A stretch of DNA of 64,000 nt from Nitratireductor sp. GISD-1A_MAKvit. Lineage in GTDB: Bacteria > Pseudomonadota > Alphaproteobacteria > Rhizobiales > Rhizobiaceae. Shown here in pieces: positions 1 through 64,000 of this stretch. The DNA is taken from positions 2,231,001 to 2,295,000 of the forward strand of contig NZ_CP161920.1 of assembly GCF_040819555.1 (NCBI RefSeq). Direction: 5' to 3'. The translations under genes and the position numbers were made by a program. The first letter of the stretch is position 1. Every line of letters starts with the position of its first letter. The notes under the pieces are model-generated. The model did no database searches and was not told where the DNA came from. It worked only from the letters and a program-made list of their open reading frames with translations.

Positions 1-2
1 CC

Positions 3-434
3 AACAGGGATGAAGCGCGCATCTCCACATGGCTTGCCAAGGAGCAGACCCCGGACGGAGACCGCATGCGTGTGGTCAAGCATGGCGAGCCGGATTCAGA
101 CCATGCTGTCTCGAACTATCGTGTGGTGGAGCGTGCTGGTTCTGCGCTCTCCTGGCTGGAAATGGAGCCTTACACGGGCCGCACGCACCAGCTGCGGGTG
201 CACGCAGCGCATATCGGCTGCCCGATCATTGGCGACCCGAAATATTTCGAGGCGGATCAGAACTGGGAGTTTCCCGGCGGCATCCAGAAACGCCTGCACC
301 TGCATGCGCGCCGCATCGTCATTCCGAACCCTGGTGGTGGCAAGATCGATGTGACGGCGCCGCTGTCTCCCCACATGCGCCAGAGCTGGAACCTTCTGGG
401 GTTTGACGAAGGGGCTGCGGAGGAGGGGGCATGA
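3..434 (+). CDS. RluC/RluD-family pseudouridine synthase, 3' part only
   Basis: The reading frame is open from the left window edge, so the N-terminus and the catalytic Asp motif lie outside. The visible 143 residues carry the family C-terminal motif GRTHQLRVH followed by IIGDPKY, which is characteristic of RluA-superfamily enzymes that isomerise uridine to pseudouridine in 23S rRNA. The stop overlaps the next gene's start as ATGA, so the two are translationally coupled. Which rRNA site is modified cannot be told from this fragment; rluC is the usual annotation in this order. Confidence 0.85.
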   Translation, partial: NRDEARISTWLAKEQTPDGDRMRVVKHGEPDSDHAVSNYRVVERAGSALSWLEMEPYTGRTHQLRVHAAHIGCPIIGDPKYFEADQNWEFPGGIQKRLHLHARRIVIPNPGGGKIDVTAPLSPHMRQSWNLLGFDEGAAEEGA

Positions 435-1357
435 CGGCGCTCTCTGCCGGTGCCAATTCGGGCCGGCGTGATGCAATCGACGCGTTCGCGACCGTCATCA
501 TGATCGGACTGACACTGACGTGGGGTGTCAATCAGGTTGCCATCAAGCTGGCCAATATCGGTTTCAATCCGATGCTGTCCATGTTCTTGCGTTCGGCTGT
601 GGCTACTCTGCTGGTTTTCCTCTGGTGCCAGTATCGCGGCATTCGCCTGTTCGAGCGTGACGCCACGCTTTGGCCGGGCATTCTGGCGGGGCTTCTGTTC
701 GGGATTGAATTCATTCTCGTGTTTTTCGGGCTGGACTACACATCCGCCGCTCGGGGAGCGCTGATGCTGAACACCATGCCTTTCTGGGTTCTTCTCGGTG
801 GCCACTTTTTCCTTGGCGAAAGGATGTCGGTCCTGAAATTCGGCGGGCTCCTTCTGGCATTCGCAGGCGTTGTGCTCGTTTTCTCGGACAGCCTCAGCCT
901 GCCCGGGCCGGACGCGCTTTTCGGCGACGTTCTGTGTCTTGTCGCAGGTATTGCCTGGGCGGCAACGATTGTCGTCATCAAGCAGTCCCGGCTCTCGGAT
1001 GTGGGAGCGGAGAAGACGCTGCTCTATCAGCTTTCCGTCTCTGCTTTGCTCACTGTGCCCTTCCTTCCGTTCGGCGGGCCGCTGCTGCGTGAGGTGAGCG
1101 CTCTGGCAACAGGTGCACTGGTGTTTCAGGCCGTGTTCGTTGTCTCCTTCACCTATCTGGTCTGGTTCTGGCTGATGCGGCGTTACCCGGCATCGGGGCT
1201 TTCCAGTTTTGCATTCCTGACACCGGTCTTTGGGGTGCTGTCTGGTGGCCTTCTTCTGGGCGAACCCCTGACCATCAAAATCCTTCTGGCTCTTTGTCTG
1301 ATCACGCTTGGGCTGACCGTGGTCAATCGGCCACGGCGTCGTGTCGTTCCCGGCTAG
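431..1357 (+). CDS. EamA/DMT-family permease (10-TM metabolite exporter)
   Basis: A 308-residue hydrophobic protein with about ten membrane segments in two repeated EamA halves. The first repeat begins near MIGLTLTWGVNQVAIK and the second near ALFGDVLCLVAGIAWAATIV. DMT transporters of this group export amino acids, nucleobases or related small metabolites across the inner membrane; the substrate cannot be read from sequence. The ATG overlaps the pseudouridine synthase stop by 4 bp, and a separate gene for an ATP synthase chaperone follows 32 bp downstream. Confidence 0.88.
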   Translation: MTALSAGANSGRRDAIDAFATVIMIGLTLTWGVNQVAIKLANIGFNPMLSMFLRSAVATLLVFLWCQYRGIRLFERDATLWPGILAGLLFGIEFILVFFGLDYTSAARGALMLNTMPFWVLLGGHFFLGERMSVLKFGGLLLAFAGVVLVFSDSLSLPGPDALFGDVLCLVAGIAWAATIVVIKQSRLSDVGAEKTLLYQLSVSALLTVPFLPFGGPLLREVSALATGALVFQAVFVVSFTYLVWFWLMRRYPASGLSSFAFLTPVFGVLSGGLLLGEPLTIKILLALCLITLGLTVVNRPRRRVVPG

Positions 1358-1389
1358 CGAAATGACAAACACAACATATATGAAGACCC

Positions 1390-2181
1390 ATGCGTGACCT
1401 TCTGAACGATCTTGAAAGCGGAAAGACCCCTGCCGAGCTCGACCCGATCCGCCGAGCGCAGAGCACCATTCGCAAACCATTGCCCAAACGCTTCTACAAG
1501 GACGTTTCGGTAAGCGCTGGAGAGGAGGGGGGCTTTGCCGTTCAACTCGACGGCAAAACCGTACGAACGCCAGGCGGGAATGCCGTGCTTCTGCCTAACG
1601 AGGCAACGGCGCACCTGGTGGCGGAAGAATATGGGGCGCAGGGGGAGCATATCGATCCTGCCACCATGCCGGTCACACGCCTCGTCAATACGGCGGTGGA
1701 CGGTGTGGCCGTTCACTCGCAGGCGGTTCTGGAGGACGTTTTGCGCTATGCCACGGGCGATCTGGTCTGCTACCGCGCAGAAACGCCGGAGCGGCTGGTT
1801 GCCTTGCAGGCTCAGGCCTGGGATCCGGTTCTGGACTGGGCGCAGTCGCACATGGGTGCGCATTTCGTCTTGGCCGAAGGTGTGATCCATGTGGAGCAGC
1901 CCCGAGAGACGATTGCTGCCGTCAGCGCCTATCTGCGTCAGAAAAGCGAGCCATTCCGGCTTGCGGCTCTGCATGTGATGACTTCGTTGATGGGGTCGGC
2001 GCTGCTCGCGCTTGCCGTTGATGCCGGGGCCCTCGAACCGGAGGCTGCGTGGGCAGCTGCGCATGTGGACGAGGACTGGAATATTTCGATGTGGGGGGAG
2101 GATGGCGAGGCCGCGCAGCGCCGCGCTTTTCGCCAGCGCGACATGATGGCTGCCGCAAAGCTTCTGGCCGCGCTCGATTGA
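1390..2181 (+). CDS. ATP12-family F1-ATPase assembly chaperone
   Basis: A 263-residue protein matching the ATP12 family. Diagnostic stretches are KRFYKDVSV near the N-terminus, LDGKTVRTPGG, MPVTRLVNTAVD and the DLVCYRAETP segment. In mitochondria ATP12 binds the F1 alpha subunit before assembly; the alphaproteobacterial homologue is assumed to do the same in the cytoplasm. No atp genes are adjacent. The ATG at 1390 is preceded by AT-rich DNA rather than a strong Shine-Dalgarno site. Confidence 0.9.
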   Translation: MRDLLNDLESGKTPAELDPIRRAQSTIRKPLPKRFYKDVSVSAGEEGGFAVQLDGKTVRTPGGNAVLLPNEATAHLVAEEYGAQGEHIDPATMPVTRLVNTAVDGVAVHSQAVLEDVLRYATGDLVCYRAETPERLVALQAQAWDPVLDWAQSHMGAHFVLAEGVIHVEQPRETIAAVSAYLRQKSEPFRLAALHVMTSLMGSALLALAVDAGALEPEAAWAAAHVDEDWNISMWGEDGEAAQRRAFRQRDMMAAAKLLAALD

Positions 2182-2206
2182 TGGGTTTGAGCGGCCCTGC
2201 CGCCCG

Positions 2207-2244
2207 GTTGCCAAGGTGCTCAGTTGCCAAGGTGCTCAGTTGCC
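2207..2244. repeat. 16-bp tandem duplication between convergent genes
   Basis: The unit GTTGCCAAGGTGCTCA occurs at 2207-2222 and again exactly at 2223-2238, followed by a partial third copy GTTGCC (2239-2244). The second copy covers the stop codon of the minus-strand YggT-like gene (stop at 2236-2238). Two perfect copies in tandem indicate a recent slippage duplication. Confidence 0.9.
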
Positions 2245-2595
2245 TGAGAACATCTGGTAGAGAACGGCTGAAATCTCGCTTTCAAGCGGGAACGAAAGCA
2301 TGCCCATGACCGAGTATCCGAGCAGCCAGGGCATGAGATAGAACCGGATCATGAAGAAGAACCACGCCACATAGATCGGCACCAGTGGTTCGAGCAGAAA
2401 CCCCGGCGTCACCGGCCGGAACAGTTTGAGGATCGGGTTCGTCACGCGCACGAAGAAGCGCATGAAGAAAAAACTGGAATCTTCCGGCAGGAAGACGTTC
2501 ATGGCCGCGCGTCCGATCAGCGTCCACATGATGACGCCAAGAACGTAGTCGAGCGCCAGCACCCAGATTGGGAAGGCGGCCAGTGTTTCCTGCAT
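2236..2595 (-). CDS. YggT-like small integral membrane protein
   Basis: A 119-residue protein with three likely membrane segments: WVLALDYVLGVIMWTLIG, a central segment around LVPIYVAWFFFMIRFYL, and a C-terminal hydrophobic stretch. The segment FFVRVTNPILKLFRPVTPG resembles the conserved YggT core, which also has an N-P-(I/L)-x-x-x-RP pattern. The ATG has a good ribosome site (GGGGAGA). The last codons lie in a tandem repeat that also reaches past the stop. Function unknown; YggT proteins are linked only loosely to osmotic stress and cell division. Confidence 0.7.
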   Translation of the reverse strand: MQETLAAFPIWVLALDYVLGVIMWTLIGRAAMNVFLPEDSSFFFMRFFVRVTNPILKLFRPVTPGFLLEPLVPIYVAWFFFMIRFYLMPWLLGYSVMGMLSFPLESEISAVLYQMFSGN

Positions 2596-2619
2596 GCAAA
2601 GTCTCCCCGGACGTGAAGA

Positions 2620-2640
2620 GGGGCGGTTCTTTTCCGCCCC
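2620..2640 (-). terminator. GC hairpin between symporter and YggT-like genes
   Basis: A perfect 7-bp stem (GGGGCGG at 2620-2626, CCGCCCC at 2634-2640) with a 7-nt loop. It lies in the 3' trailer of the leftward symporter transcript and just upstream of the YggT-like start. There is no U-run, so it may be a processing or attenuation hairpin rather than a full terminator. Confidence 0.4.
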
Positions 2641-2718
2641 GCTTGTGAGACCCTAAACCGCTTCGCCATTTCATGGAAACAGCGAAGCGATCCAATGACA
2701 TCTTCCACGCGGTTGTTC

Positions 2719-2743
2719 GTGTGAAACGATGAGCGTTTCACAC
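2719..2743 (-). terminator. Perfect 10-bp inverted repeat just after the symporter stop
   Basis: GTGTGAAACG (2719-2728) and CGTTTCACAC (2734-2743) form a perfect 10-bp stem with a 5-nt loop, 18 bp beyond the symporter stop codon. A second 8-bp inverted repeat (CGCTTCGC at 2659-2666, GCGAAGCG at 2682-2689) lies further along. Stems in this position usually end or protect the upstream mRNA; no T-run follows. Confidence 0.5.
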
Positions 2744-2761
2744 AGGCCGCGCTGGCGCAGC

Positions 2762-4573
2762 TCAGTGCTTGTCGGCAAGAATCGCCGGACCTGTGGGCAC
2801 GCGGGTCTCTTCAACCATGCGCTGGATTTCCTCATCGGGCGCCGGTGTCAGCAGAGTGACGACGACCATCGAAATCAGGCTGACAGCCATGCCGACAATT
2901 CCGAAACGCAGATGGTCAAGACCGAACCACGGCGTTCCGCCAGTGTAGACATAGTAGAGGTAAAGGACGCCTGAAATGAAACCTGCCGCCATGCCGGCAA
3001 CTGCACCCGGTCGGTTGGCCCGTTTCCACCACACGCCAAGAACGAGCGGGAAGAACAGGCCGGAACAGGCGAAACAGAACGCCCATGCCACCGCGCCCAG
3101 AATGCCGGTAAGCTGCAGCGAGGCGATCAGGGCACCCAGAGCACCAATGCCGAACAGCAACACGCGCGCAACGATCAACCGAACCGCCGTGTCGGCTTTC
3201 GGATCGATCATCTTGTAGTAGAGATCGTGGCTCAGCGCATTGGCGATCGCCAGAAGCAGGCCGTCCGCGGTGGACATGGCTGCTGCCATGCCGCCGGCAG
3301 CGACAAGGCCCGAGATCACATAGGGCAGTCCCGCGATTTCAGGCGTGGCGAGGACGACGATGTCCGGTCGCATGAAGAACTCGTTCAGCTGCAGGATTCC
3401 GTCGCCATTCTGGTCTGAAATGGCCAGGAAGCCTACACTTGCCCAGTTCTGGATCCAGGCGAGCGACGCCACTTCCTCGAACGGTTTGCCAATGATGGCC
3501 GTTGGCAGGTTGGGGTCGAGCAGTTGCAGTTTGGTGAGTGTCGCCAGTGCCGGAGCGGTGAAGTACAGCAGGAAGATGAACAACAGCGACCAAGCGACAG
3601 ATTTGCGTGCCGAACGAACGGTCGGCGTCGTGAAGTAGCGCATTAGGATGTGGGGCAGGGAAGCCGTGCCGCACATCATGCATAACGCCAGCGTGATGAA
3701 TTTCCACTCCGCGTAATCGCCCACGGGGCCCGTATGGGGCGTGGTGAGCACGGAAAGGCCGGCGATGGCCTCGGCTGGCGGATTGAGTCCGTACTGGGCT
3801 TCAAGCTGCGCCATGGTGGAAGCTGCTTCACCATAGGTGAAGTGCGGGATGATGCCAAAACCCTGCACATTCGACATCCAGATCACCGGGACCAGATAGG
3901 CAACGATGAGAACGATGTACTGGGCCACCTGCGTCCAGGTCACCGCGCGCATTCCTCCCAGCATGGAGCACAGAAGAATGCCCAGAAGACCCAGCCAGAC
4001 ACCCCACGAAAAAGGAATGTGCAGCGCACGTGCGGCAATCGTGCCGGTCGCGTTGATCTGTGCCGTCACATAGGTGAACGAAGCAACAACCAGAACGATA
4101 ACAGCGCACAGACGCGCCAGATTGCCTCCATATCGCGTGCCAATGAAATCGGGCACCGTGTAACAGCCGAATTTGCGCAGATAGGGCGCCATCAGCGAGT
4201 TGACGAGAAGGTAACCGCCCGTCCAGCCAACGATGAAGGCCATATAGCCATAACCGCCAAAATAGACCCCGCCGGCGAGCGCAACAAAAGAAGCGCCCGA
4301 CATCCAGTCGGCCGCTGTCGCCATACCGTTGTAGACGGCGGGGACCTGCCGTCCCGCCACATAATAGGCGTCCACCTCCATGGTGCGCGATAACCAGCCG
4401 ATCAAGGCGTAGATCGCGATGGTGAAGGCGACGAAGAGAATTCCGATCGTATCGGCACCGACGCCAAGTTGTTCCAGAATTGCCATCAAGAGAATGAAGG
4501 CAACGAAACCGCCGGTGTAGATGGCGTAGACCCGACCGATATTGTCGATGAACCGTCCCTGAATCAAAGCCAT
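2762..4573 (-). CDS. Sodium:solute symporter, VC_2705/acetate-permease-like subfamily
   Basis: A 603-residue, about 13-TM member of the SSS family, longer than typical sugar symporters and of the kind annotated as cation acetate symporter or VC_2705 family. The core motifs ATAADWMSGASFVALAGG and GLVAAGGMAAAMSTADGLL are present. Residues 387-398 (DQNGDGILQLNE) form a perfect EF-hand-like calcium loop between membrane segments. It is translated right after the DUF4212 protein (12 bp gap), its usual small partner subunit. The likely substrate is a short-chain carboxylate such as acetate; this is an inference. Confidence 0.88.
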   Translation of the reverse strand: MALIQGRFIDNIGRVYAIYTGGFVAFILLMAILEQLGVGADTIGILFVAFTIAIYALIGWLSRTMEVDAYYVAGRQVPAVYNGMATAADWMSGASFVALAGGVYFGGYGYMAFIVGWTGGYLLVNSLMAPYLRKFGCYTVPDFIGTRYGGNLARLCAVIVLVVASFTYVTAQINATGTIAARALHIPFSWGVWLGLLGILLCSMLGGMRAVTWTQVAQYIVLIVAYLVPVIWMSNVQGFGIIPHFTYGEAASTMAQLEAQYGLNPPAEAIAGLSVLTTPHTGPVGDYAEWKFITLALCMMCGTASLPHILMRYFTTPTVRSARKSVAWSLLFIFLLYFTAPALATLTKLQLLDPNLPTAIIGKPFEEVASLAWIQNWASVGFLAISDQNGDGILQLNEFFMRPDIVVLATPEIAGLPYVISGLVAAGGMAAAMSTADGLLLAIANALSHDLYYKMIDPKADTAVRLIVARVLLFGIGALGALIASLQLTGILGAVAWAFCFACSGLFFPLVLGVWWKRANRPGAVAGMAAGFISGVLYLYYVYTGGTPWFGLDHLRFGIVGMAVSLISMVVVTLLTPAPDEEIQRMVEETRVPTGPAILADKH

Positions 4574-4585
4574 GCCGGTTCCTCC

Positions 4586-4852
4586 CTAGTCTTCGCCGAA
4601 GCCGAATTCGTCATCGATCGCATCCTGGCGCCAGTTCTGCGCCCAGATGATGATGACGAAGGCCAATAACGAACCCTGGGCTATCATGTAATAGCCAAAC
4701 GGAAAGCCCAGAAAGGTGAATTGATTGAGTGTCGTAACCATGGCGGGAACGACAAGTGCAAAGAACGCCCAGAGGGCCAGAACCACGATGGTCAGGTTCC
4801 TTGTCTTGGCCCAGTAACGATCCCGCACATCATCTGCGTTGTTAGCGGACAT
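4586..4852 (-). CDS. DUF4212 sodium/substrate symporter small subunit
   Basis: An 88-residue protein with two membrane segments (LTIVVLALWAFFALVVPAMV and GYYMIAQGSLLAFVIIIWA) and a polar acidic tail. This is the DUF4212 architecture, always found directly upstream of VC_2705-type symporters as it is here. It is first in a leftward two-gene operon and is preceded by a GGAGGA ribosome site. The 157-bp gap to the divergent gene at 5010 should hold promoters for both. Confidence 0.88.
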   Translation of the reverse strand: MSANNADDVRDRYWAKTRNLTIVVLALWAFFALVVPAMVTTLNQFTFLGFPFGYYMIAQGSLLAFVIIIWAQNWRQDAIDDEFGFGED

Positions 4853-5009
4853 TTTTGTCCTCCTCCCTAAAAACGTCAGCGACGAAAGTCGTTAACTAGC
4901 GCCATTGCAGTTCTTGGGATTAGGAATCACAATGGCATCTCTCAAGCATTGGTCATCTTTAAATCAATGAAAATCGAGACATTGGTCGTATGACGAAAGG
5001 ACTTGTCTG

Positions 5010-5672
5010 ATGGGCGCTGCCTGGTCGAGGGGGATGTCTCTGGTGCGCGAAGCGGCTGCCCGCTTCCGCCTGCGCCTGGAGAAGGGGAGGATCGAGGATA
5101 TCCCGGCGCTCTGCGACTTCGTTGCCACCCGATCCTCCTTCGTCGCCCAGAAGAAGCTCTACGGCTATCTGAAGGCCCGCATGGGCACGCGATACCCGTC
5201 CATGTTCGAAGATGATGTCTTCGTAGAGTCCATCAACATCGCGAAGCTGCATGTTTTCGCCGCCTGTCTTTCAGACCTGACCGTTTATGCGGTGGCCAGG
5301 GTGGCCCCGTGCGAGGGAATGGATCGTGATGAGATCACGGCGCTGGCACACCACTGTTTTGAAGCAGGTCTGGCCCACAATGGCGAAAACCTTCCCGATG
5401 AGGAAACGGTCTGGAAGTGGCGGGACAGGTTCGCCTCCCGCATCCGCGATCTGCACTGGCAAAATGCTGGGGCCGGGTTCGATTGTTTCGTGGAAAGCCC
5501 GCAGGCCCTCTACAAATGGGCGCCGATCGCCGACGAGTTGAAAAAATACGACCGGGAAATCATTGAAAACTCGATCCGGTTCGCTTTTGGCGAAGTCACC
5601 CGTTCCTTCCGGCAGCGCGCGGATCCGGCAGCGCTCGCGAGGCACTGGTGCGAGCGCGGGGCGTCCGCCTGA
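5010..5672 (+). CDS. Conserved hypothetical protein (220 aa, soluble)
   Basis: I do not recognise a named family. The protein is soluble, rich in Arg, Ala and Glu, largely helical by composition, and has no signal peptide or membrane segment. AGGA lies 8 bases before the ATG at 5010; an alternative ATG is at 5034. It is a single gene, divergent from the symporter operon and convergent with glnA, with which it shares a bidirectional hairpin. Its codon use looks like its neighbours, which suggests a native gene. Confidence 0.7.
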   Translation: MGAAWSRGMSLVREAAARFRLRLEKGRIEDIPALCDFVATRSSFVAQKKLYGYLKARMGTRYPSMFEDDVFVESINIAKLHVFAACLSDLTVYAVARVAPCEGMDRDEITALAHHCFEAGLAHNGENLPDEETVWKWRDRFASRIRDLHWQNAGAGFDCFVESPQALYKWAPIADELKKYDREIIENSIRFAFGEVTRSFRQRADPAALARHWCERGASA

Positions 5673-5703
5673 AAAGAAAAAGGCCCCATCCGAAGACGGG
5701 GCC
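5672..5703 (-). terminator. Rho-independent terminator of glnBA
   Basis: Read on the minus strand, GGCCCCGTC / loop TTCG / GATGGGGCC (5682-5703; one A-C mismatch inside the stem) is followed by TTTTTCTTTTC. It lies about 22 bp after the glnA stop. The stem is symmetrical, so it may also end the convergent gene at 5010-5672, whose stop it almost touches. Confidence 0.9.
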
Positions 5704-5725
5704 CTGATCGATCGGCAATCTGCGG

Positions 5726-7135
5726 TCAGACCGAGTAGTACATCTCGAACTCGACCGGATGCGGCGTCATTTCATAGCGCAGCACTTCTGCCATCTTCAA
5801 CTCGATATAGGCGTCGATCTGGTCGTCGTCGAACACGCCGCCAACCTTGAGGAAACCACGATCCTTGTCGAGGCTCATGAGAGCTTCGCGCAGCGAGCCG
5901 CAAACGGTGGGAACCTTTTTCAGCTCTTTCGCCGGCAGGTCGTAGAGATCCTTGTCCATGGCTTCGCCGGGGTGGATCTTGTTCTTGATGCCGTCGAGAC
6001 CGGCCATCAGGAGCGCGGCGAAAGCAAGATACGGGTTCGCGCCCGGATCGGGGAAGCGGACCTCGACACGCTTGGCCTTCGGTGAGGAGCCGAAGGGGAT
6101 GCGGCAGGAGGCCGAGCGGTTGCGGGCCGAGTAGGCGAGAAGGACAGGCGCTTCGAAGCCGGGCACCAGACGCTTGTAGGAATTGGTGATCGGGTTGGTG
6201 AAGGCATTGATCGCCTTGGCATGCTTGATCACGCCGCCGATATAGTAAAGGCAGTTTTCAGACAGGCCCGCATATTCGTTGCCGGCGAAGGTCGGCTTTC
6301 CGTCTTTCCAGATCGACTGGTGAACATGCATGCCCGACCCGTTGTCGCCATAGACGGGCTTGGGCATGAAGGTCGCGGTTTTGCCATAGGCATTGGCAAC
6401 CTGATGAACGCCATACTTGAATTTCTGAACGCTGTCCGCGCTCTTCAGAAGCGTTTCGAACTTGATGCCCAGCTCGTGCTGCGCGGCACCAACTTCATGG
6501 TGGTGCTTTTCGACGATGACACCCATCTCGGAGAGAACGGTGAGCATTTCGGAGCGCATGTCCTGCGCCGAGTCGATCGGCGGGACCGGGAAGTAGCCGC
6601 CCTTCATGCGCGGGCGATGGCCCAGATTGCCGGTTTCGTATTCCGCATCGTCATTGGTCGGAAGCTCGCTGCAGTCAAGCTTGAACCCGGTGTTGTAGGG
6701 ATCGGCCTTGTACTTCACGTCGTCGAAGATGAAGAATTCCGGCTCGGGACCCACATAGACGGTGTCGCCGATGCCTTCGGACTTCAGATAGGCCTCTGCC
6801 TTCTTGGCCGTGCCGCGCGGATCGCGATTGTAGGCCTCGCCCGAGACCGGGTCGAGAATGTCGCAGACAACTGCCATCGTGGACTGGGCGAAAAACGGGT
6901 CCATGTGGGCGGTGTCTGGTTCCGGCATGAGAACCATGTCGGACTCGTTGATGGCTTTCCAGCCGGCGATGGACGATCCGTCGAACATGACGCCGTCGGC
7001 AAACATGTCCTCGTCCACGGCGGAGACATCCATCGTTACATGGTGAAGTTTGCCCTTGGGATCCGTGAAGCGCAGGTCGACGAACTTCACGTCGTTTTCC
7101 TTGATCTGCTTCATGAGGTCTTGTGCAGTGGTCAT
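5726..7135 (-). CDS. glnA: Glutamine synthetase type I (GSI-beta)
   Basis: A 469-residue enzyme that condenses glutamate, ammonia and ATP to glutamine in the cytoplasm. The GS signature [11 protein letters not shown] near residue 50, the ATP-binding segment [16 protein letters not shown] and the glutamate-binding region [13 protein letters not shown] are all present. The adenylylation tyrosine is seen in DLYDLPAKE (about residue 398), so activity should be switched off by GlnE. It lies 72 bp downstream of glnB in one transcript. Length and motifs are complete. Confidence 0.98.
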
Positions 7136-7207
7136 ATTCGCCTTCCTATTTGCGATTGTCTTGCCTGTTGAACCCCGAAACGTTCGGGGAAAGAAATTGG
7201 TGGTCGA

Positions 7208-7549
<342 letters not shown>

Positions 7550-7648
7550 TCAGTGGCCTCCAAATGAATTCAGGAACGGGGTGCCCGCGCCCCCAAGTGG
7601 CTCCGGTTCAGTCCAAGCACGAAACATGCCAACTCTCGCAGAGTACCT

Positions 7649-7665
7649 TGCACGAAGCGTGCCAG
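7649..7665 (-). promoter_or_regulatory. Sigma-54 (RpoN) -24/-12 promoter of glnBA
   Basis: On the minus strand the sequence reads CTGGCACGCTTCGTGCAA, against the RpoN consensus TGGCACG-N4-TTGCA. GG and GC are at the right spacing and there is one mismatch in the -12 TTGC. Predicted start is near 7637, about 90 nt before the glnB ATG. RpoN/NtrC control of glnBA is well established in rhizobia. A TGCA-N5-TGCA palindrome further upstream (around 7763-7776) could be part of an NtrC enhancer, but that match is weak. Confidence 0.8.
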
Positions 7666-7829
7666 TTGCTGCATTCTGTGCCGCGGTTGCAGGAAGGCGC
7701 GACATTTCACAGGCGCAGCCATGCTAGGCGAGCTCTTCAGGATGACAAGAGGGAACCCCGGAGTGCAGCAACTGCATTCACATGGTTGCCTAAAAAATGT
7801 GCAGATCGCCGAAGAAAGCGGCATGTTGA

Positions 7830-9335
7830 ATGCGTATTGAACTTCTGACTCCGGAAGAAATGAGCGATCTGGATCGGCGTGCCATCGCGTCGGGTCCGCT
7901 CGATGGTTATGCCCTGATGCAGAATGCGGGCGCGGCGGTTGTCGCAGAGATCCTTGCCCACTTCCCGACCTCCCGCCCGATTGGCATTGTCTGCGGGCCG
8001 GGCAACAATGGTGGCGATGGATATGTGGTGGCGCGCCTTCTGGCCGAGCGCGGTCTGGAGGTTTCACTCTTTGCCGATGAGGCTCCACCGGAGGGCAGCG
8101 ATGCCGCCAGGGCGCGCAAGGCGTGCCCCTTGGTTCCCGTGCCCTTTTCCCGGTTCGATGCGGAAGCCCATGGGCTTGTGGTGGATGCGCTGTTTGGCGC
8201 GGGCCTGGCAAGGCCTGTCGAGGGGGCGGAGGCACGCTTGATCGAAGCTGTTCGGGCTGCGGCGCTGCCGGTGGTTGCGATTGACCTGCCTTCCGGTGTT
8301 TCCGGGGCCACCGGCAAGCCGCTCGGAGTGGCGTTCGAAGCCAGGCTGACCGTTACATTCGTCGCCAGAAAGCCCGGGCATCTCCTTTTGCCCGGGCGTC
8401 AGCTCTGTGGCCAGCTTGTGGTTGCCGATATCGGCATTCACGCCTCCGTGATCGACGAGGCGGGGATTTCGCTTTGGGAAAACGGGCCGGCGGTCTGGAA
8501 GAGGCTTTATCCCGGTGTACGCGTTGATGCGCATAAATATTCGCGCGGGCATGTGGCTGTCATATCCGGTGGTGCCGCCTCGACCGGAGCCGCCCGTCTG
8601 GCCGCCCGTGGGGCAGCGCGCGCGGGGGCGGGGGCAGTCACCGTGCTCTCTCCGGCCGGCGCGCTGCCGGTCAATGCCATGCACCTGACATCGATCATGT
8701 TGGCCAGGGGGGAGACGGCGGATGAACTGGTGGACTTCTGTCGCACGCGAAAGCCGGCGACCGCGGTCCTCGGTCCGGGCGCGGGGACGGGTGAGCGAAC
8801 ACGGGAGTTTGCCTGTCGCCTGCTCCTGAACGTGGAGGGGCTCAAGGGGCTCGTGCTGGATGCCGATGCGATCACGGCATTTGCAGGTGATCCCGAAACA
8901 CTCTTCTCGATGCTGAAAGCCTCCGCGGTCGAATCTGTCCTGACCCCGCATGAAGGTGAGTTTCTTCGCCTGTTTCCCGATCTTGGGGACGCTTTGGACA
9001 GATCCAAGGTCGAGCGCGCGCGGCAGGCGGCAGAACGGTCCGGCGCCACGGTTGTGTTGAAAGGGGCAGACACTGTGGTCGCTGCGTCTGACGGGCGGGC
9101 GGTGATCAATTCAAATGGCGTGAGCCATCTGGCCACGGCTGGCTCGGGCGATGTTCTGGCAGGGATCACTGCCAGTCTCATGGCGCAGGCAATGCCGGCC
9201 TTTGAAGCTGCCTGTGCGGCAGTCTGGCTTCATGCCGAGGCCGGGCGGTTGTTTGGCATGGGGCTGATTGCCGAAGACCTTCCCGAAGAGCTGCCGCAGG
9301 TTTTCAAGAACCTCTTTCCCGAACCGACCGGCTAA
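7830..9335 (+). CDS. nnr: Bifunctional NAD(P)H-hydrate epimerase / ADP-dependent dehydratase
   Basis: A 501-residue metabolite-repair enzyme that restores hydrated NAD(P)H. The N-terminal YjeF_N/NnrE epimerase domain (about 1-210) contains GPGNNGGDGYVVARLL. The C-terminal NnrD domain (about 220-500) has the ribokinase-like NSNGVSHLATAGSGDVLAG motif with the catalytic Asp. Residues LTPEEMSDLD at the very start fit the family, supporting the ATG at 7830. It stands alone, divergent from glnB, with the shared 283-bp intergenic region holding the glnB promoter. Confidence 0.95.
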   Translation: MRIELLTPEEMSDLDRRAIASGPLDGYALMQNAGAAVVAEILAHFPTSRPIGIVCGPGNNGGDGYVVARLLAERGLEVSLFADEAPPEGSDAARARKACPLVPVPFSRFDAEAHGLVVDALFGAGLARPVEGAEARLIEAVRAAALPVVAIDLPSGVSGATGKPLGVAFEARLTVTFVARKPGHLLLPGRQLCGQLVVADIGIHASVIDEAGISLWENGPAVWKRLYPGVRVDAHKYSRGHVAVISGGAASTGAARLAARGAARAGAGAVTVLSPAGALPVNAMHLTSIMLARGETADELVDFCRTRKPATAVLGPGAGTGERTREFACRLLLNVEGLKGLVLDADAITAFAGDPETLFSMLKASAVESVLTPHEGEFLRLFPDLGDALDRSKVERARQAAERSGATVVLKGADTVVAASDGRAVINSNGVSHLATAGSGDVLAGITASLMAQAMPAFEAACAAVWLHAEAGRLFGMGLIAEDLPEELPQVFKNLFPEPTG

Positions 9336-9516
9336 AACACGCGCCGCCTGCGTTCTGTCGCCTTCCGCGCCCCGGGCGGTCACGGAGGCAGGTGCTGAGC
9401 TCCTAGCGTTGCAAGAGCCCCTCATTGTGCTGGCCTGCGGGTGCCAATCCCCGGATCATGCATGCAATAAAGCACGGCTCGGCCGCGGTGACAGGGTTCG
9501 GGCGCGCTGCAAGAGG
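9336..9516. other. Intergenic region between nnr and lexA, nothing recognised
   Basis: 181 bp between convergent nnr and lexA. No T-tailed hairpin, small ORF with ribosome site, or RNA gene was seen. Confidence 0.5.
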
Positions 9517-10236
9517 TCAGTAACGACGCATCAACCCGACAAGACGCCCCTGGACCTTGACCCGGTCAGGGCCGAAAATTCGCGTTTCATAGGCAGGATT
9601 TGCCGCTTCGAGCGCGATGGACGCTCCCTTGCGTCGGAAGCGTTTTAGTGTCGCTTCCTCCTGATCCACCAGCGCAACCACGATCTCCCCGGGGTTGGCT
9701 GTCTGCGTTTCACGTATGATCACCGTGTCTCCGTCGAAGATGCCGGCTTCGATCATGGAATCGCCGCGAACTTCAAGAGCATAATGATCGCCGCCACTCA
9801 GCATGTCCGGGGGAACCGCGATGGAGTGTGTCTGGTGCTGGATGGCGTCGATCGGGACGCCGGCGGCAATGCGCCCCATGACCGGAACGGAAACGACGCC
9901 GGAAAGACTGTCGTCATTGCTCGCGGCCGGTTTGGGTTGAGACGCCGCCGTTTTGCCGAGGCTGCCTTCAATGACACTCGGAGAAAAGCCGCGGGGCGCG
10001 GAATTCAGGCCCGGTGCAATGGAATCGGGCAATCGAACGACTTCCAGCGCGCGGGCACGGTTCGGCAGGCGGCGGATGAACCCGCGCTCCTCCAGCGCCG
10101 TGATCAGTCGATGGATCCCCGACTTGGAAGCAAGATCCAGAGCTTCCTTCATTTCGTCGAAGGAAGGGGGAATGCCGCTCTCCTTCAGTCGTTCATGAAT
10201 GAACAGAAGAAGTTCGTGCTGCTTGCGGGTCAGCAT
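9517..10236 (-). CDS. lexA: LexA SOS repressor / self-cleaving protease
   Basis: The start is set at the ATG giving [10 protein letters not shown], the usual LexA N-terminus, with GGTGG eight bases upstream; a GTG three codons earlier is possible. The 239-residue protein has an N-terminal winged-helix domain and a long linker. The cleavage site is Ala-Gly in GRIAAGVP (125/126), with catalytic Ser160 in RGDSMIEAG and Lys198 in EATLKRF. On RecA activation it cuts itself and releases SOS genes. A direct-repeat SOS box sits about 50 bp upstream, so it is self-regulated. Confidence 0.97.
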
Positions 10237-10284
10237 GTTTGCCACCGTGAATCAGTTAAAACAAAACCAGAACATACTCTATCT

Positions 10285-10299
10285 GTTCCAGTTGTGTTC
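10285..10299 (-). promoter_or_regulatory. LexA SOS box, alphaproteobacterial direct-repeat type
   Basis: GTTC at 10285-10288 and GTTC at 10296-10299 are separated by exactly 7 bases, which is the alphaproteobacterial SOS operator GTTC-N7-GTTC. An additional GAAC lies at 10270-10273. The site is between the lexA and marC ends of the intergenic region and fits lexA autoregulation. Confidence 0.85.
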
Positions 10300-10335
10300 T
10301 GCAACTCCCGTCTGCATGCTCTCCCGAGAACTCAC

Positions 10336-10965
10336 TCAGGCTGCAAACAGCGCTTTTGCGCCATCGGCGACGAACTGGACGGCCAGTGCCGCCAGAATCA
10401 CACCCAGCAATCGGGTGAGAATGGAGCGTCCCGTTTCGCCCAGAAAACGGTCGACCCGCTCTGCCAGCGTGAAAACCGCATAGGTAATCAGAATGGTGGC
10501 AAGCAGGATACCCAGGAGCATCAGCATGCCGGAAATCGAACTGAACGAGCCCGAGAGCAGCACCGTGGCAGAGATCGCGCCGGGGCCGGCAATCAGCGGT
10601 ATCGCCAGGGGAAAAGCTGCAATGTTGCGGATCATGTCGCGGGTGATTGCGCGCTCGGCGCTTTTCTCATGACGCTCCTGTCGCCGTTCGAAGATCATTT
10701 CGAAAGCGATGAAAAACAGAAGCAGCCCGCCGGCCACGCGGAACGCGGGCAGGGTTATGCCGAAAACGGCCAGAATGGCACTGCCGGCGAGGCCGAAAAG
10801 GGCCAGGACCGCAAATCCGATGATGGCGGCCCTTACCGCGACCTGATTGCGTTCCGAGCGGTTCATGCCGGCGGTCAGAGCCAGAAAGAGCGGCGCCAGA
10901 CCGGGCGGGTCAACCGTCACAAGCAGTGTGACGAAGGCGTTGAACAGGATATCGTGGCCGGGCAT
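10336..10965 (-). CDS. MarC-family integral membrane protein
   Basis: The open frame extends far upstream, but the real start is the ATG at 10965 (MPGHDILFNAFVTLLVTVDP), preceded by AGAGAG. The resulting 209 residues match the usual MarC length. Six membrane segments are apparent. The motif VTVDPPGLAPLFLALT near the N-terminus and PLAIPLIAGPGAISATVLL in the middle are family hallmarks. MarC proteins were once linked to multiple antibiotic resistance but their role is unknown. The gene runs away from gyrA and toward lexA. Confidence 0.9.
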   Translation of the reverse strand: MPGHDILFNAFVTLLVTVDPPGLAPLFLALTAGMNRSERNQVAVRAAIIGFAVLALFGLAGSAILAVFGITLPAFRVAGGLLLFFIAFEMIFERRQERHEKSAERAITRDMIRNIAAFPLAIPLIAGPGAISATVLLSGSFSSISGMLMLLGILLATILITYAVFTLAERVDRFLGETGRSILTRLLGVILAALAVQFVADGAKALFAA

Positions 10966-11186
10966 GTGGTTTCTCTCTGGTCGGGCTTGAAGGCTGGCAA
11001 AACGCCTTCGAGATGCGGGAACGCTCGCAGACTGCGGCAATTTGTCAAGGAAGCCATCCCCAGCCAATGGATATCCGTCTGAAATCGCGTTGGATTTCCG
11101 GCACCGTTTTGTGGGGCTCAATTGGAGAATCGGCGCTGAGTCATATATAACAGCGCAGTGATTCCTCAATTTGATTGTGACGCGAC

Positions 11187-13988
11187 TTGACTGACCAGAC
11201 GACGCCGAACGGACCACGCGATCCTGACGATATCGAGCCGATTTCCATCGTCGAGGAAATGCAGCGTTCATATCTCGATTATGCGATGAGCGTGATCGTC
11301 AGCAGAGCGCTGCCTGATGCGCGCGACGGTTTGAAACCCGTCCACCGTCGCATACTCTATGCCTCGCATGAGAGCGGCTATCACTGGAACCGCAAATATG
11401 TGAAATCCGCGCGCCCCGTCGCCGATGTCATGGGTAAATATCACCCCCATGGCGATGCTGCCATTTACGACGCGCTGGTTAGGATGGCCCAGCACTGGTC
11501 CATGCGTCTTCCGCTGATCGATGGTCAGGGCAATTTCGGTTCCATCGATGGCGATCCGCCGGCAGCGATGCGCTATACCGAGTCACGGCTCACAAAGGGC
11601 GCGCACGAAATTCTGGAGGATATCGACAAGGACACCGTCGATTTCCAGGACACATATGATGGTTCCGGCCGTGAGCCCAAGGTGCTCCCGGCCCGCTACC
11701 CGAACCTTCTGGTCAACGGATCCGGCGGTATCGCGGTTGGCATGGCAACCAACATTCCGCCGCACAATCTGTCCGAGGTAATCGATGGATGTGTCGCACT
11801 GATCGACAATCCGGCCATGACGATCCCTGAATTGCAGGCCATCATTCCCGGCCCGGATTTCCCCACCGGCGGTCTGATCCTCGGACGTGCGGGCATCCGC
11901 AGTGCTTACGAGACCGGCCGTGGCTCGATCATGATGCGCGGCAAGGTGGCCATCGAGCCGGCGCGCAATGATCGCGAGGCCATCGTGATCACGGAGATTC
12001 CCTATCAGGTCAACAAGGCCTCGATGATCGAAAAAATGGCCGAACTGGTGCGCGACAAGCGCATTGAGGGCATTTCCGACATTCGTGATGAAAGCGACCG
12101 GCAGGGTTACCGCGTCGTGGTGGAACTGAAGCGCGACGCCGTTGCCGATGTGGTTCTGAACCAGCTTTATCGTTTCACGCCGCTGCAGACCTCTTTTGGC
12201 GCCAACATGGTGGCCCTCAATGGTGGCAAGCCCGAGCAGATGAATCTGCTCGACCTGCTCAAGGCCTTTGTGCATTTCCGCGAAGAGGTGGTGAGCCGAC
12301 GCACGAAATATCTTCTGCGCAAGGCGCGTGACCGGGCCCATGTGCTTGTCGGACTGGCGATTTCGGTGGCCAATATCGATGAGGTGATCAAGCTCATTCG
12401 TCATGCGCCCGACCCGCAGACGGCACGTGAACAGCTGATGGAGCGCCGCTGGCCGGCCGCCGATGTGGAAGCGTTGATCCTGCTGATCGATGATCCGCGC
12501 CACCGCATCAACGAGGATGGCACCTACAATCTTTCCGAGGAGCAGGCGCGCGCCATTCTGGAGCTCAGGCTGCAGCGCCTGACGGCGCTTGGTCGTGATG
12601 AAATTGCCGACGAACTGAACCAGATCGGCGCCGAAATCAGCAATTATCTCGAGATTCTGTCATCGCGCGCCCGTATTCAGCAGATCGTCAAGGATGAGCT
12701 CATTGGCGTGCGAGAAGAATTTGGCACCCCGCGCCGGACCGAAATCACCGAAGGCGGTGGCGATTTTGATGACGAGGATCTGATCCAGCGCGAAGACATG
12801 GTGGTCACGGTCACGCGCAAGGGCTACATCAAGCGCGTACCGCTTTCGATCTACCGTGCCCAGGCGCGTGGTGGCAAAGGCCGTTCGGGCATGTCGACCA
12901 AGGACGAGGATTTCGTTACCCGGCTGTTCGTCGCAAACACGCACACGCCGATCCTGTTCTTTTCCTCACGTGGCATCGTCTACAAGGAAAAGGTCTGGCG
13001 CCTGCCAATCGGAACACCACAGTCGGTGGGCAAGTTCCTGCGCAACATGCTGCCGCTTGAAGAGGGCGAAAGCATTACCACGATCATGCCGCTTCCCGAG
13101 GACGAGGACAGCTGGGGTGCGCTGGACGTGATGTTTGCCACGACCCGTGGGACGGTGCGTCGCAACAAGCTGTCGGATTTCGTGCAGGTCAACCGCAATG
13201 GCAAGATCGCCATGAAGCTGGACGACCCGAATGACGAGATTCTTGGCGTCTTCACCTGTACGGAAGATGATGACGTTCTTCTCACGGCAGCATCGGGCCA
13301 GTGCATTCGCTTCTGCGTGACCGATGTGCGTGTCTTTGCCGGACGAAACTCCATCGGCGTGCGTGGCATCAACCTTGCCGAGGGGGACCGGGTCATCTCG
13401 ATGGCCATTCTTGCGCATGTCGATGCAAGTCCCGCCGAGCGTGCCGCCTATCTGAAACAGGCCGCAGCGGAACGGCGTCAGGTTTCCGGTGAAGATGAAG
13501 AGGTGGCTCTCACCAACGAGGATGTCGGTGAGGAGGAAAGCCTGTCTGTCGAGCGGTTCGATGAGCTCAAGGCGCGCGAACAGATGGTGCTCACCGTCAG
13601 CGAACTGGGCTATGGCAAGCGCTCATCCAGCTATGATTTCCGTGTGACGGGTCGCGGCGGAAAGGGCATTCGGGCCACCGATGTCGCAAAAACAGACGAG
13701 ATCGGTCCGCTTATTGCTGCCTTCCCGGTCGAGCATGAGGATCAGATCATGCTCGTCTCGAATGCGGGGCAGGTGATTCGCGTGCCGGTCGACGGTATCC
13801 GCATTGCAAGCCGTGCCACAAAGGGGGTCACGATCTTCAACACGGCGAAGGGCGAGAAGGTCGTTTCCGTGGAGCGGATTTCCGATACGCAGGCGGAAGA
13901 AGAAGAAGAGGAAGAGATTGCGGGCTCGCAGGAGCCGGCAGAGGCAGCAGCGGTGGCCCCGGAAAACAGCGACGACGCCACCGAATGA
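11187..13988 (+). CDS. gyrA: DNA gyrase subunit A
   Basis: A 933-residue type II topoisomerase subunit that cuts and rejoins DNA for ATP-driven negative supercoiling with GyrB. The start is a TTG giving [10 protein letters not shown], typical in Rhizobiales and without a clear ribosome site. The catalytic tyrosine is in PPAAMRYTE (residue 130). The GyrA box is seen as QARGGKG in the C-terminal domain, with a related [11 protein letters not shown] later. Residue 91, equivalent to E. coli Ser83, is alanine; Asp95 (Asp87) is kept. The protein ends in a Glu-rich, Ala-rich tail of about 35 residues. Confidence 0.98.
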
Positions 13989-14044
13989 CCGGTGGCAGCG
14001 TCGATCACCGGCGCCGGGGATAGGAAGAGCCGCGCACGCGGTTC

Positions 14045-14140
14045 TCAAGCTTGACCCGGCTGGCCTCTTCGTGGAGGGCCGATCGCGGTGGCGATCAGCA
14101 TGGCTATGGTCATGGCGGCTGCGAGCGTTATGATGAGCAT
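14045..14140 (-). CDS. Candidate 31-aa single-pass membrane peptide
   Basis: A 31-codon ORF with a strong ribosome site (AAAGGAG, 7-nt spacing) and an ATG start. The peptide begins MLIITLAAAMTIAMLIATAIG and ends with a basic, proline- and glycine-rich tail (PPRRGQPGQA). One membrane helix is predicted by eye. It lies on the minus strand between gyrA and coaD. No homologue was recognised; the ribosome site and the sharp hydrophobic/polar division are the only support. Confidence 0.5.
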   Translation of the reverse strand: MLIITLAAAMTIAMLIATAIGPPRRGQPGQA

Positions 14141-14355
14141 GTCTTGTCTCCTTTGCCCTTTTAACGATGCAGGGTGCCATTTGGTTTCATGGCCAGTCTC
14201 GGCACCCTTGTATCGTTGGTGTCCCGATTAGCCGATCGGGTTCAAACCTGGCTTGAACCGGCTGTTCATTTTCGCTTCATCGACAATTGGGGGCTTCCGG
14301 GGTCATGCGCGATTGCTCAATTGCCTTCATCCTGCAAGACGGCTAAAAGCAGGCC

Positions 14356-14856
14356 ATGAGCGAACGAACAGCTTTTTACGCCGGGTCCTTTGATCCCCTG
14401 ACCAATGGTCATCTCGATGTGCTCAAGGGCGCGCTGACGGTGGCAGACCGTATCGTGGTGGGCATTGGCCTGCATCCCGGCAAGAAGCCGCTTTTCAGCT
14501 ACGACGAGCGCGTTGCTCTGATCGAGCGTTCCGCGGTGGCGGAGCTTGGCGGGGACGCTGATCGCATCAAGGTCGTTGCATTCGACCGGCTGGTGATCGA
14601 TGCCGCCCGCACACATGGTGCCGGCATCATGATCCGCGGGCTGCGCGATGGAACGGATCTCGACTATGAAATGCAGATGGCCGGCATGAACGAAACCATG
14701 GCGCCTGATCTCCAGACCGTTTTTTTGCCCGCCAGCCCCTCCGTCCGCACCATTACCGCCACACTTGTGCGTCAGATCGCCTCCATGGGCGGAGATGTAG
14801 CTCCGTTCGTGCCTTCCGTCGTTCTGGAAGCGCTCAACGCAAAATTTTCCGCCTGA
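14356..14856 (+). CDS. coaD: Phosphopantetheine adenylyltransferase
   Basis: A 166-residue enzyme that adenylates 4'-phosphopantetheine to dephospho-CoA, the penultimate step of CoA synthesis. The nucleotidyltransferase motif [14 protein letters not shown] (T/HxGH type) is at the N-terminus and [19 protein letters not shown] in the middle. Normal family length. It is first of a five-gene rightward run (coaD, two cyclophilins, queA, tgt) that is conserved in Rhizobiales. Confidence 0.96.
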
Positions 14857-14874
14857 AACCAAAAGGAGAGTTTC

Positions 14875-15462
14875 ATGCAGCTTCGCAAGCTTGCCTCGAC
14901 ATTGTTCGTGGCTGGTGCCCTCATGGCTGGTCTGGGGCAGACCCTCGCCGCCGAGCCTGAAAACACGATGGTTCTCAAGCTCAAGAACGGTGACGTGACG
15001 ATCGCACTGCGGCCCGATCTGGCACCAAGACACGTCGAGCAGGTCAAGGCGCTCGTCAAGGAAGGTGCTTATGACAACGTCGCCTTTCACCGGGTGATCG
15101 ATGGCTTCATGGCACAGACCGGCGATGTTCAGTATGGCGATGTCGAGGACGGTTATGACGCACGGCTGGTTGGCACCGGCGGCTCCGACAGGCCCGATCT
15201 TCCAGCCGAGTTCTCAGATGCCCCCTTCACGCGTGGCACCGTTGGGATGGCCCGGTCGCAGAACCCGGACTCTGCCAATTCACAGTTCTTCATCATGTTC
15301 GCTCCGGCGGGACATCTGAATGGACAATACACCGTGATCGGAGAGGTCGAATCGGGCATGGAGCTCGTCGACAAGATCAAGAAGGGGGATGCGGGCCAGA
15401 ACGGCATGGTGCAGAACCCTGACAAAATCCTGTCTGCCCGCATGGCGGACGAAGCCGACTAG
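14875..15462 (+). CDS. Cyclophilin-type peptidyl-prolyl isomerase, exported
   Basis: A 195-residue cyclophilin with an N-terminal signal peptide ending near GQTLAAEPE, so it should act in the periplasm. The catalytic core FHRVIDGFMAQTGD and the segment MARSQNPDSANSQFFIMF are intact. It catalyses cis-trans isomerisation of X-Pro bonds during folding. The ATG has an AAGGAGAG ribosome site. The next gene encodes a closely similar cytosolic paralogue, so the pair arose by duplication and now serves two compartments. Confidence 0.93.
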   Translation: MQLRKLASTLFVAGALMAGLGQTLAAEPENTMVLKLKNGDVTIALRPDLAPRHVEQVKALVKEGAYDNVAFHRVIDGFMAQTGDVQYGDVEDGYDARLVGTGGSDRPDLPAEFSDAPFTRGTVGMARSQNPDSANSQFFIMFAPAGHLNGQYTVIGEVESGMELVDKIKKGDAGQNGMVQNPDKILSARMADEAD

Positions 15463-15495
15463 CTGCGGCGATCAATTCAAACGAAAGGTACAGGA

Positions 15496-15972
15496 ATGGC
15501 TGAGATCAAGGATCCGGAAAACACCATCGTCATGGAAACGACCAAGGGCAGGGTTGTGATACAGCTGTTCCCCGATGTTGCTCCCGGCCATGTGGGCCGC
15601 ATCAAGGAACTGACGCGTGACAACTTCTATGACGGTATCGTCTTCCATCGCGTCATCGACGGTTTCATGGCACAGACCGGTGATCCCACAGGCACCGGCA
15701 TGGGCGGCTCGGACAAGCCGGACCTGAAGGCGGAGTTCTCAAACATGTCTCATGAGCGCGGCACCTGCTCCATGGCACGTTCGCAGAATCCGAATTCGGC
15801 CAATTCCCAGTTTTTCATCTGCTTTGACAAGGCGCCCTGGCTGGATCGCCAGTACTCGGTCTGGGGGCAGGTCATCGAGGGTATGGAAAGCATCGACAAA
15901 ATCAAACGCGGCGAGCCGGTCTCCGAGCCGGATTCCATCATCTCCATGCGGGTCGCGGCAGACCTTGCCTGA
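15496..15972 (+). CDS. Cyclophilin-type peptidyl-prolyl isomerase, cytosolic
   Basis: A 158-residue cyclophilin without signal peptide; it starts MAEIKDPENTIVMETTKG. FHRVIDGFMAQTGD and MARSQNPNSANSQFFICF are shared with the upstream exported paralogue. The protein is shorter than PpiB of enteric bacteria because of a compact loop after the catalytic Arg. It lies 33 bp behind the exported copy in the same transcript and 54 bp before queA. Confidence 0.93.
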   Translation: MAEIKDPENTIVMETTKGRVVIQLFPDVAPGHVGRIKELTRDNFYDGIVFHRVIDGFMAQTGDPTGTGMGGSDKPDLKAEFSNMSHERGTCSMARSQNPNSANSQFFICFDKAPWLDRQYSVWGQVIEGMESIDKIKRGEPVSEPDSIISMRVAADLA

Positions 15973-16026
15973 TTGACCGGGGCCGGGCGGTTAAACGCTG
16001 CCCGGCGCCTGTCCGGCTGATTTGCG

Positions 16027-17103
16027 ATGCGTGTGGATCTATTCGACTTTGACCTGCCGGAAGAGCGGATTGCGCTGAGACCAGCCAATCCGCGCGATTC
16101 CGCGCGGCTCATGAAGGTTGAAGGAAAGAGCTTTGACGACCATGTGGTCCGTGAGCTGCCGGGGATACTCCGGCCCGGCGATGCTCTGGTCTTCAACGAT
16201 ACGAAAGTTATTCCCGCACGTCTTGGTGGTGTTCGCCGGCGCGGAGAGGCTCAGGCACGCATCGAGGCCACGCTGCATATGCGTGAGGGCCCAGACCGAT
16301 GGCGGGCTTTTCTGAAACCCGCCAAACGGGTGAATGAGGGCGAACGAATTCAATTCGGACATGACGGCGAGAGCTGCTTTCTTGGCATGCTCGAGGCGAC
16401 GGTTGCCGAAAAGGGCGATGGCGGCGAAGCGCTCCTCGTCTTTGATTTCTCAGGCCCGGTTCTGGATGAAGCGATTGCTGCGGCAGGGCACATGCCACTG
16501 CCGCCCTATATCGCCGGCAAACGCGCCGAGGACGAGCGCGACGAAACCGATTACCAGACGATCTATGCCCGTGAAGAGGGCGCGGTTGCAGCGCCGACCG
16601 CCGGGCTGCATTTCACGCCTGAGCTGATGCAGGCGCTGGATGCGGCCGGTATCGAGCGGTACTTTGTGACCCTGCATGTGGGAGCGGGCACTTTCCTGCC
16701 GGTCAAGGTCGAGGATACGGATGATCACAGGATGCACGCCGAATGGGGTGACGTGGATTCCGAGACGGCAGATGCTTTGAACGCCGTGCGCAAACGGGGC
16801 GGGCGCATCGTTTCGGTCGGCACCACCTCGCTGCGGCTTCTGGAAAGCGCGTCACAGAGAACCGGCACGCTGGAAGCGTGGTCAGGTGCCACGGACATTT
16901 TCATCACGCCAGGCTACCGTTTTCGCACGGTCGACGTGCTGATGACCAATTTTCACCTGCCGCGGTCGACACTTTTCATGCTCGTCTCTGCCTTTTGCGG
17001 CACCGAAACGATGAAGCGCGCCTATGAACATGCGATCCGCAACGAGTATCGCTTCTATTCCTATGGCGATGCGAGCCTCCTTTTCAGGGAAGATCAGTCG
17101 TGA
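16027..17103 (+). CDS. queA: tRNA preQ1(34) S-adenosylmethionine ribosyltransferase-isomerase
   Basis: A 358-residue enzyme that transfers the ribosyl part of AdoMet to preQ1 in tRNA, making epoxyqueuosine. Family motifs include [19 protein letters not shown] at the start, the [16 protein letters not shown] segment, [15 protein letters not shown] and [10 protein letters not shown]. The stop overlaps the GTG of tgt, which acts one step earlier in queuosine synthesis, so the two are coupled. Confidence 0.97.
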
Positions 17104-18230
17104 GTAACCAGTTCACCTTCCGCCTTCTGGCGACGGATGGCGATGCCCGCCGTGGTGAAATATCGATGCCGCGCGGCACCATCCGCACACCTGCCTTCAT
17201 GCCCGTGGGCACGGCCGGCACGGTCAAGGCGATGTATATGGATCAGGTCCGCGAACTGGGTGCCGATATCATCCTTGGCAACACCTATCACCTGATGCTG
17301 CGTCCGGGCGCCGAGCGTGTGGCGCGGCTGGGCGGGTTGCACGAATTCGCCCGCTGGCCCTATCCGATCCTGACGGATTCGGGCGGGTTTCAGGTTATGT
17401 CGCTGGCGGATCTGCGCAAGATTACCGAAAAGGGTGTCACCTTCCGCTCGCATGTGGATGGCAGGGTGTTCGAAATGCCGCCCGAGCGCTCCATCGAAAT
17501 TCAGGGTCTGCTCGGTTCCGATATCCAGATGCAGCTTGATGAGTGTGTGGCACTGCCTGCCGACGAGGCGGAAATAGAACGTGCCATGGAGCTGTCGCTG
17601 CGCTGGGCGGAGCGCTGCAAGAGTGCTTTCGGGGAACAGCCCGGCAAGGCCATGTTCGGCATCGTGCAGGGTGGCGACAGGCCGCATCTGCGTGAACGTT
17701 CGGCCCAGGCTCTCGCGGCAATGGGCCTGAAGGGCTATGCGGTCGGCGGATTGGCCGTGGGCGAGCCCCAACAGGTCATGCTCGACATGCTGGAGGCCAC
17801 CTGTCCCGTGCTTCCATCCGAAAAACCGCGCTATCTTATGGGCGTCGGAACCCCGGACGACATCCTGAAATCCGTTGCCCGGGGCATCGACATGTTCGAT
17901 TGCGTGATGCCTACCCGTGCTGGCCGGCATGGGCTTGCCTATACACGCCGCGGCAAGATCAATCTGAAGAATGCCCGCCATGCCGAGGATATGCGGCCGC
18001 TGGACGAAGAAAGCGATTGTCCGGCTGCCCGCGACTATTCAAGGGCCTATCTCCATCACCTTGTAAAAGCTGGTGAATCGCTTGCCGGCATGCTGCTCAC
18101 CTGGAACAACCTGTCCTACTATCAGTCGTTGATGCAGGATATTCGCGATGCCATCGAAGCCGGGCGTTTTTCCGAACGCTCGGCAGAGATAAGCGCAGCA
18201 TGGGAACAGGGCGATATAGCGCCGATCTGA
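17100..18230 (+). CDS. tgt: tRNA-guanine transglycosylase
   Basis: A 376-residue enzyme that swaps guanine 34 for preQ1 in GUN-anticodon tRNAs. Catalytic motifs are [12 protein letters not shown] (Asp), [12 protein letters not shown] (nucleophile Asp) and the substrate-binding FGIVQGG. The zinc-binding C-terminus of TGT is usually C-x-C-x2-C plus His. Here only [26 protein letters not shown] is seen, keeping the last Cys and the His, while the first two Cys appear replaced. Starts with GTG overlapping queA. Confidence 0.95.
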
Positions 18231-18270
18231 TCGCGGCCACCAGACTGCACCTGTGCGCATGGCTTGCTCG

Positions 18271-18280
18271 ATTTTCGTTT
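18271..18280 (+). promoter_or_regulatory. Candidate GlpR operator upstream of glpR
   Basis: The 10-mer ATTTTCGTTT at 18271-18280 is repeated exactly between glpR and glpD. It resembles the TTCG-containing half-sites bound by GlpR/DeoR-family repressors. GAAC/GTTC elements follow before the glpR ATG at 18318. Confidence 0.45.
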
Positions 18281-18317
18281 TTGAACTTAACTGTTCTAAA
18301 CGAACAATGGTGCGAAC

Positions 18318-19092
18318 ATGAACCCAACCTTCCTCACGCCGCGTTTGGCAGAAATTCTGGAACTTGCGAAGGAGCATGGTCGTGTCCTTGTGGACGATCT
18401 AGCCGAGCATTTCGGCGTCACGCCGCAAACGATACGGCGTGATCTCAACGAGCTTTGCGAGCGACGCTTCCTCACCCGGATCCATGGCGGTGCGCTGCTC
18501 CCCTCCGGCATTGAAAACATGGAGTATGAAGCGCGCCGCAAGATCGCCTCGGAAGAAAAGCGGGCCATCGGACAGGGCCGCGGCGCGCATTATCCCCGAC
18601 AGGGCATCGCTCTTCGTGAACATAGGAACCACCACCGAGGCGGTGAGCGACGCATTGCTCGATCATGAAGGTCTCATGGTGATTACGAATAACATCAATG
18701 TTGCCAACAGGATGCGTGTGTTTCCCTCTTTTGAGGTCATCATTGCCGGCGGTGTGGTGCGAGGGTCGGATGGCGGTGTTGTCGGAGAGGCCGCAGTTGA
18801 TTTCATTCGTCAGTTCAAGGTCGACTACGCGGTCATCGGTGTTTCCTCGATCGATCCGGACGGCGCGCTCTATGATTTCGACTTTCGCGAGGTGAAGGTG
18901 GCGCAGGCCATCATCGCCAATGCACGACACGTGATCCTGGTCTCCGATTCCACCAAGTTCGAACGTGGCGCTCCCGTGCGCATAGGTCACTTATCCCAGG
19001 TCGACACATTCATCACCGACCGGTGTCCGGTGCCGGCGATGCGCGGTCTGTGCGAAGAGGCGGGCGTACGGCTGGTCGAGACAGAATGTTAA
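18318..19092 (+). pseudogene. glpR: Glycerol regulon repressor GlpR (DeoR family), frameshifted by +1
   Basis: A DeoR-type helix-turn-helix (VDDLAEHFGVTPQTIRRDLN) begins the protein. The frame is lost after EEKRAIGQ and resumes in the next frame as AAARIIPDRASLFVNIGTTTEA, running to a normal C-terminus (NANVANRM, then the sugar-phosphate sensor domain). Removing one G from the GGG run at 18575-18577 restores a full protein of about 257 residues. As written it is truncated; a read error is likely, because four other genes here carry the same defect. It should repress the downstream glp genes in the absence of glycerol-3-phosphate. Confidence 0.88.
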
Positions 19093-19101
19093 CGAATGTG
19101 T

Positions 19102-19111
19102 ATTTTCGTTT
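19102..19111 (+). promoter_or_regulatory. Candidate GlpR operator between glpR and glpD
   Basis: A second exact copy of ATTTTCGTTT lies in an AT-rich stretch (19090-19140), unlike the GC-rich coding DNA around it. A CTTTCGAAAT palindromic core follows at 19125-19135. This position fits an operator-promoter for glpD and the transporter genes. Confidence 0.45.
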
Positions 19112-19167
19112 GACATTCATTTTTCTTTCGAAATAATTCTTTTGCCTCCAAGGCAGGAGAGTTTCCT

Positions 19168-20755
19168 GTGATCCGAGAGGCTAGGGAGAAACGCGTGCCC
19201 GGTTCCAGTTCCGCCCATTCTGACATATTCGACGTGTTCGTCATCGGCGGCGGCATCAATGGCTGCGGCATTGCGCGCGACGCGGTTGGTCGCGGCTACT
19301 CCGTCTTTCTTGCAGAGATGAACGACCTGGCGAGCGGCACATCCTCGGGATCGACCAAGCTCATTCATGGTGGCCTGCGTTATCTTGAATATTATGAATT
19401 TCGCCTCGTGCGCGAAGCGCTGATGGAGCGTGAGATCCTGTGGCGCAACGCACCGCACATCATCTGGCCGATGCGTTTCGTCCTGCCCTTGCACAAGGGA
19501 CTGCGTCCGGCCTGGCTCGTGCGTCTCGGGCTCTTCATTTATGACCATATCGGTGGCAGAAAGCTCCTCCCCAAAACCCGAACGCTCGACATGCGCACCG
19601 ATCCTGCGGGCAAGCCGCTGAAAGGATCCTATCGCCGCGCGTTCGAATATTCCGACTGCTGGGTCAACGATGCCCGCTTCGTGGTCCTCAACGCGCGCGA
19701 CGCCGCAGACAGGGGGGCGGATGTGCGGGTGCGCACACGCGTTGTTTCTGCGCAAGACGAGAACGGGATTTGGAAAATCCGCATTCAGAACCTGTTGACG
19801 GGCGAAAAAGAAACCGTGCGTGCGCGCTACCTCGTCAATGCCGCCGGTCCCTGGGTGGATCATGTCATATCGGGCGTGCTTGGGCAGAACGACGTTCAAA
19901 ATGTGCGCCTGGTGAAGGGCAGTCACATCGTCGTCCGGGGCAAGTTCGACGATCCGCGCGCCTATTTCTTCCAGAATGCCGATGGCCGGATTATTTTCGC
20001 CATTCCCTATGAGGATGATTTCACGCTCATCGGCACCACCGATCAGGACTATGATGGCGATCCGAAGGATGTCGCCATCAGCGACAGCGAGATCGATTAT
20101 CTGTGCGCGGCAGCCAGCGAGTATTTCGCCGAACCGGTGCGCCGCGATGATATTGTGTGGACCTATTCAGGTGTGCGTCCGCTGTTTGATGACGGTGCCT
20201 CGAAGGCGCAGGAGGCCACGCGCGACTATGTGCTGAAATCTGAGGCTGCGGGGAGCGGCGCGCCCATGGTGCATGTGTTCGGCGGCAAGATAACGACCTA
20301 TCGCAAGCTGGCTGAATCGGCTCTGGAAAAGATTGCAGAATCCATCGGCGCGAAGGGGCAGCCCTGGACCCACGAAGCCACGCTGCCGGGCGGCGATTTC
20401 GCTTTTGACGGCTACGAGGCTCAGGTGGAAGCGCTGCTGCGCGACTACGCCTTCCTCGATTGCAATCATGCGGCCCCGACTGATCAGGCTTTATGGGCTG
20501 GATGCCCGCAATCTCCTCGGCAATGCGCAGGCGCTGGACGATCTCGGCCGGCATTTTGGTGTCGATCTCTACGAAGCCGAATTGCGCTATCTGGCAGCTC
20601 GTGAATGGGCCGTCAGCGGGGAGGATGTGCTTTGGCGCAGAACCAAGCGAGGCTTGCGGCTGACGCCGGAGGAGGCGGCAGAAGTCGACAATTACATGCG
20701 TGACATTTCGGGAATGCAAGACCGGGCGGCCAACGCTGGGGGAGGACATGCTTGA
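19168..20755 (+). pseudogene. glpD: Glycerol-3-phosphate dehydrogenase, frameshifted by +1 near the C-terminus
   Basis: An FAD enzyme oxidising glycerol-3-phosphate to dihydroxyacetone phosphate at the membrane. The FAD motif is DVFVIGGGINGCGIARDA; TKLIHGGLRYLEYYEF and FGGKITTYRKLAE are family signatures. The frame breaks in the C-terminal domain after FLDCNHA. One C fewer in the CCCC run at 20474-20477 gives ARLIRLYGLDARNLLG and continues to the stop at 20755. GTG starts at 19168 and 19195 both have ribosome sites. The stop overlaps glpS by 8 bp. Confidence 0.9.
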
Positions 20756-21830
20756 ACTGCGCAATGTTTCAAAGGTCGTATCCGGCGAAACGCACATAGA
20801 TAATGTTTCGCTGCGGTTGGAGCCGGGCTCGCTCAACGTGCTGCTCGGACCGACGCTTGCCGGCAAAACCAGCCTGATGCGGTTGATGGCCGGGCTCGAC
20901 CGCCCCACATCCGGCAGCGTGTGGATGGAGGGAGAGGATGTCACCGGCATCCCGGTCCAGAAGCGCAGCGTCGCCATGGTCTACCAGCAGTTCATCAACT
21001 ATCCGGCGATGAGTGTTTACGAAAACATCGCTTCGCCGCTACGCGTTGCCGGTACGGAGAAAGCCACCATCGAGGAAAAGGTACGGCAGGCTGCCGACCT
21101 TCTTCACCTGACACCGCATCTGGAGCGCACGCCGCTGGAGCTTTCCGGTGGTCAGCAGCAACGCACGGCGCTGGCTCGCGCCATGGTCAAGGAAGCGCGT
21201 CTGGTGCTTCTGGACGAGCCGCTTGCCAATCTGGATTACAAGCTTCGCGAAGAATTGCGCGCCGAGCTGCCGAAGATCTTTGCAGCATCCGGTGCGATTT
21301 TCGTCTATGCGACCACCGAGCCCAGCGAGGCGCTGCTCCTTGGCGGAAACACCGCCACGCTCAGCGAGGGCCGGCTGACGCAGTTTGGACCAACGATCGA
21401 CGTGTTCCGCAAACCGGTTGATCTCGTAACCGCGCGCACCTTCTCCGACCCACCGCTGAACACGGTGTCGGTGGCAAAGACAGGCGGAGCGTTTTCGCTC
21501 GACAAAACCGTCCAGGTGCCTGTGCCGCAGGGCCTCGAAAATGCACCCGACGGGGCGTACACGCTGGGCTTTCAGCCGCATCATCTTTCTCTTGCGCCGC
21601 GCGAGGCCAATGCGGTTTCAGTCCGCGCCACCGTTTCGGTGACCGAAATCACCGGGTCGGAAAGCTTCGTCCATCTGGATTTCGCCGGACATCGATGGGT
21701 CATGCTGGAAGAGGGCATTCACCGTCTGGAGGTGGGCGAAGCGGTCGAGGTCTTCATCGACACCCGCCACATGCTGGTGTTCGACGCTGCAAGCCGGCGT
21801 GTCACGACCGGCAAAAGCCAGGCTGCATAG
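20748..21830 (+). CDS. glpS: Glycerol ABC importer ATP-binding subunit GlpS
   Basis: A 360-residue MalK-type ATPase with a C-terminal regulatory OB-like domain, starting at MLELRNVSKV after a GGGGGAGG ribosome site. Walker A is GPTLAGKTS (34-42), signature LSGGQQQR (132-139), Walker B LVLLDE (152-157). The switch histidine is missing: the canonical T-H-D is T-T-E, with Thr190 in the His position. It pairs with GlpT, which has the reverse defect. The order glpS-T-P-Q-U-V matches the glycerol importer described in Rhizobium leguminosarum. Confidence 0.93.
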   Translation: MLELRNVSKVVSGETHIDNVSLRLEPGSLNVLLGPTLAGKTSLMRLMAGLDRPTSGSVWMEGEDVTGIPVQKRSVAMVYQQFINYPAMSVYENIASPLRVAGTEKATIEEKVRQAADLLHLTPHLERTPLELSGGQQQRTALARAMVKEARLVLLDEPLANLDYKLREELRAELPKIFAASGAIFVYATTEPSEALLLGGNTATLSEGRLTQFGPTIDVFRKPVDLVTARTFSDPPLNTVSVAKTGGAFSLDKTVQVPVPQGLENAPDGAYTLGFQPHHLSLAPREANAVSVRATVSVTEITGSESFVHLDFAGHRWVMLEEGIHRLEVGEAVEVFIDTRHMLVFDAASRRVTTGKSQAA

Positions 21831-21839
21831 GAGGCGGGA

Positions 21840-22931
21840 ATGGCGCGAATTGATCTCAACAACATCCGCCACGCCTATCTGCCCAACCCTGCGAGCGATG
21901 CCGACTTTGCCCTGAAGCGGGTTCACCACACGTTTGACGATGGCGGCGCCTATGCGCTGCTCGGCCCATCCGGCTGCGGCAAGACCACGCTCCTGAACAT
22001 CATTTCCGGTCTTCTGCGTCCCACGGAAGGCGAGATATTGTTCGATGGGCAAAATGTGACGGACCTGTCCACCGAAGACCGCAACATCGCGCAGGTGTTT
22101 CAGTTTCCGGTCGTCTACGACACGATGACGGTCTACCAGAACCTTGCCTTTCCCCTGCGAAATCGGGGCGTCGCAGACGATGAGATCGAACGGCGCGTGC
22201 GCGAAACGCTCGAAATGATCGATCTTGCAGATCGCGCAGACCAGAAGGCCAAGGGGCTGACCGCCGACGACAAGCAGAAGATCGCGCTCGGCCGCGGGCT
22301 GGTGCGATCCGATGTCAGCGCAATTCTCTTCGACGAGCCGTTGACGGTGATCGACCCACACATGAAATGGGTGTTGCGCTCTCAGTTGAAGGAGCTGCAT
22401 CGGCGTTTCGCCTTTACAATGGTCTATGTCACCCATGATCAAACCGAGGCGCTCACCTTCGCCGATCAGGTGGTGGTCATGAACGAGGGCGAGATCGTTC
22501 AGATCGGCACGCCCGAAGAGCTTTTCGAGCGCCCCAACCATACCTTTGTCGGCTATTTCATAGGCTCTCCGGGCATGAACGTTCTTCCCGTCCGGATCGA
22601 CGGGCAGGACATTCGTGTCGGTGAACACGCCATCGCTCTTGAAGGGCAGGTTCCGCAAACGCGGGATGCCAGGATGGAGCTCGGTGTGCGTCCTGAATAT
22701 GTGCGCATTGGCGAGAAGGGAATTCCCGCGCAGATCGTGCGCGTGGAGGACACCGGGCGACGCAAGATCGTTCATGCGACCGTGGAGGGCCAGCCCGTCG
22801 CCGCGATCGTTCCCGAAGGTTCGTCCCTGCCTGGCGAACCACGCATCAGTTTCGACCCCGCAGGCATCAATCTTTACGTGGATTCATGGCGTGTTGACCC
22901 GGTCTTCGCGCGTCAGGGAGGGGCGGCATGA
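21840..22931 (+). CDS. glpT: Glycerol ABC importer ATP-binding subunit GlpT
   Basis: A 363-residue MalK-type ATPase, not the glycerol-3-phosphate antiporter of the same name. Walker A is GPSGCGKTT (42-50), Walker B AILFDE (161-166), and the switch His199 is present in VYVTHDQ. The ABC signature is replaced by LTADDKQ (140-146), so this half cannot contribute a normal LSGGQ loop. Together with GlpS it should form a heterodimer with one working and one degenerate ATP site. The last codons overlap glpP as ATGA. Confidence 0.93.
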   Translation: MARIDLNNIRHAYLPNPASDADFALKRVHHTFDDGGAYALLGPSGCGKTTLLNIISGLLRPTEGEILFDGQNVTDLSTEDRNIAQVFQFPVVYDTMTVYQNLAFPLRNRGVADDEIERRVRETLEMIDLADRADQKAKGLTADDKQKIALGRGLVRSDVSAILFDEPLTVIDPHMKWVLRSQLKELHRRFAFTMVYVTHDQTEALTFADQVVVMNEGEIVQIGTPEELFERPNHTFVGYFIGSPGMNVLPVRIDGQDIRVGEHAIALEGQVPQTRDARMELGVRPEYVRIGEKGIPAQIVRVEDTGRRKIVHATVEGQPVAAIVPEGSSLPGEPRISFDPAGINLYVDSWRVDPVFARQGGAA

Positions 22932-23791
22932 CCAAGACATGGAACAACCGGGCCTGGTTTCTCGTCCTGCCGGTCCTGCTGCTTGTGGCATTCAACGCCA
23001 TCATACCGCTGATGACGGTGGTGAACTATTCGGTTCAGGAGACCTTCGGCAACAATCTGTTCTTTTTCGAGGGAACGAAATGGTATGAGGAGGTGCTCAC
23101 ATCCGAGCGTTTCCATGCCTCTTTGTTCCGGCAGTTTCTCTTCACCGGGATCATCCTGCTCATCGAGGTGCCGCTAGGTGTCGCGATCGCGCTCACCATG
23201 CCCCGCTCCGGCCCCTGGGTGTCGGTCTGCCTCGTTCTGATGGCGCTGCCGCTGCTCATTCCGTGGAATGTGGTGGGCGCCATGTGGAACATCATGGCCC
23301 TGCCGGATATCGGCCTTCTGGGCTATGGGCTGAATGCACTCGGAATTCCCTACAATTTCACCCGCCAGCCCATTTCCGCCTGGTTCACCGTGGTTTTGAT
23401 GGATGTCTGGCACTGGACCTCGCTCGTGGTGCTGCTCGCCTATGCGGGCCTTCGCTCCATCCCCGAAGCTTATTATCAGGCCGCCAAGATCGATGGCGCG
23501 TCGCGCTGGTCGGTGTTCCGCTACATCCAGTTGCCCAAGATGAACCGCGTTCTCACCATCGCAATTCTCCTGCGTTTCATGGACTCCTTCATGATCTACA
23601 CCGAGCCTTTCGTGCTCACCGGCGGGGGGCCGGGCAATGCCACGACCTTCCTTTCCATCGATCTGGTGAAGGCGGCGCTGGGCGAGTTCAATCTCGGCAT
23701 CGCCGCAGCAATGAGCATCATCTACTTCCTGATGACACTCCTGGTGAGCTGGATCTTCTACACGCTGATGACCCGGGGAGAGGACCAATGA
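22928..23791 (+). CDS. glpP: Glycerol ABC importer permease GlpP
   Basis: A 287-residue MalF-type inner-membrane permease with six predicted helices, starting with a Trp-rich N-terminus (MTKTWNNRAWFLVLPVLLLV). The EAA loop contacting the ATPases is AAKIDGASRWSVFRYIQLPKM. It overlaps glpT upstream and glpQ downstream by 4 bp each, so the subunits are made in step. Confidence 0.92.
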   Translation: MTKTWNNRAWFLVLPVLLLVAFNAIIPLMTVVNYSVQETFGNNLFFFEGTKWYEEVLTSERFHASLFRQFLFTGIILLIEVPLGVAIALTMPRSGPWVSVCLVLMALPLLIPWNVVGAMWNIMALPDIGLLGYGLNALGIPYNFTRQPISAWFTVVLMDVWHWTSLVVLLAYAGLRSIPEAYYQAAKIDGASRWSVFRYIQLPKMNRVLTIAILLRFMDSFMIYTEPFVLTGGGPGNATTFLSIDLVKAALGEFNLGIAAAMSIIYFLMTLLVSWIFYTLMTRGEDQ

Positions 23792-24589
23792 GAGTGACCC
23801 GCTGGCTCGTTCCCACGCTCTACATCATCTTCCTGCTGTTGCCGATCTATTGGCTCGTCAACATGTCATTCAAGACCACCAACGAGATTCTCGGCGGCTT
23901 CAGCCCGTGGCCGAAAAATTTCACCATCGACAGTTACGTGGAGATCCTCACCAACCCGGTCTGGTACAATGGTTACATTAGCTCCATCAGCTATGTCATT
24001 ATAAACACGGTCATTTCTGTCACCTTCGCGCTGCCTGCAGCCTATGCGTTCTCACGCTATCGCTTTCTCGGCGACAAGCATCTGTTCTTCTGGCTTCTGA
24101 CCAACCGCATGGCGCCGCCGGCGGTCTTTGCCCTGCCGTTCTATCAGCTTTATTCCGCGGTCGGCCTGTTCGACACGCCCTGGGCCGTGGCGCTCGCGCA
24201 CTGCCTCTTCAACATTCCGCTGGCGGTGTGGATCCTCGAAGGCTTCATGTCTGGCGTGCCCAAGGAGATCGATGAGACGGCCCTATATCGACGGCTATTC
24301 GTTTCCGCGCTTCTTCGTGAAGATCTTCATGCCACTGATCGCGTCGGGCATCGGTGTCACGGCGTTCTTCTGCTTCATGTTTTCGTGGGTGGAACTGCTT
24401 CTGGCCAAAACGCTGACCTCGGTCGCAGCCAAGCCGATTGCCGCCGTGATGACCCGCACGGCCAGCACATCCGGCTACGAGCTGGGTCTTCTGGCAGCCG
24501 CTGGCGTCCTGACGATCATTCCAGGCGCCATCGTGATCTGGTTCGTACGCAATTACATCGCCAAGGGCTTTGCCCTCGGGCGCGTGTAG
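23788..24589 (+). pseudogene. glpQ: Glycerol ABC importer permease GlpQ, frameshifted by +1
   Basis: A MalG-type permease starting MRVTRWLVPTLYIIFLLLP. The frame is lost inside the EAA loop after VPKEIDETA. Dropping one C from CCC at 24281-24283 gives YIDGYSFPRFFVKIFMPL and an intact C-terminus ending AKGFALGRV at 24589, for a protein of about 266 residues. As written the permease ends with an unrelated tail. It overlaps glpP by ATGA. Because the EAA loop is essential, a true frameshift would abolish uptake. Confidence 0.9.
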
Positions 24590-24599
24590 GGAGGAAACC

Positions 24600-24893
24600 A
24601 TGCCGCACTGGCTCGATCTCACATGGATGGCCTGGACGTGGCAGACGGCCACCTTCTTCCTCGTCATCTTCGCGCTTCTGTGCGCCATGACGGTCTGGGA
24701 ATGGGCAAGTCCCGGTGGCGGGCCGCGCCATGGTGTTCTCGGCCTCGATACCACGCGGGGCGACCGTCTTTTCATCTCATTGCTCGGCAGCGCGTTCATC
24801 CATCTGGGGTGGCTCGGGCTGATCGATATGCCCCTTTGGGGCGGCACGATTTTGTCTTTGATCTATGCCTATGCGGTGTTCCGCTGGGTGTAG
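24600..24893 (+). CDS. glpU: DUF2160 small membrane protein GlpU of the glycerol transporter
   Basis: A 97-residue protein with about three hydrophobic segments, starting MPHWLDLTWMAWTWQTATFF with a GGGAGG ribosome site. This is the DUF2160 family, always encoded between the permease and binding protein of rhizobial glycerol ABC systems. A role in assembling or stabilising the transporter is inferred from position; no activity is known. Confidence 0.88.
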   Translation: MPHWLDLTWMAWTWQTATFFLVIFALLCAMTVWEWASPGGGPRHGVLGLDTTRGDRLFISLLGSAFIHLGWLGLIDMPLWGGTILSLIYAYAVFRWV

Positions 24894-25020
24894 GTCGCCG
24901 ACAAAGCAAAGCGGGACGCGGGACGTTCCGCAAACCGGCGGACAGGAGCTTCAACACGGGCTCGAAAACCGCCAAACCATGTTCATGAAATGAATATGGA
25001 AACAGGAGGAGGAGTTTGAA

Positions 25021-26751
25021 ATGAAAGCGCATTTGAAGACTTCTGTCGCAGCGCTTGCCCTGCTCTGGCTACCCGGCCAGGCCATGGCAGACATGGCGGC
25101 TGCGGAAAAATGGATCGACAGTGAATTCCAGCCTTCCTCGCTCAGCCGTGAGGAGCAGCTGGCGGAAATGGAATGGTTCATCAAGGCAGCTGAACCATTG
25201 CAGGGCATGGAGATCAATGTCCTCTCCGAAACCATCCCGACACATTCCTACGAGTCCGAAACCCTCACCAAAGCGTTTGAGGAGATCACCGGCATCAAGG
25301 TCAACCACCAACTTCTGGGCGAAGGCGAGGTGGTGCAGGCCGTACAGACCCAGATGCAGACCAACCGCAATCTCTACGACGCCTATGTCAACGATGCCGA
25401 TCTGGTGGGCACGCATTCGCGCCTCCAGAGCGCGGTCAATCTTACCGACTGGATGGAAGGCGAGGGTGCAGACGTCACCTCACCGACGCTTGATCTTGAG
25501 GATTTCATCGGCATTGCCTCCGCGACCGGACCGGACGGCAAGCTCTGGCAATTGCCCGATCAGCAGTTTGCCAACCTCTACTGGTTCCGTAAGGACTGGT
25601 TTGATCGCCCTGAAATCAAAGAGAAATTCAAGGAGAAATACGGTTACGAGCTTGGCGTTCCGGTCAACTGGTCTGCCTATGAGGACATCGCTGACTTCTT
25701 CACCAACGATGTGAAGGAGATCGATGGTGTTCGCGTCTATGGTCACATGGATTACGGCAAGCGGGCACCGGATCTAGGCTGGCGCATGACCGATGCCTGG
25801 CTCTCCATGGCCGGCGCGGGCTCCAAGGGGCTGCCCAATGGTCGACCCATCGACGAATGGGGCATCCGCATGGAGGAGGGTTCCTGCAACCCATCCGGCG
25901 CATCCGTCAGCCGGGGTGGTGCTGCCAATGGACCGGCCGCCGTCTACGCCATCCGCAAATGGGATGAGTGGCTACGCCAGTATGCGCCGCCCGGGGCCGC
26001 CGATCTTGACTTCTACCAGTCGCTGCCGGCGCTCAGCCAGGGCAATGTCGCCCAGCAGATCTTCTGGTACACCGCCTTCACCGCGGACATGGTGAAGCCG
26101 AAGAGCGAGGGCAACAACACCGTCGATGACGAAGGCAATCTGCTCTGGAAGATGGCGCCGTCACCGCACGGCCCCTATTGGGAAGAGGGCATGAAGCTTG
26201 GCTATCAGGATGTTGGCTCCTGGACGCTGTTCAAGTCCACGCCTGTGGATCGCCGCAAGGCGGCCTGGCTCTACGCCCAGTTCGTCACCTCGAAAACGGT
26301 CGACGTGAAGAAGAGCCATGTCGGCCTCACGATCATTCGCGATTCCACGGTGAATCACGAATCATTTACCGAGCGCTCTCCGAAGCTCGGCGGGCTGGTC
26401 GAGTTCTATCGCTCGCCGGATCGGATTCTGTGGACGGACACGGGCGTTAACGTGCCGGACTATCCAAAGCTCGCCCAGATCTGGTGGCAGCAGATCGGCG
26501 ACGTGAACTCCGGCGCCTTCACCCCACAGGAGGCGATGGATCGTCTGGCCGGCGAAATGGATATCACCATGGCCCGCATGCAGGCAGCCGATGAAAGCGC
26601 CAATGTCTATGGCGGATGCGGTCCGCGCCTGAACGAGGAAAAGGATCCGTCCGAGTGGATCGGCAAGGGTGGCGCAAAAGCCAAACTCGAGAACGAGAAG
26701 CCCCAGGGCGAAACCATCGTTTACGAGGAAATCGTCAAGCGCTGGCAGTAA
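25021..26751 (+). CDS. glpV: Glycerol ABC importer substrate-binding protein GlpV
   Basis: A 576-residue periplasmic protein with a signal peptide (cleavage after GQAMA), much longer than most sugar-binding proteins, which is typical of GlpV. It has a bacterial extracellular solute-binding fold; segments such as QLPDQQFANLYWFRKDWFDRP carry the aromatic residues expected around a polyol site. A GGAGGAGG ribosome site precedes the ATG. A perfect GC hairpin follows the gene, before glpK. Confidence 0.93.
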   Translation: MKAHLKTSVAALALLWLPGQAMADMAAAEKWIDSEFQPSSLSREEQLAEMEWFIKAAEPLQGMEINVLSETIPTHSYESETLTKAFEEITGIKVNHQLLGEGEVVQAVQTQMQTNRNLYDAYVNDADLVGTHSRLQSAVNLTDWMEGEGADVTSPTLDLEDFIGIASATGPDGKLWQLPDQQFANLYWFRKDWFDRPEIKEKFKEKYGYELGVPVNWSAYEDIADFFTNDVKEIDGVRVYGHMDYGKRAPDLGWRMTDAWLSMAGAGSKGLPNGRPIDEWGIRMEEGSCNPSGASVSRGGAANGPAAVYAIRKWDEWLRQYAPPGAADLDFYQSLPALSQGNVAQQIFWYTAFTADMVKPKSEGNNTVDDEGNLLWKMAPSPHGPYWEEGMKLGYQDVGSWTLFKSTPVDRRKAAWLYAQFVTSKTVDVKKSHVGLTIIRDSTVNHESFTERSPKLGGLVEFYRSPDRILWTDTGVNVPDYPKLAQIWWQQIGDVNSGAFTPQEAMDRLAGEMDITMARMQAADESANVYGGCGPRLNEEKDPSEWIGKGGAKAKLENEKPQGETIVYEEIVKRWQ

Positions 26752-26787
26752 GGCTGGTTGCAACCTGCCCGAATGGCATCAAAATGG

Positions 26788-26816
26788 ACGGGGAGCCGGC
26801 GAGCCCGGCTCCCCGT
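26788..26816 (+). terminator. Intercistronic hairpin after glpV
   Basis: A perfect 10-bp stem, ACGGGGAGCC (26788-26797) with GGCTCCCCGT (26807-26816), and a 9-nt loop. No U-run follows, so it is more likely a 3' stabiliser or attenuator, keeping binding-protein mRNA above glpK, than a full stop. Confidence 0.6.
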
Positions 26817-26850
26817 TTGGCAAAGAGCTTCAGACCGATCCGGAGGACCA

Positions 26851-28345
26851 ATGAGCGGTTTTGTATTGGCGATAGATCAGGGCACGACATCCAGCCGGGC
26901 AATCGTGTTTGATGCTTCAATGCAGCCGGTGGCGACCGGGCAAAGGGAATTTCAGCAGCACTACCCGAATTCGGGCTGGGTGGAACACGATCCCGAAGAC
27001 ATCTGGAAGGGGGTCGTTTCGACCGCGCGCAGCGCCCTGCGTAAGGCGAAGCTGGAAGCGGCTGATGTTTCAGCCATCGGGATCACCAATCAGCGCGAGA
27101 CCATCGTTGTGTGGGACCGCGAAACCGGCAAGCCGATCCACAACGCCATTGTCTGGCAGGACCGTCGCACCGCCCCCATGTGCGAAAAGCTGAAGGCGGA
27201 TGATCTGGAGAAAACCTTCACGCAAAAAACCGGCCTGCTTCTCGATCCCTATTTTTCCGGAACCAAACTCGCCTGGATCCTTGATGAGGTTGAGGGGGCG
27301 CGTGAACGGGCGGAAAAGGGCGAACTCCTTGCCGGCACCATCGACACGTTTCTGATCTGGCGTCTGACGGGCGGCAAGGCGCATGTCACGGACGCCACGA
27401 ATGCCTCGCGCACCCTTCTGTTCAACATCGAGACCAATGAATGGGATGACGAACTCCTGAAAATTCTGCGTGTGCCGAAGGCCCTGTTGCCCGAGGTGAA
27501 GGATAGCGCCACCGATTTCGGCATGACCGAGAAAAAGCTATTCGGCGCGGCGATACCGATTCTCGGCGTTGCCGGCGACCAGCAGGCAGCCGTCATCGGT
27601 CAGGGCCTGCTTCGAACCCGGTATGCTCAAGGCCACCTATGGCACGGGCTGTTTCGCCGTGCTCAACACCGGCCAGACGATGGTTTCCTCAAACAACCGA
27701 CTTCTCACCACCATTGCCTACCGGCTTGATGGGGTGACGACCTATGGGCTCGAAGGTTCGATCTTCGTTGCGGGTGCTGCCGTTCAGTGGTTGCGCGACG
27801 GGTTGAAGGTTATCGGCAAGGCTGCCGATTCGGGCGCGCTGGCTGCCAGGGCCGACCCGACGCAGCAGCTTTATCTCGTTCCTGCCTTTGTCGGGCTTGG
27901 GGCGCCGCACTGGGATGCGGAGGCGCGCGGGGCGATCTACGGCCTGACACGCAATTCGGGCCCGGCGGAATTCGCACGCGCCACGCTCGAATCGGTCGCA
28001 TACCAGACACGGGACCTGCTCGATGCCATGCGCAAGGACTGGCAGGACGGCGGAAATGACACGGTGCTGCGGGTCGATGGCGGCATGGTTGCCAGCGACT
28101 GGATGCTGCAATTCCTTGCCGACATGCTGGACGCTCCGGTCGACAGGCCGACTCAGCTCGAAACCACCGCTCTTGGGGCTGCGTGGCTTGCGGGATCGCG
28201 GGCCGGTGTCTGGCCCGGCGCCCGGGAATTCGCTGCCGGCTGGAAGCTCGATCGCCAATTCTCGCCCCGGATGGATGCATCCGATCGAGAAAACCGCCTG
28301 AAAGGCTGGCGTGATGCGGTGCGCAGAACACTCAGCACGACCTGA
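26851..28345 (+). pseudogene. glpK: Glycerol kinase, frameshifted by +1
   Basis: An FGGY-family kinase making glycerol-3-phosphate. The N-terminus [21 protein letters not shown] and the FGGY-type [19 protein letters not shown] region are seen, but in two frames. The break is after [10 protein letters not shown]; dropping one G from GGG at 27603-27605 restores [17 protein letters not shown] and a full protein of about 497 residues ending at 28345. A GGAGG ribosome site precedes the ATG. It is the last gene of the glp run. Confidence 0.92.
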
Positions 28346-28476
28346 AAGCCTTGTGCACAAGGCGGTTGGCAACAAGAACAAAAAAGTCGGGCGAAAGACG
28401 CTTTTTTCCGGTTGACCGCAGATAAGTGCCTCTCTATGTTCCGCCGCAATTTCCGGGGTTCGCAACAACCCGCAGG

Positions 28477-28552
28477 GAGCGCGTAGCTCAGTTGGTAGAG
28501 CAACTGACTTTTAATCAGTAGGTCCAGGGTTCGAGCCCCTGCGCGCTCACCA
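28477..28552 (+). tRNA. tRNA-Lys (anticodon TTT)
   Basis: A complete cloverleaf: acceptor stem GAGCGCG with CGCGCTC, D-loop GCTCAGTTGGTAGAGC, anticodon loop CTTTTAA with anticodon TTT at 28510-28512, T-arm with GGTTCGAGCC, discriminator A and an encoded CCA end. It stands alone, directly before the accessory catabolic block. tRNA genes are common integration sites, but no integrase or repeated 3' end was found in the window. Confidence 0.97.
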
Positions 28553-28890
28553 TTCAATTCAGCATTCACATCACTCCTTGGTATGCGGCTGCCCGCGTCT
28601 TGCCGCGCAATGCGGATGGGCGCGACTTGCGTTCCTGATCCATAATCAGTCGCTTGCCGCACGTCTTTCCCGATTCATCCGGTTGCGCCAAAACCCGATG
28701 CAGGAACAGCGCCCCAGCTGCTTGCAGCGTTGATTAATCTGCCTCGCTCTCAAGACCTTGCAGCGGGCAGGGCAAGGCGGTCGGCGGGGGCGTCAAAGGG
28801 CTGCCCGTAAGGATGCGACTTTCCCCATGATCTGATGGTGGTTGCGGCCAAACCTCGGGTGAGCCCGAATTCGCATCCCGACGAAAGCGC
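28553..28890. other. Intergenic, no gene recognised
   Basis: About 340 bp between tRNA-Lys and the tctC promoter. No ORF with a ribosome site and no RNA fold stood out. The ORF on the minus strand across the tRNA is an artefact of the tRNA sequence. Confidence 0.5.
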
Positions 28891-28942
28891 TTGACAGATC
28901 GTTGATTGACGTCACTAATTATCTAACCGTTTGTTTAATTAG
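28891..28942 (+). promoter_or_regulatory. Promoter and candidate operator of the tct module
   Basis: A TTGACA -35 element lies at 28891-28896, in an AT-rich stretch. CTAATTA (28915-28921) and TAATTAG (28936-28942) form a 7-bp inverted repeat over the expected -10/+1 region, ending 10 bp before the tctC ATG. Its position suits a repressor operator. The TetR regulator encoded in the same operon (36495-37217) is the natural candidate, but this is an inference. Confidence 0.5.
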
Positions 28943-28952
28943 GGGAACAAAA

Positions 28953-29972
28953 ATGAAGAGCAAAACACTTGCCGCACGCTTGATTTCCGCGACATTCGCG
29001 GCATCAGCGATCCTTGCAACTCCAGCCCTCGCCGACGAGTGGAAGCCGGCCGAGCCGGTCACGATCATCGTTCCGTGGTCCGCCGGTGGCTCCACCGACA
29101 CGGTCACCCGTGTTGTCGCGGGAGAGTTGAGCAAGGCCTTTGGACAGAACTTCGTCATCATCAACCAGCCGGGCGCTTCGGGCTCCGTTGGTACCCGCGC
29201 GGTCTGGGAGGCGGCGCATGACGGCATGACAATGGCTGCTGGCGCTGCCGCAGATCTCGGCGCTTATCCCGTCTTCGGCACGCTGGACGCGACGCTCGAT
29301 CAGTGGCGTCTTTATCTCCATGTGGCCAATCCCGGCCTCGTGTCGGTGCGTGCCGACAGCGAGTGGGAAGATTTTGGCGATCTTCTGGAAGCCATGAAGT
29401 CGGCAAGCGAGCCGATTACCGTATCCTCCGGCGGACTTTCCTCTGCAACCGCAATCTCCATGCAGGCTCTCGAAAAGGCAGCGCCCGGCATCAGTTACCG
29501 GCAGATCGTCTATGAGGGGGGCAATCCTGCCGTCATCTCCACGGTTTCGGGTGAAACCCAGTTCACCGCCCAGACGGCAACCGAGCAGGTGGACATGATC
29601 CGAGCCGGGCGGCTCAAGCCTCTCGCCGTGATCGCCGATCAGCCGCTTGAACTTGAGGGCTACGGCACGGTTCCGCCAGTCACCGACTGGCTGCCGGAAG
29701 TTGCGAGCGCACCAAACTTCTTCGGCATTTACATTCCCGCCGATGCGCCCAAAGAGGTGCTTGATGCGATGGACAGGGTCTGGGCGGAAAAGATCGCCAA
29801 TTCCGAAGTCATGAAGAACCATGCCGCCGAGCGCGGCGCGCTCTTCAAGGCGACCTATGGCGAAGAGGCAGCCAAGACCGCGCTTCCCTTCCTTTCGATC
29901 AATGCCTGGCAGCAGTTCGACAGCGGCGCTGCACCCAATGATCCGAGCGAGTTCGGCATTCCGCGCCCGTAG
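28953..29972 (+). CDS. Tripartite tricarboxylate transporter binding protein TctC-like
   Basis: Start at MKSKTLAARL, preceded by AGGGGAA; 339 residues. The signal peptide ends near PALADEW. VTIIVPWSAGGSTDTVTR and the GSGSVGTR-like PGASGSVGTRAV are Bug/TctC family signatures. It catches a carboxylate in the periplasm and hands it to TctAB. First gene of a nine-gene run (28.95-38.29 kb); a perfect hairpin follows it. Acid-sugar catabolic neighbours suggest the ligand is a sugar acid rather than citrate. Confidence 0.9.
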   Translation: MKSKTLAARLISATFAASAILATPALADEWKPAEPVTIIVPWSAGGSTDTVTRVVAGELSKAFGQNFVIINQPGASGSVGTRAVWEAAHDGMTMAAGAAADLGAYPVFGTLDATLDQWRLYLHVANPGLVSVRADSEWEDFGDLLEAMKSASEPITVSSGGLSSATAISMQALEKAAPGISYRQIVYEGGNPAVISTVSGETQFTAQTATEQVDMIRAGRLKPLAVIADQPLELEGYGTVPPVTDWLPEVASAPNFFGIYIPADAPKEVLDAMDRVWAEKIANSEVMKNHAAERGALFKATYGEEAAKTALPFLSINAWQQFDSGAAPNDPSEFGIPRP

Positions 29973-29986
29973 TAACACTTGTTATG

Positions 29987-30013
29987 GGCTCCCCCGCGAC
30001 AGGCGGGGGAGCC
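29987..30013 (+). terminator. Intercistronic hairpin after tctC-like gene
   Basis: A perfect 11-bp stem, GGCTCCCCCGC (29987-29997) with GCGGGGGAGCC (30003-30013), and loop GACAG. No U-run follows. It sits between the binding-protein gene and the TctA-like gene, as expected for an mRNA stabiliser giving more binding protein than permease. Confidence 0.6.
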
Positions 30014-30092
30014 TCGGTCACTTCACCTTTCTGCAACCGAAAACGTCTCGCAGTCAGGGGCCGGGCTACGCTGGCTCTTTCTGTCGACAGGC

Positions 30093-31613
30093 ATGGGCAT
30101 GGACGGACTCACACAATTCCTGAGCGCGATCGTCGAGATCGGGTTTTCCGCGCAGATCATCGTTGTTTTCTGGGCCACGCTCCTCGGCATCACCGTGGGC
30201 ATGATCCCCGGCCTGACCGCGACACTGGGCGTCGCGCTGGTGACGACGCTGACCTTCACGATGGAACAGAACACGGCAATCCTGGTTCTGATCTGCGTTT
30301 ACATAGGAGCGATTTACGGCGGCGGGCGTACGGCCATTCTGCTCAACATTCCCGGCACGCCGGCCAATGCCGCTTCCGCGCTTGAAGGTTTTCCGCTGGC
30401 CCGGAAAGGGCGGGCAGGCGAGGCGATGGCGGTTGCCACCACGGGCTCGTTTCTGGGCTCGGTGGTCGGCATGGTGGGGCTGGCCCTGGTCGCGCCCTGG
30501 CTTGCCGAATTCGCGCTTGATTTTACCTCTTTCGAGTTCTTCTGGCTTGCCGTCTTCGGCATCGTGCTATGCGGTCAGCTCACGGCGATGGACGACGCAC
30601 TGAAAGGCTGGACCGCGGGATTCTTCGGTCTTCTGATCGCCATGGTCGGGCAGGAGAGCATTCATGCCTATGCCCGTTTTTCCTATGGAATTCGCGATCT
30701 TGAAGGCGGGTTTGGCCTTTTGCCGGTGCTTGTCGGCGCCTTTGGCTGCACGGAAGTCTTCATCGTCATGCGGCAGGAAGCGACCCGCGCCGTCGCCGGC
30801 AAGGTGACCGGGGTCTTCCGCTCCGCGCTTTCCTCCTTCAGCCATGCGCGCACCTGGCTGCGTTCCGGCTTCATCGGCACCTTCATGGGCGTTGTTCCCG
30901 GCGTCGGCGAGGATATGGGGGCCTGGGTTTCCTACGCTGCTGCAAAACGGGCATCCAAACGCAAGGAAGAATACGGGCAGGGCTCGACCGAAGGACTGCT
31001 CGCCGCCGAGACCGGCAACAACGCGGCCGTGCCCGGCGCGCTGATCCCGGTTCTGACGCTTGCCATACCCGGGTCCGCGCCGGCGGCAGTTCTTCTGGCA
31101 GCCATGATCATTCACGGTCTGCGGCCCGGTCCCCTGATCATGATCACCCAGGCCGATTTCTTCTATTCGGTCGTGGCCATGGTGTTCTGGGCCAGCTGCG
31201 CCATGCTCATCCTCGGCCTGCTTCTCACACGGCCGCTGCTGCTCATCCTCAAGGTTCGGCGCGAATGGCTGATGGGCATCATCTTCGTGCTGTGCACCGT
31301 CGGTGCTTTCGCCATCGCCGGCCGCATCTTCGATGTCTGGGTGATGATCGGTTTCGGCCTGATCGGCTTCATGATGCGCGAGGCCGGTTTCCCGGTCGCT
31401 CCCATGATCCTTGGTGTCGTGCTCGGGCCGATCCTCGACAACAATCTGCGCCGCAGCCTCGCGCTGACGCAGGGCGACCCGGTTCCCTTCGTGACGCGCC
31501 CGATAAGCGCGGTGATTGCGACACTGGTTTTCCTCATTATCATTTTCAGCCTGCCGCCAGTGCGTCGCCGCCTGGCCACCCTGCGCACACGCTTTGCCGG
31601 AGGTGAGCGATGA
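30093..31613 (+). CDS. Tripartite tricarboxylate transporter large permease TctA-like
   Basis: The open frame begins earlier, but the likely start is one of two ATGs, 30093 or 30099 (MGMDGLTQFLSAIVEIGF), giving about 506 residues with roughly 11-12 helices. The TctA hallmark GMIPGLTATLGVAL and the second repeat FMGVVPGVGEDMGAWVSY are present, as is AIPGSAPAAVLL. It moves the substrate with proton or sodium. The stop overlaps the oxidoreductase gene by ATGA. The small TctB subunit is encoded one gene later, not beside it. Confidence 0.9.
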   Translation: MGMDGLTQFLSAIVEIGFSAQIIVVFWATLLGITVGMIPGLTATLGVALVTTLTFTMEQNTAILVLICVYIGAIYGGGRTAILLNIPGTPANAASALEGFPLARKGRAGEAMAVATTGSFLGSVVGMVGLALVAPWLAEFALDFTSFEFFWLAVFGIVLCGQLTAMDDALKGWTAGFFGLLIAMVGQESIHAYARFSYGIRDLEGGFGLLPVLVGAFGCTEVFIVMRQEATRAVAGKVTGVFRSALSSFSHARTWLRSGFIGTFMGVVPGVGEDMGAWVSYAAAKRASKRKEEYGQGSTEGLLAAETGNNAAVPGALIPVLTLAIPGSAPAAVLLAAMIIHGLRPGPLIMITQADFFYSVVAMVFWASCAMLILGLLLTRPLLLILKVRREWLMGIIFVLCTVGAFAIAGRIFDVWVMIGFGLIGFMMREAGFPVAPMILGVVLGPILDNNLRRSLALTQGDPVPFVTRPISAVIATLVFLIIIFSLPPVRRRLATLRTRFAGGER

Positions 31614-32647
31614 GCGTCAAAAGTATCCTTCTGTGCGGTTTCGGTGCCTTCGGTGCGCAGCATGCGCTCGCCTGGCAGCAGAGCGCCACGGCGCCCCGCC
31701 TGTATGTCAGCGACCCCGACCCTGCAGCCCGCGACAGGGCGGGTGCCCTGGGCCTCGATCATGTCACGGAGGACCCGTCCGCCTATCTCGACCAGGTCGA
31801 TCTCGTTGACATTGTCACGCCGCCACGGCTGCATTTGTCCGTTGCGCTGGCCGCTCTTGAGCGCGGCAAGCATGTCTTCCTCGAAAAGCCGGCGGTCGCG
31901 TCGGTGGGGGAGGCGAAGCAGCTTCTGGATGCGGTGAAACGTTCAGGCTGTTCTGTCCAGATCGGCTTTGTTCTGCGCTGTCATCCGCTTGTCGAGAAAG
32001 CGAAGACGCTGCTTGCATCCGGCGCCATCGGTCGCCTGCTTGCGGTGGAAGGAGACTTCTCGGGCTGGAAACGCATGCGTGACGATTCCACCGTCATCGA
32101 GAATGACGGTGTGCATTTCCTTGACCTCATGCGCCATCTGGCGGGCGTCCCCATTCACTCGGTTGAGGCCCGTGGGGTGAGCCTGCTCGGCGCTCAAGAA
32201 GACGATGACATCCGCATCGATCTGACTTTTGTGAATGGTGTGTCGGGCCGCCTGCGGCTCGGCATCCTGGCCTGTGGTGAATTGGAAGACGATTTCATGC
32301 CGGGTGCCGTGACCACAAAGCAGCTTCGGCTGATCGGCGATGGCGGCAACATCGTCCTGGACTTCAACCGCAACACGCTGACGCAGGCGCAGGTCTCTTA
32401 CACACCCAAGTCTGGCGGCTGGAACGTCTCTCCCGGCAGCATATCGAGCGAACAGGTGATCGGCGTTACGCCGCCGTCGCTTTTGGCCAAGAGCTTCGAT
32501 CTGTTCGTCTCCGCCGTCGAAAGCGGCGCGGCGACCCTTTGCGGTGTCGGTGAGGGGGCTTTGGAAATGGCCTCCCTTCTTGAAGCCATTGAACGGGCGC
32601 TTGTTCGCAAGCCTCTTCCTCAGGTCGCTTTGGAAAAGGGAGACTGA
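31610..32647 (+). CDS. Gfo/Idh/MocA-family NAD(P)-dependent oxidoreductase
   Basis: A 345-residue dehydrogenase. The N-terminal Rossmann motif is ILLCGFGAFGAQHAL; the catalytic EKP motif appears in VFLEKPAVASV, about residue 90. C-terminal domain of the GFO type. Members oxidise hydroxyls of sugars and polyols. It is inserted between tctA and tctB and coupled to tctA by ATGA overlap, so it should act directly on the imported compound. Substrate not identifiable. Confidence 0.9.
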   Translation: MSVKSILLCGFGAFGAQHALAWQQSATAPRLYVSDPDPAARDRAGALGLDHVTEDPSAYLDQVDLVDIVTPPRLHLSVALAALERGKHVFLEKPAVASVGEAKQLLDAVKRSGCSVQIGFVLRCHPLVEKAKTLLASGAIGRLLAVEGDFSGWKRMRDDSTVIENDGVHFLDLMRHLAGVPIHSVEARGVSLLGAQEDDDIRIDLTFVNGVSGRLRLGILACGELEDDFMPGAVTTKQLRLIGDGGNIVLDFNRNTLTQAQVSYTPKSGGWNVSPGSISSEQVIGVTPPSLLAKSFDLFVSAVESGAATLCGVGEGALEMASLLEAIERALVRKPLPQVALEKGD

Positions 32648-32649
32648 CG

Positions 32650-33156
32650 ATGCGCACCATCAACAGAACCGATTTTCTCTCCGGTCTCGTCGTGGCCGCA
32701 CTGGGCGCTGCCGGGCTGGTTGAAGCTCTGCGCATGCCACGCTTCGAGGCGCGCGGTGCGGATCCGTTCACCGTGCCGGGGCTTACGCCCGGGCTTCTGA
32801 GCACGGTCTTGTGCGTGCTGGGTGTCGTTTTGCTGTTGCGCGGCATTTCGGGCCGGGTTCTTGCAGAGGGCGCGCGGCCCAGCATCACGCAATGGAGCCG
32901 CGCCAGTGCAATCCGCACGCTCTTCACCATCGTGATGGTGCTTGTCTATGGCACGCTTCTGTTCGGCCGCATGCCCTTCCTCTACGCCACCGCACTTTTC
33001 GTTTTCGTCTTCACGCTGGGGGCAGAGCTGATCGATACCGAACGGCGCAAGCCCGTCTGGCAACTCGTGATCGGCGCACTCGCGCTGGCTGGCATAGCCG
33101 CCTTTGCCATCGATTTCGTGTTCACGGACCTCTTCCTTGTTCGGCTTCCGGGATAA
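32650..33156 (+). CDS. Tripartite tricarboxylate transporter small permease TctB-like
   Basis: A 168-residue protein with four predicted membrane helices in the TctB arrangement: one after RTDFLSGLVVAALGAAGLVEA, one around LTPGLLSTVLCVLGVVLLLRG, then a pair in the C-terminal half. It follows the oxidoreductase gene by 2 bp and would join TctA to form the membrane part of the importer. Confidence 0.85.
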   Translation: MRTINRTDFLSGLVVAALGAAGLVEALRMPRFEARGADPFTVPGLTPGLLSTVLCVLGVVLLLRGISGRVLAEGARPSITQWSRASAIRTLFTIVMVLVYGTLLFGRMPFLYATALFVFVFTLGAELIDTERRKPVWQLVIGALALAGIAAFAIDFVFTDLFLVRLPG

Positions 33157-33160
33157 TGCG

Positions 33161-34000
33161 ATGAAACTCTCTTTGTGCAATGAAGTCTTGCGTGACCTTC
33201 CATTCGAGGAGCAGTGTCGTCTGGCTGCCGCTCTTCGGTATGACGGGCTGGAGATTGCGCCTTTCACCCTGTCGGACGAACCTGCCTCGGTTCCTCTCGC
33301 AGAGCGCCGGCGGCTGCGCCAGGTGGCTGCCGATTTCGGGATCGAGATCACCGGACTGCACTGGCTCTTGACGGCACCGGCGGGACTTTCCCTGACGAGT
33401 GACAACGAGAGCGTTGCCAGCCGCACCCGCGATCACATGCTGGCGATGGTCGAGCTCTGTTCCGACCTTGGCGGCAGTGTGCTCATCCATGGGTCGCCCG
33501 GTCAGCGGCAGCTTCGCGACGCTGCTTCGCCAGAGCGTGCGCGCGAGATCGCCGCGGCGCATCTCGCTGCGGCAGCGGATGCAGCGGCCCGGGCCGGTGT
33601 TGTTTACTGCATCGAACCGCTTGCACCCTCCATGGACGATTTCGTCAACACGGTTGCCGACGCGGTGAAGCTGGTCGAAACCATTGGCTCGACTGGCTTT
33701 GCGACCATGCTCGACACCTTTGCCGCGGTGGGCGGCGAAGCCGAGCCAGCCGAAGCCGTTCTGGACCGATATCTGCCGGGCGGTCATGTGCGTCACATTC
33801 ATTTCAACGACCGCTCGAAGCGTGGGCCGGGGCTTGGCGAAGATCGGTTTGCGCCAATCATCGATTGTCTCGTCCGGCACAACTATGACGGCGTGATCGC
33901 CGTGGAACCTTTTGACTACCACCCCGACGGGACGGGTGTGGCTGCCTATGCTGCGGGTTATGTCCGGGGACTTTTTGAAATGCGGAAGGAGCATCCATGA
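33161..34000 (+). CDS. Sugar phosphate isomerase/epimerase family (AP endonuclease 2-like TIM barrel)
   Basis: A 279-residue TIM barrel starting MKLSLCNEVLRDLPF. Metal ligands typical of the xylose isomerase-like family are visible: Glu in VYCIEPLAPS, Asp/His in MLDTFAAV and HVRHIHFND, and Glu in GVIAVEPFDYHPDG. Such proteins interconvert keto- and aldo-sugars or epimerise them. Overlaps the next gene by ATGA, and is third of the catabolic enzymes in module A. Confidence 0.85.
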   Translation: MKLSLCNEVLRDLPFEEQCRLAAALRYDGLEIAPFTLSDEPASVPLAERRRLRQVAADFGIEITGLHWLLTAPAGLSLTSDNESVASRTRDHMLAMVELCSDLGGSVLIHGSPGQRQLRDAASPERAREIAAAHLAAAADAAARAGVVYCIEPLAPSMDDFVNTVADAVKLVETIGSTGFATMLDTFAAVGGEAEPAEAVLDRYLPGGHVRHIHFNDRSKRGPGLGEDRFAPIIDCLVRHNYDGVIAVEPFDYHPDGTGVAAYAAGYVRGLFEMRKEHP

Positions 34001-35475
34001 GTACTGCCAGGCTCAAGATAATCGGTGGCCGCATCGGCATTGCCAATGCGTTTGCGCGCATGCCCTTCCGTTTCGGTGTCGTCACCATGGAGGCGGCTGC
34101 CAGCGCCACGCTGGAGCTTGAGGTTTTCGTCGATGGTCAGCCTGTCCTCGGCTACGCTTCCGATCTTCTTGCCTATAAATGGTTCGACAAGCGTCCGGAA
34201 AAGACACCGGCTGACAATGTCGCAGACCTGCTCTGGGTGATCGAGGAGGCACTGACCGTGGCAACCGCCCTGTCGGAAGGGTCTGTCTTCTCCCTGTGGC
34301 GGCAGCTTGACGAAGAGGTCGACCGGCGGGCGCTTTCAGCCGGGTTTAACCGGCTCGGTGCCTCCTTCGGTGTTTCGATGGTGGAGCGCGCCATGATCGA
34401 CGCGCTGGGACGGGCGACCGGGCAAGGCTTTTTCGACATGGTGCGCAACAATGCGTTTGGCATTGAGGGCGGCGCGGTCTTTCCCGAACTTGCGGGCATG
34501 CCGCCAGCCTACATCCTTCCCGACAGACCGCTGGAGCGTATCGCGTTGCGCCATACGGTCGGTCTGGTCGATCCGATCGAGGCGGAAGACATCGCGCCGG
34601 CGGACCGGCTTGACGATGGACTGCCCGAAACTCTTGCCGATTATATCGAGCAGGACGATCTGAGCTATCTCAAGATCAAGATCGCGGGTGACCCAGCCTC
34701 GGATATGGCCCGGCTTGAGCGCATCGCCGCATTGATGGAACGGACCGGCAGGGCATTCGCACTGACGCTCGATGGCAATGAACAATATAGCCGGCTTGAG
34801 GATTTCGCGGCGCTGATGGACGCCATCCGCGCCAACCCGGCGCTTGAGCGCTTCTATCAGTCGATCCTTTTCATCGAGCAGCCGCTGGAACGGTCGGTTG
34901 CACTTTCGGCGCCGCTCGACCCTCACGCTCTCAGGGCAATCGGCAAACCGCTCCTGATCGACGAGGCCGATGGCTGGACGCGCGCCTATCATGAAGCGAT
35001 TGCGCTCGGTTATCGCGGCGTGAGCCACAAGAACTGCAAGGGGGTGATCCGTTCCCTGTTGAACGCGATGATCGCGGCCGAGCGCAATCGCGCGGCAGGG
35101 CAGGGCACCTACTTCCAGTCGGCAGAAGATCTGACCTGCCTTCCGGTTGTTTCCCTGCAAGCCGATCTCGCCGTCGTGGCCGCCCTTGGCATCACGCATG
35201 TGGAGCGCAATGGACACCACTACTTCCACGGCCTTAAGCACCTGCCCGCATGTGAGGCGGAGGCCGCACTTGCCGCCCATCCCGATCTTTATCGGCGCGA
35301 GGGGGCTTCCATCGTGACCGCCATCAATGGCGGCGCGCTCGATGTCGCCTCATTGCAGGTCCCCGGCATGGGGTTTGCCTGTCTGCCCGACCTTGGCCAG
35401 CGCACCCGCGCGACCGACTGGACTTTCACTAGCCTCAACAAAAGCGATGCCGGACATGCCGGCACAGGAGACTGA
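33997..35475 (+). CDS. Enolase-superfamily (mandelate racemase-like) dehydratase
   Basis: A 492-residue enzyme with the enolase-superfamily barrel. KxK catalytic lysines are in YLKIKIAGDP; metal ligands appear as Asp in LTLDGNEQ, Glu in LFIEQPLE and Asp in LLIDEADGW; a second-side lysine is in SHKNCKG. It is longer than the usual 350-400 residues, mainly in the capping domain. Members dehydrate sugar acids to 2-keto-3-deoxy acids; with the DapA-like aldolase downstream this suggests a non-phosphorylative acid-sugar pathway. Substrate is unknown. Confidence 0.8.
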   Translation: MSTARLKIIGGRIGIANAFARMPFRFGVVTMEAAASATLELEVFVDGQPVLGYASDLLAYKWFDKRPEKTPADNVADLLWVIEEALTVATALSEGSVFSLWRQLDEEVDRRALSAGFNRLGASFGVSMVERAMIDALGRATGQGFFDMVRNNAFGIEGGAVFPELAGMPPAYILPDRPLERIALRHTVGLVDPIEAEDIAPADRLDDGLPETLADYIEQDDLSYLKIKIAGDPASDMARLERIAALMERTGRAFALTLDGNEQYSRLEDFAALMDAIRANPALERFYQSILFIEQPLERSVALSAPLDPHALRAIGKPLLIDEADGWTRAYHEAIALGYRGVSHKNCKGVIRSLLNAMIAAERNRAAGQGTYFQSAEDLTCLPVVSLQADLAVVAALGITHVERNGHHYFHGLKHLPACEAEAALAAHPDLYRREGASIVTAINGGALDVASLQVPGMGFACLPDLGQRTRATDWTFTSLNKSDAGHAGTGD

Positions 35476-35479
35476 GACC

Positions 35480-36508
35480 ATGACCCGATCACTGCCAGAC
35501 ACAATTCTGGATGAAGCCCAGCTCGAAGACATGCTGTCTCAGCCAAGCGACCGCCTCGTATCCGTACTCGCCGAGCTCGATGGAGACATCACGATCCTTG
35601 GCGTTGGCGGCAAGATGGGCCCGACGCTGGCGCGGATGGCAAAGCGTGCCGCGCCCCACAAGCGTGTCATTGGTGTTGCGCGCTTCTCGGAGCCCGGCCT
35701 CAAGGAAAAGCTGGAAGGCTGGGGCATCGAGACCGTCTCCTGCGATCTGCTCGATCGCGAAGCGGTCGAGCGCCTGGAGAAAACCGAAAACGTGATCTTC
35801 ATGGCGGGCCGCAAATTCGGCTCCAGCGGCAATCAGGGCCTGACATGGGCGATGAATGTTCATGTGCCAGCAATCGTCGCCGAAGCGTTCAGGGCGTCGC
35901 GCATCGTCGCTTTCTCCACCGCCTGCGTTTATCCTTTCATCAAGATTACCGAGCAGGGTGCGCGCGAGGATGTGGTGCTCGATCCCCCCGGCGAATATGC
36001 CAATTCCTGTGTCGGGCGCGAGCGCATGTTCGAGCATTTTGCAAGCGTGCATGGAACCCGCGTGGCGCTGGTCCGGCTCTCCTACGCGATCGATTTGCGC
36101 TATGGCGTCCTGCACGATGTCGCAAACGCGGTCCAGCAGGGCGAGCCCGTGCAGATCGACAGCGGCCATTGCAATGTCATCTGGCAGGGGGATGCAAACG
36201 ACATTGCGTTGCAGTCTCTCGCGCATGCGGATAATCCGCCCTTCGTGCTCAATCTGTCCGGTCCCGAACTGGTCAATGTGCGCAGCCTGGCACAGAGATT
36301 TGGCGAGTTCTTCGACAAGGAGCCGGTTCTCGCAGGTTCCGAACAGGACGAGGCATGGATCGTTGACACGAGCCTGCAGCAGAAACTCTTCGGCTATCCC
36401 TCCGTGCCGCTGCCACGGTTGATCGAGTGGACGGCAAAATGGATGAAAGAGGGCGGGCGCTCGCTCGGCAAACCGACCCATTTCGAGGTGCGCGATGGAA
36501 AATACTGA
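35480..36508 (+). CDS. NAD-dependent epimerase/dehydratase (SDR), atypical active site
   Basis: The start MTRSLPDTIL at 35480 follows the enolase-like gene by 4 bp; 342 residues. The Rossmann motif is ITILGVGGKMGPTLARM and the serine of the triad is in FSTACVYPF. The usual Tyr-x3-Lys reads GEYANSCVGRER: Tyr is kept but the lysine position is Cys. It might be a reductase using a different acid-base residue, or a non-catalytic member. Its 3' end overlaps the TetR gene. Confidence 0.78.
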   Translation: MTRSLPDTILDEAQLEDMLSQPSDRLVSVLAELDGDITILGVGGKMGPTLARMAKRAAPHKRVIGVARFSEPGLKEKLEGWGIETVSCDLLDREAVERLEKTENVIFMAGRKFGSSGNQGLTWAMNVHVPAIVAEAFRASRIVAFSTACVYPFIKITEQGAREDVVLDPPGEYANSCVGRERMFEHFASVHGTRVALVRLSYAIDLRYGVLHDVANAVQQGEPVQIDSGHCNVIWQGDANDIALQSLAHADNPPFVLNLSGPELVNVRSLAQRFGEFFDKEPVLAGSEQDEAWIVDTSLQQKLFGYPSVPLPRLIEWTAKWMKEGGRSLGKPTHFEVRDGKY

Positions 36509-37217
36509 TCGGCCGTCGGCCGGAGCTGACGCCGGCCGGAAAGGCGCCTCCAAGACAGGGCAGAAAGCGACGCGTGACGCGGCAGCGACACGCGCACGAA
36601 TTCTCAACGCGGCCTCGAAAGAGTTTGCGAAAAAGGGCCTCAAGGGAACGCGCATTGACGCGATTGCCAAGCGCGCTCGCTGCAACAAGGCTCTGATCTA
36701 CCATTATTTCGGTAACAAGGAGGCCCTGTTCAGCACGGTTCTTGAGAGAAATTACGAGGCCATTCGCAGCGCCGAGCGGCAGCTGGATCTCGCTCACCGT
36801 GAACCCGTGGCCGCCATGCGCGAGCTCATCGGTTTCTCTTTCGACTATGTGAGCGCGCATCCGGAGTTCATATCGCTTATCAATGACGAGAACATGCATG
36901 GTGGTGTGCATGTGGCGCACTCGGCCAAGGCGAGGGACCTGAACAGCCCGCTCGTGGCGATGATCGACACGATCCTTGAGCGCGGGGAAGGCGAGGGCAA
37001 GTTCCGCTCCGGCGTCGATCCCGTGCAGCTCTACATATCCATCGCAAGCATCTGCTATTTCTTCATTGCCAACCGGTCCACACTGTCGGCGATCTTCGGT
37101 CTGCCGAAAACGCCGGAAGTGCTTGCGCAGCGCCGCGAGCACGTGATCGAGGTCATCCTGGGCTATTTGCGCCCGGAAGCCGACGGACAGGGCCCGCCTT
37201 CCATGCCGAAGGCCTGA
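36495..37217 (+). CDS. TetR/AcrR-family transcriptional regulator
   Basis: A 240-residue repressor with a polar N-terminal extension of about 30 residues, then the TetR HTH (FAKKGLKGTRIDAIAKRARCNKALIYHYFGNKEAL). The C-terminal ligand domain ends near YLRPEADGQ. It overlaps the epimerase gene by 14 bp and is followed by the DapA-like aldolase. The inverted repeat before tctC is its most likely operator, and a module intermediate its inducer. Confidence 0.9.
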   Translation: MENTDRPSAGADAGRKGASKTGQKATRDAAATRARILNAASKEFAKKGLKGTRIDAIAKRARCNKALIYHYFGNKEALFSTVLERNYEAIRSAERQLDLAHREPVAAMRELIGFSFDYVSAHPEFISLINDENMHGGVHVAHSAKARDLNSPLVAMIDTILERGEGEGKFRSGVDPVQLYISIASICYFFIANRSTLSAIFGLPKTPEVLAQRREHVIEVILGYLRPEADGQGPPSMPKA

Positions 37218-37233
37218 CGACGAAAGTTTCATC

Positions 37234-38286
37234 ATGAAAATCAGTGATCTTCCCGCAACGCCACTTGCCGCCCTGCGCAGGGGAGGCGTGATCCCGGCAC
37301 ATCCTCTGGCGCTTAATGCCGAGCGCAGGCTCGATGAGCGCCGCCAGCGCGCCCTGTCGCGCTATTATCTCGATGCGGGTTCCATCGGGCTTGCTGTTGC
37401 CGTTCACACCACGCAGTTCGAGATCCGCGATCATGGTCTTCTGGAGCCGGTGCTTTCCCTTGCCGCGGAAGAGGCGAAGGCCCATGCGAGCACGCCCTTC
37501 ATGGTCGCCGGCGCTGTCGGCGAAACCGCACAGGCTGTGCGCGAGGCCGAACTTGCACGGTCCAAAGGCTATCACGCAGTGCTTCTCAGTCTGGCCGCAA
37601 TGAAAGAGGCGAGCGTCGACGAACTGATTGCGCATTGCCGCGCCGTCGCCGATGTCATCCCGGTTGTGGGCTTTTATCTGCAGACGGCCGTTGGCGGGCA
37701 GCCTCTGCCCTATTCATTCTGGCGGCGTTTTGCTGAAATCGAGAATGTGGTGGCGATCAAGATGGCGCCGTTCAATCGCTACCGCACGCTTGACGTGGTC
37801 CGCGCGGTCATTGATGCCCGTGCGGAAGACCGCATCACACTCTACACCGGAAATGACGATCACATCGTCTCCGATCTGATGACGAAGTTCACATTCATGC
37901 GCGACGGCGTGCCGGTCAGCGTGCGGATCAAGGGCGGGCTTCTGGGCCACTGGTCGGTCTGGACCCGCAAGGCGGTAGAGCTGATCGAGGAGATCCATGA
38001 GCGCCCCGACAGCAGAAGCGCCAGCGAATGGCTGGAGCTCGATGCCCGCACCACCGATGCCAATGGCGTTTTGTTCGATGTGGCAAACGATTTTGCCGGC
38101 TGCATTGCGTGCCTGCACGAAGTCCTGCGCCGGCAGGGGCTGCTCGAAGGAACCTGGTGCCTCAATCCCGACGAGACCATGGGGCCGGGCCAGATGGAAG
38201 AGCTCGAGCGCATCTTACGCGACTACCCCGAACTCAACGATGATGCATTCGTTGCTGCCAATCTGGAGCGCTGGCTAAAAGGCTGA
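37234..38286 (+). CDS. Dihydrodipicolinate synthase-family aldolase (module A)
   Basis: A 350-residue DapA-family TIM barrel, longer than true DapA (about 292). The Schiff-base lysine is in VVAIKMAPFNRY and the tyrosine in VVGFYLQTAV. Residues GAVGETAQAVREAELAR replace the DapA GTTGE start of the active site. Such enzymes cleave or hydrate 2-keto-3-deoxy acids. It follows TetR in the run and is the last gene of module A. A dehydratase-aldolase pairing with the enolase-family enzyme is inferred. Confidence 0.85.
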   Translation: MKISDLPATPLAALRRGGVIPAHPLALNAERRLDERRQRALSRYYLDAGSIGLAVAVHTTQFEIRDHGLLEPVLSLAAEEAKAHASTPFMVAGAVGETAQAVREAELARSKGYHAVLLSLAAMKEASVDELIAHCRAVADVIPVVGFYLQTAVGGQPLPYSFWRRFAEIENVVAIKMAPFNRYRTLDVVRAVIDARAEDRITLYTGNDDHIVSDLMTKFTFMRDGVPVSVRIKGGLLGHWSVWTRKAVELIEEIHERPDSRSASEWLELDARTTDANGVLFDVANDFAGCIACLHEVLRRQGLLEGTWCLNPDETMGPGQMEELERILRDYPELNDDAFVAANLERWLKG

Positions 38287-38361
38287 TCGCCCGCCAGCAC
38301 AACGCGAATGCGCGGGCGGGTGGCAGAAGCCATCGCCGCGCCATTCGCTCCCGGATGCAGA

Positions 38362-38387
38362 TCCGGTTCGCAAATCCGGTTTGCAAA
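38362..38387. repeat. 13-bp tandem repeat upstream of iclR-type gene
   Basis: TCCGGTTCGCAAA (38362-38374) is followed directly by TCCGGTTTGCAAA (38375-38387), differing at one base. It may be a regulator site or a slippage product. Confidence 0.6.
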
Positions 38388-38566
38388 TACGTTTTCATGG
38401 CGGTCCGTTGGCTGGTCCGGCCACCCGTCATCCTGTGCAAATTTCCGGGGAGAATGAAAATCCTCTCCGCCAATTGCTCCCCCCGACCATATCAAAGGCA
38501 TCGTGGCATGGGTTAGCTTCTGCGCTGGCGGAGCGGACCGCGTGGCTGAAAGCTCCTGCAATCTTG

Positions 38567-38589
38567 GAATTGGAAAGCTATTCCAATTC
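38567..38589 (+). promoter_or_regulatory. Perfect palindrome, candidate IclR-type operator
   Basis: GAATTGGAA (38567-38575), spacer AGCTA, and TTCCAATTC (38581-38589) form a perfect 9-bp inverted repeat, 37 bp before the GTG of the IclR gene. A near copy (18 of 21 bases) lies at 47686-47708. The position fits autoregulation. Confidence 0.7.
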
Positions 38590-38626
38590 TGGAAATAGTG
38601 CGCTACAAGACTCCCAGGAGGACCCC

Positions 38627-39463
38627 GTGACTGTTGCTGCCGTTGAACGATGCCTGTCCATTCTCACCACGCTGGCCGGTGAGCGCGACCCGATGGAACT
38701 GACCGATATTGCGGTGCGCAACGGTCTGCCTGCTTCGGCAGTGCATCGCATTCTGACAACGCTTGCCACCCATGGCTGGGTGACCCAGGACCCGGACACC
38801 CAGCGTTACGCGCTGTCGTTGCGGATGAGCACTCTGGCCTTCAGGAACCTCGATGCCCGTGCCGTGCCCGAGATGGTGCAATCCGTGCTCGATGCACTTG
38901 CCCAGCGGACCCGCGAATATTGCCGCCTTGCCATCGTTGAGGGCGATGACCTCGTATGGGTGGCGCGGGCGCAGGGAGCAACGTCGAGCCTGCGCTATGA
39001 GCCGCCCATGGGACAGGAGATCATTCTTCACGCGACGGCAAACGGAAAGGCGTGGCTTGCCACCCTTCCGGAAGAACAGGCGCTCGAACTGGTGCGGGAG
39101 CGCGGGTTCGATGTGAAGCGCGCGCTGGGGCCAAACAGCGTCTCCAGCATGAAGGAGCTCAAGGTCGCGCTCGAAGAGACGCGTGCTTTGGGATACGCCA
39201 CGTCCATCGAGGAGGCGGAAGCCGGCACCATGGCACTTGCCGTTCCGTTCCATTCGGGGCTTGGGCCAAATGCCCGCGTTGCCGGGACGATCAGCGTTGC
39301 CGGGCCGCTGGTCCGCCTCACTCCGGACCGGCATGAAGAACTGGCGGGCCAGCTGCATGAAGCGGCGCGCGAGATCGGTGGTATCTGGCCTTTGCGAAAC
39401 CGCCAGCGCGACCATTTTCCAAGCGGTTCTGCGCTTGACGAATTGCGCGGCAAGGGAGCCTAG
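38627..39463 (+). CDS. IclR-family transcriptional regulator
   Basis: The GTG at 38627 follows CAGGAGGACCCC and yields MTVAAVERCLSILTTLAG, the usual IclR start; an upstream extension in frame is discarded. The 278-residue protein has a winged HTH (LTDIAVRNGLPASAVHRILTTL) and an effector domain. The C-terminal region AEAGTMALAVPFHSG matches the IclR signature. It is first in a run of seven genes and is 2 bp from the permease. It presumably senses the substrate of this operon. Confidence 0.92.
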   Translation: MTVAAVERCLSILTTLAGERDPMELTDIAVRNGLPASAVHRILTTLATHGWVTQDPDTQRYALSLRMSTLAFRNLDARAVPEMVQSVLDALAQRTREYCRLAIVEGDDLVWVARAQGATSSLRYEPPMGQEIILHATANGKAWLATLPEEQALELVRERGFDVKRALGPNSVSSMKELKVALEETRALGYATSIEEAEAGTMALAVPFHSGLGPNARVAGTISVAGPLVRLTPDRHEELAGQLHEAAREIGGIWPLRNRQRDHFPSGSALDELRGKGA

Positions 39464-39465
39464 CC

Positions 39466-40224
39466 ATGCCCGTTCACCAGCGTGTCCTTCGCATCGTTGA
39501 GCCGATGATCTGGTTTGCCGGTCTGCTTGTTCTCTGGGAATTGGCAGTGCGACTGGGAAATGTCCCCTCCTATGTACTGCCGGCTCCAAGCGAATTCATG
39601 CTGCGGATTTTTACTGATTATCAGCGCCTGGGCTATCACGGACTGATCACGACGAAGCTGATCATCTACGGTTTTCTGGCTGGCGCTATACCGGGCGTTA
39701 TGCTGGGCTATCTCGTCGCCCGCTCGAAACTGGCCGAGCTCACGCTCTATCCCATGGTGGTGTTCATCCAGGGGCTGCCGAAGATCACGCTCGCGCCGCT
39801 GATGCTCGTATGGTTCGGTTTTGCCGACTTCCCCAAAATCCTGCTGACGGCACTCATCACGTTTTTCCCGGTGCTGGTGGACAGCGCCCATGGTTTCCGC
39901 TCGATCGACCGGCGCCAATATTACCTGTCGAAATCCGTCGGCGCCTCCTGGTGGCAGACATTTCGCCTTTTTGAACTGCCCTCCGCAGCGCCAAGTATTT
40001 TTGCCGGTTTCAAGACGACGATCGTCATCGCCGTGACCGTCGTGATCGTTGTCGAGTGGCTCAATTCGCAGGACGGGCTTGGATATCTCGTGCTGCGTGG
40101 AATGGACAGTTCCGACACCTCGCTCATATTCGCGGTTCTGGTTGTGGGATCGCTGATCGGTGTGTTGCTGAGTGCCGGAATGGCAATGATCGAAAGGGTT
40201 TGCCTGCCCTGGAAGCAGGTTTGA
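39466..40224 (+). CDS. ABC transporter permease, NitT/TauT (SsuC-like) family, copy 1
   Basis: A 252-residue permease with about six helices. The N-terminal P-S-Y-V-L-P-A-P-S-E motif and the ATPase-binding loop SVGASWWQTFRLFELPSAAPSIFAG are typical of importers of sulfonates, nitrate, pyrimidine precursors or phthalate-like acids. Follows the IclR gene by 2 bp. A second permease of the same type lies two genes further on, so the importer probably uses a heterodimeric channel. Confidence 0.9.
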   Translation: MPVHQRVLRIVEPMIWFAGLLVLWELAVRLGNVPSYVLPAPSEFMLRIFTDYQRLGYHGLITTKLIIYGFLAGAIPGVMLGYLVARSKLAELTLYPMVVFIQGLPKITLAPLMLVWFGFADFPKILLTALITFFPVLVDSAHGFRSIDRRQYYLSKSVGASWWQTFRLFELPSAAPSIFAGFKTTIVIAVTVVIVVEWLNSQDGLGYLVLRGMDSSDTSLIFAVLVVGSLIGVLLSAGMAMIERVCLPWKQV

Positions 40225-40291
40225 CTGCATTGCCGTTGCGGTCTCGCACCGCGCGGCAGGTTGGGAACAGAACGACAAAGGAGGAGTGTCG

Positions 40292-41296
40292 ATGAAAACT
40301 CGTATCAAGCTTGCAGCGGGAATGATGTTTGCCGCTGCAGCCATGTTGCCGGGGGCAGGTGCACTGGCCCAGGACAAGATCACAATGCAGATGAACTGGA
40401 CCGCCGACACCGCGCATCTTGGGTTCGCCCTGGCGCAGGTAAAGGGCATTTATGCGGATCACGACCTTGAGGTGGAGCTGGTCGAAGGCCGCGGATCGGC
40501 CGTTGCCGCGCAGCTTGTCGCCACGGGACAGACGGATATCGGTTATGCCGACACGGTGGCCACGCTCAACGTCGCCTCGCAGGGCGCGCCGATCAAGATC
40601 ATCTCGACGATCTGGAAATCGGGACAGTTCGGCATTCAGTATCTGGCCGATTCCGGCATCAGTGAGCCCAAGGATCTGGTGGGCAAGAAGCTGGCCGTGT
40701 CACCCGGCTCCGCCATGCTGCCGCTGATACCGGTCTTTCTGAAGGCCAATGGCATCGAGGAAGGCGAAGTCGAGATCGTCAATGCCGCCGAAAGCGCCTT
40801 CATCGGTCTTCTGACCTCCGGTCAGGTGGACGCGGTCTCCCAGACACCGGAAAACATCGTGGTGCCGCTGGCTGCCGAAGGCATCGAGGCGGGGAACATG
40901 TATTTCTACAACAATGGCGTTCCGCTCGCGAGCCTCAGCCTTGTGGCACGCGAAGACAGGCTCGCCGAGCGCCCTGATGTCTATCGCCGCTTTATCGAGG
41001 CGACGGCCGAAGGATGGAAGGCTGCGATGGAAGACCCGAAAGCTGCCATCGAAGCGATTTACGAGGTTTTTCCCGAAACCGAACACCCGCGTGAAGCGCT
41101 GACCCAGTCTGCCGACTACAGCTTTTCGTCGGTCTGCCCGGGCGGGCAGGGGGACATCATCGGCATGACCCCGACCGAGACCTGGGACACGATGTATCAG
41201 GTGATGACGACGACCATGGACCTTTCTGCCGATCGTCCCGTCACCGACTACTACACGAACGATTACGTTCCCGAAAACGCGGTGACCTGCCCGTAA
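40292..41296 (+). CDS. ABC transporter substrate-binding protein, NMT1/THI5-SsuA type
   Basis: The ATG at 40292 follows AGGAGG with 7-nt spacing (a GTG two codons earlier is less likely). The signal peptide ends at GALAQDK. The 334-residue protein has the type II fold with GIYADHDLEVELVEGRGS and QLVATGQTDIGYAD, typical of SsuA/TauA/ThiY-like binding proteins. Two Cys occur in the C-terminal part (VCPGG and VTCP). The ligand cannot be deduced. Confidence 0.9.
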   Translation: MKTRIKLAAGMMFAAAAMLPGAGALAQDKITMQMNWTADTAHLGFALAQVKGIYADHDLEVELVEGRGSAVAAQLVATGQTDIGYADTVATLNVASQGAPIKIISTIWKSGQFGIQYLADSGISEPKDLVGKKLAVSPGSAMLPLIPVFLKANGIEEGEVEIVNAAESAFIGLLTSGQVDAVSQTPENIVVPLAAEGIEAGNMYFYNNGVPLASLSLVAREDRLAERPDVYRRFIEATAEGWKAAMEDPKAAIEAIYEVFPETEHPREALTQSADYSFSSVCPGGQGDIIGMTPTETWDTMYQVMTTTMDLSADRPVTDYYTNDYVPENAVTCP

Positions 41297-41314
41297 CAGG
41301 CAACACTGTTTCCC

Positions 41315-41339
41315 ACCGGAGGCGTGTTGCGCCTCCGGT
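41315..41339 (+). terminator. Intercistronic hairpin after binding-protein gene
   Basis: A perfect 10-bp stem, ACCGGAGGCG (41315-41324) with CGCCTCCGGT (41330-41339), and loop TGTTG; no U-run. It lies between the binding protein and the second permease, in the same place as the hairpins after glpV and the TctC-like gene. Confidence 0.6.
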
Positions 41340-41395
41340 CCATGATGACCTGTGAATGCGGCGCGCCCGATGGCGTACCAGGCTCCGAGCAGACC

Positions 41396-42250
41396 ATGAC
41401 CGATCAAGTCACGACGAGAACAGGCAGCGCTTCAGCGGCTGCCGCCGATACGCGCACGACCGCCGACAGGCTGGTCGAAAGGATTGCAGCGATCCGTCGC
41501 TCCACCACCGCGTCAATTGCCGTCGCCATCGCTTCAGTGGCGCTTCTCCTGCTTTTCTGGGAGGGGCTGACATATGTCTACAACGTGCCGACCTGGCTCG
41601 TCCCAAGGCCCTCGCAGTTCCTCGACCGTCTGATCACGGACCGGGCGACCATCGGCTGGCACGCTCTTTGGACCTCGATCACCATCATCGAAGGCTTCGC
41701 ACTCGGTGTTCTTGTGGCTGTTCCGCTGGCGCTTGCCATCGTGTCCGTCAAGGCATTCGAACGCGGTCTCTATCCGATGATCGTATTTCTCAACATCATG
41801 CCCAAAACCGTGATCGGGCCCATCCTCATCATCTGGTTCGGCATCGGTCCGCTCGTCTCGGCCCTGATCGTCTTTCTGATGTGCTTCTTCCCGATCCTGG
41901 TTGACGCCATGCTCGGCTTCAAGGCGATCGATCCGCGTCTTTACTACATCTCGCGCTCCATGGGGGCGAGCAGGCTGCAGACACTCTGGAAGGTTCGGCT
42001 TCCCGCCGCGATGCCACAGATATTCGCTGGAATGAAGATTGGCGTCGTCAAGGCAGTGGAGGGCGTGATCATCGCCGAGTTCATTGCCTCCGACAAGGGG
42101 CTCGGCTTCATGATCATGCAGGCGTCTGCCTTCATGGATATTTCCCTGATGTTCGCCGGTTTGATTGCGGCTGCGCTTGTCGCGCTCCTGTTCAACGGCA
42201 CCATGGGGTTTCTTGAACACCGTCTTGCGCCGTGGGCGCAGGGCACCTGA
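41396..42250 (+). CDS. ABC transporter permease, NitT/TauT family, copy 2
   Basis: The likely start is the ATG at 41396 (MTDQVTTRTG); one at 41342 is possible but follows the hairpin immediately. The 284-residue protein has about six helices, the motif VPTWLVPRPSQFLDRL, and the ATPase loop SMGASRLQTLWKVRLPAAMPQIF. A hydrophilic N-terminal tail of about 40 residues distinguishes it from copy 1. It would pair with copy 1 in the importer. Confidence 0.88.
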   Translation: MTDQVTTRTGSASAAAADTRTTADRLVERIAAIRRSTTASIAVAIASVALLLLFWEGLTYVYNVPTWLVPRPSQFLDRLITDRATIGWHALWTSITIIEGFALGVLVAVPLALAIVSVKAFERGLYPMIVFLNIMPKTVIGPILIIWFGIGPLVSALIVFLMCFFPILVDAMLGFKAIDPRLYYISRSMGASRLQTLWKVRLPAAMPQIFAGMKIGVVKAVEGVIIAEFIASDKGLGFMIMQASAFMDISLMFAGLIAAALVALLFNGTMGFLEHRLAPWAQGT

Positions 42251-42277
42251 CTTCAACACCTGTTTGGGTATTTGCCT

Positions 42278-43126
42278 ATGACCCCTTCCAATCAGACCAG
42301 GGAAACTCAGCCGGCGCCTACGGTGCCGAATGGAACGAGCGGTGTGTCAATCCGTGCACGGGGGCTGACCAAGGTCTTTGGCCACGGGGATGCAGCCTTC
42401 CACGCGCTCGGCCCCATCGATCTCGACGTAAAACCGGGAGAATTCGTCAGCCTCATCGGCCCGTCCGGTTGCGGCAAGAGCACCACGATGCTTCTGGCCT
42501 CCGGTCTGGAACCGTCGAGCTCGGGAACGCTCGAGGTCGACGGAAAACCGCTCACCCGGCCCATTTCGGAAGTCGGCATCGTGTTTCAGGACCATCTCCT
42601 GCTTGATTTCCGCACCGCCATGAAGAACGTGATGCTGCAGCAGGAGATCCGTGGCCTCGACCGGAAGGTCATGCAGGACCGGGCGAGGGAACTGTTCGTG
42701 CGCCTTGGCATCGAGGGGGCGGAGAACCGCTACCCGCGCCAGCTTTCCGGCGGCATGCGCCAGAGGGTGTCGATCGCACGCGCACTGGTGCACGACCCCA
42801 CAATGCTCCTGATGGACGAGCCGTTCGGAGCGCTTGATGCGATAACGCGAACGCAGATCCGCCATGATCTCGAAATGCTCTGGCTCGAAACCCGCAAGAC
42901 GGTGCTTTTCATCACCCACTCCATCGAGGAAGCCGTGGGTCTGTCCGACCGCGTGCTGGTGATGTCCAAGAGCCCGGGCAGGATCGTTGAGGAGATTCAT
43001 ATCGATTTGCCGCGCCCCCGGCCGGCCCATCTTGGAGAATATCCCGAGTTTTCCAAATATGCCGAACGCATCTACACGATTTTCGAGAAGCTGGGCGTTT
43101 ACAGGTTCAGCCACAACAAGAGCTGA
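42278..43126 (+). CDS. ABC transporter ATP-binding protein, NitT/TauT (SsuB-like) family
   Basis: A 282-residue ATPase. Walker A is GPSGCGKST, the signature LSGGMRQR, Walker B LLMDEPFGALD, and the switch His is in FITHSIEE. The start is taken at the ATG at 42278 (MTPSNQ). It is the engine for the two permeases just upstream and is the last transporter gene of module B. Confidence 0.93.
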   Translation: MTPSNQTRETQPAPTVPNGTSGVSIRARGLTKVFGHGDAAFHALGPIDLDVKPGEFVSLIGPSGCGKSTTMLLASGLEPSSSGTLEVDGKPLTRPISEVGIVFQDHLLLDFRTAMKNVMLQQEIRGLDRKVMQDRARELFVRLGIEGAENRYPRQLSGGMRQRVSIARALVHDPTMLLMDEPFGALDAITRTQIRHDLEMLWLETRKTVLFITHSIEEAVGLSDRVLVMSKSPGRIVEEIHIDLPRPRPAHLGEYPEFSKYAERIYTIFEKLGVYRFSHNKS

Positions 43127-43185
43127 CCCGGGTTGAACGGAAAAGCCAGCATCTCAGTCAGGAAAACCAGCCAGCGGGGCCAGGT

Positions 43186-44022
43186 GTGCGCAATCAGATA
43201 GTGATGAACCACGCAACGGTGCGGGTGCAGTACGGCATGGCGCAGTTTGTCGAACAATGCGCCGCACATGGGTATGCAGGCGTTTCGGTATGGGGGGCGG
43301 AGGTCGAGAAGGTCGGATTTGCCACCGCCCGTTCGATGATCGCCGATCATGGGCTTTTCGTGTTTGGGTACAATCGCGCCGGACCGCTCATGGGCCCCGA
43401 CTTCCACCGGAAAGACGAAGCGATGGATGCAGCGCGCCGGGAAATCGATCGCGCAGCCGAAATCGGTGCCGATCACGTCATGCTCTTTCCCGGTGGCTTC
43501 GTATCTGGCGAGAAGGATCTGAGCGGAGCGCGGCAACGGTTCGCGGAGATGGCGAAAGTGCTTCTCGACCATGCGAAGACGGCCGGCATCCGTCTGGCGC
43601 TGGAACCGTTGCATCCGATGCTCGTGGGCGACCGGACCTGCATGGGGACACTGCGCCATGCCAATGATCTGTGTGACCGGTTGGGGGAAGGTACCGGTAT
43701 TGTTGTCGATGCCCATCATGTCTGGTGGGATGAGGCGCTGGAACCCGAGATTGCACGCGCAGGGGCGGCTGACCGGATCTTGGCCTTCCATGTCAATGAC
43801 TGGTTGTTGCCCACGCGCCATCGTCTGACCGACCGTGGCATGATGGGAGACGGGATCATCGACCTGAAGGGCATGTGGCGCTCAATTCTTGGCGCCGGCT
43901 ATGACGGCCCGCTGGAGGTCGAGATCTTCTCTGAAGACTGGTGGGCAGAGCCCGGAGACAGGGTTCTGGAAATCGCCATGCAGCGATGCCGTGAAATCTT
44001 CGACGGAGACACTGATGCGTGA
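43186..44022 (+). CDS. Sugar phosphate isomerase/epimerase-like TIM barrel (module B)
   Basis: A 278-residue TIM barrel of the AP endonuclease 2/hydroxypyruvate isomerase type. Metal-site residues are seen as Glu in LALEPLHPM, Asp/His in IVVDAHHVWWD, His in AFHVNDWLLPT, and Glu in PLEVEIFSEDWW. The GTG at 43186 keeps the N-terminal QIVMNHATVRVQY strand, with an ATG at 43204 as alternative. It overlaps the AroE-like gene (ATGCGTGA). Reaction unknown; an isomerase or dehydratase such as a 3-dehydroshikimate dehydratase is possible for this fold. Confidence 0.75.
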   Translation: MRNQIVMNHATVRVQYGMAQFVEQCAAHGYAGVSVWGAEVEKVGFATARSMIADHGLFVFGYNRAGPLMGPDFHRKDEAMDAARREIDRAAEIGADHVMLFPGGFVSGEKDLSGARQRFAEMAKVLLDHAKTAGIRLALEPLHPMLVGDRTCMGTLRHANDLCDRLGEGTGIVVDAHHVWWDEALEPEIARAGAADRILAFHVNDWLLPTRHRLTDRGMMGDGIIDLKGMWRSILGAGYDGPLEVEIFSEDWWAEPGDRVLEIAMQRCREIFDGDTDA

Positions 44023-44890
44023 TTTCGAACCGAATTTGCCACAGCCGCAACTCAACGGCGCATCGCGCATTTATGCAGTGTTCGGGGACCCGGTTGCGCA
44101 GGTCCAGACACCGCGCATGATCAATCCCCTGTTTGCCAGCCATGGACACGATATCCATGCGGTTCCCTTCCGGGTGACACCGGCCCAGTTCGAGGCGGCG
44201 TGGCAGGTGTTTGCAGCGCTCGACAATGTGGTGGGAATTGGCGTCACGGTGCCACACAAGATTGCCGCGGCCCGGCGCTGTGCATTGCTGACCGATGCAG
44301 CCCGGGCGGTAGGGGCGGTGAACTGCATAAAACGCCGTCCAGACGGCTCGATGCACGGTGCGCTTTTTGATGGGGTCGGGTTTGTGGAAGGGCTGGGAGC
44401 CCACCGCGTTCGGCTGGAAAACGCGCGCGTTTTGATGATCGGAGCGGGTGGCGCGGGCCGGGCCATAGCGCACGCCCTCGCAAGAGAGGGAATTCGCTCC
44501 CTCGCCGTGCTGGATCCAGATGCCGAAGCAACACGTTTCACCGTCGAAATGGTCAACGGCTCCTGTGGTTTTCAGCTCGCATCCGCTCCCGCGAAAGCGC
44601 AACTAAGCGAGGTGGATGTGCTCATCAACGCGAGCCCAGTGGGGGTGAAGCCGGGTTTGACGCTGCCGATCGACCTTGCAGAGCTGGATCAGGCGATGCT
44701 CGTCGCGGACATTGCCTGCCTTGACCGGGAAACCGGTCTTCTCGAGGCTGCCCGCAAACGGGGCTGCGCCATCAGCGATGGCAACGCCATGCTGAAGGCT
44801 CAGATCGAGCTTATCGCCGGATTTGCTGCGGGGTTCGAGCCGGGCGAGCCGGTGCGGCAGGCTGAACAAAACGCAACGCCACGAAGCTAG
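44015..44890 (+). CDS. AroE-like shikimate/quinate-type dehydrogenase, paralogue 1 (NAD-type)
   Basis: A 291-residue AroE-fold enzyme. The catalytic pair is kept (Lys82 in TVPHK, Asp119 in LFDGVGF), as is GAGGAG at 143-148. The two shikimate-carboxylate serines of SKSP are replaced: AQVQTP. N-T-D reads L-F-D. The NADP-binding N-R-T is replaced by LDPD (Asp167), which usually means NAD preference. It therefore probably oxidises something other than shikimate. It overlaps the isomerase gene and converges on paralogue 2 with a 4-bp overlap. Confidence 0.82.
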   Translation: MRDFEPNLPQPQLNGASRIYAVFGDPVAQVQTPRMINPLFASHGHDIHAVPFRVTPAQFEAAWQVFAALDNVVGIGVTVPHKIAAARRCALLTDAARAVGAVNCIKRRPDGSMHGALFDGVGFVEGLGAHRVRLENARVLMIGAGGAGRAIAHALAREGIRSLAVLDPDAEATRFTVEMVNGSCGFQLASAPAKAQLSEVDVLINASPVGVKPGLTLPIDLAELDQAMLVADIACLDRETGLLEAARKRGCAISDGNAMLKAQIELIAGFAAGFEPGEPVRQAEQNATPRS

Positions 44891-45696
44891 GCGCCGGTCT
44901 CTGCAAGATGGGCGGCAATCGCGCCGACCTGTCCATGGATCATGTGAAGGCCGGAATGGGTGCGGCATCCCAGTCGCTCGGCATGTTCAAGCAGCCGGGT
45001 GGTCTCCGGTTTCGCAATGACTTCCGCAACCGTCATGCCGGCCTGGAGAGCGTCGGGGCTGATGGGGAGAGGGTCATCGGGTTTCATGCCCAGAGAGGTC
45101 GCATTGATCCATATCTCGTCGGGCTGCGGCGTGGCAGCCGTTGCAGCGGTGACCCTGCCGGCCCCAAAAGCCTCGTTGATCCGCGTTGCGAGTGCCTCGG
45201 CCTTGTGTCGGGTCCGGTTGACAATCGTCAGCCGTGAAACGCCGGCCAGAACAAGCTCTGCGGCGATTGCCATTGCTGCACCGCCGGCTCCGATCATGGT
45301 CACGGATCGGCCCTTTGGCTTGATGCCCTGTTTGACAAGGCCGCCGACAAACCCCCTGCCGTCGAACTGGTAGCCGCAAAAGGCACCGTCGGCCTCGCGT
45401 CGGACAACGTTCACGGCTCCAACCAGTTCGGCCAGCGGATCGAGGCGGTCGCACAGGGCCAGGGCGCTCTGCTTGTGTGGCAGCGTGATGCCGAAGCCGA
45501 CAAGATTGGGCAGGGCCTTCAGGCCGGCCCAGATCGTTTCCAGCTCTGTGATGGGCACATGGAGCGGCACGCATACAATGCCGGCGTTCATCCGTGCAAA
45601 CAGCGGATTGATCGCTTCTGGCGTGCGCGCCTGCGCGATGGGATCACCGATGATTCCCATGAGCCTCGTGCTACCTTCAATGGGTATCACCGTCAC
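44887..45696 (-). CDS. AroE-like shikimate-type dehydrogenase, paralogue 2 (NADP-type)
   Basis: A 269-residue AroE-fold enzyme. Lys75 (TLPHK), Asp112 (GYQFDGRGF) and GAGGAA (136-141) are in place, and NRT (160-162) supports NADP. The substrate serines are replaced (AQARTP), as in paralogue 1. Its stop overlaps paralogue 1 tail to tail, and its ATG overlaps the FG-GAP gene by 4 bp. Having two paralogues with matching changes but different cofactors suggests opposed or sequential redox steps on a shikimate-like compound. Confidence 0.82.
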   Translation of the reverse strand: MTVIPIEGSTRLMGIIGDPIAQARTPEAINPLFARMNAGIVCVPLHVPITELETIWAGLKALPNLVGFGITLPHKQSALALCDRLDPLAELVGAVNVVRREADGAFCGYQFDGRGFVGGLVKQGIKPKGRSVTMIGAGGAAMAIAAELVLAGVSRLTIVNRTRHKAEALATRINEAFGAGRVTAATAATPQPDEIWINATSLGMKPDDPLPISPDALQAGMTVAEVIAKPETTRLLEHAERLGCRTHSGLHMIHGQVGAIAAHLAETGA

Positions 45697-47675
45697 CAGC
45701 TCAGCTCCTCGCGCGGCAGCCAGACCAGACTTCCATCCTCCACGCCAACAAGGAGGCCGGGCAAACCCGTCCCCGTCAAATCGACCGCTTCGGGTGCGGC
45801 AACATGCATTGCCATTGCTATGGTTTCGCCGCGAAAGCTGAAGGGCTTGGGATGGGCGAAAACCGGCTCGCTGGCAGTACCAACATTCTCAAGGTAGAAA
45901 ATACCGGCCTGTCCGGTCGTGTGGCGCGGCATCCCGCCGGGACCCGGAGGAACCGAAGCGCGGGCATGAGTGCCCACGATGAGATCGAGCCGGCCGCTCA
46001 TGGTCCAGTCGCAGACACACAGTTTCACCCGGCCGCGTCCACCACCCACATCCTCGGTGAAACGCATCGGTGTGCCGTCTTCCCAATGAAGATGTCGCTT
46101 GTCGCCGAGTTCTGTCTCGCCGAGTTTTCGATAGTCGGAGAGGACGCCTTCCTCATCGAGGGTGAGATAGTGAAGTCCATTGCCCTGGAGCCAGTCGGTC
46201 ACTGCCGGGCGCACACGCCATACGGTCTTCAGGGGCTTTCCTTCGAAGCTCAGGCGCTGGGGTGCCGCCAGTTTCGGCGGCGAGCCGCCTAGATTGCGGT
46301 ACAGCGTCTGATATCCGGTCACATCTCCGACGAGGATATCGAGACGGCCGGTGCCCGACCAGTCCGCAGCCGTGGGGCAACTGTATCCGAACATCTTCTC
46401 CGACGGCCCCTGTATGGAGCCCGTGGGGCCGGCGGCGATACGGATCGGCTTTCCATCGGCCTCAAGCATTGTTTCTCGTGAAAGCGCCGGTGCCTCAGGC
46501 GCGCCGGTCATCTCGTAGTACAGGAGTTCGCCGGTGCTGTTGCCAACCACCAGATCAATGCGCCCGGTGCCGGTGAAATCCGCGGCAACGGGGCAGGGCA
46601 ATACGCCCGCGTGAACAATTGGTCGTGTGGTTTCCACCCGGCCGGCATGTTCGAATACCGGATCGCCGTCGATCGTCTCCCCCGTATTGCGCAGGAAGGT
46701 CACATATCCATCTTCCGCACCGACCAGTATGTCGGGCCGGCCGTCACCATCCCAGTCGACGATGCAGGGCATGTGAATGCACTGGTCGAGCTCAAGCGTG
46801 TTGCCGCAGGGGCTGCGAAGCAGTCTTGTGCGGTCGAACTGATGTCCCTCGACCTGATTGGCGATGTGAAGAATGTTCCAGAACTCACCGCACACGATCG
46901 AGGTGGTCTTGCCATCATCGAAGCTCGCCAGGGCAGGGGCGAGTTGCCCGTAAACCTCCAGGGGCACGTCGCCACTCATCAGCGGGCGCCCCTTGCCAAG
47001 GCGCGGGTTGGACAGCGGCCCTTCGACCTTGAATGCATAGACATAACCGCGCAACGGGCCGCCCAGCCAGCGATTGGCCGGATCGTATCCGCGATATCCT
47101 TCGTCGTTCCATTCCAGCCCGTTTGGCCAGTAATCGTCCCAGTAATCCGTGCCGACGATCAGTTCCGGCCTGCCGTCACCATCGATGTCGTGAAACCGGA
47201 CCATATGAAAATATTCATTGCCCTTGACCCATTCGGCATCGAGTTCAAGCACTATGGGATCGGCAAATTCGGGGTGCTGCCTGCTGCCGATATTCGGATG
47301 AACATGGATGGTCTGGCGCATGCGTGAGGCGGAGACGAGGTGGAAGCTGTCTCCATCCTTTACTGATGTGACGTAGCCGCGCACATTCTCCACCACTTCC
47401 TGTTCGCCCAGGCGCGGCGTTCCGTCCGCGTTCCGTCCGATTTCGCGGCGCAGAAAGACCCGCCCGTCATAACAGGGGTCCCAGGCCGAAAGCAGCAGAT
47501 CCCGCCCTCCATCGCCGTCCCAGTCGACGACATCGACACAAGTGATGATCCGTCCTGCGACGGGCGCACTCTCCACCTCGGGAGCGTAACCGAGAGCCTG
47601 GTCACCGTAGAAAGGTCCCTTCCATACGGTGGCATCGTCTTCCCATCTTTTCACACTCAACGCACAGGACCCCAT
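45693..47675 (-). CDS. FG-GAP/VCBS repeat protein, predicted seven-bladed propeller, no signal peptide
   Basis: A 660-residue protein with seven spaced D-x-[DT]-G-x-G motifs. Three are canonical calcium-type (DWDGDGGRD, DIDGDGRPE, DWDGDGRPD near residues 51, 163, 307) and four degenerate (DFTGTGRID, DWSGTGRLD, DWTMSGRLD, DLTGTGLPG near 366, 438, 556, 632). Each is followed by (L/I)-x-V-G, as in integrin-type beta-propellers. The N-terminus (MGSCALSVKRW) is not a signal peptide, although such proteins are normally exported. The start is uncertain (TTG 47681, ATG 47675 or GTG 47654); no ribosome site is seen and the operator is adjacent. Confidence 0.8.
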   Translation of the reverse strand: MGSCALSVKRWEDDATVWKGPFYGDQALGYAPEVESAPVAGRIITCVDVVDWDGDGGRDLLLSAWDPCYDGRVFLRREIGRNADGTPRLGEQEVVENVRGYVTSVKDGDSFHLVSASRMRQTIHVHPNIGSRQHPEFADPIVLELDAEWVKGNEYFHMVRFHDIDGDGRPELIVGTDYWDDYWPNGLEWNDEGYRGYDPANRWLGGPLRGYVYAFKVEGPLSNPRLGKGRPLMSGDVPLEVYGQLAPALASFDDGKTTSIVCGEFWNILHIANQVEGHQFDRTRLLRSPCGNTLELDQCIHMPCIVDWDGDGRPDILVGAEDGYVTFLRNTGETIDGDPVFEHAGRVETTRPIVHAGVLPCPVAADFTGTGRIDLVVGNSTGELLYYEMTGAPEAPALSRETMLEADGKPIRIAAGPTGSIQGPSEKMFGYSCPTAADWSGTGRLDILVGDVTGYQTLYRNLGGSPPKLAAPQRLSFEGKPLKTVWRVRPAVTDWLQGNGLHYLTLDEEGVLSDYRKLGETELGDKRHLHWEDGTPMRFTEDVGGGRGRVKLCVCDWTMSGRLDLIVGTHARASVPPGPGGMPRHTTGQAGIFYLENVGTASEPVFAHPKPFSFRGETIAMAMHVAAPEAVDLTGTGLPGLLVGVEDGSLVWLPREELSW

Positions 47676-47685
47676 GTTCAATTCA

Positions 47686-47708
47686 AATTTGGAATGCTAT
47701 TCTAATTT
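47686..47708. promoter_or_regulatory. Second copy of the IclR-type palindrome, in a divergent promoter
   Basis: ATTTGGAATGCTATTCTAATT (47687-47707) matches the palindrome before the IclR gene at 18 of 21 positions and keeps the GGAA-N-GCTATTC core. It lies in the 60-bp gap between the divergent FG-GAP and DapA-family genes, so one regulator could control both directions. Confidence 0.7.
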
Positions 47709-47735
47709 CAGTTTTCACAATGTACACACCCTCTC

Positions 47736-48686
47736 ATGAACAATCACAACAAACCTACCAGCTCTCCGGTCTCAGGCGTCATGCCGGTGATGATCACGCC
47801 TTTCACGCGAGAGAACCGGCTCGATCACGGCGCACTTGAACGGTTGATCGAGTGGTATCTGGGGGCGGGGGTGGATTCGCTTTTTGCTGTCTGCCAGTCG
47901 AGTGAGATGCAGCACCTGTCATTATCGGAACGCGTTGCATTGGCCGAGGCAGTGGTGCGCATCGTCAACGGACGCGTGCCGGTGATTGCATCGGGGCACA
48001 TTTCCGAGGCCATGGCCGATCAGACCGCTGAACTGCTGGCCATGGCCAGCACCGGCATTGCAAGCCTTGTTCTCGTCACCAACCGTCTCGATCCGCACCG
48101 CGAGGGGACGGAAGCGTTCAGGCGCAATCTCGATCAGCTCCTGGAAGCGTTGCCACACGATATCGATCTGGGGCTTTACGAATGCCCGGCGCCTTACCGG
48201 CGCCTTCTGAGCGACGAGGAACTGCGGCTGTGCCGCGATACCGGTCGCTTCGTGGTGCTCAAGGATGTCTCCTGTGATCTGGCGACCGTTCGGCGCAGAG
48301 TGGAGATCGTGCGCGGGTCAAGGCTGGCGATCGTCAATGCCAATGCGGCCATCGCGCGCGAGGCCATGCGTTCCGGTTCGGAAGGGTTCGGCGGCGTTTT
48401 CACGAATTTTCATCCCGACCTCTACGTCTGGCTTTATGCCAATTGCCACCGGTCCGATGCGCTCGCTGAAGAGTTGACGGCCTTCCTCGCGCTCTCCGCC
48501 ATGGCCGAGGGAATGGGCTATCCCAAGATTGCCAAGCGTCTGCACCAGCGCCTTGGGACCTTCGACTGCATCCACTCGCGTGTGGTGGATTACGATCTTG
48601 AAGACAGACACTGGGCCGCTGACGAAATACTCAGCCATATCCTGAACGCTGGAGAAGAGTTCCGCCGGCGCATTGCACGGTGCTGA
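47736..48686 (+). CDS. Dihydrodipicolinate synthase-family enzyme (module B)
   Basis: A 316-residue DapA-family TIM barrel. The tyrosine is in GLYECPAPYRR and the Schiff-base lysine in FVVLKDVSCDL. The N-terminal GVMPVMITPFTRENRLD is typical, while the DapA TTGE loop reads CQSSEMQ, so it is not a standard lysine-pathway enzyme. The ATG lies 28 bp after the shared IclR-type operator. Only the fold and Schiff-base chemistry can be supported; it may cleave a keto acid formed by the module B dehydrogenases. Confidence 0.85.
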   Translation: MNNHNKPTSSPVSGVMPVMITPFTRENRLDHGALERLIEWYLGAGVDSLFAVCQSSEMQHLSLSERVALAEAVVRIVNGRVPVIASGHISEAMADQTAELLAMASTGIASLVLVTNRLDPHREGTEAFRRNLDQLLEALPHDIDLGLYECPAPYRRLLSDEELRLCRDTGRFVVLKDVSCDLATVRRRVEIVRGSRLAIVNANAAIAREAMRSGSEGFGGVFTNFHPDLYVWLYANCHRSDALAEELTAFLALSAMAEGMGYPKIAKRLHQRLGTFDCIHSRVVDYDLEDRHWAADEILSHILNAGEEFRRRIARC

Positions 48687-48933
48687 GCGGGCAATTTGCA
48701 TTTGGTTGAATGGCAACATATAGGTGCAGACACGTATCCGTGGTTGTAAGGTTTTTTGACGATCTGCCGCTTTGCTGCCACAAATCGTTTACAGCTTGCT
48801 AATCGATTTCGGGTATGGGGTGCGGAGGGTGCCTCGGACCATCTGAAATCGGGTGCACTTGATCAGTGCATTTTTGCAGGGGACTTTTCGGAGCAATGAG
48901 CGGGATTTCGATGTTCGGGGAGACTTTACGCGC

Positions 48934-50166
48934 ATGAAATCTCGTAGCTTGACGGGCTGGTCTCTGGCTCGAAGCTTTTCCTCGGTTGTAACGTTTGCCG
49001 CGTGCGCCGCACTCCTGTCAGCCTGCAATTCGACGACGCCGAAGGTGGCCGTCAAGAAAACCAAGTCCAAGGAATATTTTGCCGAGTCCGAATATGGCGT
49101 GAAAGCCAGTCCGCGGGTCGCTGCAAAACCCTCGAATCTGCGCCGCGGTGGCGGGCGCTATCAGGTTGGAAAACCCTATCAGATCAAGGGCCGGTGGTAT
49201 CACCCGAAGGAAGATCCCGACTATGAGAAGGTCGGAGCAGCCTCGTGGTATGGTGATGCCTTTCATGGTCGTCTGACCGCCAATGGCGAAGTCTACGACA
49301 TGACCCACCTCACGGCAGCGCACCCGACCATGCCGCTGCCAAGCTACGCCCGCGTAACCAATCTGGACAATGGAAGCTCGGTCCTCGTGCGGGTGAACGA
49401 TCGCGGCCCTTTTGCGCACAATCGGATCATCGATCTGTCGAAGCGCGCCGCGCAACTGCTTGATTACCAGAGTGCGGGCGTGGCCAAGGTAAAGGTCGAA
49501 TATGTCGGCCCGGCACCGCTGGAAGGTCGCGACGACGAGTATCTGCTTGCTTCCTATCGTCCCAATGGCGTCGCGCCCGATCCGGGTGTGGGCCTGCCGA
49601 GCGGCGTTATGGTGGCGATGAACGGACCGACGCCGACGGCAACACTTCCGGGCGTGAAGGCGGCAGACGCATTCGCCGGACAGCCTGGGCTGACGCCGCC
49701 AGAGCCGGTTGCCACTCCAGCGTCTCTGGAACTGCCCGTCACGGGCCCGGTCGTGCCGCAACGACCGCTCGCCCTGCCGGATGAGGATGGCGAACGTGAC
49801 GTTGCATTCCTCTCCTATGCGGACCAGCGGGTGCGTGCAGCTGCGGATGTGTTCGACACCGTGCTGCAAAATGGTGACCTCCAGCCGCACGACATTTCCA
49901 GTTGGTGGCAGAACCGAAACTCACCGCGTGGGATGCCGGCCAGCGGGCCATATGTCAGCATTGGTACCTTTGACGATGAACAATCCGCCCGGGCCCACGC
50001 AGAGGCCCTGGCGCCGGTTGGAAAAGCGCTGATTGAGGTGGCGACCGACAGTTCGGGCGCGCTTCGTTACTCGGTGACACTCCTGCCGGAGACACCCGAC
50101 CGGATCGATGACGCATTGCGCGCCGCCTGGGCCGCCGGCGCGCAGGATGCCTTCATCGTCCGATAA
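48934..50166 (+). CDS. rlpA: RlpA-like lytic transglycosylase lipoprotein with SPOR domain
   Basis: The start is the ATG at 48934 (MKSRSLTG) behind GGGGAG; the frame upstream is open but lacks a ribosome site. The lipobox LLSAC makes it a lipoprotein, 410 residues long. The double-psi barrel covers VGAASWYGDAFHGRLTANGE to VRVNDRGPF (catalytic Asp in NDRGPF). A Pro-rich linker leads to a C-terminal SPOR domain (YVSIGTFDDEQSARA) that binds denuded septal glycan. It cuts peptidoglycan at division sites. Confidence 0.93.
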   Translation: MKSRSLTGWSLARSFSSVVTFAACAALLSACNSTTPKVAVKKTKSKEYFAESEYGVKASPRVAAKPSNLRRGGGRYQVGKPYQIKGRWYHPKEDPDYEKVGAASWYGDAFHGRLTANGEVYDMTHLTAAHPTMPLPSYARVTNLDNGSSVLVRVNDRGPFAHNRIIDLSKRAAQLLDYQSAGVAKVKVEYVGPAPLEGRDDEYLLASYRPNGVAPDPGVGLPSGVMVAMNGPTPTATLPGVKAADAFAGQPGLTPPEPVATPASLELPVTGPVVPQRPLALPDEDGERDVAFLSYADQRVRAAADVFDTVLQNGDLQPHDISSWWQNRNSPRGMPASGPYVSIGTFDDEQSARAHAEALAPVGKALIEVATDSSGALRYSVTLLPETPDRIDDALRAAWAAGAQDAFIVR

Positions 50167-50240
50167 CCCGGACAATCGCTTGATTTTGGGTGTATCCTGT
50201 CGCTAGGTTCGCACGGTGTTCCGCGTCTGGGGGTGTGCTC

Positions 50241-51413
50241 GTGTCGATTTTGGTCAGAAAGGCCCTGTTTCTCGCTCTGTGCTGCATGTTTCTGGGCAGT
50301 CAGGCGGCTTTCGCCCAATTGTTCGAAACGCGCGCCCGGCAGGCTTTTCTCGTTGATGCCGCCACTGGCACGGTTCTCTTCTCAAAAAATGCGGATGAGC
50401 GCATTCCACCCGCTTCGCTTGCAAAATTGATGACGATGGAGGTTGTCTTCCATGCCATCAAAAGCGGCCGTCTGTCGCTGGAAGACACTTTTTATGTCAG
50501 CGAGAATGCGTGGCGCACCGGAGGAGCCGTGTCGGGTACCTCGACGATGTTTGCGGAAATCAAGTCCTCGGTGCCGCTGGAAGCCTTGATCCAGGGTGTC
50601 GTGGTGCAGTCCGCCAATGACGGCTGCATCATCATTGCCGAAGGGATGGCAGGCTCGGAAGAAAACTTCGCAAAGCTGATGACGGAACGCGCGCGGGCGA
50701 TCGGTCTGGAAAACTCGAACTTCGTGAATTCGACCGGACTTCCCGCCGAAGGGCAGCACGTCACCATGCGGGACCTGGTGAAGCTGGCGATCCACCTGTG
50801 GCGGGAATATCCCGAATTCTACAAATATTACGCGCAGGAATCCTTCACCTGGAACAAGATCCTGCAGCGCAATCGCAACCCGCTTTTGCGCATGAACATC
50901 GGTGCGGACGGTCTGAAGACCGGGTACACGGAGGCCTCCGGATACGCCATCGTTGGTGCGGTGAGCCGCAACGGGCGTCGGCTGTTTGCGGCTTTGAGCG
51001 GACTGGACAGCGAGAATGAGCGTGCGGAGGAGTCGCGCAAGCTTCTCGACTGGGGCATACGTGCCTTTGAGAAACTGGAAGTTTTCTCCGCCGGGGAGAC
51101 GATCGGGCATGTGGCGGTTTTCGGCGGCGAGAAATCGGAGCTTGCAGTGCGTGCCGATGGCCCGATCGCGATTTTCCGTCCCATCATCAATTCCGACCGG
51201 CTGCTGGCACGCATTGTCTATGAGGGGCCCGTGCCCGCTCCGATTGAGGAGGGGACGAGGATTGGCACGTTAAAGGTCTGGATCGGCGAAACGCTCAGCC
51301 AGGAAACGCCACTTTACGCGGCAGAATCGATCGGAAAGGGCGACCTGTCGGACCGCGCGCTCGATGCCGTGGGCGAGTTGCTGATCGGCTGGCTGCGAAA
51401 ATACCGCTCCTGA
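50241..51413 (+). CDS. D-alanyl-D-alanine carboxypeptidase (PBP5/6 family)
   Basis: The frame opens at 50190, but the GTG at 50241 gives a clean signal peptide (MSILVRKALFLALCCMFLG, cut after AAFA) and a GGGGGTG ribosome site; 390 residues. Active-site motifs are SLAK (in PPASLAKLMT), SAND, and KTG in GLKTGYTE. It trims the terminal D-Ala from peptidoglycan stem peptides. A C-terminal amphipathic end (VGELLIGWLRKYRS) should anchor it to the membrane. It leads the tmk-holB-metG run. Confidence 0.94.
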   Translation: MSILVRKALFLALCCMFLGSQAAFAQLFETRARQAFLVDAATGTVLFSKNADERIPPASLAKLMTMEVVFHAIKSGRLSLEDTFYVSENAWRTGGAVSGTSTMFAEIKSSVPLEALIQGVVVQSANDGCIIIAEGMAGSEENFAKLMTERARAIGLENSNFVNSTGLPAEGQHVTMRDLVKLAIHLWREYPEFYKYYAQESFTWNKILQRNRNPLLRMNIGADGLKTGYTEASGYAIVGAVSRNGRRLFAALSGLDSENERAEESRKLLDWGIRAFEKLEVFSAGETIGHVAVFGGEKSELAVRADGPIAIFRPIINSDRLLARIVYEGPVPAPIEEGTRIGTLKVWIGETLSQETPLYAAESIGKGDLSDRALDAVGELLIGWLRKYRS

Positions 51414-51522
51414 TAGCGACCCGTCCACAGAATGGCCTCACACCCAAAGTTCCGCATGGACCTGGCAGCGGTGAACGCCTAAACAGAATGCGCCGGATAA
51501 ACTGTCTGGCGAAATTCATCCA

Positions 51523-52198
51523 ATGAAAGAGGGTCTCTTGTCTCGCGGTTTCTTCATTACGTTCGAGGGAGGCGAGGGGGCTGGAAAATCGACACAGATC
51601 GAGCAGCTTGCGCATGTTTTACGTGCTGACGGGCTGACCGTCATTGTCACGCGGGAGCCCGGTGGCTCTTCAGGCGCCGAGGCGGTGCGGCACGTGCTCC
51701 TTTCAGGAGCTGCCGAGCCTTTCGGACCGGCCATGGAGGCCGTGCTTTTCGCTGCGGCCCCGCTCGGACCATGTGGAACAGGTGATCCGTCCCGCCATCG
51801 AACGGGGCGCGGTGGTTCTGTGTGACCGCTTCATGGATTCGTCCAGGGTCTATCAGGGGGTAACCGGGAATCTCGATGCCGCATTCATGAAAGACCTGGA
51901 GCGGGTGACGGTAAACGGCATGGTCCCCGATCTGACATTGATTCTCGACATCGATCCGGAGGAGGGGTTGCGTCGCGCCGGTGCCCGGCGCGGATCGGAT
52001 GCGCCGGACCGTTTCGAAAAGGAAACCATCGCCATCCATCGCAGGCGGCGCAAGGCCTTTCTGGAAATAGCAAAGGCAGAGCCCGACCGCTGCGTGGTCA
52101 TTGATGCGGCGATGCCGGAAGAGAAGGTGGCTGCCGCCATAGAGCGCGCAACACGCATGGCCATGGCTGCGCGGGAAGGGGGCGGCGCCAATGTTTGA
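51523..52198 (+). pseudogene. tmk: Thymidylate kinase, frameshifted by +1
   Basis: Phosphorylates dTMP to dTDP; essential for DNA synthesis. The P-loop [11 protein letters not shown] and the [14 protein letters not shown] loop are in the first frame. The frame breaks after EAVLFAAA and resumes as [24 protein letters not shown] in the next. Dropping one C from CCCC at 51758-51761 restores about 224 residues. As tmk is essential and no second copy is in the window, the break is almost surely not real. The stop overlaps holB. Confidence 0.93.
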
Positions 52199-53234
52199 GC
52201 GCACTGCGCCCGAGCGTTTCGACACGCTGCCTGACATCCCCGACCCGGCTGAAAATCCGGTTCTCGTTGGCCATCAGAATGCCGCCGACATGCTGGCGGG
52301 TGCCTATCGTGCCGGGAAACTGCACCACGGATTGCTGTTTGCCGGTCCCCCCGGAATTGGCAAGGCCACGCTTGCGTTTCACCTGGCCAATCATCTGTTC
52401 TCCAACCCGCAATGGGACAGGGCACCGGACCGTTTTTCGCCCCCCGATCCCAACGCCCAGAGCTTCCGGCTGATCGCGCAGGACGCCCATCCCTCGCTGC
52501 TTCATCTGACGCGGCCATTCGTGGAACGCGACAAGAAATTCAAAACGGTCATCACCGTGGATGAAATCCGGCGCATTCAGCGCTTTCTTTCGCTCACGCC
52601 CCATGATGGCGGATATCGGGTCGTTATCGTCGATCCGGCCGACGATCTGAACATCAGCGCTGCCAATGCGCTTTTGAAAAGCCTTGAGGAGCCGCCGCCG
52701 CGGACGGTTTTCATACTCATTTCCCACTCTCCGGGACGACTGTTGCCAACGATCCGGTCACGCTGCCAGGTCATGCGCCTGCAGCCGCTCGCCGCCGCCG
52801 AACTTGCCGCGCTGCTGCGCCAGCTCGGCGTGGCCGAAAGCGGCAGCGATGAAGAGATTGCAGCGCGCGCGAAAGGCAGTGTCAGGAATGCGATCCTTCT
52901 CTCGCAATTCGGCGGTGCCGAGATCACCGATGCGCTGGAGAGTCTGGTCAAGGCACGGCGTTTCGATGCGAATGAGGCGCTGCGGCTGGGAGACGCGGTC
53001 AGCGGAAGGGAGCGCGGCGTGCAGTTTTCGATCTTCAATCGCGCCGTGCTCGATCTGGTCAACCGGCGAGCGGTCGCGTTGGCTGAAGCCGGCGACGTGA
53101 CGGGAGCTGCAAGGGCAGCCGAGATGTGGAACGAGATCAACACCGCGATCCGAGATGCCGAAACCTTCAATCTCGACCGGAAACAGCACGCGGCAGGGCT
53201 TTGTGCCAGGCTAAATGCCGCTTTCGGCCCATGA
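52191..53234 (+). CDS. holB: DNA polymerase III subunit delta'
   Basis: A 347-residue clamp-loader subunit. The P-loop reads GPPGIGKAT, and the family segment [23 protein letters not shown] with the SRC motif (TIRSRCQVM) follows. It works with DnaX and delta to load the beta clamp. It overlaps tmk by 8 bp; tmk-holB-metG-tatD is a common bacterial order. Confidence 0.95.
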
Positions 53235-53317
53235 AGCGGTTGGTTGGGCTGGCATGCGCATTCACGATGCGCTATCTCCGCTTCACAAAACAATGAATGT
53301 TCTGGACTTTCCCCCAA

Positions 53318-54880
53318 ATGGCCCGCGACAAATTTTACATCACGACCCCGATTTTTTATCCCAATGGCAAACCGCATATCGGACATGCCTATACCGTCAT
53401 CGCCACTGACGCGGTTGCCCGCTTCCAGCGCCTTGACGGCAAAAATGTCTTTTTCCTTTCGGGAACGGACGAGCATGGCCTGAAGATGCAGCAGACCGCC
53501 GACAGGGAGGGCATCACGCCGCAGGAGCTGGCGGATCGCAACACGGCCGTTTTCCGTGAGATGATTGCGGCCATGGGCGGGTCCAATGACCAGTTCATCC
53601 GCACGACCGAAGAGCGTCATCACCGCGCCTGCCAGGCGATCTGGAAAAAGATGGCCGACAATGGCGATATCTATCTCGACCGCTATTCCGGCTGGTATTC
53701 GGTGCGTCAGGAAGCCTATTTCGACGAAAGCGAGACGACCGTCGGAGAAGACGGCGTCCGCCGCGAACCACTCGGTTCGCCCGTCGAATGGAATGAGGAA
53801 GAGACCTACTTCTTCCGTCTTTCCGCCTATCAGGACCGGCTGCTGGCCCATTATGAAGCCAATCCCGACTTCATTGGTCCGAGCGAACGCCGCAATGAGG
53901 TGATGAGCTTCGTGCGCTCGGGCCTCAAGGATCTTTCGATTTCGCGTTCCACCTTCGATTGGGGCGTTCCCGTTCCAGGCGACGAGAAACACGTGATGTA
54001 TGTCTGGGTGGATGCGCTCACCAATTACATCACCGCTGCCGGCTATCCCGACACGGAAAACGAGAACTGGTCCCACTGGCCGGCCAGTGTCCACATGATC
54101 GGCAAGGACATTGTTCGCTTCCATGCCGTCTATTGGCCGGCCTTCCTGATGTCGGCAGGGATCGAGCTGCCAAAGCGCGTATTCGCGCACGGATTCCTGT
54201 TCAATCGCGGTGAGAAAATGTCGAAATCGGTCGGCAATGTCGTCGACCCGTTCGCTCTGATCGAGCATTACGGCCTCGATGCCGTGCGCTACTTCTTCCT
54301 GCGGGAAGTGCCGTTCGGACAGGACGGAAGCTACAGCCATGACGCCATCGTGAACCGGACCAATGCAGACCTGGCAAATGATCTGGGCAATCTTGCCCAG
54401 CGTTCGCTATCGATGATTGCCAAGAACTGCGATGGCAGGGTGCCGGAAAAGGGCACCCAGACGGAAGCCGATCTCGCCATTCTCGCCATGGCTGGCGAAG
54501 CGCTCGATAGTGCGCGCAAGGCAATGGAAACGCAGGCACTGCATCAGGCGCTTTCGGCTGTTTTCGGTGTCGTGGCCGAGGCAAACCGTTACTTTGCCGG
54601 CCAGGAGCCGTGGGCGTTGAAAAAGACCGATCCGGCCCGCATGCAGACGGTTCTCTACACGACCGCCGAACTTGTGCGCCGCGTGGCGATCCTGTGTCAG
54701 CCGTTCATTCCCGGTTCTGCAGAAAAACTGCTCGACCTTCTGGCCGTGCCTTCCGACGCCCGATCGTTTGCGCATGTCGCCGATGATCACAGCGCGCTCG
54801 TTTCCGGCGCGGAACTTCCTGCGCCAAAGCCGGTTTTCCCGCGATATGTCGAGCCCAAACCGGAGAATGAGGGAGCCTGA
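53318..54880 (+). CDS. metG: Methionine-tRNA ligase
   Basis: A 520-residue class I synthetase. Start [21 protein letters not shown] is in [10 protein letters not shown] and KMSKS in [10 protein letters not shown]. The zinc-finger knuckle and the C-terminal tRNA-binding domain of larger MetRS are absent, which is the normal short alphaproteobacterial form. It is followed 5 bp later by the TatD gene. Confidence 0.97.
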
Positions 54881-54885
54881 CATCA

Positions 54886-55674
54886 ATGCTGGTAGACAGC
54901 CATTGCCATCTGGATTTCCCGGACTTCGAAGAGGACCGCGCCGGCTTCATCGAGCGTGCGCGCGCAGCCGGGGTCGGGCTTATGGTCACGATCTCCACGC
55001 GCGTGCGCCAGTTCGACCGCATTCGTGCCATCGCCGAAGCCCATGAGAACGTTTTCTGTTCGGTGGGAACCCATCCGCACAATGCGGACGAAGAGCTGGA
55101 CGTGACGGCCGAAGAGCTCATCAGGCTTTCGCAGCATCCGAAGGTTGTCGCAATCGGTGAAGCCGGTCTCGACTATTTCTACGACAAGGCACCGCGCGAA
55201 GCGCAGGAAAAGGGCTTTCGCACGCATGTCGCGGCAGCCCGCGCGACCGGATTGCCACTCGTCATTCACGCGCGCAGCGCCGACGAAGACATGATGGCGA
55301 TCCTTGAGGAAGAAACAGGGAAGGGGGCATTCCCCTTCATTCTGCACTGCTTTTCTTCGGGAGCGGCCCTCGCTGAGACCGGCGTGAGGCTGGGCGGTTA
55401 TGTCTCCTTCTCGGGGATTTTGACGTTTCGCAATTCCCAGGAACTGCGCGACATTGCCGCCAGAGTGCCCCATGACCGGCTTCTGGTCGAAACGGACGCG
55501 CCATATCTTGCACCGGTTCCCAAGCGCGGAAAGCGCAATGAACCGGCCTTCGTGGCCCATACCGCAAAGGTTCTGGCGCAAACGATCGGGCTTTCCGATG
55601 AAGCCACTGCAGACCTGACGACGGAGAACTTCTTCCGCCTGTTCAGCAAGGTTCCACGGGATGCCGCGCGGTGA
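54886..55674 (+). CDS. TatD-family metal-dependent hydrolase
   Basis: A 262-residue TIM barrel. The metal ligands are in MLVDSHCHLDFP, GEAGLDYFYD, LVIHARSAD and the DAPYLAP end. TatD proteins are 3'-5' nucleases and D-aminoacyl-tRNA-like hydrolases by different reports. It sits between metG and an MBL hydrolase; the last codons overlap the next gene's GTG. Confidence 0.94.
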   Translation: MLVDSHCHLDFPDFEEDRAGFIERARAAGVGLMVTISTRVRQFDRIRAIAEAHENVFCSVGTHPHNADEELDVTAEELIRLSQHPKVVAIGEAGLDYFYDKAPREAQEKGFRTHVAAARATGLPLVIHARSADEDMMAILEEETGKGAFPFILHCFSSGAALAETGVRLGGYVSFSGILTFRNSQELRDIAARVPHDRLLVETDAPYLAPVPKRGKRNEPAFVAHTAKVLAQTIGLSDEATADLTTENFFRLFSKVPRDAAR

Positions 55675-56495
55675 GTGATACACTTCGTTTGACGATCCTT
55701 GGATGCGGTTCTTCACCGGGAACACCGCGCATTACCGGCGACTGGGGTGCCTGCGATCCTGCCAATCCAAGGAACCGCAGAAGGCGCTGCTCGGCATTGG
55801 TGGAGCGTGTGTCCGAAACCGGCACGACCCGGGTGGTGATCGACACCGGCCCCGATTTCCGTGAACAGATGATATCGGCAGGCGTGGAGCGGCTCGATGC
55901 CGCCGTCTTCACCCATCCCCATGCCGATCATATCCACGGGATAGACGATCTGCGCGGCTACGTTCTCAACCAGAACCGCCTCATGGATATCTATGCGGAC
56001 AATCCGACGCTTGAGCGTCTGATGGAGGCCTTTGGCTATTGTTTCAAAACACCGCCAGGCAGCAATTACCCGCCGATTCTCAAGGCGCATCCCATCAGCC
56101 ATGAAGAGCCGTTTCTTATCGATGGGGAGGGCGGACCGCTTCAGTTTCAGCCGCTTCCGCAAATTCACGGCGATATTCTCTCGCTGGGCTACCGGATCGG
56201 AGGATTGGCATATTGCCCCGATGTGAGCCAATTTCCCGACGACACGCCGAACCTGATCTCCGGCGCCGAGGTTCTGGTGATCGACGCACTGCAGTACCGA
56301 CCGCATCCGAGCCATTTCTCGCTTGCTCAGGCGCTGGAATGGATTGAGCGGCTTTCTCCCAAACGTGCCGTGCTCACGCACATGCATATCCCGCTCGATT
56401 ACGAAACGGTGTTGCGTGAAACACCGGATCATGTTGAGCCTGCATTCGATGGAATGGTGATCGAACTTCCACTGGAGGAGAATCTGTGGCGATGA
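55671..56495 (+). CDS. MBL-fold metallo-hydrolase, PhnP-like
   Basis: A 274-residue metallo-beta-lactamase fold enzyme with GTG start. The metal motif is THPHADHIHGIDDLRGY. The N-terminal LTILGCGSSPGTPRITGDWGACDP and the C-terminal LTHMHIPLDYETV match PhnP-type phosphodiesterases, but it occurs here without phn genes, as in many Rhizobiales that keep it behind tatD. Substrate unknown. Confidence 0.88.
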   Translation: MSDTLRLTILGCGSSPGTPRITGDWGACDPANPRNRRRRCSALVERVSETGTTRVVIDTGPDFREQMISAGVERLDAAVFTHPHADHIHGIDDLRGYVLNQNRLMDIYADNPTLERLMEAFGYCFKTPPGSNYPPILKAHPISHEEPFLIDGEGGPLQFQPLPQIHGDILSLGYRIGGLAYCPDVSQFPDDTPNLISGAEVLVIDALQYRPHPSHFSLAQALEWIERLSPKRAVLTHMHIPLDYETVLRETPDHVEPAFDGMVIELPLEENLWR

Positions 56496-56962
56496 GCAAG
56501 AGTGTGGTTCGCGTTCAGTCGGCCGCAGAGGCTGCCGGCCTGAAAATCGAGATCCGGCGGATGGGAGAATCCACCCGGACCGCCGAAGAAGCAGCGACGC
56601 AATGCGGCTGCAGCGTGGGGCAGATCGTCAAATCCCTGATATTTCAGGGCCAGACCAGTGGCAGGCTTTACCTGTTTCTGGTGCCAGGAGACAGAATGCT
56701 CGACAATGACAAGGCAGCCGGGCTTGTCGGCGAGACGCTGAAACGCGCCGATCCGAAGCATGTTCGAGACGTGACAGGGTTTGCCATTGGAGGCGTTTCA
56801 CCATTGGGACAGCCTGACGATGTGGCGCGCTTTGGCGATACATGTCTGCTTGAGGCCGGTATCGTGTGGGCTGCCGCCGGTGCTCATGATGCCGTGTTTT
56901 CAGCAGAGCCCGGCGCGCTGTTTCAGGCCGCAAACGTCCGACCCGCCGATATATCGATATAG
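56492..56962 (+). CDS. YbaK/EbsC-family aminoacyl-tRNA deacylase-like protein
   Basis: A 156-residue protein of the YbaK/ProRS editing fold, with GQIVKSLIF (the conserved lysine region) and VTGFAIGGVSPLG. Such proteins hydrolyse mischarged Cys- or Ala-tRNA. ATG at 56492 overlaps the MBL stop (ATGA); a GTG two codons before is possible. The insertion sequence begins 37 bp beyond its stop, so the original downstream neighbour is displaced. Confidence 0.88.
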   Translation: MSKSVVRVQSAAEAAGLKIEIRRMGESTRTAEEAATQCGCSVGQIVKSLIFQGQTSGRLYLFLVPGDRMLDNDKAAGLVGETLKRADPKHVRDVTGFAIGGVSPLGQPDDVARFGDTCLLEAGIVWAAAGAHDAVFSAEPGALFQAANVRPADISI

Positions 56963-56998
56963 AAAAGTTCCATAATCTATCTTATGCGATCCATGCTC

Positions 56999-57045
56999 TG
57001 TAGGCGCAAAGTTAAAATGTCCTGATTCTGCAAAGTAGGAATGTC
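56999..57045 (+). repeat. Left terminal inverted repeat of the IS
   Basis: Contains AAGTTAAAATGTCC and TGCAAAGTAGGAATGTC, which match the reverse complement of the right end except for a few bases. The double-block arrangement suggests two transposase-binding sites. Confidence 0.75.
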
Positions 57046-57083
57046 ACTCTCCCGGTGTTTGGACCACTTGGGAGATTGCGAGT

Positions 57084-58457
57084 TTGGGACTGATTTTGAT
57101 GAGCGAACGCGAACTGCAACGCGTCGAGGTTTTATCGAAGGTTGCCGAGGGTCGCATGACGGTCGTCTCGGCGGCGCATGTGCTGGCGCTGAGCCAGCGT
57201 CAGGTTCGCAGGCTCTTGAACAGGTTCCGCCTGGATGGTGCCGCCGCGCTCCGCCACAAAGCGCGTGGACGACTATCGAACAACCGGATCGGCAACGGTG
57301 TTCGGGACTACGCACTGACGCTCATTCGCGAGCGCTATGCCGACTTCGGCCCCACCCTGGCCGCCGAGATGCTTGCGGAACATCATGGTCTCGTGGTTTC
57401 GCGTGAGACCTTGCGGACATGGATGCGTGAGGCTGGCATCTGGCTGTCACGCAAGCAGCGGCGCACATTCCATCAGCCACGATTGCGCCGCGAAGCCTAT
57501 GGTGAGTTGGTTCAGATCGACGGTTCTGAGCATCGCTGGTTCGAGGGCCGCGGCGATCCCTGCACCCTGCTCGTGTTCATCGATGATGCGACCAGTACAT
57601 TGATGCAGTTGCTGTTTGTGCGCTCAGAGAGCGCCTTCACCTATTTCGCAGCTCTGGAGCAGTATCTGGCACAGCACGGTCGGCCGGTAGCGTTTTATTC
57701 CGACAAGCATTCAGTATTCCGGGTGGCGAAGACAGAAGCCAAGGGTGGTCAGGTTATGACGCAGTTCGGCCGTGCTTTGTCGGAGCTCCATATCGAGATC
57801 CTGTGCGCCAATTCCAGCCAAGCAAAAGGCCGCGTCGAGCGCGCCAACCGGACGCTGCAGGATCGGCTCGTGAAGGAACTGCGACTTCACGACATTTGCG
57901 ATATGGAAACAGGCAACGCTTTCCTGCCAGGGTTTATGGAGCGATACAACGCGAAGTTCGCGAGATCCCCTGCCCGCCCGGATGATTTGCACCGGCCCAT
58001 GAACGTCGCACCGGATCGTCTGCGCGATATTCTGTGTAAGCGCGAGATGCGCTATGTCGGTCAGCAGTTGGCGTTTTCTTTCGAGCGCAAGCGCATCATG
58101 CTGGAGGAGAATGATGTAACGTGCGGTCTGGTCGGCAAGTATGTTGATACTTATGCCTTTGCCGACGGACGGCTCGACATACGCTGGAAAGGACTGTCGC
58201 TCCCCTATCGCGTGTTCGACAGGGACCAGCGTGTCACCCATGCGGCTGTGACCGAGAACAAGAGGCTCGGAGAGGTCCTCTCGTGGATTAAGGATCATCA
58301 GGATGACGTGTCGTCACCACGAGTGAAGACAAACAGCCAGAAAGGCGATTATCGCAAGCGCGACCGCAAACCCGGGCGCAGGACGGACTTTGTAAACGAT
58401 CCGGCCGTCAACGCGCGGCGTGAGCAGGCACTTGCGAGGTTGAAGGCGGCCGAATGA
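57084..58457 (+). CDS. ISNCY-family transposase
   Basis: A 457-residue DDE transposase, complete. It starts with TTG (MGLILMSERELQRVEV), or an ATG five codons on. An HTH is in SAAHVLALSQRQVRRLLNRF. The catalytic triad is Asp146 (LVQIDGSEHRW), Asp207 (FYSDKHSVFR) and Glu252 (AKGRVERANRTLQ). The reading frame is undamaged, so the element could still move. Confidence 0.94.
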   Translation: MGLILMSERELQRVEVLSKVAEGRMTVVSAAHVLALSQRQVRRLLNRFRLDGAAALRHKARGRLSNNRIGNGVRDYALTLIRERYADFGPTLAAEMLAEHHGLVVSRETLRTWMREAGIWLSRKQRRTFHQPRLRREAYGELVQIDGSEHRWFEGRGDPCTLLVFIDDATSTLMQLLFVRSESAFTYFAALEQYLAQHGRPVAFYSDKHSVFRVAKTEAKGGQVMTQFGRALSELHIEILCANSSQAKGRVERANRTLQDRLVKELRLHDICDMETGNAFLPGFMERYNAKFARSPARPDDLHRPMNVAPDRLRDILCKREMRYVGQQLAFSFERKRIMLEENDVTCGLVGKYVDTYAFADGRLDIRWKGLSLPYRVFDRDQRVTHAAVTENKRLGEVLSWIKDHQDDVSSPRVKTNSQKGDYRKRDRKPGRRTDFVNDPAVNARREQALARLKAAE

Positions 58458-58548
58458 TCGTTTCGCCGTGCCGCAAACCAGCTGCCATCTCCCACACGGG
58501 GCCGTCTGAGGCGGGCGATGAGTAGCCTCCCCGGCCCTATAAGGCGTA

Positions 58549-58881
58549 TCAAACTGCCAGCCCGACGACCTCATGTTCTATAACTTGAACAATATCGGTG
58601 AGATCGATGCCAGGGTAGTGCTCGCGCATTCCCGCCAACATCACTTCGTCCGGCCACTCCTCGGTTCTTCCGAGATAGGCCGCTACCGAACAAAGAGGCA
58701 TGTCCGTGCATTTGAGAACATTGACGACTACCGATTGGCTGGGGTCATCGTCGCATAAATAGCGCATCGGACCGGGAGTGATGCGTGTCTCTCGCCACCG
58801 GATCGTCGAGGTCTTCTCACCGCGCAGAATCATAGGGAAGAGGCGACCCACAACGCCGAGTGTCTGAATGGAATTATTCAT
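58549..58881 (-). CDS. ASCH-domain protein, IS passenger
   Basis: A 110-residue protein carrying an ASCH (PUA-like) domain: the segment LFPMILRGEKTSTIRW is the classic ASCH N-terminal motif, followed by VVVNVLKCTDMPL. ASCH domains bind RNA or modified bases and are found in deaminase, toxin and RNA-regulation contexts. It lies between the transposase and the right end, on the other strand and inside the element. No ribosome site is evident before the ATG at 58881. Confidence 0.8.
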   Translation of the reverse strand: MNNSIQTLGVVGRLFPMILRGEKTSTIRWRETRITPGPMRYLCDDDPSQSVVVNVLKCTDMPLCSVAAYLGRTEEWPDEVMLAGMREHYPGIDLTDIVQVIEHEVVGLAV

Positions 58882-59065
58882 CACGAAAATTATAGCTGTA
58901 TCTCAAAGGACCGCAAGGAAACGCGCCTTGCCCTTCGCACCGTGTCGCGATGAGGCTGTCAAAGCTAAAGTTGATGAGCCAGGCTGGATCGCCCCCGACC
59001 GGGCTGCGCAACCCTGACCAGCGCCGCCCGGTCGGGCGCTCACGCTAGAGCATGGAACAACGACG

Positions 59066-59115
59066 GGGACATTTCTACTTTGCACACAATCGGACATTCC
59101 AACTTGGTTGCAACA
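59066..59115 (-). repeat. Right terminal inverted repeat of the IS
   Basis: In reverse complement this reads AAGTTGGAATGTCC and then TGCAAAGTAGAAATGTC, matching the left end's two blocks with the same order and spacing. It ends 76 bp before the dgoA stop. Confidence 0.75.
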
Positions 59116-59191
59116 AACTCTAACGTGTTGGGCATCGGTGCGGCGCCTCCGTTCGGATCGTCAGGCCGACTCTTTTGTCGACGCCAGCGTT

Positions 59192-59839
59192 TCAGTGATC
59201 GACCGAACGGACAGCGTGATCATAAGCTTCGACGGTTCGCCTTGCGCGTTCCCGCACGGTAGCCACGCTGTCGCCGGGACGGTAGAGCCCGGTTCCCAGA
59301 CCGAAGGCGCGCACGCCGATGCGGACATAGTCGGCAATAACAGAATCGGAAACGCCGCCGACGGCACAGACCGTGATTTCCTTTGGCAGAACCGCCCGAA
59401 CCGCGGATATGCCGGAAACGCCCAGCACGGATGCGGGAAAGAATTTCAGAACCGACGCGCCGTTCTTGACCGCCAGAAGCGCCTCGCTGGGTGTGAAAAC
59501 GCCCGGCATGGAAACCATCTTGTGTGCGACGCTGCGGCGTATGACTTCCGGATCGGTGTTTGGACTGACCACCAGCTGGCCGCCAATATCGTGCAGCCAG
59601 TCGACCTCCTCGACGGAAAGGACTGTCCCTGCCCCGATCTGTGCCTTATCGCCAGCGTGACGGATGGCCAGTTCAATTGACTGAAACGGGTCGGGCGAGT
59701 TCAACGGCACCTCAATCGAGCTTATGCCTTCTTCGATGAGCATCTCGACCATGCCGGTTATGTCCTGCGGTTGAATGCCGCGCAAAATTGCGACAAGGGC
59801 GCGCTGCGAACCGGGCCAGACGGGAACGGAAACACTCAT
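59192..59839 (-). CDS. dgoA: 2-dehydro-3-deoxy-6-phosphogalactonate aldolase
   Basis: A 215-residue KDPGal aldolase. The Schiff-base lysine is in SVLKFFPAS, and the glutamate in SSIEVPLNS. It cleaves 2-keto-3-deoxy-6-phosphogalactonate to pyruvate and glyceraldehyde-3-phosphate. Start taken at the ATG at 59839, just after the dgoK stop (a TTG at 59848 would overlap). Galactonate dehydratase and a transporter are absent from the window. Confidence 0.93.
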   Translation of the reverse strand: MSVSVPVWPGSQRALVAILRGIQPQDITGMVEMLIEEGISSIEVPLNSPDPFQSIELAIRHAGDKAQIGAGTVLSVEEVDWLHDIGGQLVVSPNTDPEVIRRSVAHKMVSMPGVFTPSEALLAVKNGASVLKFFPASVLGVSGISAVRAVLPKEITVCAVGGVSDSVIADYVRIGVRAFGLGTGLYRPGDSVATVRERARRTVEAYDHAVRSVDH

Positions 59840-59841
59840 CT

Positions 59842-60768
59842 CTAACAACCCCAGATTTGTTGCGCATATCGGAAAAGCCCGCCGCGCGATGCTTTTTCGG
59901 CATTGATGATGGAAATCTCAAAGCCATTTAATTTCAGCGCCTTGCGGTAAAGCTCTGAAACGGGACCCGAGGCGATGAGCGTGACATTCTTTTCCGCTCC
60001 AAAAAGGCTTCGAGCAGCCGCTATCTCTGCACCGATCAACAGTCCCGACAGCCGCAGCGCGCCGCATGTGCGGTCCTCAAACCCAAGAAGCTGTGACGCG
60101 CGAACGCCGAAAAAGGACGCCCATACACGCTCTGGGTCACTTCTGGCCTGTTCGATCGCCTCAAGAAACAAAGCGTCATTGTCGCTTTCCTGCCCGGCGT
60201 CATCCACCGCATGTTGCAAGATGGAGTGTTGGGTCAGGAGTGCGTAAATCTCTCCGGTCATGTATGTGGTGAAGTGGTCAAGACGCCGGTCTTTCACCCT
60301 CACCCACTTGCTATGCGTTCCGGGCATGCAGACCAGAGCATCGTCTGCCGCGCTCGCGTCCAGCGCTCCGGAGAGCTGCGTCTCCTCACCGCGCATGACA
60401 TCTGGCACTTCCGGGTCGTTCTGCGCCACACCCGGCAGAATGCGCACATCATGATCCGCCTCCACCACGCGGACCGCCTTGTGTGCGATGGACCTTAGAT
60501 CGGCGGGCGCATGCACATAAGGCGCTTCGACCCATCCCTGCCGGGCACCCGCCATTCCGCATATCAGAACCGGCGTCCCCGATGGCGCATTCACCTTTGC
60601 AAGATGCCTGCCGAGCACCGCGCGAAAACCGTGACGTGCGGCGTGCATCATCCCCTCGCCGCTCCTGCTTTCAGACACCACTCCACCGCCGCGGTCCAAA
60701 AGCCAGAGGCGGAAACTGCTGGTGCCCCAGTCGACGACGGCGAAGGATGGATTGGAAGAGCTGGTCAT
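59842..60768 (-). CDS. dgoK: 2-dehydro-3-deoxygalactonokinase
   Basis: A 308-residue kinase of the DgoK family: the phosphate motif VVDWGTSSFRLWLLDRGG is at the N-terminus, with MPGTHSKWVRVKDRRLDHFTT (about residue 150) typical of DgoK. It phosphorylates 2-keto-3-deoxygalactonate for DgoA, encoded next and 2 bp apart. The 264-bp region upstream, shared with divergent speD, contains no gene. Confidence 0.93.
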   Translation of the reverse strand: MTSSSNPSFAVVDWGTSSFRLWLLDRGGGVVSESRSGEGMMHAARHGFRAVLGRHLAKVNAPSGTPVLICGMAGARQGWVEAPYVHAPADLRSIAHKAVRVVEADHDVRILPGVAQNDPEVPDVMRGEETQLSGALDASAADDALVCMPGTHSKWVRVKDRRLDHFTTYMTGEIYALLTQHSILQHAVDDAGQESDNDALFLEAIEQARSDPERVWASFFGVRASQLLGFEDRTCGALRLSGLLIGAEIAAARSLFGAEKNVTLIASGPVSELYRKALKLNGFEISIINAEKASRGGLFRYAQQIWGC

Positions 60769-60947
60769 GTCCCCTGGAATGCAATCTGGATGTGTTCGAC
60801 CTCATCATTAGCCGGGACGGTGCCAATGATGAAGTGCGAGACCGAATTTTAATCGGCCGGAGTGGTGAAAGAAACAATCGCCAAACGATTTGCCGGCACA
60901 TGAAGAGACTTCCAGACATCACGCTTCGATACGCCGAATGTTTGTGC

Positions 60948-60975
60948 TTGCGTATAGGGTTTCGTTGCATATATA
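60948..60975 (+). promoter_or_regulatory. Candidate sigma-70 promoter of speDE
   Basis: TTGCGT at 60948-60953 and TATATA at 60970-60975 are separated by 16 bases, in an AT-rich patch about 58 bp before the speD ATG. Confidence 0.5.
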
Positions 60976-61032
60976 CGGGCCTCGCCAAGCCTGAATGAAC
61001 AGGCCAGACATCTGCTGGTTGGAGAGGACGCC

Positions 61033-61512
61033 ATGTCTCAAGACGCCCTTTTCCAATTGGGGATGGATTCAGTTGTACTGAACACCGCCCAAAAGGAAGA
61101 AGATTTCACAGCGCAGCCCGCATCTGCGGATTGCGAAGACAAAGATCACTTCATCGAGAAGAACGGCGTGCTGTGCGCCGGATCGCACCTGATCGTGGAT
61201 CTGTTCGACGCCAAGCGGCTCGACGATCTGCCCTATATCGAGAAAACCCTCGTTGACTGCGTGAATGCAGCCGGCGCGACGCTTTTGCACATCCATCTGC
61301 ACCCGTTCGAGCCCAATGGCGGCGTGAGCGGCGTTGCCGTGCTGGCTGAAAGTCATATCTCCATCCATTCATGGCCGGAGCGCGACTATGCGGCAATGGA
61401 TATCTTCATGTGCGGAGATGCAAAGCCCGAGCTGTGTATCGACGTTCTGCAGCGCGCCTTTGCGCCTGGGCGCATGGAGGTCAACGAACTCTTGCGGGGA
61501 CGAAACGGGTGA
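61033..61512 (+). CDS. speD: S-adenosylmethionine decarboxylase proenzyme
   Basis: A 159-residue class 1B AdoMetDC, with the self-cleavage site Glu106-Ser107 in AESHISIHSWPERD, which generates the pyruvoyl cofactor on the alpha chain. It makes decarboxylated AdoMet for spermidine synthesis. There is an N-terminal extension of about 40 residues compared with typical 120-residue forms. The stop overlaps the GTG of speE. Confidence 0.95.
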   Translation: MSQDALFQLGMDSVVLNTAQKEEDFTAQPASADCEDKDHFIEKNGVLCAGSHLIVDLFDAKRLDDLPYIEKTLVDCVNAAGATLLHIHLHPFEPNGGVSGVAVLAESHISIHSWPERDYAAMDIFMCGDAKPELCIDVLQRAFAPGRMEVNELLRGRNG

Positions 61513-62375
61513 GCAACCACAAGCCGGTTTCCGAGACACTGCATGATGGTGTCAGCGTCGTGTTCGATGTCGACGATGTCCTTTACGAGGAAAGCACTGG
61601 GCATCATCGGCTGTCGCTCATTCAAAACACCGTCTTCGGCAAGCTTCTCATGCTGGACGGTGCGGTTCAGGTCACGAGCCGCGACGAGTTCATGTATCAT
61701 GAAATGCTGGCCCATGTGCCGCTTGCCGCGCATGACAATCCGGCCAGCGTGCTCATTATCGGTGGCGGTGATTGCGGTCTTGCCGAAGAGGTCCTCAAGC
61801 ATGATCGCGTACGCACCCTCACCCAGGTCGAGATCGATGCGTCCGTTCTCGAATTCTCGAAGGAACATTTTTCGGACTTCAACGCGCCGGTGTTCAGCGA
61901 CGACCGGTTCCAGGTGGAGATCGCCGACGGTGCCGCCTTTGCAGCCGAGACCGAAAAACGCTTTGACGTGATCCTGGTGGATTCGACCGATCCCGACGGT
62001 CCGGGCGCTGCCCTCTTCACGCCCGGCTTCTATCGCGATCTGAAACGCATCTTGCGGCCGGGCGGGATCGTTGTGTCGCAGAATGGCGTGCCCTTCCTTC
62101 AGCCGGAAGAGTTCAAGGATGCCATGCGGGGCCTCGCCTCGGTCTTTGAAGTGGTCAGCTCCTATCTCGTTGCAGTGCCGACCTATTTTGGCGGCCACAT
62201 GACGCTTGGCTGGTCCACGGATGCGGCAGAGACACTGAGCGTGGACGAGAGCGTCCTGGCACGGCGCATGGCAGGAATCGAGACCCGCTATTACACGCCG
62301 GCTCATCACAGGGCTTCGTTCGCCCTGCCCCGTTTCATCGAAACACTGCTTCAGGAAGCGACGGGCAAAGGCTAG
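61509..62375 (+). CDS. speE: Spermidine synthase
   Basis: A 288-residue aminopropyltransferase starting at the GTG inside the speD stop (MSNHKPVSETL). Motifs: VLIIGGGDCGLAEEVLKH (AdoMet-type Rossmann), the VILVDSTDPDGPG loop with catalytic Asp, and QNGVPFLQ. It makes spermidine from putrescine using the SpeD product. The frame upstream of the GTG is an overlap with speD. Confidence 0.95.
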   Translation: MSNHKPVSETLHDGVSVVFDVDDVLYEESTGHHRLSLIQNTVFGKLLMLDGAVQVTSRDEFMYHEMLAHVPLAAHDNPASVLIIGGGDCGLAEEVLKHDRVRTLTQVEIDASVLEFSKEHFSDFNAPVFSDDRFQVEIADGAAFAAETEKRFDVILVDSTDPDGPGAALFTPGFYRDLKRILRPGGIVVSQNGVPFLQPEEFKDAMRGLASVFEVVSSYLVAVPTYFGGHMTLGWSTDAAETLSVDESVLARRMAGIETRYYTPAHHRASFALPRFIETLLQEATGKG

Positions 62376-62427
62376 GCGCGGGCAATTTCTGCCCGCCTCC
62401 CTCTCCCCTCTCCGGCCAGGGATTGCG

Positions 62428-63057
62428 TCAACGGCCCGTGAAGAACGGAATTTTTGACGAAAGTTCCAGTTCGATCTGCTGCGCCCGGCCATAGGCGGCC
62501 CGTCCCATGATCCGGTTGATATACGCTTTGAAGACCGGGCGCTCGGGAACCGCTCCCAGCATGTTCATCGTGTAGTTGATTGCCGTTGCGAGTTGCGTAT
62601 CGGCTGCGGTGAACCGGTTTCCAGCAGCAAATCTGCGCTTTGTCAGGCAGCGCTCCAGATAAGCCAGCATGTCTTCATAAAGACCGAAGGGATACTGATT
62701 GTTTTCATATTCGAGCCCGTGCACATTCGCACAGACCACCGGATCGAAAACGGCATCGCAATAGACCATTGCGGTCAGATATTCGCCACGGCAGGGATCG
62801 TCGATTGCAGGTGCAAGACCGGCTTCCGGAAAGCGGTCGGCCAGAAAAATGGCGATGGCGGCCCGCTCCGTGATGACATGATCACCCATCACGATTGCCG
62901 GTACTTTCTTGCTCGGCTGTATGGCGCGGTAGGGTTCGGGAACGCCCTGTGCGGAACGGATATCGACAACCTCCAATGCGTATTGGATACCGAGTTCCTC
63001 AAGAAGCCACAGGATGCTGGATGAGCGCGACCATGGCGCGTGAAAAAATGTCAGCAT
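62428..63057 (-). CDS. Glutathione S-transferase family protein
   Basis: A 209-residue cytosolic GST. The N-terminal thioredoxin-like domain starts MLTFFHAPWSRSSSILWLLEEL, with a serine at the usual catalytic position, and the cis-Pro loop is KVPAIVMGDHVITERAAI. The C-terminal helical domain carries GNRFTAADTQLA. A role in glutathione conjugation or dehalogenation is inferred. Convergent with speE. Confidence 0.9.
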   Translation of the reverse strand: MLTFFHAPWSRSSSILWLLEELGIQYALEVVDIRSAQGVPEPYRAIQPSKKVPAIVMGDHVITERAAIAIFLADRFPEAGLAPAIDDPCRGEYLTAMVYCDAVFDPVVCANVHGLEYENNQYPFGLYEDMLAYLERCLTKRRFAAGNRFTAADTQLATAINYTMNMLGAVPERPVFKAYINRIMGRAAYGRAQQIELELSSKIPFFTGR

Positions 63058-63250
63058 GTCAATTCCTCCAGATTGAGGCCGCTGCCCGGGCCCTGCCGGC
63101 CGGCTGGCGCGTAGCCTGTTTCAAAGCGACTGTTCAGCTTCACAGTCGCCCGGTTTCCGTCCCGCCGCCAGACCGATGAGCCGTTGCAGGATCGCCGCTC
63201 CTGCCATCCTTCTGTCAGGAGCGTGCGATAGAACGCGGTTAAAAACAAAA

Positions 63251-63272
63251 AAGGCGGCTCAAAAGCCGCCTT
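63251..63272 (-). terminator. Rho-independent terminator of the BMP-family gene
   Basis: Minus-strand stem AAGGCGGCT/AGCCGCCTT (63251-63259, 63264-63272) with a 4-nt loop, followed by TTTTTTGTTTTT. It is about 75 bp after the stop of the BMP-family gene. Confidence 0.92.
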
Positions 63273-63345
63273 CTGGAAATGGTCATTGTCTGTTGCCGGA
63301 GCCGGTGCCGCTATTTCGACGTCACCCGGCCCCGTGCCTTCTGCC

Positions 63346-64000
63346 TCAGTTCGGCAGCTTGTCGTCAATGCCCTTGATATAGAAGTTCATGCTGAGAACC
63401 TCGCCATCGGGTGCAGCCTTTCCTTCTTCAAGCCACAGCGTTCCGTCCTGTTTGTAGACCGGGCCGGTAAAGGGGTTGAAACCCTCGTCCTTGATCTTTG
63501 CCTCGATCTCCTCGGCCGCCGCCTTCACATCATCGGGCATGTTGGTGTACGGCGCCATCACGACGTGACCATCCTTCATGCCACCCCATACATCATGCTG
63601 TTCCCAGGTGCCGTCCATGACAGCCTGAACACGTTCGATGTAATACGGGCCCCAGTCATCCACGATCGAGGTGAGCTGGGTCTCGGGCGCGAACTTGATC
63701 ATGTCGGAAGCCTGTCCGAACCCCTTGATCCCACGTTCTGCCGCAACCTGAAGCGGGGCGGTGGAATCCGTGTGCTGGGTAATGATGTCGACGCCCTGGT
63801 CGAGCAGCGCCTTGGCAGCATCGGCTTCCTTGCCGGCATCGAACCATGTGTTGGCCCAGACGATCTTGACCTGGAAATCCGGGTTGACCGACTGCGCGCC
63901 GAGCATGAAGGCGTTGATGCCCATGACCACCTCGGGGATCGGGAAGGAGGCGATATAGCCGGCCACACCCTTTTCCGACATCTTGGCCGCGATCACGCCC
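63346..64000 (-). CDS. BMP/PnrA-family ABC transporter binding protein, C-terminal part
   Basis: The gene runs off the right edge, so its start and signal peptide are not seen. The visible 218 residues match Bmp/PnrA-type binding proteins for purine nucleosides and related compounds: FPIPEVVMGINAFMLGA, VWANTWFDAGKEADAA, and VDIITQHTDSTAPLQVA. The tail DGEVLSMNFYIKGID is typical. It would serve a basic membrane protein-type importer encoded to the right. Confidence 0.9.
   Translation of the reverse strand, partial: GVIAAKMSEKGVAGYIASFPIPEVVMGINAFMLGAQSVNPDFQVKIVWANTWFDAGKEADAAKALLDQGVDIITQHTDSTAPLQVAAERGIKGFGQASDMIKFAPETQLTSIVDDWGPYYIERVQAVMDGTWEQHDVWGGMKDGHVVMAPYTNMPDDVKAAAEEIEAKIKDEGFNPFTGPVYKQDGTLWLEEGKAAPDGEVLSMNFYIKGIDDKLPN

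Follow-up and report, generated by a model that had tools for sequence, protein, structure and literature searches.

Ten neighbouring genes of Nitratireductor sp. GISD-1A_MAKvit may form a catabolic regulon that is complete in itself, is controlled by IclR and serves the breakdown of an oxidised sugar or a sugar-derived acid, a reading to which we give an even chance and in which substrate and reactions are inferred from the sequences. The set comprises an IclR-family regulator gene, a four-gene importer, and genes for a TIM-barrel protein, two shikimate-dehydrogenase-like proteins (AroE1 and AroE2), an FG-GAP protein and a DapA-like protein (Table 1). It lies in a window of 64,000 nt, the whole stretch of DNA that was analysed (assembly GCF_040819555.1, contig NZ_CP161920.1, positions 2,231,001-2,295,000, forward strand).

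Gene Content and Layout

A previous sequence-only reading of the interval 39466-48686 had named an uptake set and a group of catabolic enzymes under one regulator. The genes that it named, from the first permease to the DapA-like protein, are open frames at those coordinates, the four of the uptake set (two permeases, binding protein and ATPase) included. The regulator gene sits immediately left of this interval; its frame is open from 38381, and the likely start codon is the in-frame GTG at 38627, because AGGAGG stands before it.

Table 1. Genes and operator-like sites of the cluster (window coordinates).
Feature	Position	Strand	Remarks
Operator-like palindrome 1, TTGGAAAGCTATTCCAA	38570..38586		Ends 40 bases 5' of the likely IclR start codon
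IclR-family regulator	38627..39463	+	278 aa from the likely GTG; IclR_C and HTH_IclR
ABC permease 1, SsuC/TauC-like	39466..40224	+	BPD_transp_1
Periplasmic binding protein	40286..41296	+	NMT1/THI5 (SsuA) superfamily
ABC permease 2	41324..42250	+	Start uncertain
ABC ATPase, taurine/nitrate-type	42272..43126	+	Part of the four-gene importer
TIM-barrel AP_endonuc_2 protein	43186..44022	+	Like 3ju2/3qc0 (SMc04130); E140, D175, H202 and E246 invariant (22/22 sequences)
AroE1, NAD-type shikimate-dehydrogenase-like	44015..44890	+	K82/D119 retained (19/19 sequences); SxS and NTD motifs changed
AroE2, NADP-type shikimate-dehydrogenase-like	44887..45696	-	K75/D112 retained (26/26 sequences); SxS and NTD motifs changed
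FG-GAP (VCBS) double beta-propeller protein	45693..47681	-	653-662 aa depending on start
Operator-like palindrome 2, TTGGAATGCTATTCTAA	47689..47705		Within the divergent FG-GAP/DapA gap
DapA-like class I (Schiff-base) protein	47736..48686	+	K176 and Y148 invariant (20/20 sequences)

The genes upstream of the regulator (28902-38286) were considered as further members and rejected, as TctA, MR34, DapA37 and Epim35, the four counted of the eight genes there, occur in 0/37 FG-GAP loci at the thresholds used. The lone palindrome-matrix hit in that stretch (score 12.2) lies inside a Gfo/Idh gene and is at noise level.

Distribution in Other Genomes

The grouping of these genes exceeds chance, given their co-occurrence among 60 genomes, a conserved order and a shared palindrome. 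A strong FG-GAP match is present in seven of the 60 genomes (own included), and the same seven hold close AroE1 and AroE2 proteins, so that the lack of co-occurrence which the earlier reading had named as refuting it was not seen; the DapA-like gene is present in six of these seven. Among 37 FG-GAP loci, in which presence was counted by tblastn, since the crude locus gene caller missed or mis-stranded some genes (e.g., the FG-GAP gene of locus L051), FG-GAP and AroE2 are adjacent and on the same strand in all 32 loci holding both. AroE1 was detected in 20/37 loci, for which short contigs are partly responsible, and the TGA flagged in the AroE1 matches of four relatives is the gene end, the matches themselves being open by tblastn. 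Loci L020-L025 duplicate named loci and were removed before clustering. Against the proposed regulon stands locus L071, where an IclR protein (63% identity), an importer (66-80%), an AroE-like protein (33%) and an operator-like site are present, while over its 17 kb the called ORFs include no homologue of FG-GAP, TIM or DapA.

A Shared Operator-Like Palindrome

The palindrome TTRGAAWNNNWTTCYAA occurs without mismatch just twice in the 4.1 Mb genome, before the IclR gene and in the FG-GAP/DapA gap, and it is found at equivalent places in the loci of relatives. Since both perfect copies fall within the cluster and recur in relatives, the two transcription blocks likely belong to one local IclR regulon, and the earlier suggestion of a single regulator for the set is thus probably right. 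Across loci, the palindrome stands at most 140 bp before FG-GAP in 29/35 (window included), 27 of them at the equivalent place, against a shuffle mean of 0.9. Its strict form occurs 41 times in 748 kb (23 before FG-GAP and 12 before IclR) as compared with 0-2 times in five shuffles, the shuffle controls of both palindrome and matrix scans preserving base composition only. As the matrix was derived from sites upstream of FG-GAP in these loci, its hits there arise by construction, whereas those before IclR, kinase and Gfo/Idh genes do not, and palindrome 1 lies outside the training set; with this matrix, operator-like sites in relatives were also found at kinase/IclR and Gfo/Idh/IclR gaps. If only the window is counted, the palindrome does not exceed chance, with one RGAATNNNATTCY where 0.34 are expected and two sites with up to two mismatches where 0.88 are expected; genome-wide, at up to one mismatch, its count equals that of the reversed-pattern control. 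Scans for sigma-70 promoters and terminators gave chance-level results only.

AroE-Like Proteins and the Nature of the Substrate

In AroE1 the second Rossmann strand is followed by an Asp in all 19 sequences, and AroE2 has an NRT motif in all 26, which we take to be signs of the NAD type and the NADP type, respectively, and the split of cofactors proposed earlier for this pair fits these residues. Both proteins fall below the TIGR00507 cut-off of 200.2 bits (147.8 and 158.6 bits). Moreover, the threonine of NTD is replaced by Phe and the first serine of SxS by Val, Ala or Ile in all 45 AroE1 and AroE2 sequences; SxS and NTD are presumably the substrate motifs of shikimate dehydrogenase, and the genome's own aroE carries HSRSP and NTD. 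The loss of the serine was set aside as proof of a non-quinate substrate, as the same change is present in the solved AroE-family member 4k28 and in the AroE-like neighbour of a QuiC-like gene in locus L067. The second-best solved relative of AroE2 is 7cok, a 5-ketofructose reductase.

The substrate had been guessed to be a cyclic or quinate-like carboxylic acid, in which case the AroE pair would be the dehydrogenases of a quinate-like, shikimate-like or other cyclitol carboxylic acid and the TIM-barrel protein would resemble dehydroshikimate dehydratase. Quinate and shikimate catabolism employs QuiC/QsuB and AroE/YdiB-type dehydrogenases, so that the AroE fold with its retained Lys/Asp dyad and a TIM-barrel dehydratase-like protein are common to both systems; to our knowledge, neither FG-GAP nor DapA takes part in it. 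The TIM-barrel protein does show weak similarity to the QuiC model (42.6 bits, E 2.9e-11), far under the cut-off of 1200 of this two-domain model, and TRAP genes in 5/37 loci suggest an acid as substrate. Locus L067 has a QuiC-like two-domain gene, which scores 684 bits against the cut-off of 1200, and beside it the further AroE-like gene, both 4-14 kb from FG-GAP; this locus and the serine change shared with 4k28 make the quinate alternative somewhat more probable and the sugar reading slightly less so. That neighbour, however, keeps NTD where the AroE pair has Phe, and the QuiC-like annotation is found in just one of the seven annotated plasmid loci, with its own LysR gene, whereas the other loci have sugar genes. 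All seven loci carry ribokinase and sugar ABC genes, six carry Gfo/Idh and five SMP-30 lactonase, and such neighbours favour a sugar-type substrate more strongly than the serine argument does. L067 and L068 have sugar ABC and aldo-keto reductase genes followed directly by the TIM, AroE-like and DapA genes, while the window's set itself has no lactonase, kinase, Gfo/Idh or aldo-keto reductase gene of the kind that makes relatives look sugar-related, which counts against the sugar reading. We therefore consider a quinate-like substrate unlikely. Gene content and co-occurrence bear out the earlier description of an uptake-plus-catabolism set, and its guess at the substrate is weakened by the Phe in 45/45 sequences and the sugar genes of relatives.

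TIM-Barrel Protein, DapA-Like Protein and Importer

The TIM-barrel gene, earlier called an isomerase or dehydratase, is present and encodes an AP_endonuc_2 protein whose invariant E-D-H-E set presumably supplies the metal ligands, as in other barrels of this family. The DapA-like protein reaches no NCBIfam cut-off, yet its assignment as a Schiff-base DapA-family enzyme holds up, with the Schiff-base Lys (K176) and the Tyr (Y148) kept throughout. In the SMc04130-type clusters of loci L072 and L073, a TIM-barrel protein at 44-45% identity stands beside a dehydrogenase and DUF993; unlike in the window, a Gfo/Idh protein replaces AroE and FG-GAP is missing. A structure is available for one member of DUF993, the uncharacterised 4dnh, and no paper was found under the names DUF993, SMc04130 or SMc04129 in the open-licence library searched.

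The binding protein is related to THI5/THI13 and to formyl-aminopyrimidine-binding protein, and proteins of the NMT1 type are not known as typical binders of sugars, which counts against the sugar reading. This kinship would suit a substrate in which a small ring compound is joined to a sugar, as a glycoside or a ribose conjugate; the importer would bind the ring part, FG-GAP, with its glycosidase-like first propeller, would cut the sugar bond and a ribokinase would take the pentose. A ribokinase-family kinase (cluster c9) is indeed found in nine loci, and one kinase in L051 exceeds the TIGR02152 ribokinase cut-off, but the two other kinases tested fall below it and there is no kinase in the window's set, nor was one detected in the six named Nitratireductor loci, which makes such a conjugate quite improbable.

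The FG-GAP Protein

The FG-GAP protein, which matches FG-GAP_3 (PF13517) with an E value of 4.8e-20, is the proposed core enzyme of the predicted pathway. Across 20 diverse sequences, 136 columns are invariant, with Trp, Tyr, His, Arg and Glu frequent among them, and several fall in loops (170-202, 538-545 and 561-584, for example), which is more like an active site than a scaffold. No signal sequence is visible, as only 2-4 residues precede RWED in 18 of the 20 aligned sequences (10 and 20 in the others), in contrast to the VCBS core group, which has one (PMC8023676). By fold comparison, which shows no function by itself, the models of both propellers are most like sugar-cleaving or sugar-binding ones, with GH43, GH62, GH32 and sugar lectins as the best of the matches listed. 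Whole-protein Foldseek matches (DDB1, SF3B and similar) were discarded as generic multi-propeller likeness.

That FG-GAP is no enzyme but serves those of the pathway as a scaffold or chaperone in the cytoplasm, or acts there as a carbohydrate-binding sensor, seems unlikely to us. Beta-propellers often act as scaffolds (PMC8023676), and the second propeller taken alone has lectins and scaffold subunits such as those of KICSTOR among the best matches listed by Foldseek; against this stand the invariant loop residues and the first propeller, whose top matches among those listed are glycoside hydrolases. An enzymatic role has a precedent in aldos-2-ulose dehydratase/isomerase, which is named as a sugar-acting member of the same VCBS/FG-GAP propeller family (PMC8023676). 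It gave no sequence match to the FG-GAP protein in the PDB at E values up to 1, or 10 by profile, and is absent among the fold matches listed. The fungal aldos-2-ulose dehydratase also has extra domains, but FG-GAP may yet be related to it.

Proposed Pathway and Known Systems

In the favoured sugar-type reading, the importer would take in the compound and AroE1 would oxidise a secondary alcohol with NAD, after which the TIM-barrel protein might isomerise, epimerise or beta-eliminate the keto intermediate, and FG-GAP might act on the sugar ring or its bond by dehydration, hydration or cleavage. AroE2 would reduce a keto group with NADPH, and the DapA-like protein would cleave (pyruvate-type) or dehydrate a 2-keto acid to deliver carbon to central metabolism. 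IclR would sit on the two palindromes and be released once the inducer accumulates. Some relatives have further genes of the sugar ABC, Gfo/Idh, aldo-keto reductase and lactonase kinds, or TRAP genes.

No described pathway of this gene make-up was found in the open-licence library searched, in keeping with the earlier statement that none was known; two papers on dehydroshikimate dehydratases did come up there. The dehydrogenases of the levoglucosan (Lgd) route are of the Gfo/Idh type, not AroE-like. In its published outline, LgdA, LgdB1, LgdB2 and LgdC oxidise the substrate to a keto-sugar, perform beta-elimination and hydration, and carry out a reduction, with proteins annotated as sugar phosphate isomerases eliminating and hydrating, a scheme like the one proposed here; the excerpted text mentions neither an FG-GAP protein nor DapA (PMC7676230). 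A Mn TIM-barrel beta-eliminase has also been described, a precedent for the TIM-barrel protein. For AroE2, the AroE-like 5-ketofructose reductase KFR of Tatumella likewise acts on a keto-sugar, but as a single enzyme, and the excerpted study reports another AroE-like protein that tested inactive on 5-ketofructose (PMC7954740).

A further step, which we hold tentatively and at somewhat less than even chance, is that FG-GAP is the first member of a new family of double-propeller enzymes of the cytoplasm, which would act on keto-sugars as lyases, dehydratases or hydrolases. The AroE-like pair would then be sugar oxidoreductases working before and after it, in a new oxidise-eliminate-reduce-cleave route shared by rhizobia, Nitratireductor and some Rhodobacterales and carried in part by conjugative plasmids. 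If true, AroE-fold proteins usually annotated as shikimate dehydrogenases would act on sugars, and a likely function would be gained for a large, highly conserved FG-GAP protein of the cytoplasm that at present mostly carries labels such as hypothetical or repeat-containing. Some of the 'shikimate dehydrogenase' and 'ThiF' labels on rhizobial and Agrobacterium plasmids may accordingly need review. Moreover, the palindrome offers a direct handle on the system, as release of IclR from it could serve to find the inducing compound.

Organization of the Ten-Gene Set

The 4.1 Mb, two-contig genome of Nitratireductor sp. GISD-1A_MAKvit carries a real, co-inherited ten-gene system, for which no published description was found in the open-licence literature searched. 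In the ORF reading of the window, each of the ten genes, IclR through DapA, has an open frame. The IclR regulator, two permeases, the NMT1-type binding protein, the ATPase, the metal-site TIM-barrel protein and AroE1 (an NAD-type shikimate-dehydrogenase-like protein) lie on the plus strand, while the NADP-type AroE2 and the VCBS double beta-propeller protein FG-GAP lie on the minus strand, convergent toward AroE1 with an overlap of 4 bases. A gap of 54 bases separates the divergent FG-GAP and DapA-like ORFs. The IclR frame is open from 38381, and its start is likely the in-frame GTG at 38627, which is preceded by AGGAGG.

Two further loci lie in the window (Table). One is catabolic, and none of four of its genes was found in the 37 FG-GAP loci described below; the other holds glycerol-type uptake genes, with glpD and glpK apparently split by frame shifts (by eye) that could be assembly indels or real.

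Table. Features and their positions (window coordinates unless a locus or contig is named)
Feature	Position	Source
Perfect palindrome site 1	38570-38586	genome-wide search, two perfect sites in the window's genome
Perfect palindrome site 2	47689-47705	genome-wide search, two perfect sites in the window's genome
Second catabolic locus (TctC, TctA, Gfo/Idh, TIM barrel, enolase-like, epimerase, TetR, DapA-like)	28902-38286	
Glycerol-type uptake genes	19168-28345	
glpD	19168-20604	by eye
glpK	26758-27729 / 27569-28345	by eye
LysR-side set (AroE-like, LIV-type ABC, SMP-30, QuiC-like two-domain gene) near FG-GAP set	L067 2034-10356	
IclR-importer variant	L071 4675-10143	
TIM relative with Gfo/Idh and DUF993	L072 8285-11487; L073 8938-12264	
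Housekeeping aroE in two frames	L003 1071-2058; own genome C2 about 374.6-375.6 kb	
AroE1-position genes annotated as ThiF family	L063 16847-17674; L065 16842-17672; L066 16829-17656	public annotation

Conservation of the Set

Twenty of the 120 listed FG-GAP homologues were aligned, and scanning GTDB with this alignment yielded 37 loci, some closely related, in which FG-GAP is present by construction. Several Nitratireductor are among the named genomes holding the nearest loci; going by the organism names, many of the 37 are presumably Rhizobiales, some Rhodobacterales and a few more distant bins. Using tblastn, AroE2 was found in 32 loci, TIM in 27, IclR and DapA in 25 each, AroE1 in 20 and the binding protein in 17, with absences as upper bounds because several loci are short contigs. 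The pairing of AroE-like genes with FG-GAP, pointed to by the sequence-only reading, recurs in other genomes, and AroE2 directly follows FG-GAP on the same strand wherever it occurs (32/32).

Among 60 genomes, the window's included, FG-GAP has strong matches in seven (that in G004 is in three pieces with a TGA) and weak ones in two more. AroE1 (at least 56%), AroE2 (at least 59%) and TIM (at least 55%, once as a partial match) occur in the same seven, DapA in six of them, and the binding protein in six of them plus one other genome; as these genes are linked, the counts are not independent events. In addition, a 46% AroE2 relative occurs in an eighth genome, TIM relatives at 44-46% in five others, and a second TIM copy in G009. 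At the thresholds used, FG-GAP, AroE1, AroE2 and DapA are all absent from four of the ten same-genus genomes (own included).

Variant sets were also found. L071 shares the IclR gene and importer (63-80%) and also carries an operator-like site and an AroE-like protein (33%), with no FG-GAP, TIM or DapA homologue among its called ORFs, and in L070 a 46% AroE2 relative is accompanied by GMC, SDR, TPP-enzyme and ADH genes. TRAP genes are present in 5/37 loci (L026, L043, L054, L058 and L061), adjoining the NMT1 importer in L026, and L044 has an extra amidohydrolase gene. In a parallel cluster type, TIM relatives (44-45%) adjoin Gfo/Idh and DUF993 genes. The set also stands on pAt plasmids typed conjugative in four Agrobacterium records (L063, L064, L066 and L068).

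A Shared Palindrome

Of 35 loci, the window among them, 29 have an operator-like palindrome within 140 bp upstream of FG-GAP (shuffled control: mean 0.9, maximum 4); in two of the 29, L038 and L039, it is at another place. In 748 kb (38 sequences) the palindrome's strict form was counted 41 times (five shuffles gave 0-2), by tally 23 times before FG-GAP, 12 before IclR, three at Gfo/Idh gaps and three elsewhere. A weight matrix gave 140 matches in 1.03 Mb (49 sequences; shuffles 7-14) and also flagged the kinase/IclR and Gfo/Idh/IclR gaps of Rhizobium and Agrobacterium loci. Counts within the window alone are not above chance (1 observed against 0.34 expected; with up to two mismatches, 2 against 0.88, matched by 19/100 shuffles); genome-wide, at up to one mismatch, the palindrome is no more frequent than a reversed-pattern control. 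It is the location of the sites and their conservation that carry the argument. We infer that IclR binds the two perfect sites. The gene set probably forms one regulon, as had been proposed from the sequence.

Enzymes and Possible Substrate

AroE1 and AroE2 retain the catalytic Lys and Asp, while in the alignment the first SxS serine is V in 19/19 AroE1 and A, V or I in 26/26 AroE2, and the NTD motif is replaced by LFD or QFD; in the genome's own aroE both motifs take their usual form. The serine change alone is weak proof, because it is shared by 4k28, the nearest solved relative, and by the AroE-like protein near the QuiC-like gene of the Rhizobium sp. NXC14 locus (L067), which retains NTD. 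The second-best solved relative of AroE2 is 5-ketofructose reductase 7cok; PMC7954740 relates the Tatumella 5-ketofructose reductase to shikimate dehydrogenases and reports another AroE-like protein, also assayed, as inactive. TIM resembles 3ju2/3qc0 with an invariant E-D-H-E set, and the DapA-like protein retains Lys176 and Tyr148 and attains no NCBIfam cut-off. The housekeeping aroE is in two frames in this assembly, and the label 'ThiF family adenylyltransferase' on three AroE1-position genes is probably a misnaming.

The earlier guess of a cyclic or quinate-like acid is weakened by the plasmid loci. Of 33 matching plasmid records (in 21 the match spans 80% or more of the protein), eight were inspected and seven carry annotation; although two of these seven stretches end before the region's far side, ribokinase-family and sugar ABC genes occur in 7/7, Gfo/Idh in 6/7 and SMP-30 lactonase in 5/7. 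In S. chiapasense, ETF genes stand between the set and the sugar ABC genes, which may lie outside it. In favor of the guess, L067 has extra genes before the kinase, namely shikimate-dehydrogenase-like, LIV-type ABC and QuiC-like two-domain genes, the last at 684 bits against a cut-off of 1200. A sugar-type substrate is preferred over a quinate-like one, by a smaller margin than at first.

Levoglucosan is reported to be degraded by oxidation, elimination, hydration and reduction using sugar-isomerase-like proteins (PMC7676230), and PMC10628242 describes an Mn-dependent TIM-barrel beta-eliminase in Agrobacterium. A metal TIM barrel with one dehydrogenase of each cofactor type (NAD and NADP) around it is compatible with such logic here. 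In the proposed step order, FG-GAP might perform dehydration, hydration or bond cleavage, and DapA the final cleavage. The strengths of the finding are the anatomy of the set and a palindrome open to testing.
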